From Acidobacteriota bacterium (GTDB lineage Bacteria > Acidobacteriota > Terriglobia > 2-12-FULL-54-10), in NCBI GenBank assembly GCA_009691245.1, contig SHUM01000041.1, positions 1 through 32,229 of the forward strand: 32,229 nucleotides of DNA, in the 5' to 3' direction. Numbering within the stretch: position 1 is the stretch's first letter; every line of letters starts with the position of its first letter. Positions 1 to 32,229 of the stretch are shown here, piece by piece. Made by a program: the position numbers and the translations under genes. The notes beneath the pieces are model-generated. The model was given only the letters and a program-made list of their open reading frames with translations, made no database searches and had not been told where the DNA came from.

Positions 1-144
1 AACATTAAAGTGCTGATGACCGCCGTGGGCGGCAAGGTGATTCATCTGACCGCGGATTACGCGAAGGAAGTCGGCATGACTGCCGTCGGCCCGACCACAT
101 GGGCCGAGGCGATCCCCACCGGCTGGGAGCCCAAAGCGAACTAG
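1..144 (+). CDS. Amidohydrolase (Amidohydrolase_3/YtcJ-like), C-terminal end only
   Basis: The window opens inside a gene. Frame 1 reads 47 residues to a TAG at 142-144. They begin IKVLMTAVGGKVIHL and end in GPTTWAEAIPTGWEPKAN. This matches the C-termini of the two complete amidohydrolases of the window (9123-11066 and 24383-26260), both of which have a VLMTxVGGK-VHL strand and a TTWxE-PxGW tail. In this superfamily the segment is the C-terminal part of the small beta-sandwich domain; the metal site lies upstream and outside the window. A broken TonB-dependent receptor starts 80 nt downstream on the same strand, so this is a third amidohydrolase-receptor neighbourhood, with the order reversed relative to 29810-24383. 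Confidence 0.8.
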   Translation, partial: NIKVLMTAVGGKVIHLTADYAKEVGMTAVGPTTWAEAIPTGWEPKAN

Positions 145-223
145 CCGCGCGCCAATGATAAATCATATCCCGCAGCGGCCGGAAATGACAGATGTCAGTA
201 ATATATCGGGGAGGTGGTTGGCT

Positions 224-3200
224 ATGCTTTTCAGAACAGTTTCCCTGGCAAGCCTTTTGTGTGTCTGCGCGGTCGTGTCCGTGTCCGCACAGGTCACCAC
301 AGGCGCCATATTCGGAACCGTTAAGGATTCGAGTGGCGCGATGCTGCCCGCAGCCACGGTGATTGCCCTAAACGAAGAGACCGGCATCTCTCGGACCACA
401 CAGTCGGACTCGGCCGGCCGTTTCCAGGTGCCCTCGTTGAGTCCGGGGCGATATAAGGTTAGCGCATCAATGGCAGGTTTTCAGACGATTGTGCGCAGCG
501 GCATCGACTTGACAGTTGGCCGCTAGGTCGCGTTGAACTTCGATCTGCCATTGGGCTCGATCACGCAGACTGTTGAAGTAACGGCTGAGGCATCGCTCGT
601 CAATACCGTCGGTGGAAGTCTGGGCAACACCATCGACAGCTCTCGAATCACCGAGCTGCCCCTAAACGGTCGCGACCTGGCTCAACTGGTTACACTTCAG
701 GCCGGTGTTGTGAACTACACGGGCGGCGATCCTGAGCCGGGCGGTGGCAAGCTGCTGGTGGTTTCGGGAGCGCGTCCCACAACGAATGTTTTTTACATGG
801 ATGGCGTGGCGATCGAGTCCTACAACAAGAAGACTCCCACAGGAATGTCTGGAAACTTTCTCGGAGCCGATGGAGTGCGGGAATTCAAGGTGGACAGCAA
901 TGCCTACAGCGCGGAGTTCGGCGGTGGCGCCGGAGGGGTTTTCAACATTACCACCAAGGGCGGAACCAATACCATGCACGGAACCGCTTTTTGGGCCTTG
1001 CGAAATGACAACTTCGATGCCGCACAGTGGGAAGACGATGCCTTTGGCGATGAAAAGCCAGAGTTCAAGAGAAACCAATTTGGATTTAGCCTCGGAGGGC
1101 CGATCCGGCGGGATAAGACTTTTTTCTTTGGAAATTATGAGGCACTGCGCGAGCGGCTAGGCGAGACCGCCGTGGGGCGGACTTTTTCCGATTCGTTGCG
1201 GCAGGGCATCGTTCCTCCCGCCACCGTGCCCGTGGCGATTGATTCGCGAATCACTCCTTACCTGGCTTTCTGGCCCAGGCCAAACGGTGAAGTTTTTGGA
1301 GACGGGACGGCGAACTATATCACGCAAAGAACCATACCCACCGATGACAGTTATTATCAAGGTCGTGTGGATCACCAGTTCAACGATAACAATCTGGCCT
1401 TCTTGCGGTACACGTACCTGACCTCGGAGCAGCGCACGCCACCAATTTTCCCCGGTGAAGCCGGAGTACTCAATACCCAGGGCAATCATCTGGTTACGCT
1501 GGAGGACAAACAAATCCTGTCGCCGTCGCTGCTCAACTCAGTGCGACTGGGCTTTTCCCGAACACAGCCCTTCAACGGCCTGCTCGATCCTCGCGTCGTT
1601 GACCCCTCTCTCCTGTTCACTCCGAAGTTTTCCTTCCTGGGAACGCTCAATCCAGGAAGCGGCCTCCACACCGTCGGCGTTGCCGAAGCGACCTCGGACA
1701 GGCACATCAACTCCTATCAATTCGTTGATGATGTGGTCATCACCAAAGGGCGCAACACCTATAAGTTTGGAATTGCCTGGAGTCGAAACGGATTCAATGT
1801 TTACTTCCCGTCGCAGCCGGCGGGAAACTACGCGTTTGGCAACGTCGGTAATTTCCTGCGCGCGATCCCCAACACTTTCCGGGGGGCGATTATTGACGGT
1901 TTCGATGATGCCTACCGCACGCTCAAGTGGAACCTGATTGCCCTGTACTTTCAGGATGAGTTGCGCCTCACTTCCCGCCTGACGCTGAATCCGGGTCTGC
2001 GGTACGAATTTGGAACCGTGCCAACGGAGAAGTGGGGACGAGTCGGAAACTTCCACGGCGACCTGGAGTTCCTGTTGCGCGCCGGGATGAGTGATATCAC
2101 GCTCGGCAATCCGTGGATCAAGAATCCCACGCTCAAGAACTTCGCTCCCCGGATCGGTTTAGGATGGGACGTATTTGGCGATGGGACCACCGCTCTCCGG
2201 ACGGGATTCGGCCTCTTCTTCGTCCAGCTCGATCAAAGCTGGTTCCGCACCATGCTGTGGCGCATGCCACCGTTCCTGGTGGACCTGCAGGCTTCCGGAG
2301 CCAATGTGCCGTTCCCCAATATATACTCGTTGTGTGGACGGGAGAATCCTACGCGACCATCGAACCCGGTCTGCACTGGCCGGCCTGCGCCGCAGTTTCC
2401 GCCCTATAAGACCCGCTCGCCCTACATGATGCAGTACAATTTGACTCTGCAGCGGCAGTTCGGTTCGTCCATGGTGGCCACTGCGGGTTACTCCGGCTCG
2501 CGTGGCGTGCGCTTGAACGCGCTGGCCAACGTCAATGTTCCCTACGGGCAGAGTATTAACGGCAGATTAGTGTTCCCCGCCCCCCCCGCGCCCCAATCCC
2601 AACTTCGACAATATGCTGTTCCGGGGACCCATGGCGGATTCTTTCTACAATTCCCTGCAAGCCAGCGTGGTCAAACGGATGAACCAGGGTCTGCAGTTCA
2701 CCGCTTCCTATACGTATTCCAAAACGATTGATGACATCTCCGGAAACGCGGGTGGAAGCGACTCCGACGTGACGGAAACGAACTCTTTCTTTCAGGATAA
2801 ATCCCTGTTCCGAGGACTTTCGGCCTATGATGCCCGGAATGTCTTCTCGCTGGGCAGCACCTATGAACTGCCAGTCGGCGCGGGCAAACGTTTCGGCGGC
2901 GGCATGGGTCGCAGGGCAAACAAGGTGGCGGCGGGATGGGAGATCGGCGGCATCTTAACGCTGCGCAACGGCTTCCCGGGATCGATCTCCATTGGCAACC
3001 GACTGACTGCGATCGGCATCCAGAATGAGCGGCCCGATCTGGTCTTCGGCGCCAGCGGCAATCCCATTCAGGGCCAATCGGCGGGGTGCGACATCAGCAA
3101 CACCGGCGTGATCAATCCACCGGGATCGATAGCGCCGGGAACTGCTGGCCGGATCATCGCGCCGGGAACTGCTCTGGGCACGGCGGAAACTTATTTTGAT

Positions 3201-3494
3201 CCGTGCGCTTTCGCGCAGCCCCCGGCCAGAACTTTTGGGAATCTGGGAAGAAACACGTTCACGCTGCCTGGGTTCGCATCCTTGGACATCAACCTGACAA
3301 AGAATACGGCGCTCACTGAGGCGGCAAATTTGCAGTTCCGCTTTGAGGCGTTTAATCTCCTGAACCGCGTCAACCTGGGCAATCCAATTCGGAATGTGTT
3401 CGACAACGCTGGACGACCGAGCGCTACCGCCGGACGTATCGAGAACAGTCAGACCGCTCGGCAAATACAGTTGAGCCTGAAATTGATTTTTTAG
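224..3494 (+). pseudogene. Oar-like TonB-dependent receptor, broken by amber codon and poly-C frameshift
   Basis: An outer-membrane TonB-dependent receptor of the acidobacterial Oar-like type, recognisable over its whole length. The ATG at 224 is preferred because GGGGAGGT lies 8 nt upstream (208-215) and the product opens with a Sec signal peptide (MLFRTVSLASLLCVCAVVSVSAQ). A CarboxypepD_reg domain follows (TTGAIFGTVKDSSGA), then the plug (ELPLNGRDLAQL) and a long barrel ending in RQIQLSLKLIF. Two lesions break it. A TAG at 524-526 replaces the Gln of the conserved VGRQA segment (CAG in the intact paralogues), with the same frame continuing downstream. A run of eight C at 2580-2587 holds one C too many; removing it joins RLVFPAPP to RPNPNFDNMLFRG, the expected continuation. 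After that the frame is open to TAG at 3492-3494. It resembles the receptor at 15225 more than the other two (shared FDPCAF segment near the C-terminus). A sequencing error could explain the C run but not the amber. Confidence 0.85.
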
Positions 3495-3564
3495 TGAAGT
3501 GATTTCTACAGCCGGAAGGTCAGGGCTGGAGCCGGCGCAACCCACGCCAGCCTTACGGCCCGGC

Positions 3565-4914
3565 CTATGCCAAAGACAGGGACGGGAGTTTTCCCGTGCT
3601 GTCTCCGAACTTTTCGACGTTCAATCCCAGACGATCCAGCAGTGCCAGATAAAGATTCGACAGCGGCGTGTCCTTCTCGTAGCGAATATGGCGCCCGCCC
3701 TGGATGCGGCCCCATCCTCCGCCGGCCAGCAGGATGGGCAGGCTCTTGGGAATATGCAAGTTGCCGTCTCCCAGTCCGCTGCCATAGACAATCATTGAAT
3801 GATCCAACAGCGAGCCGGAGCCGTCCGGCGTGGAGCGCAGCTTCTCCAGGAAATAGGCGAACATGGTCATATGATAGATGTTGATTTCGATCGACTTGGC
3901 GATCTTAACCGGGTCGCCCTGGTGATGCGTGAACGGATGATGGGGGTCACTGATGCCGATCTCGGGATAGGCCGCGTTGCTCATCTCGTGTCCTGCCTGT
4001 AGGCTCCCCACGCGTGTCAGGTCAGTCTGAAAAGCCAGCGTCATCAGATCGAACATCAGCTTGATGTGATCCCGGAAAGTTTCAGGAATTCCGGCGGGGC
4101 GGCTCATGGTCGGCAGGTTGCGCCCAGTCTGCTGCTCGGCTTTCTGGATGCGCCGCTCGACATCGCGCACCGCATCCAGATACTGATCCACCTTCGCGCG
4201 GTCGCCGGCACCCAGGTTCCCCATCAGCCGGTTGACTTCCCCGTTCACGAAATCCAGGATGCTGCGGTTGCGGCGAATGCGAGCCGTGCGCTCCTGCGGG
4301 CTGGTGCTGTCGCTTGGCCCGAACATTCGTTCAAAAATAGCGCGCGGCTGATTCTGCATCGGCAGGGGAGTCGTCGCATCGCGCCAACTGATGGTGTTGG
4401 AGTAGGCGCAACTACCGTCGCAGGTTAGCTCGGAATCTTCAATGCCGATCTCCAGCGAACCTATCTCCGTATGCTTTTCCAGCTCACGGGCAGCGATCTG
4501 ATCAACCGAAATGCCGGCGCGGACTTCATTGTTTCCTGTCCGGATATTCTGCGTCACCACATGCACGCCAGTCAGATAGGTGGCGCAGGCGCGGGGATGC
4601 TCGCCTCCGGTTTCTCCCGCCAAGCCCAACGCCTGGACCGAGGAGAGTCCGCTGAGCACGAGCAACTGATCCCGAAAAGGAGCCAGCGGCTCCAGTATGG
4701 GAGTCATCGCGTATCCCGCTCCCTCCGTGGCGGGAGTGAACTTCTCCATGATGGCCCCGTTGGGGATGTAGACGAACGCAAGACGCCTGGCCGGACTTCC
4801 GGCAGGCTCGCTGGCGAATGCCGGAACCATGCCATCGAGCAACGGAAGGCCCAGCGTGGCTCCGACTCCCTTCAGGAATGTGCGCCTGGGCAGTGATTTC
4901 TTCATGATTATCAT
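3565..4914 (-). CDS. DUF1552 (HXXSHH) exported protein, triad copy A
   Basis: A 449-residue protein of the DUF1552/HXXSHH family, known mainly from Planctomycetota, Verrucomicrobiota and Acidobacteriota and without an assigned reaction. The N-terminus (MKKSLPRRTFLKGVGATLG) is a twin-arginine-type export signal, so the protein should act outside the cytoplasm. The family motif appears near residues 325-331 as HHPFTHH, with Thr where copy B (22830-24176) has the canonical Ser. Other conserved segments are LPLLDGMVPA after the signal, MIVYGSGLGDGN and KFGDSTG near the end. The ATG at 4914 overlaps the TGA of the cytochrome gene as ATGA, with AGGAGG at 4929-4934; a second ATG at 4905 is possible. 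It is the last gene of the ankyrin-DUF1592-DUF1552 operon. A hydrolase or metal-centre role is conceivable from the clustered histidines but unproven. Confidence 0.9.
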   Translation of the reverse strand: MIIMKKSLPRRTFLKGVGATLGLPLLDGMVPAFASEPAGSPARRLAFVYIPNGAIMEKFTPATEGAGYAMTPILEPLAPFRDQLLVLSGLSSVQALGLAGETGGEHPRACATYLTGVHVVTQNIRTGNNEVRAGISVDQIAARELEKHTEIGSLEIGIEDSELTCDGSCAYSNTISWRDATTPLPMQNQPRAIFERMFGPSDSTSPQERTARIRRNRSILDFVNGEVNRLMGNLGAGDRAKVDQYLDAVRDVERRIQKAEQQTGRNLPTMSRPAGIPETFRDHIKLMFDLMTLAFQTDLTRVGSLQAGHEMSNAAYPEIGISDPHHPFTHHQGDPVKIAKSIEINIYHMTMFAYFLEKLRSTPDGSGSLLDHSMIVYGSGLGDGNLHIPKSLPILLAGGGWGRIQGGRHIRYEKDTPLSNLYLALLDRLGLNVEKFGDSTGKLPSLSLA

Positions 4915-7223
4915 TTGGCGTCCTTCGACCTCCTGGTCAGGAATGGCGTGCTCTTCACGATGCCCGTGATCAATGACCATGAGCGGTAGTCCGGCGAGGC
5001 TTCATGCAAAATCTTGCGAATCGCGGGGGCGTCAAAATACTCCACTCCGCGCCCCAGCGCGTAGGTCATCATTTTTTCCGTGAACGTGCGGGCAAACTGT
5101 TCCGGGTTTCGTCTCAACTGCTCCTGAAGACCGGAGACCCCCTGAAACGGCGTGCCGTCGGGCAGGGCGCCGGAGACGTCAATGGGTGTCTTGTCCGCGC
5201 CGGCGGTGGTGCGCCACTGGCCGATGGCGTCAAAGTTTTCCAAGGCGAATCCCAGCGGGTCCATCACCTTGTGGCAGGAGGCGCAGGCGGGATTCTTCCT
5301 GTGCTCCTCCATCCTCTGGCGCATGGTGAGGTTCTTCTGCTCCTTGTCATCCTTGAGGGAGGGCACGTTGGGTGGCGGAGGCGGCGGGGGAGTCCCCAGG
5401 ATATTTTCCAGTATCCACTTGCCGCGAAGCACCGGAGACGTGCGGCTGTTGTAGGAAGTTACGGTCAGGATACTGCCTTTGCCCAGCAATCCCCTCCGGG
5501 CATCCTCCTTCAATTCCACGCGCCGGAACTGGCTGCCAAAGATATTGGGAATTCCGTAGTGCCGCGCCAGCCGCTCGTTCAAATAAGTATCCTTGGCGGT
5601 CAGCAGGTCGCCGACGCCGCGATTGTCCCGCAGGATGCCGCCGAAAAACAGCTCGGTCTCCCGCAGCAAAGCCTGGCGCAGATTTTCGTCGAAGCCGGGA
5701 AAGACTTCCCGGTCCGGCCCCTTGTCTTCCAGGTCGCGGAGCTGCAGCCACTGTCCGGAAAAATTGTTGATGAGCGAATCGAAGCGGGCATCGCGCATCA
5801 TGCGCGCAACCTGCGCATCCAGAATGGCGGGGTCCTGCAACTGCCCGCGCTCGGCCAGACCGAGCAACTCATCATCCGGCATACTGCTCCACAAGAAAAA
5901 TGAAAGGCGCGATGCCAGTTCCAGGTCGCTCAACGGGAACGAACTGCCCGGCGGCAGGCCCCGCCGGTCCGGCTCCACCCGGAACAGGAAGCCGGGGCTT
6001 ACCAGTATCCCTTCCACCGCCATGCGGATTCCCGCCTCGAAGTCGCCGTTCTTACGCCCGACCTCATAAAGCCCCAACAGAGGCTTCAGGTCGGAGTCGC
6101 CCACGGGGCGGCGGTAGGCGCGCCGGGAGAGCGTCGCGAGTATCCTGCCGGCGCAGGGAGTCTCGTCTTTCCTGCTGGCTGGAGAACATACGAAGATTCG
6201 GCGGCGGCTGGCAGTCTCGCCCGGTCCGGTAACTTCATACGGCCCGCCGATGGTTACGGCGCTGACGCCGGACAAGTCCCGCGATTCGCGCGCCGATCCT
6301 TCAGGCTTTTTGGCTTCCTTCAGGAAGGTAACTCCCACAGTCCGTCTGCCGGCTTTCACCGGAACGCGTATCCGCAGATCCCTGGCAGGAGTGGCGTTTT
6401 CTCCCCCCACCGTGAACACCTTCAGGCTGGATCCATCCAGGCGCAAGTCAATCTGCCTGGGTTCGGCGAACCCAACCACTTCCCCGGCATTGAGTCCATC
6501 GTCGATTGTTTTCAGATCGATCTTGATGGTGTACGTGCCATCGAGAGGGAAATAATGCCGAATCGACAGGCCGCCGCGCGACCCGAAAGGAAGATCTTCG
6601 CTGGCTCGATCGAACTGAGTGAATCGCTCGGGAATTTCGTAGGTCTCCAGCGCCGGACGGATGGTGGTGTCGCCCGTTGCCAGCCGGCTGACGATCTCGG
6701 CGGCGGACATATATCTTTCCAGCAGCGCGGGCGAGACTCCCAGCACGTCTCCGTTGTTATCGAAGCCGAAACTGGAATCATCCGCGGGCAACAGCGTAAC
6801 GCCGTCTATATCCAGCGCCAGCAAGTCGCGGATCACATTCACATACTCGCTGCGGTTCAGCCGATGCACCGCGGCGGTGCGGCCTGGATTGGGGGTGGCG
6901 GACGCCGCGCGGTCCAGCGCTGTTTCCAGATGCCCGGCCAGCGACTCATAGCTCGACTCATCGGGGCGCGGCAGGCCCGCCGGAGGCATGGACCGCGCGC
7001 GCAGCTTGCGGATTACTTTCTCCCAAACAGGCGCCGCGACCGGGGCATCGTCCACATCCATTTGGTTAAGGACAAGCCCCGCGGTATTCAGTTTTTCGTT
7101 GTGGCAGGTCACGCAATAGCGATCGAGCAGGGCGCGGTGCGGCGAGGGAACTTGCTGAGACTCCGCCCGCAGGCAAGCTATTAGCGCGTAAATCATCATG
7201 CCCAGCAAGGAGGCGCGCTTCAC
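4911..7223 (-). CDS. DUF1592-type exported c-type cytochrome (DUF1587/1595/1592/1588/1585), copy A
   Basis: A 770-residue exported protein with two CXXCH motifs. A Sec signal peptide (MKRASLLGMMIYALIACLRA) precedes an N-terminal haem motif CVTCH (residues 37-41) and an MPP segment near residue 79 that may supply the axial Met. DUF1587 follows (VHRLNRSEYVNVIRDLL), then a predicted beta-rich region (about 200-320), DUF1595/DUF1592 (LSRRAYRRP; LSDLELASRLSFFLWSSMPD), DUF1588 with the second motif CASCH (647-651, then MDPLGFALENFDAIG), and DUF1585 at the C-terminus. A run of seven prolines precedes the DUF1588 region. The start is GTG at 7223, overlapping the ankyrin stop as GTGA; the stop overlaps the DUF1552 start. 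Such tight coupling suggests equimolar production and probably a complex. Electron transfer is likely from the haem motifs; the substrate is unknown. Confidence 0.92.
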   Translation of the reverse strand: MKRASLLGMMIYALIACLRAESQQVPSPHRALLDRYCVTCHNEKLNTAGLVLNQMDVDDAPVAAPVWEKVIRKLRARSMPPAGLPRPDESSYESLAGHLETALDRAASATPNPGRTAAVHRLNRSEYVNVIRDLLALDIDGVTLLPADDSSFGFDNNGDVLGVSPALLERYMSAAEIVSRLATGDTTIRPALETYEIPERFTQFDRASEDLPFGSRGGLSIRHYFPLDGTYTIKIDLKTIDDGLNAGEVVGFAEPRQIDLRLDGSSLKVFTVGGENATPARDLRIRVPVKAGRRTVGVTFLKEAKKPEGSARESRDLSGVSAVTIGGPYEVTGPGETASRRRIFVCSPASRKDETPCAGRILATLSRRAYRRPVGDSDLKPLLGLYEVGRKNGDFEAGIRMAVEGILVSPGFLFRVEPDRRGLPPGSSFPLSDLELASRLSFFLWSSMPDDELLGLAERGQLQDPAILDAQVARMMRDARFDSLINNFSGQWLQLRDLEDKGPDREVFPGFDENLRQALLRETELFFGGILRDNRGVGDLLTAKDTYLNERLARHYGIPNIFGSQFRRVELKEDARRGLLGKGSILTVTSYNSRTSPVLRGKWILENILGTPPPPPPPNVPSLKDDKEQKNLTMRQRMEEHRKNPACASCHKVMDPLGFALENFDAIGQWRTTAGADKTPIDVSGALPDGTPFQGVSGLQEQLRRNPEQFARTFTEKMMTYALGRGVEYFDAPAIRKILHEASPDYRSWSLITGIVKSTPFLTRRSKDAK

Positions 7224-8872
7224 TTTCCACCCCCCTGTTTTCCGGCCTGCCCTTCGACATGAATCTCCAACTGATCCAGAATTTTCACGCCAGATTCAGC
7301 CAGAGGTTTGGCGCCCAGCTTGAGCAGTACGTCCGCGGTATCATCCCGGTACTTGCGAGGTCTGGCATCGAGACTATCGCCCAGTGTGTCGGTGATGACG
7401 TGCAGGGCGATGCTCAGCGGAGTCTGGCCGAAATTGTCGAATACCTCGAGCTTCGCGCCCTTCTCCACCAGATAAGCGATCATCGTGTTCGCGCCCACGT
7501 AAGCGGCGCCATGCAGCGGAGTGTATCCGTACTCGTTAGCCTCATTCACGTCGCCGCCAAGCTCGACGGCCGCCTTCAATGCCTCGAGATGCCTGCTCTC
7601 TTCCTCCGCGGTATATTCCGGCCAGTTGCCTTTGACACGGCCAACGCCGGCAACCATCATCAGCGGAGTCGTCTTGGCCATGTAGTCCACGCGACGACCG
7701 CTGCCGCCCTCCAGGTACACATTTTCCAAATTGGCCGTCTTGGTTTCTGCGCCGTTCGCCGCCAGCAGACGCATCACCGGGGCATTGCCTTCCTGCGCCG
7801 CCAGCCAGAACGGTGTGGCGCCGATAGCCACCGTTCCGCCCTTGGTGCCGTCCCGGATCACGCGGGCCTCCGACTTTATGAAGGGGACGGCGACGATGGG
7901 AATCCGTTGTCCCTTGGCGGGCTCTTTCCATATCCGTGGGTTGGGATTCGCGCCGTGCTTCAACAGCGCTTTGATCGCCTCCAAACTGTTGCGGCGCAAG
8001 GCGGCGTAATGGAGGGCAGTATAGCCGTTGAAATCCACGGCAAGAGGATCGGCTCGATTATCGAGCAGCAAAATCTCCAGCTCATGATAGCCGCTGGCCG
8101 CCGCCAGCAACAGCGGGCTGGCCTCCGGCGAGGAGGCATTGACATCCGCTTTGGCGGCCAGCAATACGCGGGCGGACTCCAGATCATTCTGCTGCGCCGC
8201 AAACAACAGAGGCGTGAATCCTCCCGTGGACCGGGCGTTCACGTCCGCGCCTTGCTCGATGAGGATGCGTGCCACATCGACGCGTTTCTCGGCCACCGCG
8301 CGCATCAACGCGGTCTGCCCCCCCTGCGGCTCCCGCGCGTCCAATACCGCTCCGTGAGCCAGCAGGAGTTTCACGGCCGCCGCATTGCGGCCCGCCGCAG
8401 CCATCAACGCGCTCTCTCCGGTGTGCAAGGCGGTGTTGGCACCGGCCCCGGCCTGAAGCAGTTTCTCCATGATGACTGCGTTGCCGTTTGAACAAGCCTG
8501 CCATAGCGCGGTGGCGCCGTAGTCATTGGCGGCATTCACGTTGGCTCCCGCGCGCAGCAGCAGTTCCACCATCTCCAGATCATCCCAGTGCACGGCCCAC
8601 ATCAAGGCCGTCGCACCGTCGGACTGCCTGGCATTAACGTCCGCGGGGACGTCCGCGCGCTGCTCCAGCAGGGAACGCACCGCTTGACGATCACTGCGCT
8701 GGGCTGCCTCCACCAGGCGCAGGTCATTGGCAAAAGGGGTGGCGGCAAAAGGGGCGGGGAATGCACGGGCCGATGCCGAGAAAAGTGTCACCACGGAGAC
8801 GAGCGCCAGTAAACGAAAATAGGCGCCTGCAATATCCAGTTTTCCCAATGAGTTACTGCAACTGGCGTACAT
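7220..8872 (-). CDS. Exported ankyrin-repeat protein, triad copy A
   Basis: A protein of about 550 residues made almost entirely of ankyrin repeats (for example GATALMWAVHWDDLEMVELL, then RAGANVNAAND; later GGFTPLLFAAQQNDLESARV and YGYTPLHGAAYVGANTMIAY). The ATG at 8872 is chosen because AGGAGG lies 6 nt upstream and the product starts with a hydrophobic stretch (FRLLALVSVVTLFSASARA) that looks like a signal peptide. An in-frame start at 8923 would add 17 charged residues and lacks a better ribosome site. About 90 residues between repeat blocks (around LYLEGG-like segment after NLENV) are less regular. It is the first gene of the operon and its stop overlaps the GTG of the cytochrome gene. 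Ankyrin arrays bind proteins, so a scaffold or partner of the cytochrome is the simplest idea. The paralogue at 18813-20360 keeps the same HWDDLE first repeat. Confidence 0.9.
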   Translation of the reverse strand: MYASCSNSLGKLDIAGAYFRLLALVSVVTLFSASARAFPAPFAATPFANDLRLVEAAQRSDRQAVRSLLEQRADVPADVNARQSDGATALMWAVHWDDLEMVELLLRAGANVNAANDYGATALWQACSNGNAVIMEKLLQAGAGANTALHTGESALMAAAGRNAAAVKLLLAHGAVLDAREPQGGQTALMRAVAEKRVDVARILIEQGADVNARSTGGFTPLLFAAQQNDLESARVLLAAKADVNASSPEASPLLLAAASGYHELEILLLDNRADPLAVDFNGYTALHYAALRRNSLEAIKALLKHGANPNPRIWKEPAKGQRIPIVAVPFIKSEARVIRDGTKGGTVAIGATPFWLAAQEGNAPVMRLLAANGAETKTANLENVYLEGGSGRRVDYMAKTTPLMMVAGVGRVKGNWPEYTAEEESRHLEALKAAVELGGDVNEANEYGYTPLHGAAYVGANTMIAYLVEKGAKLEVFDNFGQTPLSIALHVITDTLGDSLDARPRKYRDDTADVLLKLGAKPLAESGVKILDQLEIHVEGQAGKQGGGK

Positions 8873-8914
8873 CCCGCGCCTCCTAAGTTCAAGGGCCCGC
8901 GTCCTCTTGGAACC

Positions 8915-8942
8915 ATTGTTCACATTCCCGGCTGAGTGTCAA
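8915..8942 (-). promoter_or_regulatory. Candidate sigma70-type promoter of triad operon A
   Basis: On the minus strand TTGACA (8942-8937) is followed after 16 nt by AACAAT (8920-8915, four of six matches to TATAAT). It lies about 45 nt upstream of the ankyrin start at 8872. Only the sequence match supports it. Confidence 0.4.
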
Positions 8943-9042
8943 TCGTGTTGTTATGTATGTGTTGTGATTGAGTCATTGCGTCGAATAAGGTGGGCGCTTC
9001 CGCCGAACAAATCCAGCATGACTCGCGCCCATTCATAATCCG

Positions 9043-9082
9043 GCCCCCCATTGCGGGGCACACAAAACCACTCCCGTGGTTT
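9043..9082 (-). terminator. Candidate terminator hairpins after amidohydrolase
   Basis: Read on the minus strand, the first hairpin is AAACCAC-GGGA-GTGGTTT (9082-9065) followed by a short T-rich stretch. A second hairpin, GCCCC/GGGGC (9059-9043), follows directly. They sit 40 to 80 nt beyond the amidohydrolase stop (9123) and before the promoter of the ankyrin operon, where a terminator would be expected. The T-run is weak. Confidence 0.45.
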
Positions 9083-9122
9083 CGCTTTCAAAACCGCCTC
9101 TCACAGGGCGATGAATTGTTTT

Positions 9123-11066
9123 CTAATTCGGATACGGTTTTGGTTCCCATCCCTGCGGGATCGGTTCCGCCCAGGTGGATGCGCCCACCGGCGGCGTCCC
9201 AAACTCTCTGGCGAGTGGGGCAACCAAATGCACCGTCTTCCCGCCCACCACCGTCATTAGCACCTGTGTCTTCGGAATTTCAGCCTCCGGAATCGTTAGG
9301 AAATCCCGGTCGAGGACGATGAAATCCGCATACGCGCCCGGTGCCAGCATCCCCAGTTTTTTGTCTTTCAACAGATAATAGCCACCCCAGGTCGTCAGGG
9401 CCTTCAACTGGGTAATCCGGTCCGTCTTTTCTCCCGGTCCGTACTCCCTTTTATCGTTGTCGTTGTAGCGGTTCATTCCCTTGGTGATGAAGAAAAACAC
9501 CATATGGGGCAGCGGCCGGTCAATCTCAAACGAGTTCATGATCCCGGCGTCGTTGACACTCTTGCGCGGCGCAACCCAGCTGGTGTATTCAAGCCCATAC
9601 TGCTTGGCAATCTCCGAGGCGCCTCTGTAATTCTCCCAAATGATGGTATTGAGCTGACTCACCATCATGCCCAGGTTCTTGATGCGCGGGAGTTGCGCCG
9701 GTCGTGGCGCGCCCGCGCCGTGATCGAAGGTATGCCTCATGGCGCGAATCTGATCCGTAGTCATGCCAGCTTTCTTGCTTCCCTCTTCAATGGCCGCCAT
9801 GATGTTGTCGATGCCTTTGTCCCCACCTGTATGCATAGTGGCAATGCGGAGGCCGGCCTGGGCGGTGCGCATCAGCGCGGCATAATCATCCGTGCCGGGG
9901 TCGTTGCTGCACGATCCAGGAGAGCCACTACCGCCGCCGCCTTCACCGCCACCTAAAGAAGCCTGGGCAGGAATACCCGCTTTCTCTCTCCAATTGGGTA
10001 TCTCCGGGACGGTCATGCAGCCAGGACCTGTAGCTGGGAAAGCGCCGACAAACCACAAGTAGTCCGATCCCATTCCCATCATGCCGGACAAATGCCGCAA
10101 GGTAGCTAATTCCCACGCTCCGTCTCCAGTTATTTGGTGCTGCCATGACCAACCAATCCGCGCCGGCATTTCACCTTTTTTATCCAACAGGTTCATGGCC
10201 TGAAGGTTGGTGAACGCATAAGGCGCCGAGCCATAGGAGGTGATGCCGGAGGCCGCCCATAACTCCAATTCCGACTTCAAGAGCTGCGCCAATTCGGGCA
10301 CTCGGTTTTTGAGGATGGTGTCGGAAGGACTGTTGCGGTCGAGCCTGCCCGTTCGCTGCTCCCTCTCGGTCATCTCCTCATGCACAGACCGATATATTTC
10401 CACCCCCTTGGTGTTCATCAGGCAAGCGCTGGTGAAACCACCACTGACGCAAACCGGATTGTTGGGAGCCAATAGGTCCAGGTATTCCTTGGTAATCGAT
10501 TTGTCCCAAACGCCGGTGCTTTCTGGCCCTCTGAACTCCTTGGCGCGCTCGTAGGTGGGACCCCAGTTGGGATTTACGCGAATCCACTGTCCCGGTTTGG
10601 CCTTGGATACCGCTTCCTTCATCGTAGCTTCAAACATGCCGAATTGCTCTTTGACCGGCACGTTCGGCAAATATCGCGAGATAATGTCGCTATCATTCGG
10701 GAAAACATGCCGGAAAGCGCGAGGCTCGGTCCACATCCAGTCGACTGGATGCTCGTGGGTCATGATGAAGCTCGGCAGCACTTCCCGCCCCTTGAGGTCG
10801 AGCTGCTGCGTCTGCGGTCCCGCGAGCGCTCGGATATCCGCATTGTTCCCGATTTCAAAAACTTTTCCGTCCCGGACCGCCATGGCCTGCGCGATGGTGC
10901 CAACATTCGACGTGAACGAGGTGTCGTTCATGGTTACGATTTTCCCGTTGTAGAGAATCATCGTTGGATAGTTCACCAGCTTCGCGGGGGCGCTCACGTT
11001 CTGCGCCCATCCAGCCGGAATGTACAAAATCACGCTGCAAACTATCGACAGAAATAAATTCTTCAT
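9123..11066 (-). CDS. Exported amidohydrolase (Amidohydrolase_3/YtcJ-like)
   Basis: A 647-residue metal-dependent hydrolase of the amidohydrolase superfamily. The ATG at 11066 has AAGGGAG about 8 nt upstream and yields a clear Sec signal peptide (MKNLFLSIVCSVILYIPAGWAQ). The N-terminal beta segment (MILYNGKIVTMND; GKVFEIG) and the HEH motif (His104, His106, in PSFIMTHEHP) are typical; further probable metal ligands are the His of MHTGGDKG (412) and of RHTFDHG (445, 449). The C-terminal part (LAPGAYADFIVLDRDFLTIP) is the standard amidohydrolase_3 ending. A Gly/Ser-rich stretch (GGGEGGGGSGSPGS) lies before residue 412. Substrate unknown; the family hydrolyses amide or related C-N bonds. Upstream lie a palindrome and a receptor relic, so it probably once followed a receptor gene as its paralogue at 24383-26260 still does. 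Confidence 0.9.
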   Translation of the reverse strand: MKNLFLSIVCSVILYIPAGWAQNVSAPAKLVNYPTMILYNGKIVTMNDTSFTSNVGTIAQAMAVRDGKVFEIGNNADIRALAGPQTQQLDLKGREVLPSFIMTHEHPVDWMWTEPRAFRHVFPNDSDIISRYLPNVPVKEQFGMFEATMKEAVSKAKPGQWIRVNPNWGPTYERAKEFRGPESTGVWDKSITKEYLDLLAPNNPVCVSGGFTSACLMNTKGVEIYRSVHEEMTEREQRTGRLDRNSPSDTILKNRVPELAQLLKSELELWAASGITSYGSAPYAFTNLQAMNLLDKKGEMPARIGWSWQHQITGDGAWELATLRHLSGMMGMGSDYLWFVGAFPATGPGCMTVPEIPNWREKAGIPAQASLGGGEGGGGSGSPGSCSNDPGTDDYAALMRTAQAGLRIATMHTGGDKGIDNIMAAIEEGSKKAGMTTDQIRAMRHTFDHGAGAPRPAQLPRIKNLGMMVSQLNTIIWENYRGASEIAKQYGLEYTSWVAPRKSVNDAGIMNSFEIDRPLPHMVFFFITKGMNRYNDNDKREYGPGEKTDRITQLKALTTWGGYYLLKDKKLGMLAPGAYADFIVLDRDFLTIPEAEIPKTQVLMTVVGGKTVHLVAPLAREFGTPPVGASTWAEPIPQGWEPKPYPN

Positions 11067-11120
11067 AGCCAGGCTCCCTTTCTTTGTTGCTTTGCGCCTG
11101 CGCACAGGCGGTTGAATGAT

Positions 11121-11155
11121 GGCGCTCCCGGGACGGTAACCGTCCCGGGAGCGCC
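11121..11155. repeat. Near-perfect palindrome, 17-bp arms
   Basis: GGCGCTCCCGGGACGGT, one central A, then the exact reverse complement of the arm. It lies between the receptor relic (ends 11170) and the amidohydrolase start (11066). No T-run follows on either strand, so it is not a standard intrinsic terminator. It could be a transcript-processing or attenuating hairpin, or a dispersed palindromic repeat. Confidence 0.85.
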
Positions 11156-11169
11156 GATTCCCGGTTCCA

Positions 11170-11250
11170 TCAATACTCGAATTTCACCGCCAACTGAATC
11201 AGCCGTGATTGGCCATTGATTCTGGTGATCAGTCCAATTTTCGTGTTCAA
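11170..11250 (-). pseudogene. C-terminal relic of an Oar-like TonB-dependent receptor
   Basis: On the minus strand, 25 codons before the TGA at 11172-11170 read NTKIGLITRI, then NGQSRLIQLAVKFEY. Intact receptors here end in FNTQGQLSENRGRITSTV and SRQIQVALKFEF or RQIQLALKFEF. The match in order, length and terminal aromatic residue is too good for chance. No receptor plug, barrel or signal sequence is visible upstream before the promoter region at about 11335-11364. The rest of the gene has therefore been deleted, leaving the tail next to the amidohydrolase it presumably preceded. Confidence 0.75.
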
Positions 11251-11334
11251 CTTGCAGCCTGAATTTGACTCCCGCCCAGGCGCGAACCGCTGTGGCCAAG
11301 ACAAAGTTCTCGCGCGCCTTCGCGCTGATGCAAG

Positions 11335-11363
11335 TATTTAGCACCCCGGAAATTTCTTGTCAA
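11335..11363 (-). promoter_or_regulatory. Candidate promoter reading towards the amidohydrolase
   Basis: Minus-strand TTGACA (11363-11358), a 17-nt spacer, then TAAATA (11340-11335; three of six matches to TATAAT). It would now transcribe the receptor relic and the amidohydrolase at 11066. It faces away from a second TTGACA at 11384-11389. Confidence 0.4.
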
Positions 11364-11383
11364 GGCATTTCCGTAATTATCTC

Positions 11384-11413
11384 TTGACAACATAACGGGA
11401 GGCGAGGTATACC
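11384..11413 (+). promoter_or_regulatory. Candidate promoter of the receptor genes at 11848 and 15225
   Basis: TTGACA (11384-11389), an 18-nt spacer, then TATACC (11408-11413). Its -35 box and that of the divergent minus-strand promoter form the inverted repeat TTGTCAAG (11357-11364) / CTTGACAA (11383-11390). The match is good at -35 and moderate at -10. Confidence 0.45.
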
Positions 11414-11847
11414 GTTGCACAAGTAGCCGTATCATGGAAGACTGATCGGCTCGGGACAGGACGTTAACGCGGGAAGCCATCATGTTTTTTGTTATGCGTC
11501 GCAGGTTTTGGTCAGGTTCTTAGCGGGGAGCCGAACATCATCGAGCAAGGCCATCGCTGGGCGTCCGGCCCGCTGGCGGGTTGGATTGCGCGGGCAGCTT
11601 TATTGCCAGCCGTCCCGCTCTCTGCGATTTTGGCTCAACGGATTGTTGCCCGCTCACGTTTCCCCTGGGACACATTTAGGTGCCGTCCCAGGTAGGGTTG
11701 GGCAGTCATTGCCCCGGTGGCTTACACCTATAGCCAACACTAGGAGGGGTAATGCGGGTTGTGGCGTCTGCCGTGCGGAATCGAGCGCGCACGAATGGAA
11801 TCTTGCGGCCTTGCACTCTGGATCGGGGATGGAGGAGGAGAACTCAC
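11414..11847 (+). other. Long leader region before receptor gene, no gene recognised
   Basis: About 430 nt separate the candidate promoter from the preferred receptor start. No convincing gene is seen. The stretch holds an 8-bp stem, CCTGGGAC (11664-11671) and GTCCCAGG (11685-11692), with a 13-nt loop. It also holds a strong ribosome site AGGAGGGG directly before an ATG at 11752 that is in frame with the receptor. No known riboswitch consensus was recognised. Confidence 0.4.
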
Positions 11848-14800
11848 ATGACAGGACAAATACTTTTACGAAGTCTGGCAGCCCTTGTATTACTGGCTGG
11901 TGGCACTCTGCTGGCGCAGGGGACCATGGGGGCGATTTCGGGGACGGTGCGGGATACCTCCGGTGCGGTCGTTCCCGGCGCCTCTCTCACCCTCCGCAAC
12001 GTGGCCACGGGAATTGTTCGGAGTGTGGTCACCGACAACCAAGGCCGCTACCGGGCACAGGAACTCTCGCTCGGCGGATACGATGTGAACGTGCAGGCGG
12101 AAGGTTTCCAGAGTCTGCTCCGCAGCGGCATCGAGATGACCATCGGCCGGCAGGCGGTGCTGGATTTCACAATGCAGTTGGGCTCGGTTTCCGAGCAAGT
12201 TACGGTCAGCGGGGAAGCCCCACTGCTCGAGACCACCAACTCCACGGTGGCCGACCTGGTAACGGAGACACAGATGCGCGAGCTGCCGCTGAATGGCCGC
12301 AGCTTCACGGACCTGACCGCCATCCAGCCAGGCGTCGTAACGGACATGGATATTCCGCAGAGCACGCTGAAAGGCGGCGGCCGAATCACCATGAACGGCG
12401 CCCGGCCGCAACAGAGCCTTTACTTGCTGGACGGCATCGAAATTAGCGATCCCATCAACAATACTCCGCCGGTCAGCGTGCTGGGCCAGACGCTGGGTGT
12501 CGACACCATTCGCGAATTTACGGTCTTGCAGACCAATTACGGTTCGCAGTACGGCCGGGCCATCGGCGGAATCGTCAGTGCCGTTACCCGCTCGGGAACG
12601 AATGCCATTCACGGCAGCGTGTTTGAATTTATGCGCAGCGAGAAGCTGGACGCCAAAAACTTTTTCGATGTCGCTAAAAATACTATCCCGCCCTTCAAGC
12701 GCAATCAATTCGGCGGCACGGCGGGCGGGCCGATCATGAAAGACAACACTTTTTTCTTCGGCTCCTATGAAGGCTTGCGGCAAAGCCTGGGAACCACCGA
12801 CTTTGGATCGGTTCTGACGGATGAGGCCCGTGCGGGACGAATTACTAATTGTCCCGCGGGAAGAGTGACCTGCACGAAGGAAGAGGCGACCGTCACGGAA
12901 ACTCTGCCTCGCGGGCTATTTCCAGACATGGCTCCCTTCCTGGGTTTGATTCCCCGCGGCAATGGCTTGTACCTGAATGACGGCGTTCAGGAGTTTCGCG
13001 GCAGCCGGATACAATCCGGCCGGGAAAACTACTACATGACCCGCATCGATCAGCGAGTAAGTAGCAATGACAATGTCTTCGGGCGGCTGGTGCTCGATCA
13101 CAGCAGCAAAGAGTTGCCGGACGCTCAGTTCCTGGGCGACAGCAAGACTCATCCCACTAATAATGAGTGGGGCACTTACCGTTTTGTCACCCTGGACTGG
13201 ACGCGCATCCTCTCGTCCACGGTGCTGAACTCCGCGCGTTTCGGGTTTACGCGCAATACCAGCAATCAGTGTCAGTGCATCGGCGAGCCTGGGGGAGAGC
13301 GCACCGACGTCGACGAATTTCCAGGGCTGCCGTCGCAATTCCAGGTGGTGCCCGGAGTGCCCTGGGGCGGCAACTGGGGAATTCCCGGAGTGCTCATACC
13401 AGGCGGACACAATGGTCCGGGCACGTTCGTCGCCGGAGCTTATCTGGCCAGCCCCGTGCAGTTTGTGACCAACACGTACAGTTACTACGACTCCATTCAT
13501 ATTACTCACGGCCGACACTCCCTGGAGTTAGGCGCCGATGTGCGGCGGTATCAAGAGAACGTCGATCGCACCACCTGGGTGCATGGCATCGCCGCCTGGT
13601 ACGCCCCCATGAAGAACTTTCTGACGGCGGGCCAGCGCGCTTCAGGCTACTGCACGGGTATCGCCACGGACTGCCGCGGCATCAGCAGCGCGACCATTGC
13701 GCACACCCTCACATCGGACAACAGGTACGAGCGGGGAGATACCTACCGGGGATACCGGCAGAGTTACTTCTCCTGGTATGCGCAGGATGATGTCACTGTA
13801 CGGACGAACCTCACTTTGAACCTGGGCGTGCGCTGGGAAAGACTCACTGCTCCCGTGGAAGTCAACCGAAAGATGGCTTCCATTCTGGATGTCCTACGCG
13901 ACCCCGGCTACACCCAATTGGGAGACAAGCCGATGTTCCGGCTCCATGACATTCTCGGCGGCTTCGCGCCGCGAATCGGCTTTGCCTATAGCCCCGACAA
14001 AGTTACATCCGTGCGCGCGGGCTTTGGTTTGTTCAAGGAAATGCCGCTGTTCTATCAGTACTCGGTCGCGCTGTTCCACCCTCCGCAAGCCAACCGGATC
14101 AATTTGCGCGACATCACCACCTGGCCCAATCCGTTGCTGGGAATTGATCCCCGCACGGGCACGCTGCAACCTACGGTCATCACCTATGATTACAAGTATC
14201 CTTACGCCATGCAGTGGAACCTTGGGTTCGAGCGCCAGTTTGGACAGAACTGGGTGGCCCGCGCCACTTACATTGGGACCCGGGGCGTCGATCTCGGTTC
14301 GGTGGTCAATGAAGTCCAGCCGGTGTTGAGCAAGGATGCTGCGGGAAGGGAATTTACCGCGCGCCTGGCGCCTTCTCAGAATCCGGCCCTGGACAGCACC
14401 AGAACATTTGCCAATATTGGGGATGGCTGGTACAACGCGCTGCAAACGCGAATCCAGAAGCGGTTCAGTGGTGGGCTGGAGGCGAGCGCTTCCTACACCT
14501 GGTCGAAAAACCTGTCGGCAGCGGCGGGCCTGGGTGTTACCGGAGGAGAGTTCGGCTCCTTCGGAGGAGGCTTCCAAGCCACCAATCTTTGGGACTACAA
14601 GAACTTTGACCGCGGCCGCGCCGACCAGGACGTGCCCCACAATTTCAACCTAAACTTTACCTACGACCTTCCGGTGGGCGAGGGCATGACTTTCGGCTCC
14701 ACTATGGGCAAAGTCGCCAATTCGCTGCTGGGAGGCTGGCAGATCAACGGAGTCTTCACCAAGCGGTCCGGTCTGCCGAAGGATATCGCCGGCGGAGGCT

Positions 14801-15195
14801 ATTCCACCACTCAATATTGCCGCTGCGTGGTCCGGCCCAACCTGAAAGCCGGGGGAGACAATAACCCCGTTATCGGAGAGCTGGATCACTGGTTCGACGA
14901 ATCACAGTTTGAGTTGGTCCCGGCGGGTTATTTTGGGAACCTGGGCAAAAACACTCTGAGCGGTCCCGGCCTCTCCAAGATGGATATCTCGTTGTTCAAG
15001 ACCGTTCCGGTGGCGGAGGGCAAGAAACTGCAGTTCCGGGCGGAATTTTTCAATTTCCCCAATCATCCAAATTTCGCCGCGCCCGATACCACCGTGTTCA
15101 ACACGCAGGGGCAGTTGAGCGAGAATCGCGGGCGGATCACCTCTACCGTAGGCACTTCGCGGCAGATTCAAGTGGCTTTGAAATTCGAGTTTTAG
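11848..15195 (+). CDS. Oar-like TonB-dependent receptor
   Basis: A 1115-residue outer-membrane TonB-dependent receptor for energised uptake of an unknown substrate. The ATG at 11848 has GGAGGAGGAG 7 nt upstream and gives a signal peptide (MTGQILLRSLAALVLLAG, cleavage near AQ24). A CarboxypepD_reg domain spans about 25-115 (GAISGTVRDTSGAVVPGASL), the plug follows (ELPLNGRSFTDL at 145-156), and the barrel ends in RQIQVALKFEF. A longer form from ATG 11752, with its own AGGAGGGG, would add 32 Arg-rich residues before the signal and is less likely. It is closest to the receptor at 26454-29810: both have a CxC-I segment in a putative loop (QCQCIGE here, QCMCIDG there), then WGIPGV-IPGGHNGPG, and a CVVRP-L segment near the C-terminus. 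It is followed after 29 nt by another receptor and the two are probably cotranscribed. Confidence 0.92.
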   Translation: MTGQILLRSLAALVLLAGGTLLAQGTMGAISGTVRDTSGAVVPGASLTLRNVATGIVRSVVTDNQGRYRAQELSLGGYDVNVQAEGFQSLLRSGIEMTIGRQAVLDFTMQLGSVSEQVTVSGEAPLLETTNSTVADLVTETQMRELPLNGRSFTDLTAIQPGVVTDMDIPQSTLKGGGRITMNGARPQQSLYLLDGIEISDPINNTPPVSVLGQTLGVDTIREFTVLQTNYGSQYGRAIGGIVSAVTRSGTNAIHGSVFEFMRSEKLDAKNFFDVAKNTIPPFKRNQFGGTAGGPIMKDNTFFFGSYEGLRQSLGTTDFGSVLTDEARAGRITNCPAGRVTCTKEEATVTETLPRGLFPDMAPFLGLIPRGNGLYLNDGVQEFRGSRIQSGRENYYMTRIDQRVSSNDNVFGRLVLDHSSKELPDAQFLGDSKTHPTNNEWGTYRFVTLDWTRILSSTVLNSARFGFTRNTSNQCQCIGEPGGERTDVDEFPGLPSQFQVVPGVPWGGNWGIPGVLIPGGHNGPGTFVAGAYLASPVQFVTNTYSYYDSIHITHGRHSLELGADVRRYQENVDRTTWVHGIAAWYAPMKNFLTAGQRASGYCTGIATDCRGISSATIAHTLTSDNRYERGDTYRGYRQSYFSWYAQDDVTVRTNLTLNLGVRWERLTAPVEVNRKMASILDVLRDPGYTQLGDKPMFRLHDILGGFAPRIGFAYSPDKVTSVRAGFGLFKEMPLFYQYSVALFHPPQANRINLRDITTWPNPLLGIDPRTGTLQPTVITYDYKYPYAMQWNLGFERQFGQNWVARATYIGTRGVDLGSVVNEVQPVLSKDAAGREFTARLAPSQNPALDSTRTFANIGDGWYNALQTRIQKRFSGGLEASASYTWSKNLSAAAGLGVTGGEFGSFGGGFQATNLWDYKNFDRGRADQDVPHNFNLNFTYDLPVGEGMTFGSTMGKVANSLLGGWQINGVFTKRSGLPKDIAGGGYSTTQYCRCVVRPNLKAGGDNNPVIGELDHWFDESQFELVPAGYFGNLGKNTLSGPGLSKMDISLFKTVPVAEGKKLQFRAEFFNFPNHPNFAAPDTTVFNTQGQLSENRGRITSTVGTSRQIQVALKFEF

Positions 15196-15224
15196 ACAGC
15201 GCAATGCAACAAGGGGGACGATCG

Positions 15225-18200
15225 ATGCAAAACGCGAAATTGTCAGGCGCCTGTTTATTCATGTTGATGACTCTCTTTCACTCCTTGGGAATATCTCAAA
15301 CCACCACCGCCACTCTGACCGGCATTGTGACGGATGAGAGTGGAGCCGTGCTTCCCCAGGCGGAACTGAGAGTGACGAACACCGCCACAGGAGTTGCGCG
15401 CACCGTGGCAACCGATGCCGCGGGGAGATATTTAGTCTCCCAGCTTCCGCCGGGACCCTATGAACTGGTAGTGACCATGGCGGGCTTTGACACGCTCGCG
15501 CGCCGGGGAATTACCCTGGCGTTGGGCCAGGAGGCCAGTCTGACCCTGACCATGCGAGTAGGGTCGGTCAATGAGCAGGTTACCGTAACAGGGGAAGCGC
15601 CCGTCGTCAATACCAGCACCAGCGCGCTTACGGCGGTGATGGAACAGAAACGAATTCTGGAACTCCCGCTCAACAGCCGCGATTTTAAGATGCTGGCGCT
15701 GGTGCAGCCCGGGGTTTCCAACGGGCGCAGGACCACGGGTCAACTAGGCACGCTCAGCATATCGATGTCCGGCTCGCGGCCCGAGCAGACAGGGTATCTC
15801 CTGGACGGGACCAATATTAAAAGCGGTTCCGGGGCGCCAAGCAATGCCGCCAACGTCATGTTGGGCGTCGAGTCGGTGCAGGAATTCCAGGTGCTGACGA
15901 GCAACTACAGCGCGGAATTCGGAGGGTCCTCGGGCGGCCTAATGAGCATGATCACTAAATCGGGCACCAACCAACTGCATGGGAGTCTTTACTACAGCCT
16001 TCGCAACAGCGCTCTGGACGCGCGCGATTTCTTTGTAAAGAAGAAGGACGTATTCGCCCGCAACCAGTTTGGGGGCGCCGCGGGAGGTCCGGTCAAACGG
16101 GAACACACATTTTTCTTCTTTAATTATGAAGGATTGCTGAATCGGCAAACGAGGAGTGCGCAAGTGTTTGTTCCCGATGACAACACGCATCTGGGAAGGC
16201 TTCCCAATGGGACGCAGGTACAGGTGGCGCAGTCCATCCGCCCGTACTTGGATCTGTGGCCGCGCGCCAACGGCCCGCTGGTTTTGAACAATGGTTTGCC
16301 CACCGGGAGCGCCACCCTGAATTCCTCCGGCGCCAACCCCATCACGGTCAATTATTATCAGGGACGGGTGGACCAGCAAATCACCGATGAGCACTCGATC
16401 TTTACCCGCGTGACGTTTGACCGTGGGAGCAGGATTACGCCAGGGGCCTTCGGCGAGGCGTATTCATCCACCAACGCCAGCAGCGGCAAGAGCTACGCCA
16501 CCGTGCAGCACCAGTACATCATCACGCCACGGCTGGTGGCCAGCACTCGCATGAGTTTCAATCGCAGCACCTCTCAGGGCAGCCTGCTGCTTGGCGGGGA
16601 TTACCCGCAGAATCTTAAACTCATCCTGGACCTCCCCCCCAGCTTTACGTTTCCAGGCGTTACCCGGTGGGACCCCGCCACCGCGGGAGCGAAAGGTGCG
16701 GACCAGGTGTGGCAATTTCAGGAAACCATTGCCTATGTGCGCGGCGCGCATTCGATAAAAGCAGGAGTGGATATTCAGCAACTGAGAAGCAACTCCGCCT
16801 CCGTCAGTGATGCCTCGCTGGGTGGCAATTTTGGATGGAACACCCTGCAGGATTTTCTCACCGACGCCCGCATGTCAACTCTCGAAATCAAAGCGGGAGG
16901 AAGTTCCCACCGTAGCTTTACGCAAAAAGTTTTCGGATTGTATTTTCAAGACGACTGGACGTTCCGCCGAGGCCTTACCCTGAACCTGGGGGTGCGCTAT
17001 GAACCCTTTACGACTCCGGCGGAAAAGCATAATCGGGTATCCGTGGTGAAGGATTGGGTGCATGCCACTTCCTTTGACGTGGGAGTGCCCTTCTGGGATA
17101 ACCCGTCGCTCAAGAATTTTTCGCCGCGTGTGGGCTTTGCCTGGGATCCCACGGGCGCTGGCAAAACGGCGGTTCGCGGGGGCTTTGGCCTGTTCGATGT
17201 GCTGCTTCTGCCCCAACACTACTCCACCCCCGCCACGAAGAATCCTCCCTTCATCGCCACCATCGTAACTGTGCAAGGGAACCTTGCCACGGTACTAACG
17301 GATGTGGCGCGAGTTGCTCCGACGGTTATGACCCCGGTGATGAGTCCTGACAGCTTTATGGAAATCACGCAGTGGGACCTCGACACCAGCTATGAAATGA
17401 AGATGAACCTGTCCGTGGAACGGCAGTTGGGACAGAATCTCTCCGTGTCCGCCTCCTACATCGGCGGCAGGGGCGTCCACCTGTGGCGCAACCTTGATGT
17501 GAACACCGTTGCCAGTATCGAGGTGGACGGACGTCCGTTTGTAATTGATACCATCGCCCGCACGGACGGGTATCCAGCCTTGCTTGGTCAAGGTCCAACC
17601 CTGCGTGTCAATCCCAACACCGGCGTGGGGACGAGCCGGGCATCCGACGCGCAGTCTTTCTACAACGCGCTTCAGCTACAAGTGAAAAAGCGTTTGAGCC
17701 GGGGATTGCAGTTGGGGGGTTGGTACACCTGGTCTAAGAATGTGGATGACACCACCACCAGCACCGGCAACCTGGACTTCAATGATTTCCAGACCAGCCA
17801 GCCCTATAACCCCAAATCCGACCGTGCTCGATCGTCTCTTCATATTGGTCAGAACATGGTCGTCAATGGCGTTTATCAGATTCCATCGCTCATTCAGTCT
17901 GGTTTCGCTTCCCACCTGCTCGGCGGATGGCAGGTCTCGAGTATATTCTCGGCGTCCGACGGGGTGCCGTTTGCCACTCTTATTTCCGGGCGGAATGCTC
18001 CCGACAAGTCGCGCAGCACGGGAAGAGGACGCCCCGACTTGGTGGCCGGCCGCAGTAACCGCGACATCACTTCGGGAACTACCGCGGGTTGCACGCTGGT
18101 CAACGGAATTCCGGGTCCCTATAATGCCTCCGCATTGCCGGCAGCCCTCTCGGTGGCGCCCGGCCAGAAACTGGGAACTCCGGAGCTTTATTTCGATCCT

Positions 18201-18518
18201 TGCGCGTTCCGTTTGCCGCCCGCCGGCTTCTACGGCAATGAAGGCCGCAATATTCTGGTCGGGCCTGGACTGGTCAATTTCGATTTCAGCCTGCTCAAGA
18301 GCGTGCCGCTGGGGATTGGCGAGGGAACTCGTCTGGAATTTCGGGCGGACATCTTCAACATTTTCAATCGAACCCAATTTTCAATACCTTCCACCGCGCA
18401 GGTTACGGTTCTCAATCCCGCTCCCGCTGCGCGCTCATACATTGCAAGTGCGGGGAGAATCTCCACTACTGCAAATCCACCGAGGAGTTTACAGTTCGGG
18501 TTGAAGGTGAGTTTCTAG
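15225..18518 (+). CDS. Oar-like TonB-dependent receptor
   Basis: A 1097-residue receptor of the same family. The ATG at 15225 is favoured by AAGGGGGA 7 nt upstream and by the signal peptide that follows (MQNAKLSGACLFMLMTLFHS, then LGISQ). Domains in order are CarboxypepD_reg (ATLTGIVTDESGAVLPQAEL), plug (ELPLNSRDFKML, with NSR replacing NGR) and a barrel with the repeated NQFGGAAGGP and TFFFFNYEGL segments. It ends in SLQFGLKVSF. It lacks the Cys-rich loop of the 11848 and 26454 receptors and shares FDPCAF and RVDQQ segments with the broken receptor at 224-3494, so it belongs to the other subtype. It lies 29 nt after its neighbour and upstream of the second ankyrin triad, with a palindromic repeat in between. 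Confidence 0.92.
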   Translation: MQNAKLSGACLFMLMTLFHSLGISQTTTATLTGIVTDESGAVLPQAELRVTNTATGVARTVATDAAGRYLVSQLPPGPYELVVTMAGFDTLARRGITLALGQEASLTLTMRVGSVNEQVTVTGEAPVVNTSTSALTAVMEQKRILELPLNSRDFKMLALVQPGVSNGRRTTGQLGTLSISMSGSRPEQTGYLLDGTNIKSGSGAPSNAANVMLGVESVQEFQVLTSNYSAEFGGSSGGLMSMITKSGTNQLHGSLYYSLRNSALDARDFFVKKKDVFARNQFGGAAGGPVKREHTFFFFNYEGLLNRQTRSAQVFVPDDNTHLGRLPNGTQVQVAQSIRPYLDLWPRANGPLVLNNGLPTGSATLNSSGANPITVNYYQGRVDQQITDEHSIFTRVTFDRGSRITPGAFGEAYSSTNASSGKSYATVQHQYIITPRLVASTRMSFNRSTSQGSLLLGGDYPQNLKLILDLPPSFTFPGVTRWDPATAGAKGADQVWQFQETIAYVRGAHSIKAGVDIQQLRSNSASVSDASLGGNFGWNTLQDFLTDARMSTLEIKAGGSSHRSFTQKVFGLYFQDDWTFRRGLTLNLGVRYEPFTTPAEKHNRVSVVKDWVHATSFDVGVPFWDNPSLKNFSPRVGFAWDPTGAGKTAVRGGFGLFDVLLLPQHYSTPATKNPPFIATIVTVQGNLATVLTDVARVAPTVMTPVMSPDSFMEITQWDLDTSYEMKMNLSVERQLGQNLSVSASYIGGRGVHLWRNLDVNTVASIEVDGRPFVIDTIARTDGYPALLGQGPTLRVNPNTGVGTSRASDAQSFYNALQLQVKKRLSRGLQLGGWYTWSKNVDDTTTSTGNLDFNDFQTSQPYNPKSDRARSSLHIGQNMVVNGVYQIPSLIQSGFASHLLGGWQVSSIFSASDGVPFATLISGRNAPDKSRSTGRGRPDLVAGRSNRDITSGTTAGCTLVNGIPGPYNASALPAALSVAPGQKLGTPELYFDPCAFRLPPAGFYGNEGRNILVGPGLVNFDFSLLKSVPLGIGEGTRLEFRADIFNIFNRTQFSIPSTAQVTVLNPAPAARSYIASAGRISTTANPPRSLQFGLKVSF

Positions 18519-18549
18519 ACCATTTTTATAGTCACTGAAGAGCTGTGTT

Positions 18550-18676
18550 CAGCCCCGGCAGGGGCGGGAGAAAGTAGCCCCGGGCGTAAGCCCGGGGTTG
18601 ACGAAGCGAAATGACACGCAGTCCCGGCAGAGGCGAAAGAGACTTCCTGGGGGTTCTATCGCCCCTGCCGGGGCTG
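18550..18676. repeat. Three-armed GC-rich palindromic intergenic repeat
   Basis: The outer arms are exact: CAGCCCCGGCAGGGGCG (18550-18566) pairs with CGCCCCTGCCGGGGCTG (18660-18676). Inside is a perfect hairpin CCCCGGGC-GTAA-GCCCGGGG (18578-18597) with a GNRA-type loop. A degenerate copy of the outer arm, GTCCCGGCAGAGGCGAAAGA, begins at 18621. Similar modules with GCCCCGGCAGGGGCG and GGGCGTAAGCCC cores are, from memory, dispersed between genes in Acidobacteriota and Planctomycetota genomes. It separates a receptor gene from the ankyrin gene and could also end or process the transcript. Confidence 0.8.
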
Positions 18677-18686
18677 GACCGAATCC

Positions 18687-18716
18687 TTGCGGACTCTACC
18701 GTTTCCTTTCTAGAAT
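18687..18716 (+). promoter_or_regulatory. Candidate promoter of triad operon B
   Basis: TTGCGG (18687-18692), an 18-nt spacer, then TAGAAT (18711-18716, five of six matches to TATAAT). It lies about 95 nt upstream of the ankyrin start at 18813 and just after the palindromic repeat. The -35 match is weak. Confidence 0.35.
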
Positions 18717-18812
18717 TCGGCTTGGACGAGTTATCATGGACGCAGCCAGACCGTTCCCGAGAGGGCGCGGGTTTGTGTTTGTACTGGTAGTGAGCGGTGC
18801 CGAGGCAGTTGC

Positions 18813-20360
18813 ATGACTCTTGCCAACCGAAATCCCCAATTTAACCGCCTGCTGGTCTTGTCCCTGTTTGCCTGCCTTGCCGGCCTTAGTCCGGCGGCGG
18901 GAAGCCCCGCGGAGGCAGGCCCTGAACTGCGCCTGATAGAGGCGGTACGAGGCAAGGATCGTAACGCGGCCATCGCCTTGCTAAAGCAGAAAGCCGATGT
19001 CAATGCGGCTTCGGCGGATGGCGCGACGGCGTTGGCCTGGGCGGCGCATTGGGATGACTTGGAATTGGCGGACCTCCTGATTCGAGGCGGCGCGAATGTG
19101 AATGCCGCCAACGTGCATGGCGTTACGTCTCTGGCGCTGGCCTGTGAGAATGGCAGCGCCGGCATGGTCGAGAAGCTGCTGAATGCCGGGTCGAATGCCA
19201 ATGCCCGGCTGGTGAAAACCGGAGTGACGCCGCTGATGACCTGCTCCCGATCCGGAAACGCCGACGCAGTGAAATTGCTGCTGCGCCACGGCGCTGATGT
19301 AAACGCCAAAGAAAGCCGACGGGGGCAGAACGCCCTGATGTGGGCGGTTGCCAACAAGCATGACAGCATTGCCGGCGCGCTGATCGAGCATCACGCGGAC
19401 TTCCGCGCTCGCTCAAAGGGCGGTATGCCGGCGCAGTATGGCAGCCTTACGCGGGAGACCGGATTTACTCCACTGCTGTTCGCAGCCAGGGCTGGTCATC
19501 TGGATTCCGCCAAAATATTGTTGGACGCAGGCGCGAATGTGAACGAGGCCACGCCGGAGGACGGCAACGCGCTGGTGATCGCCGCGGCCGGCGGCCACGA
19601 AGCGCTGGCCTTGTTTCTGCTGGGACGGGGAGCCGATCCCAAGGCAGCCGACGCCTTTGGCGTTTCCGCATTGCACTACGCGGTGCGGCGAGGAATTCTG
19701 GAGCTGACCGGCTTCGAGTTTTATGCCGAGCGCCTGCCTCCCCCCAATATGCACGAGCTGGCGCGGACGTTGCTGGCCCGCGGGGCCGATCCCAATGCTC
19801 AGATTCGGGCCAATTTTCCGTCGAACTCGCGATACCATGAAGGACAGTTACTCAGCCTGGTCGGCGCGACACCGCTCTTACTAGCGGCTCATACCGCCGA
19901 TACCGCTCTCCTGCGGATTTTTTTGGATCGCGGCGCGGACCCGAAGCTGGCTACCAAGGCCGGAGACGTGCCGCTGTTGCTGGCGGCTGGCTTGGTTCGA
20001 GATCCTTCCCTTGCCACGGCTGAACAGAATGCCCAAGCGCTCGAGTCGGTGAAACTGCTGACGCAGCGAGGAGTGGAACTGAATCATGCCAACGGCCGGG
20101 GCCAAACCGCTCTGCATGCCGCCGCGGGCATGGGAGCTGATGCCCTGATTCAGTTTTTGGTCGAGCAGGGCGCCGATGTGAATGTGAAGAACAAATCGGG
20201 GGAGACGCCCTGGAGCATTGCCATGGCTATGTGCCCAGCCGAAGGAACGACCAATGCCTGCGGCGCTTACGTCATCCGCAAGGAAACCGCGGAACTGCTG
20301 CGGAAGCTTGGCGCCCAACCTGGCGCCCCCGCTCCCATGCAGGAGTACTTCCAGCAGTAG
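18813..20360 (+). CDS. Exported ankyrin-repeat protein, triad copy B
   Basis: A 515-residue ankyrin-repeat protein. Residues 1-31 are a signal peptide (hydrophobic LLVLSLFACLAGLSPAAG). Repeats run through the rest: GATALAWAAHWDDLELADLL, then GVTPLMTCSRSGNADAVKLL, TGFTPLLFAARAGHLDSAKI, NALVIAAAGGHEALALFLLG and GQTALHAAAGMGADALIQFL. The first repeat keeps the HWDDLE sequence of copy A, so the genes are true paralogues. An insertion around residues 285-330 (FEFYAERLPPPNM) interrupts the array, in the region where copy A has its RIWKEPAKGQR segment. A weak GAGG precedes the ATG. The cytochrome gene follows after a gap of 55 nt rather than the 4-nt overlap of copy A. Confidence 0.9.
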   Translation: MTLANRNPQFNRLLVLSLFACLAGLSPAAGSPAEAGPELRLIEAVRGKDRNAAIALLKQKADVNAASADGATALAWAAHWDDLELADLLIRGGANVNAANVHGVTSLALACENGSAGMVEKLLNAGSNANARLVKTGVTPLMTCSRSGNADAVKLLLRHGADVNAKESRRGQNALMWAVANKHDSIAGALIEHHADFRARSKGGMPAQYGSLTRETGFTPLLFAARAGHLDSAKILLDAGANVNEATPEDGNALVIAAAGGHEALALFLLGRGADPKAADAFGVSALHYAVRRGILELTGFEFYAERLPPPNMHELARTLLARGADPNAQIRANFPSNSRYHEGQLLSLVGATPLLLAAHTADTALLRIFLDRGADPKLATKAGDVPLLLAAGLVRDPSLATAEQNAQALESVKLLTQRGVELNHANGRGQTALHAAAGMGADALIQFLVEQGADVNVKNKSGETPWSIAMAMCPAEGTTNACGAYVIRKETAELLRKLGAQPGAPAPMQEYFQQ

Positions 20361-20415
20361 AGCAGGCAATTCACCACTATGGTCTATTAAAGGGAAACTC
20401 CGGGGGTTGGCGACG

Positions 20416-22833
20416 ATGGGGATGATGTTCCGGGTAAGGGCTGGACTGGCGCTGGTCTTTGTGGGCTTCCTGCAACTGAATGCGGCTCCGCAGGCACCAG
20501 TGCCCTCGCCACCCGCGAGGCCTCTGGCGCAGCACTCCGCCACAGTCAGCCGTTACTGCGTTACCTGCCATAACGAAAGGCTCAAGACCGCCGGGCTGGC
20601 CTTGGACCGGATTGATCTCGGTAATGTACCCGCCGCCGCCGAGGCATGGGAAAAGGTGATTCGGAAATTGCGCACGGGGGCCATGCCTCCGACTGGCGCG
20701 CCTCGCCCTCCGGCGGACTTCTACAATTCCCTGGCGACTTACCTGGAAACGGAATTGGACCTCGCCGCCGCAGCTCATCCCCATCCCGGCCGGCCCGTCA
20801 TCCGCCGCATTAATCGCACTGAATATGCCAATGCGGTGCGCGACCTGCTGGGGCTGGAGCTGCGCGTCGAGGATATGCTTCCCGCCGATGAAATCAGTTC
20901 AGGCTTCGACAACATCGCCAGCGTGCTCACCGTCTCGCCGATGCTGATGGAACGCTATATGCTGGCGGCGGGGAAGATCAGCAACCTGGCATTGGGGGTT
21001 TCCTCCGCCCAGCCCGCCGAGGAAACTTACACCATCTCCAAACTGGTGATGCAGGAGGATCGCGCCGGGGAAGACCTGTCCTTTGGTTCGCGCGGTGGAA
21101 TTGCGGTTCGTCACCACTTCCCGCGGGATGGCCAGTATTCCATCAAGATTCAGTTGCAGAGGAATTTCAGGGGATACATCCGTGGTCTGGGCGAGCCGCA
21201 CCAGCTTGACCTCACCCTGGATGGCGCTCGCATCCAAGCGCTCACTATCGGAGGGGAGCGCCGGGGAAAATCCGCGCCCATCTTCTCCTCGGCCAGCATG
21301 GGGGAGACAGCACAGGAAGACTACGAGCATACCGCCGATGAAGAGTTGGAGTTTCGCTTCGCGGCCCAAGCGGGTCCTCACCAGGTTGCCGTGGCTTTTG
21401 TGAATGAGGAAGTGGAGTCGGAGGGCCCGTTGTGGCCAGCCATGACTCCAATCGAGTACGAGCAATACAAGGGGGGCGACCCCGGCGTGGCCAGCGTGGT
21501 GATCGGCGGCCCCTACGATGCCAAGGGGCCGGGAGAGACTCCCAGCCGCAAGAAGATACTGGCTTGCCAGCCTACCGGGAACTCCGAGGCCTGCGCGCGG
21601 AACATTCTCACCACGCTCGCGCGGCGCGCCTATCGGCGACCCGCAACTCCGGAAGACATGGACGTGCTGCTGAGTTTCTTCCGCCTCGGCTATCGATCGA
21701 GAGACTTCGACGTGGGCATGGCGGCAGCCATCGAACGTATTCTGGCGGGACCGGAATTTCTCTTTCGCATCGAGCGCGATCCCGGCCATCTCCCGCCCGG
21801 CACGGCGTATCCGATCAGCGACCTGGAGCTGGCCACGCGCTTGTCATTCTTTCTGTGGAGCAGCATTCCGGACGACGAGTTGCTGAATCTGGCCGAGCGC
21901 GGCAGGCTGCGTGATCCGGCGGAGCTGGAGGGGCAGGTGCGCCGCATGATGGCCGATGCCAAGTCGAAGGCGCTCGTCGAGAATTTCGCGGGCCAGTGGC
22001 TTTCCCTGCGAAACCTAAACTCCGTGATCCCGGACCCGCTGGTATTTCCTGAGTTCGACGAGAATCTGCGCCGCGCATTTCAGCAGGAGACCGGGTTGTT
22101 TTTCGAGAGCATCGTGCGCGAGGATCGCGGCGTCTCCGATCTGCTGAACGCGGACTATACCTTCGTGAATGAACGGCTGGCCCGGCATTATGGAATTCCC
22201 AATGTCTATGGCAGCCACTTCCGGCGCGTTTCGCTGAGCGACGAAACCAGGAGGGGATTGCTGGGCAAGGGCAGCGTCTTGATGGCGACCTCGTATCCCA
22301 ACCGGACCTCTCCCGTTACACGCGGCAAATGGGTGCTGGAAAACATTCTCGGCACGCCGCCGCCACCGCCTCCTCCCGATGTGCCATCGCTTGCGGATAA
22401 TGGCCGTGGCGGGAAGTTGCTCTCCATGCGCGAGCGGATGGAGGAGCATCGCAAGAATCCGGCCTGCGCGGGGTGCCACAAGCTGATGGACCCGCTGGGC
22501 TTCGCGCTGGAAAATTTCGACGGCCTCGGCAAGTGGCGCACCCGCGATGGCGACAGCTCCATCGATCCTTCCGGGGCATTGCCGGACGGCACGCAGTTTC
22601 AGGGGCCCGCGGGAATGCGCAAGGCTTTGTTGAGTCTGCGCCAGCAGTTTCTTGCCACATTCACTGAACGGCTTCTTGCCTATGCTCTCGGCCGGGAAGC
22701 CGACTATCACGATGCGCCCGCGCTGCGTGGCATTCTTCGCACCGCCGCTCCCAGCGACTATCGCTGGTCCGCGCTGGTTATTGGGATAATCAAGAGCACG
22801 CCGTTTCAAATGAGGAGGTCGCCGGAACTATGA
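20416..22833 (+). CDS. DUF1592-type exported c-type cytochrome, copy B
   Basis: Paralogue of the protein at 4911-7223 with the same order: signal peptide (FRVRAGLALVFVGFLQLNAA), CVTCH (residues 48-52), MPP segment, DUF1587 (IRRINRTEYANAVRDLL), a predicted beta-rich insert that is longer than in copy A, DUF1595/1592 (LARRAYRRP; ISDLELATRLSFFLWSSIPD), proline run, DUF1588 with CAGCH (684-688, then KLMDPLGFALENFDGLG) and DUF1585. Starts at 20416, 20422 and 20425 are all possible; the frame is open back to 20218 but that extension overlaps the ankyrin gene and would hide the signal peptide. The extra acidic stretch EDYEHTADEELEF is absent from copy A. The stop TGA overlaps the ATG of the DUF1552 gene. 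Confidence 0.9.
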   Translation: MGMMFRVRAGLALVFVGFLQLNAAPQAPVPSPPARPLAQHSATVSRYCVTCHNERLKTAGLALDRIDLGNVPAAAEAWEKVIRKLRTGAMPPTGAPRPPADFYNSLATYLETELDLAAAAHPHPGRPVIRRINRTEYANAVRDLLGLELRVEDMLPADEISSGFDNIASVLTVSPMLMERYMLAAGKISNLALGVSSAQPAEETYTISKLVMQEDRAGEDLSFGSRGGIAVRHHFPRDGQYSIKIQLQRNFRGYIRGLGEPHQLDLTLDGARIQALTIGGERRGKSAPIFSSASMGETAQEDYEHTADEELEFRFAAQAGPHQVAVAFVNEEVESEGPLWPAMTPIEYEQYKGGDPGVASVVIGGPYDAKGPGETPSRKKILACQPTGNSEACARNILTTLARRAYRRPATPEDMDVLLSFFRLGYRSRDFDVGMAAAIERILAGPEFLFRIERDPGHLPPGTAYPISDLELATRLSFFLWSSIPDDELLNLAERGRLRDPAELEGQVRRMMADAKSKALVENFAGQWLSLRNLNSVIPDPLVFPEFDENLRRAFQQETGLFFESIVREDRGVSDLLNADYTFVNERLARHYGIPNVYGSHFRRVSLSDETRRGLLGKGSVLMATSYPNRTSPVTRGKWVLENILGTPPPPPPPDVPSLADNGRGGKLLSMRERMEEHRKNPACAGCHKLMDPLGFALENFDGLGKWRTRDGDSSIDPSGALPDGTQFQGPAGMRKALLSLRQQFLATFTERLLAYALGREADYHDAPALRGILRTAAPSDYRWSALVIGIIKSTPFQMRRSPEL

Positions 22834-24176
22834 TGATCTTCAAGAAATCGATTCCCCGCCGCGCGTTTCTGGCCGGCATGGGAACTGCTTTGGCCTTGCC
22901 GCTGCTGGACGGGATGATCCCCGCCCTGGCCAGCGCGCAGAATCCCGCTGCCCAACCGGTTCGCCGCCTGGCGTTTGTCTATGTTCCGAACGGAATGATC
23001 ATGGAAAAGTGGACTCCCGAAAAGGAAGGGACCACGTTCGACCTGCCTCCCATTTTGGAGCCGCTGACTCCCTTTCGGGACCAGATGCGGATCCTTAGCG
23101 GGCTGAACCAAAATGCGGCGGCGGCGCTGCCCGGCGAAGGCGAGCAGGCGCCGCACGAGCGCGCCGGGGCCACCTACCTCACCGCCGTTCACCCCCGGCG
23201 GGAAGGGCATGTGGGAGTGTCAGTGGACCAGGTGGCGGCGCAATCTCTGGGTCAGCAGACCCAACTGGCGTCGCTGGAGTTGAGCCTGGACCCCTCCACC
23301 ATCTCCGGCCAATGCGAAAAGGGCTGGAGTTGCGCCTACGTTCATACCCTTTCATGGCGCACGCCGACGACTCCTAATCCCACGGAAAATCAGCCGCGCG
23401 CGGTGTTCGAGCGCTTGTTCGGCGATAGCCAGAGCACGGACCCGGCGGAGCGGCGCGCCCGTTTGGAAAGGCGGCGAAGCATTCTGGACTCCGTAACCCA
23501 GGCGGCGGGGCGATTGTCCGCAGGCCTGGCCTCTGCTGACCGCGCCAAGCTGGCCGAGTACATGGATTCAGTCCGTGATGTCGAGCGGAGGATCGTGCGG
23601 GCGGAGGAACAATCCTCCCGCGAACTGCCGGAGTTTGACCGGCCGGTGGGCGCTCCCGCCCGGTTTGACGAATATGCGAAGTTGATGTTCGACCTGCAGT
23701 TGCTGGCTTTCCAATGTGATTTCACGCGAGTGTCCACATTCATGATGGGTCCGGAGCAGGGTGGCCGGACCTTCCGGGAAATCGGCGTGGCCGACGCGCA
23801 TCACCCGCTATCCCATCACCAGAATGATCCGTCGAAGATCGCCAAGGTGGTCAAGATTGACATCTATCACTCGCAGATGCTCGCACATTTCCTGGAGCGG
23901 CTGCGTTCCACCGCGGATGGCGCAGGCTCGTTGCTGGACAATATGATGATTGTCTACGGCAGTGGCATCAGCGACGGCAATAGCCATTCCACAAAAGAAC
24001 TTCCCGTCGCGTTGCTGGGCGGTGGTTCAGGTCAGCTAAAGGGAAACCACCACCTCCGCTATCCAAAAGGCACGCCAATGGCCAACTTGTACGTAACTCT
24101 CCTGAACAAATTAGAGGTTGCCATTGATAAATTCGGCGATAGCACCGGAAGCCTCGATCTAACTTCAATCGCGTAA
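22830..24176 (+). CDS. DUF1552 (HXXSHH) exported protein, triad copy B
   Basis: A 448-residue DUF1552 family protein. The N-terminus (MMIFKKSIPRRAFLAGMG) is a twin-arginine-like export signal. The family motif is canonical, HHPLSHH at about 324-330. LPLLDGMIPA, MIVYGSGISDGN and KFGDSTG are shared with copy A, while the middle (a QNAAAALPGEGEQAPHERA insert, shorter elsewhere) diverges. The start lies in an ATGA overlap with the cytochrome stop, with AGGAGG about 11 nt upstream, indicating translational coupling. Together with the cytochrome it forms the core of triad B. The gene converges on the amidohydrolase at 24383; the 206 nt between them hold only a weak GAGTG/CACTC stem and no clear terminator. 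Confidence 0.9.
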   Translation: MMIFKKSIPRRAFLAGMGTALALPLLDGMIPALASAQNPAAQPVRRLAFVYVPNGMIMEKWTPEKEGTTFDLPPILEPLTPFRDQMRILSGLNQNAAAALPGEGEQAPHERAGATYLTAVHPRREGHVGVSVDQVAAQSLGQQTQLASLELSLDPSTISGQCEKGWSCAYVHTLSWRTPTTPNPTENQPRAVFERLFGDSQSTDPAERRARLERRRSILDSVTQAAGRLSAGLASADRAKLAEYMDSVRDVERRIVRAEEQSSRELPEFDRPVGAPARFDEYAKLMFDLQLLAFQCDFTRVSTFMMGPEQGGRTFREIGVADAHHPLSHHQNDPSKIAKVVKIDIYHSQMLAHFLERLRSTADGAGSLLDNMMIVYGSGISDGNSHSTKELPVALLGGGSGQLKGNHHLRYPKGTPMANLYVTLLNKLEVAIDKFGDSTGSLDLTSIA

Positions 24177-24382
24177 CGAGTGGCGCTCGTCGTTTACTCA
24201 CTCTGCGGTTGGTGGACCGGGTCTATTTCATCAACAGGCGGATAGCCCAGCCTCGCTGCAACCCCGGACGGCCACGGGACTGCGCAATAAATAAAGCGAA
24301 TACAACCGCTCCCCTGGCCATTGTCTCCCACGATCTCCCGAATGCTTCTGTAAACCGAGTTGGAAGAACTTACCGAACCGGA

Positions 24383-26260
24383 TTATTTCCAGCCTTCGGG
24401 AACTTTCTCCGTCCAGGTGGTGGCGCCCACCGGCGCCATTCCGATCTCGGTAGCCAGCGAGCGCTTCAGGTGGACTACTTTTCCGCCCACCGCCGTCATC
24501 AAGACCTGAATTGACGGAATGTCGTCCTCTGGAATGGTCAAGAAATCCTTGTCCAGCACGATGAAATCGGCAAACTTGCCGGTCTCCAGCGTGCCCATCA
24601 CTTTCTCCTTCAGAAAGTAATATCCGGCCCAGCGCGTCAGCGCCTTCAACTGAATCTCGCGCGTGGTGCGTTGATCCGGGCCGTAAACCTTTTTGTCGAA
24701 GTCGTTGTAACGGTTCATGCCTTTGAGAATGAAGAAAAACATCTTGTAGGGCATGGGCCGGTCGATCTCGACCGTATTCATCACCTGCGCATCCACCAGC
24801 GACTTGCGCGGCACCACCCAACTGGTGTATTCCACGCCGTACTTGCGCGCCATCAGCGCCGCGCCGCGCTGCGGCTCCCACAGCACGGTATTGATCTGGC
24901 TGACCATCATGCCCAGGTTTTTGAGGCGCGGAATCTGCGCTGGCCGCGGCGCGCCGGAGCTGTGGTCGAAGGCGTGACGTTTGGCGCGAATCTGATCGAG
25001 GGTGAAACCGGCGCGTTTGCTGGCGGCGTCGATAGCGTCCATATAGTTGTCGATGTCCTTGTCGCCACCCGTGTGCATGGTGGCCACGCGCAGGCCGCTC
25101 TCGATGATGCGCTCGATGATCTCGCGGCCGCGCATGCCGGGGTCCAGATTGCAGCGGTTCGGCCCGCTACCATAGCTGAAATCCTTCTTGAACTCATCCC
25201 ACTCTGGACGCGGCTCGATGGTCATGCAGTCGCTGCCGGATTCATCCCAGGCCCCGATCAGCCACAGATGGTCCGAGCCGGAACCCACCATACCGGACAG
25301 ATAGCGCAGCAAATCGACATTCCAGTCCGGCCCGATATAGCCCCAGGCGAAGCGGCCCGGCATCTCGCCGCGCTGATCGAGATATTGCAGCGCTTGATAG
25401 TTGTGGAAGGCATAGGGCGCAGAGCCAAAGCCGGTTACGCCGTAACTGGCCCACAGCTCCATCTCGGCGCCGATGATGCGCGCCAGCAGGTCCGTGCGGC
25501 CTTTGAAATAAAGGTCCGGCTCCATGGGCCGGTTGAAGCCGTAGCCTTTCTTCTCCTGCTCACTGATGGTGCCCAAGCCGGGATGCACCTTGGCCAATTC
25601 ATCGAGCGCCTTCTGATTCACCACCGAAGTAATAAAACCGTTCTTGATCTTCACGGGATTATTGGGCGCGACCTGGTCCAGATATTCCTTCTTGATGCTG
25701 TTGGGAAACAGCACGGCCATCTCCTTGGCCCACTCATATTCCGGCCCCCAGTTGAAGCTGAGCAAAATGGGCTGGCCGGGTTTCGCTTTCTTAAGCGCGT
25801 CCTGCAGCATGGGTTCAAATAGCGCCATCTGCTGCTTGGGAGTGACGCTGGGCATCCAGCGATGGATCATGAAATCATCGTTGGGCAGCACGTGAGTGAT
25901 GGCGCGCGGCTCCTGAAATGCCCAGTCGGTGGGATGCTCGTGGGTGAGGGTAAAGCTGGGCAGCACGGTCCGCCCCTTCAGGTCGATGCGTCGGGTCTGC
26001 GGCCCGGCCAGCGCCAGCATGTCGGCGTTGGAGCCGAGCGCCAGCACTTTGCCGTCGCGCACCGCCATCGCCTGCGCAATGGTTCCCAACTGCGAAGTGA
26101 AGGTCGCGTCATCCACGGTAACGATCTTCCCGTTATGCAGGATCATCTGCGCATAGCCCAACTTGGCCATGACGTTGGCCTGCTGCGCCACCAACCAGGT
26201 CGGCGACGTGGCCGCCATCAACAACAGCATGAACATCTTCACTCGACAGATTCGATTCAT
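24383..26260 (-). CDS. Exported amidohydrolase (Amidohydrolase_3/YtcJ-like)
   Basis: A 625-residue paralogue of the 9123-11066 enzyme. The ATG at 26260 has GGGAGGAG 5 to 6 nt upstream and gives a signal peptide (VKMFMLLLMAATSPTWLVAQ). The open frame extends to 26449, but that part runs through a palindromic repeat and is not coding. The HEH motif is at His107/His109 (PSFTLTHEHP); other likely metal ligands are in MHTGGDKD and KRHAFDHSSG. The C-terminal segment LETGKFADFIVLDKDFLTIP is standard for the family. It follows a receptor gene on the same strand (gap 193 nt with a palindrome), suggesting uptake and hydrolysis of the same compound. Substrate unknown. Confidence 0.9.
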   Translation of the reverse strand: MNRICRVKMFMLLLMAATSPTWLVAQQANVMAKLGYAQMILHNGKIVTVDDATFTSQLGTIAQAMAVRDGKVLALGSNADMLALAGPQTRRIDLKGRTVLPSFTLTHEHPTDWAFQEPRAITHVLPNDDFMIHRWMPSVTPKQQMALFEPMLQDALKKAKPGQPILLSFNWGPEYEWAKEMAVLFPNSIKKEYLDQVAPNNPVKIKNGFITSVVNQKALDELAKVHPGLGTISEQEKKGYGFNRPMEPDLYFKGRTDLLARIIGAEMELWASYGVTGFGSAPYAFHNYQALQYLDQRGEMPGRFAWGYIGPDWNVDLLRYLSGMVGSGSDHLWLIGAWDESGSDCMTIEPRPEWDEFKKDFSYGSGPNRCNLDPGMRGREIIERIIESGLRVATMHTGGDKDIDNYMDAIDAASKRAGFTLDQIRAKRHAFDHSSGAPRPAQIPRLKNLGMMVSQINTVLWEPQRGAALMARKYGVEYTSWVVPRKSLVDAQVMNTVEIDRPMPYKMFFFILKGMNRYNDFDKKVYGPDQRTTREIQLKALTRWAGYYFLKEKVMGTLETGKFADFIVLDKDFLTIPEDDIPSIQVLMTAVGGKVVHLKRSLATEIGMAPVGATTWTEKVPEGWK

Positions 26261-26352
26261 AGCACTCCTCCCGAACTTGAAAGTAATTAGTCTCACGATT
26301 TCATACCGCGCTTCATCCTCTGGCGTAGCAGTTTCCTGGGAAATTGTTGGGG

Positions 26353-26428
26353 TGTCATTCCGAGCAAAGCGAGGAATCTGCTTTTTATATCGCCGTATTG
26401 AGAAAAAAGCGGAATCCTCGGAATGACA
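26353..26428. repeat. Palindromic intergenic repeat (GTCATTCCGAG type)
   Basis: TGTCATTCCGAG (26353-26364) pairs exactly with CTCGGAATGACA (26417-26428). The stem continues imperfectly through GGAATC-GCTTTTT against AAAAAAGC-GGAATC. The sequence with GTCATTCCGAGC-AAGCGAGGAATC is a widely dispersed intergenic repeat type that yields spurious RFARND-like peptides. It lies between the receptor stop (26454) and the amidohydrolase start (26260) and could fold in the transcript and modulate read-through. Confidence 0.8.
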
Positions 26429-26453
26429 TCTCGCCGTATTTTCTGGCAAACTC

Positions 26454-29400
26454 TTAGAACTCGAACTTCAGCGCCAATTGAATCTGCCGCGAAGTGCCGA
26501 TGGTCTTGGTGATGCGCCCGCCGGGCGCCTCGGACGAAGGTAGCCCCGTGGTCTCGAAGACCAGCGAACTGCTCGGCCCCGCGTAGTTCGGATGGTTCGG
26601 CAGATTGAAGAACTCGGCGCGTAACTGTAGGTTCCTGCCCTCGCGGATCTGGACCATCTTGAAGATGGAGAAGTCCACCTTTTTCTGGCCTGGCCCGTCC
26701 AGTGTGTTGCGTCCGACATTGCCGAAATATCCCGGCGCCACGGTCTGGAACTGAGTCTCATCGAAGTAATGGTTCACATCGCCGATCACCGGGTTGTTGT
26801 TGCCGCCCGGCTTCAGCAGCGGCCGCACCACGCAGGTGCGGCAGAAGTTGGTAACCGCATAGCCCGGCCCGGTCAGGGAAATGGGCAACCCTGTGCGCAC
26901 CGAGACGATGCCGTTCACCTGCCAGCCGCCCAGCACCTTATTGAGCATGTCACTCATGCTATTGCCGAAAGTCTTGCCCTGGCCCAAGGGAAGCTCGTAG
27001 GTGTAGTTGAAAGTCATGTTGTGCCGAACGTCCTGATCCAGCCGGCTCATGTCATAGGATTTGTAGTTCCACAGGTTGTTGATGTTCTGCCCGCTGCCTA
27101 GGCCAGAATCGCCTCCCGTCTCGGCGTTTTTTGTGCCGATTGGACCATTGCCCAAATTCTTCGACCACGTATAGGAGACGGTGAATTCCAGGCCCTGACT
27201 AAAGCGCTTTTGCAGGCGCGTTTGCAGCGCGTGATAGAAGCTGTCGGCGGCGCTGGCGTAGGTGCGCGTGGAATCAAGGGCAGGATTGATCGACGGAGCC
27301 CCCGCCGGAGTGAATTCCCTCCCGGTGGGGTCAACTTGGACTGCTGGCTGCACTTGGTTCAGCACGCCAACCAAGTTGGTGCCGCGGTTGCCGATATAAG
27401 TGGCGCGGGCCACCCATTTGGCTCCCACCTGCCGCTCCAAGCCGAAATTCCATTGATACCCGGCGGGTTGCTTGAAATCCGGGTTGATGATCAGCACCTG
27501 CCGCGTGCCTGCAGCCGCATTTACGCCCGCCATCGGATTCGGCCAGCGGAGGGGGGAAGCCGCGACGTTGCGCAACGACAGCCGATCCGCCTGGGGCGGA
27601 TAGTAGATGGCCAATTGGAACAGATACTCGAGCGGAATCTCCTTGAAGGTTCCAAAGCCGCCGCGCACGCTGGTCTTGGCATCCGGGCTCCAGGCCAGCC
27701 CGAATCGCGGCGCGAAATCCTTCAAGCCATCGCGTATATTGAACAGGGCGTTCTTGCCCAGTTGCGTCCAGTCCCGGTCGCGCAACACATCGTTGAAGGT
27801 CGCGGCCTTGCCGTTCACCTCCCACGGCGAAGTCACCTTTTCCCAGCGCAGGCCCAAGTTGAGCGTCAGATTGTCGAGCATTTTGAAATCATCCTGCACG
27901 TACCAAGCCGTGTAGGTCTGCCGCCAGCCGCGGTAGGAATCCGGCCGCTGCCCCACGCCGGTGGAGGTGATGTTGTTCAAGCCCCGGCAATCGACGGCTG
28001 CGCCGGTGCAGTAGGGGGCGACGCCGGAGGTGAGGAAGTTCTTGGTGGGAGCGAACCAACTGGTGGCGGCATGTCCCCACACCGTGGCGAGCACGTTTTC
28101 CTGGAAGCGCCGCACGTCAATGCCCATATCCAGCGAATGCCGGCCGCGCGTTACGCGCATCGAGTCAAACCAACTGAAAGTGTTGTCCGTAAAGCGCAGC
28201 GGGTCGTCTAGATCGGCGCCGTTGGTGGTGCTGCCTGGGCCGTTGTGGCCCCCAGGAATCGCCACTCCGGGAATACCCCAGGGACCGCCCCAACGCACTC
28301 CGGGGATGATCTCGAGCTGGCGCGGCAAACCGGGATAATCATCCGCGTCGGTGCGTTTGGTCTCAGCGCCGTCAATGCACATGCACTGATTGTTGTCATT
28401 GCGCGCAAAGCCGATCCGCGCCGAATTCAGCACGGTGGGCGAGACGATGTGCGTCCACTCGATGGTGAGATAACTGTATTTGCCCCAATCATTGGTGGCC
28501 GTATGGAGATTCTTGGAGGCATCCAGGAATTGCGCGTCGGGCAGCTCCTTGCTGCTCATATCAAAGACGCCGCGGCCAAACAGGGTGTCATTTTGGCCCA
28601 GCGTCTGATCGACCCGAAACATATAATAGTTTTCGCGCCCCGGCTGCTTGCGGCTCCCCTGGTAGTCCTGCAAACCATCATTCAGGTATTTCCCCGTACC
28701 CCGCGGGATGATGTTAATCACTGGGACTATGTCGGGATTCACGCCCAGCGGCAGCGTCTCCCGGATGATGCGCTCGGCGCGGCTGCAATTGCGCAGCGTC
28801 CCGGGACAGCCGGTGATCTGCCCGGCCCGCGACTCATCGCTCAACACGGTGCCGAAGTCCGTGGTGCCCAGCACCTGCCGCAGCCCTTCAAAGGAGAAAA
28901 AGTAAAAAGTACTGTCTTTCACGATCGGTCCGCCGACGGTGCCCCCAAATTGATTGCGCTTGAAGGGCGGAATGGGATCGTCGGGCAGGTCGAAGAAATT
29001 TTTGGCGTCCAGCATTTCATTGCGCAGGAACTCGAACACGCTGCCATGGATGGCGTTGGTTCCAGAGCGCGTAACGGCGTTCACCACGCCGCCCACGGCG
29101 CGACCGTATTGCGCGCCGTAATTATTTTGCAGCACGGTGAACTCGCGGATGGTGTCCACGCCGAGGGTTTGGTTCATCACGCTGACCGGTGCCACGTTGG
29201 AGTAGGGGCTGACGATGTCGGTGCCGTCCAGCAGGTAGGAGCTCTGCTGCGGCCGCGCCCCGTTCAGGATAATGCGACCGCCGCCTTGAAAAACGCCGGC
29301 GGGAATTCCAAGGTCAGAGATGGCACCGGGCTGGATGGCGGTAAGATCGGTGAAGCTGCGTCCATTCAGCGGCAGCTCGCGCATTTGCTGCTCCGTAACC

Positions 29401-29810
29401 AGATCGGCCACGGTGGAGTTGGTGGTTTCCAGCAGCGGCGCTTCTCCCGTAACCGTAACCTGCTCGGATACGGCTCCCACTTGCAGCGCAAAATCCACCA
29501 CAGCCTGTCGCCCCACGGTCAGCTCCACGCCACTGCGGACCACGGACTGAAATCCTGCGTTCGTGGCCGTTATCTCATAGTTGCCCAGACCCAGTTGCGA
29601 TGCCGTATACCGTCCGGCTGAGTCGCTGATGGCGCTGCGAGTGATTCCCGTTTCCAGATTCCTGATGGTGAGATTCACATCGGGAATGACCGCGCCGGTG
29701 GAATCTTTAACTGTCCCTGAAATCGTTCCGAGAGTTACTTGAGCTCCGCCTGTGCCTAAAGCAGCAAGCAGGAAAACTACAACCATGAAAAACGTCCCCG
29801 TCTTTTGCAT
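26454..29810 (-). CDS. Oar-like TonB-dependent receptor
   Basis: An 1118-residue outer-membrane receptor. The ATG at 29810 has GAGGAG 8 nt upstream; residues 1-24 are the signal peptide (FFMVVVFLLAALGTGGAQ). CarboxypepD_reg (GTISGTVKDSTGAVIPDVNL), plug (ELPLNGRSFTDL) and barrel follow, ending RQIQLALKFEF. It is the close paralogue of the 11848-15195 receptor: the segment after the plug (APLLETTNSTVADLVTE), the Cys pair QCMCIDG, the IPGGHNGPG loop, CVVRPLLKPGG and FFNLPNHPNY all correspond. The VGRQA Gln here is CAG, the codon mutated to TAG in the broken receptor. It is probably the first gene of a two-gene unit with the amidohydrolase at 24383-26260. Confidence 0.93.
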   Translation of the reverse strand: MQKTGTFFMVVVFLLAALGTGGAQVTLGTISGTVKDSTGAVIPDVNLTIRNLETGITRSAISDSAGRYTASQLGLGNYEITATNAGFQSVVRSGVELTVGRQAVVDFALQVGAVSEQVTVTGEAPLLETTNSTVADLVTEQQMRELPLNGRSFTDLTAIQPGAISDLGIPAGVFQGGGRIILNGARPQQSSYLLDGTDIVSPYSNVAPVSVMNQTLGVDTIREFTVLQNNYGAQYGRAVGGVVNAVTRSGTNAIHGSVFEFLRNEMLDAKNFFDLPDDPIPPFKRNQFGGTVGGPIVKDSTFYFFSFEGLRQVLGTTDFGTVLSDESRAGQITGCPGTLRNCSRAERIIRETLPLGVNPDIVPVINIIPRGTGKYLNDGLQDYQGSRKQPGRENYYMFRVDQTLGQNDTLFGRGVFDMSSKELPDAQFLDASKNLHTATNDWGKYSYLTIEWTHIVSPTVLNSARIGFARNDNNQCMCIDGAETKRTDADDYPGLPRQLEIIPGVRWGGPWGIPGVAIPGGHNGPGSTTNGADLDDPLRFTDNTFSWFDSMRVTRGRHSLDMGIDVRRFQENVLATVWGHAATSWFAPTKNFLTSGVAPYCTGAAVDCRGLNNITSTGVGQRPDSYRGWRQTYTAWYVQDDFKMLDNLTLNLGLRWEKVTSPWEVNGKAATFNDVLRDRDWTQLGKNALFNIRDGLKDFAPRFGLAWSPDAKTSVRGGFGTFKEIPLEYLFQLAIYYPPQADRLSLRNVAASPLRWPNPMAGVNAAAGTRQVLIINPDFKQPAGYQWNFGLERQVGAKWVARATYIGNRGTNLVGVLNQVQPAVQVDPTGREFTPAGAPSINPALDSTRTYASAADSFYHALQTRLQKRFSQGLEFTVSYTWSKNLGNGPIGTKNAETGGDSGLGSGQNINNLWNYKSYDMSRLDQDVRHNMTFNYTYELPLGQGKTFGNSMSDMLNKVLGGWQVNGIVSVRTGLPISLTGPGYAVTNFCRTCVVRPLLKPGGNNNPVIGDVNHYFDETQFQTVAPGYFGNVGRNTLDGPGQKKVDFSIFKMVQIREGRNLQLRAEFFNLPNHPNYAGPSSSLVFETTGLPSSEAPGGRITKTIGTSRQIQLALKFEF

Positions 29811-29914
29811 TAAGTAGTCTCCTCTTCTTCGCCCAAATTACCTAGAACGAACCTGCATTCACTCGGAACTGCGCCTCATCGGCAATATAATTCGAGCGAT
29901 TGCAATTTGCGTGT

Positions 29915-29943
29915 AGGTTATCTTGAAATGGAACGCCCGTCAA
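29915..29943 (-). promoter_or_regulatory. Candidate promoter of receptor-amidohydrolase unit
   Basis: Minus-strand TTGACG (29943-29938), a 17-nt spacer, then TAACCT (29920-29915). The leader to the ATG at 29810 would be about 100 nt. The -10 match is poor. The rest of 29811-30106 shows nothing else recognisable. Confidence 0.3.
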
Positions 29944-30106
29944 GAACAATCAGCGCAGACCCGAAAAATAGCCTTATCTTGACTTGCGAACAATTGCTTG
30001 CGGGAACAGGCATCGTCCAAGTTCATAGCTATTGAGGGTATTCAAACCGCTAACGAAGGTTCCGCATCCGAACTTTACCTTGGTGGTTTCATTCAAACAA
30101 AATCGG

Positions 30107-30721
30107 CTAATGCGTAAAAAAGAAGCAGGCGACCATTCCGCCCTCACCCTCGGCGAGCACTTCCACTTGCGCGCCAAAGGCGCGAACTTCGCTGGCCGGT
30201 ATTCCGCTTCCCGCCCGCACGGCGGAAGCATTGACGCGAAGTGAGATGTTGGCGGGAACCGCGGTCTCCAAGATATTGAAGGAAACGTAACTGAGCAGGC
30301 CGGAGGGAATCGCCTTGTCTGTTCCGCTTGGGACGGCCGCATGGAGCGTGATCGTGGTCATTTCCAACCCCTGATCATTTTTCCCGTCTTTGGATTCCGC
30401 AGTGAGCTCTACATTGCCAAGTTCCGCGGCCGCACCCGGATCGATCTTCTGAAATTTGAGATTCTTGCTGACAAAGTTAATTGTCAGACTTGCCTGCCCC
30501 ACTGATTCCTGTTCAGCCGGCGTGAAATAAATAGGCACAACAACCGATGCGCCGGGAGAGCCGGTTGCGCTCCCGAGCGTCAACCGAGTGGTCTTCGCTG
30601 GATCTGTCGGAGGGCGCCCCTCGGCAGCATCCTGACCCAAAAGATGAACGGAGGATGCCGCAAACAGAAGGATTACTGGAAACATTCGCGGGATAGACCA
30701 AAATTGTGGAAGATTGATCAT
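30107..30721 (-). CDS. Exported cohesin-like domain protein
   Basis: A protein of about 204 residues with an N-terminal hydrophobic signal (FPVILLFAASSVHLLGQ). One beta-rich domain follows, with the look of a cohesin-type module: LTLGSATGSPGASVVVPIYF at its start, ASLTINFVSKNLKFQKIDPG in the middle, and GLLSYVSFNILETAVPANIS towards the end. In the family such domains either bind dockerins or act as stand-alone exported modules; no dockerin is seen in the window. It ends in an unusual ACFFFTH tail. The ATG at 30721 is chosen; a GTG at 30736 and an ATG at 30685 are also possible, and none has a strong ribosome site. The family call rests on overall pattern, not a signature motif. Confidence 0.65.
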   Translation of the reverse strand: MINLPQFWSIPRMFPVILLFAASSVHLLGQDAAEGRPPTDPAKTTRLTLGSATGSPGASVVVPIYFTPAEQESVGQASLTINFVSKNLKFQKIDPGAAAELGNVELTAESKDGKNDQGLEMTTITLHAAVPSGTDKAIPSGLLSYVSFNILETAVPANISLRVNASAVRAGSGIPASEVRAFGAQVEVLAEGEGGMVACFFFTH

Positions 30722-30848
30722 CTGTCTAGTAGACACCTTTCCCTGACTGGAGTCTGAGAGCGGAGTCGCCCAGCTCCCGATTCTCCGGGAATTTCATATT
30801 CTTCCTTCGCTCGGCTGCGAGTATACACCTAGTTGGTCTTCGACGCGA

Positions 30849-31220
30849 GCCTTTCTATTTCCAGTTTCGGCCCGGCAAATGCTGTTGTCCCAGATGGTGC
30901 GGCAGGGTCCCTGGAACGATTGTGGCAATCTGCCGGGGCTGATCGAGGCGGCCAGCCGACAAACGCGGATCGGCTTGTCGCCGGTCGATGCCGAATTCGA
31001 TAGTGAGCGAAACCATACGTATCTCCGTCAGCAACTCCGCGCGAAAAGCATCATCCCTGCCAAGCGGGGCAAGAAGACTTGGCGTATCCACGGCGTTCGG
31101 GCCGAGATGCGACACGCTTTCCTCTGCCGACAATACTCCAAGCGTGCTTTAGTGGAAACGGTCTTCTCGACCATCAAACGCAAACTCTCCTCCCGCGCGC
31201 CGGGCGAGGATGTCCGTTAA
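30849..31220 (+). pseudogene. Truncated DDE transposase (IS4/IS5-type)
   Basis: The frame holds the second half of a DDE transposase: VDAEFDSERNHTYLRQQL with the second catalytic Asp, IIPAKRGKKTWRIHG, and ALVETVFSTIKRKLSSRAPG with the catalytic Glu. The N-terminal part with the first Asp is absent: nothing like it is seen before 30849. The C-terminus stops at TAA 31218-31220 just after SRAPG, where family members normally continue for about 25 residues. The break lies 7 nt before the left end of the IS5-like remnant at 31227, so that insertion may have cut it. Not functional. Confidence 0.75.
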
Positions 31221-31226
31221 ATCGTA

Positions 31227-31633
31227 GAACTGGTTTCAAAATTCGATACAGCCTCAAATGAGGTACTTACGTTGAAACGCCGCCATCGGCTTGAGTGGTG
31301 GCATGAGACTCACCGAGCAGCAATGGACAGCGATGGAGAATTTATTGCCGGAGTCCGGGCGACCGGCGGCGGATCATCCCCGATCGCGGCTACGACTGCG
31401 ACGACGCGGCATCGAGCTGATTGCGCCGTACCGCCGGAATAACCGAACCAAACGGTACCAGGACGGTCGCAAGCTGCAGCGCTACCGGCGGCACTGGAAA
31501 ATCGAGCGCACCTTCGCTTGGTTCAGTAATTTCCGGCGGCTCCAAGTGCGGCAAGACCGCATCCTGTGCGTCTTTCAGGGCTTCCGTCATATGGCGTGCC
31601 TCTTAATCACGCTGAGGTATTTTGAACCAGTTC
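31227..31633 (+). mobile_element. Internally deleted IS5-like element with terminal inverted repeats
   Basis: The left end GAACTGGTTTCAAAAT (31227-31242) matches the reverse complement of the right end (GAACTGGTTCAAAAT, 31633-31619) apart from one T. Between them lie the N-terminal and C-terminal parts of an IS5-family transposase with the middle missing. At about 407 bp the element is roughly half the usual length for the family. Flanking 3-mers (GTA on the left, TTA on the right) do not match, so no target duplication is claimed. Confidence 0.7.
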
Positions 31634-31674
31634 TTAGATACTCTGATTGGACCGCGAGCCAGAGATGTTGTTGA
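31303..31674 (+). pseudogene. IS5-family transposase with internal deletion
   Basis: The ATG at 31303 starts the typical IS5-family N-terminus (MRLTEQQWTAMENLLPE) and the frame soon jumps to the C-terminal domain (RGIELIAPYRRNNRTKRYQD, then RHWKIERTFAWFSNFRRLQV). That segment carries the catalytic Glu. Most of the region between, including the first Asp, is lost. The second-Asp motif survives out of frame: 31382-31402 reads DRGYDCD in the +1 frame. At least two deletions are therefore needed, one large and one small. The frame passes the right inverted repeat (31619-31633) and ends at 31674. The product cannot be an active transposase. Confidence 0.75.
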
Positions 31675-31700
31675 ATATTCGTCCCTTTGTTCTGGGTAGA

Positions 31701-31742
31701 GTTTTGATACGGAATACTCAATGTACCGGGGGTTTTGATACG
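31701..31742. repeat. Direct repeat pair GTTTTGATACG
   Basis: GTTTTGATACG occurs at 31701-31711 and again at 31732-31742, in the same orientation and 31 bp apart. The pair lies between the IS5-like remnant and the tRNA fragment. Function unknown; integrase arm sites are one possibility. Confidence 0.55.
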
Positions 31743-31788
31743 TTTTCGAGTTTCAGGAATGGACGATGCATACGCATTATTGAAAAAT

Positions 31789-31838
31789 TGGTCGGGGCGA
31801 TAGGATTTGAACCTACGACCCCCTGCGCCCAAGGCAGG
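31789..31838 (-). other. 3' part of tRNA-Pro(TGG), probable attachment site
   Basis: The minus strand from 31838 reads a complete anticodon arm (stem CCTGC/GCAGG, loop CTTGGGC, anticodon TGG), a 5-nt variable region, a T-arm (GTAGG-TTCAAAT-CCTAT) and the acceptor 3' strand CGCCCCG followed by A and an encoded CCA (31791-31789). The 5' acceptor strand and D-arm are missing: the sequence above 31840 does not match them. A tRNA cut at the base of the anticodon arm with an intact 3' end is the typical footprint of tyrosine-recombinase integration (attL or attR). In that model the chromosome lies to the left and the element to the right. Confidence 0.75.
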
Positions 31839-32054
31839 TCACGGACAGGATGCAATTTAGCCTGTTTTCAACTACTTGACAATGAAGGAGATGATGTCCG
31901 CCCGTTGAAACTTACGGAACCCAATTGAAGTGGGAGGAAAATTACAGCTACATTTCTATCTACAATTTCGTCCCATCACGGAGAGCGATACATCAACTTA
32001 CGCTTCCGATTTCAATCGAACCTCTCGGCTAACCTCGGATCTCGTCGCCACTGT

Positions 32055-32229
32055 TCACAACTCTGGATTGATTACTGATAGACCCTCCGCAAGCGCCACC
32101 TCGGTCATGATCTTGTCGGCTGCCAATAGAGCGGCCAACGAACTGCGCCGATGGACGTCCAACGCCACAGCCAATTGAAGCGCATCCAAAGTCCGAAGGC
32201 TCTTCACGATTCCATATCGAGTGAGTAGC
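32055..32229 (-). CDS. PIN-domain protein (VapC-like), C-terminal part
   Basis: The minus strand is open from the window edge to TGA at 32057-32055, giving 57 residues. They contain SLRTLDALQLAVALDVHRR, then AADKIMTEVALAEGLSVINP and EL at the end. The LRTLDALQLA segment with its Asp and the AADKIMTEVA-EGLSVINP ending are characteristic of PIN-domain ribonucleases, the toxin class of VapBC systems. The N-terminal catalytic Asp and any partner antitoxin lie beyond the window. It sits 217 nt from the tRNA fragment on the presumed element side, consistent with a toxin-antitoxin pair on an integrated island. Confidence 0.75.
   Translation of the reverse strand, partial: LLTRYGIVKSLRTLDALQLAVALDVHRRSSLAALLAADKIMTEVALAEGLSVINPEL

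Follow-up and report, generated by a model that had tools for sequence, protein, structure and literature searches.

A tRNA-Pro(TGG) remnant at a contig end of an uncultivated acidobacterium as the probable junction of two stacked integrated elements

The window analysed here, a stretch of 32,229 nt, is the entire contig C41 of an acidobacterial draft genome comprising 96 contigs and 3.43 Mb. Near its right end lies part of a tRNA-Pro(TGG) gene, which raises the question of whether this fragment is the scar of an inserted element and, if so, on which side of it the element lies. In the following, contigs of this genome are denoted by C and the genomes of relatives by G, and the features of the window are listed in Table 1.

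The tRNA-Pro(TGG) fragment and its identical copies

On the minus strand, positions 31838 to 31789 are the 3' 50 nt of a tRNA-Pro(TGG) and read CCTGC-CTTGGGC-GCAGG-GGGTC-GTAGGTTCAAATCCTAT-CGCCCCG-A-CCA, which comprises the anticodon arm with the TGG in its loop, the T arm, the 3' acceptor strand, the discriminator and the encoded CCA. The tRNA lacks its 5' half, the cut falling at the first base of the anticodon stem. ARAGORN called no tRNA in the window, and the Rfam tRNA model aligned to positions 31843-31798, with the D-arm region missing, at 22.4 bits, which is under the gathering score. The match of the fragment to tRNA-Pro(TGG) is far beyond chance. The genome holds one complete tRNA-Pro(TGG) gene (C58:1812-1888), the 3' 50 nt of which match the window fragment exactly, and another 50-nt fragment of the same sequence (C1:2651-2700), which is cut at the same base. 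The initial annotation had described a tRNA-Pro(TGG) cut at the base of the anticodon arm with its CCA kept, and had proposed searching for a complete gene with the same 3' 50 nt; the copies on C58 and C1 bear out the description, and the gene on C58 is the one sought. Its view of the fragment as a remnant of site-specific integration also holds. The window fragment is an attachment-site remnant, the scar of a site-specific DNA insertion.

All three copies (C41, C1 and C58) have the T-stem variant GTAGG/CCTAT, whereas the tRNA-Pro(TGG) genes displayed for the relatives carry other T stems. This shared variant points to a recent common origin of the three copies, and the 50-nt fragments on C41 and C1 are, judged by their sequence, undecayed. 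The terminator-like sequence GCGGGCC[A/G]TTTCCGGCC[C/T]GC follows both the C1 fragment and the complete gene on C58. Partial tRNA genes made by integration are reported to be a widely occurring source of tRNA gene fragments (PMC9897764). The fragment described here is likewise a partial tRNA gene produced by integration, but differs from those fragments in that two identical ones bound a proposed island and in being too short for a call by ARAGORN.

Further tRNA-Pro remnants were observed elsewhere. Contig C65 of the relative G004 carries, at 9148-9197, a diverged 50-nt tRNA-Pro 3' fragment with the same cut base; a DDE_Tnp_1_4 transposase gene is 84 nt away. On C51, a 57-nt 3' fragment of tRNA-Pro(CGG) (23544-23600), identical to the complete gene, is located 190 nt past a tRNA-Ser(GGA) and 30 nt ahead of a putative IS end; it is a second tRNA insertion scar in this genome, with a cut point that differs from that of the tRNA-Pro(TGG) fragments. 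The sequence GGTGCTTCCKCCATCCAGTGTTGTT beside the C51 fragment was considered as an attachment motif and rejected, as it is probably an IS terminal repeat, with its flanks judged by eye. Its copies (C1:490, C27:26776, C51:23634, C81:11371, C38:10086 and C95:6462) have at most 2 mismatches in a 21-nt core.

Table 1. Features of the window (contig C41), with strand and basis of assignment
Feature	Position	Strand	Basis or remark
Amidohydrolase C-terminus (47 aa), cut by contig end	1..143	+	N-terminus of same subfamily at C1:1-203
TonB-dependent/Oar-like receptor, cargo, frame broken	155..3494	+	by reading
DUF1552-type protein, cargo	3565..4980	-	by reading; 57-75% identical to G002:C76 proteins
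DUF1592/PSD planctomycete-cytochrome-type protein, cargo	4911..7223	-	paralogue of 20218-22833, which has Pfam hits
Ankyrin-repeat protein, cargo	7220..8923	-	by reading; 72% identical to G002:C76:41201-42757
Amidohydrolase, cargo	9123..11105	-	ORF reading and paralogue comparison
Two TonB-dependent/Oar-like receptors, cargo	11752..18518	+	by reading
Ankyrin, DUF1592/PSD and DUF1552 genes, second cargo block	18813..24176	+	collinear with part of G002:C41, 67-72% nt
Amidohydrolase and TonB-dependent receptor, cargo	24383..29810	-	ORF reading and paralogue comparison
Cohesin-domain secreted protein, cargo	30107..30736	-	Pfam PF00963, E=8e-6
Second transposase fragment (DDE_Tnp_1)	30879..31220	+	Pfam, E=2e-5
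Internally deleted IS relic, terminal inverted repeats GAACTGGTT(T)CAAAAT	31226..31640	.	DDE_Tnp fragment 31291-31674; ends read from sequence
CGTATCAAAAC, putative integrase arm-type site 2	31701..31711	-	31 nt from site 1
CGTATCAAAAC, putative integrase arm-type site 1 (P' arm)	31732..31742	-	1 of 3 genomic occurrences
tRNA-Pro(TGG) 3' 50 nt, attachment core/junction	31789..31838	-	identity to C58:1812-1888 and C1:2651-2700
Anticodon arm CCTGC-CTTGGGC-GCAGG, probable core-binding and crossover region	31822..31838	-	sequence reading; crossover position presumed
C-terminal 57 aa of PIN-domain (VapC-like) protein, proposed right-hand element	32055..32228	-	runs off contig

Direction of the element and its continuation on a second contig

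The initial annotation had placed the element to the right of the fragment. The cut geometry allows this and the DNA there is unusual, but the arm-type repeats described below lie on the left and have their partner on C1. The 11-mer CGTATCAAAAC occurs only three times in the 3.43-Mb genome. Two copies follow the CCA of the window fragment by 46 and 77 nt and thus lie left (3') of it, and the third is at C1:2530-2540, 110 nt before the C1 fragment on its 5' side, where it is directly preceded by the near copy CGTATCAATAC (C1:2519-2529); all of them have the same orientation. A 14-mer, CGTATCAAAACCCC (C1:2530-2543), is common to the 3' flank of the window fragment and the 5' flank of the C1 fragment, and both copies are oriented alike with respect to the tRNA. 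The motif was first spotted by eye, after the fact. In 20,000 simulated pairs, a shared 14-mer had P=2e-4 per flank pair, or about 0.008 over 42 comparisons.

In attachment sites of the lambda type, the arm-type integrase sites on the P' and P arms are helically spaced direct repeats. The distance of the putative arm sites found here from the anticodon loop is about 93-135 bp, and their spacing is one and three helical turns. They resemble a lambda-type site, in which both arms carry direct repeats about 60-140 bp from the core; the likeness is one of layout alone and presupposes the proposed pairing of C41 with C1. No arm site was found behind the tRNA-Pro ends of GTDB contigs. Matches to the arm sites in viral contigs were discarded, as they look like chance; the match to the pair sits inside a phage coding sequence. 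Since the repeats are located left of the window fragment and their partner on the inner side of the C1 fragment, the best-supported element fills the window itself. The window fragment would then be the left core and the C1 fragment the right core of an element, referred to here as E2, which would run leftwards through the window. The island beginning at about 31839 and lying mostly outside the window, as initially annotated, is thereby replaced by an element that would occupy positions 1-31788 and continue to C1:2650.

The connection between the two contigs is suggested by a split gene. C41 starts with the C-terminus of an amidohydrolase, and C1:1-203 (minus strand) encodes the N-terminal 67 aa of an amidohydrolase, in an orientation that fits the order reversed C41, gap, C1. 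The genome contains about 45 amidohydrolase paralogues. C41:1-149 is identical to C61:1-149, which represents an assembly fork at k=149, and the same overlap length of 149 nt was also found at other contig joins (C77/C53 and C52/C36). The shared 149-nt start indicates that a repeated (collapsed) amidohydrolase body precedes both C41 and C61. The C-terminus of C41/C61 and the N-terminus of C1 fall into one close subclade (C41:24386, C41:9144, C3:59697 and C27:26991), and of the incomplete paralogues located at the ends of contigs, only C1:1-203 was found to supply an N-terminus of this subclade; C93 was rejected as the partner of C41, since its amidohydrolase N-terminus belongs to another subclade. 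The most likely continuation of C1 is therefore C41 or C61. The two are equal as partners of C1 on sequence alone, and the arm sites together with the direct repeats pick C41. No contig spans C41 and C1, and we infer a join across a gap of about 1.5 kb inside the amidohydrolase gene, which would give E2 a length of about 36 kb (31.8 kb + ~1.5 kb + 2.65 kb).

Two stacked elements and the competing explanations

We consider it likely, although by no means certain, that the window fragment is a recombined tRNA-Pro(TGG) integration core joining two stacked elements, namely E2, from the window to C1:2650, and E1, to the right of 31839. In this model, a tyrosine integrase would recombine in the anticodon arm of the tRNA, and the incoming element would restore the gene with the copy of the tRNA 3' half that it brings, displacing the old 3' half to the far end. 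E2 would have entered first, occupying the window from 31788 leftwards and then crossing the gap to C1:2650, and would end at the second 50-nt fragment. E1 would later have entered the restored tRNA and carried off its 5' half, which would now be on C58, so that the bare 50-nt core would remain between E1 and E2 as a chimeric internal attachment site. The missing 5' half at the window and the complete gene on C58 make it most likely that E1 entered after E2. The order of insertion, the class of the integrase and E1 itself are what we infer, and it counts against the model that E1 is represented by 390 nt only.

These 390 nt, which reach from the core to the contig end at 32229 and have a GC content of 50% (vs. 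59%), are probably part of a second element. The 57-aa PIN fragment encoded there does not by itself reach significance against Pfam (PIN_5, E=0.049). Its relatives share 37-65% identity with it, and two full-length relatives that were scanned matched PIN (PF01850) with E=1.7e-11 and 5.8e-6. The FxDTSA motif typical of PIN proteins stands at the start of the full-length homologues, one of which has an AF2212-like ORF directly upstream, in the usual position of the antitoxin. The fragment resembles VapC-type PIN toxins with an AF2212-like antitoxin in that its C-terminus aligns to full-length PIN proteins, but here the C-terminus stands alone, with the catalytic N-terminal part and any antitoxin beyond the contig. 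The PIN toxin of the initial annotation is thus confirmed only in part, as a C-terminus with VapC-type homologues; since the gene continues past 32229, to speak of an intact toxin is not warranted. In the congener G001 (C128), a PIN remnant like this one (90% over 84 nt) occurs beside DUF1592-type genes and a transposase-like gene. The PIN fragment had no match among plasmids, and no other contig of the genome shares sequence with the right end of C41.

The window fragment could alternatively be the far end (attR) of a single island lying wholly to the right, from C58 to 31839, so that the window would be ordinary chromosome. Cut geometry permits this, the complete tRNA is on another contig, and both the 50% GC of the right-hand DNA (vs. 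59%) and its PIN gene end, which is also found beside DUF1592-type genes in G001:C128, would suit such an island. We regard it as unlikely, however, as it accounts neither for the second identical fragment on C1 nor for the unique repeats to the left, and as 20 kb of the window cargo, unlike the flanking core DNA, have no close match in the congener. That the fragments on C1 and C41 are the far ends of two separate islands at one tRNA, with the arm-like repeats reflecting related integrases, appears distinctly improbable. The same cut base would suggest one integrase specificity, and elements commonly occur in tandem at a single site (PMC5704250), but the repeats are on opposite sides of the two fragments, as the P' and P arms of a single element would be, and the split amidohydrolase fits a join of C41 and C1. 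An origin of the fragments from duplication or IS-mediated rearrangement, without any site-specific integration, is very improbable, even though IS relics directly adjoin the window fragment and the diverged 50-nt fragment in G004 adjoins a DDE-transposase gene. The two fragments here and the one in G004 run from the first base of the anticodon stem to the 3' end of the tRNA, and random breakage would not be expected to give such shared end points.

With regard to known systems, the stacked arrangement is comparable to that of CIMEs, elements without integration or transfer genes that are flanked by att cores and whose accretion gives a chimeric internal att site (PMC5704250). E2 may be a decayed CIME-like island that has retained both cores and the putative arm sites, and no known integrase or transfer genes. 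No PF00589 match was found in the window or in C1:1-2650, with about 1.5 kb of E2 being unassembled, and there were no integration, transfer or conjugation-relic genes among the ORFs read in the known E2 sequence. The four PF00589 matches in the genome are XerC-like, XerD-like, a truncated integrase at a tRNA-Ala and one fragment; none of them adjoins any copy of tRNA-Pro(TGG), and the integrase that the initial annotation expected there was thus not located. The truncated tyrosine integrase (C27:25875-26630) has 251 aa, lacks its N-terminus and overlaps with its 3' end the opposite-strand tRNA-Ala(CGC) at 25869-25944. With CIMEs in tandem accretion, E2 would share the flanking att cores, the lack of integrase and transfer genes in its known sequence and the contact with another (proposed) element through a chimeric internal att site (PMC5704250). 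It differs from them in that its neighbour is unassembled, its ends are on different contigs and an ICE or IME ancestry is not apparent. The acidobacterial host and the cargo of TonB/DUF1592 type also distinguish it from known CIMEs. Islands targeted to tRNA genes are assigned to classes according to integrase sublocation, and those of tyrosine integrases acting in the anticodon arm belong here. E2 resembles the latter in its direct repeats from the anticodon stem to the CCA, the restored tRNA and putative arm sites on both sides, but no integrase gene was located with it. The proposed arrangement is of a known kind, a decayed tRNA island with tandem accretion, and would constitute a new example in a little-studied, uncultivated acidobacterial group.

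Comparison with relatives and the cargo of the window

The core DNA flanking the proposed island (C1:3376-12000 and C58:3191-7555) is 93-94% identical to the congener G001, whereas 20 kb of the window cargo have only matches of about 66-71% there. In other genera of the family, this cargo reaches up to 79% (G006) and 70-77% (G002), partly in collinear order. As the G001 genome is only 82% complete, absence of the cargo from it is unproven, and a search via fabI and PPX synteny revealed no intact empty tRNA-Pro(TGG) site. On the C58 side, the G001 contig ends in IS-like sequence. On the C1 side, synteny with G001 (93.6%) stops abruptly at C1:3376 (G001:C19 4240), at the end of a SixA-like gene and 675 nt beyond the C1 fragment, and beyond this break G001 has a RelE-like toxin gene instead. 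The true chromosomal edge may therefore lie further out, and the SixA-like gene and the terminator beside the C1 fragment may be variable themselves.

In G002 (C76), the 3' side of a tRNA-Pro(TGG) opens into 45 kb of the cargo gene families of the window. This stretch begins with a recombinase zinc-ribbon remnant and includes a CMD protein that is 45% identical to the one at C1:925-2175. Cargo beside the tRNA is supportive but not decisive, since these families are multi-copy across the genomes. G001:C8 encodes a complete tyrosine integrase of 370 aa (12187-13299; PF00589, E=4.9e-25), 48 nt from a tRNA-Leu(TAA) (13347-13435), with DUF1552/DUF1592-type genes behind it, so that in this genus an integrase next to a tRNA gene is indeed present near cargo of this kind; no far-end repeat was found within the stretch read. 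The XRE-fabI locus, which borders the tRNA on C58, is without tRNA-Pro in G002:C70 and G004:C31 and has a fumarylacetoacetase-like gene beside it in both, so that the tRNA locus differs between the genera.

Large sets of paralogues in the acidobacterium Solibacter usitatus have been argued to stem from ancient acquisition and duplication (PMC3174227). In the genome analysed here and in its relatives, TonB receptors, DUF1552/DUF1592 proteins and amidohydrolases form large sets of paralogues. If the proposed E2 is right, one block of such paralogues sits in a recently inserted tRNA island with a recognisable attachment site and putative arm sites, which would be a concrete and testable vehicle for the movement of these blocks. 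It is a rather doubtful extension that, in this acidobacterial family, islands without integrases, delimited solely by tRNA cores and arm sites, are moved by the integrases of other elements, and that traffic at tRNA-Pro(TGG) is a main route between genera for the very large paralogue sets of TonB-receptor, DUF1552, DUF1592 and amidohydrolase genes. The locus also illustrates that a tRNA remnant can be misread in its direction when a single contig is viewed.

Within the window, 3565-11105 and 18813-26449 are two diverged copies of one gene set (DUF1552, DUF1592, ankyrin and amidohydrolase), the order of which is roughly mirrored. The receptor at 155-3494 is split into three ORFs, either as a pseudogene or through assembly indels.
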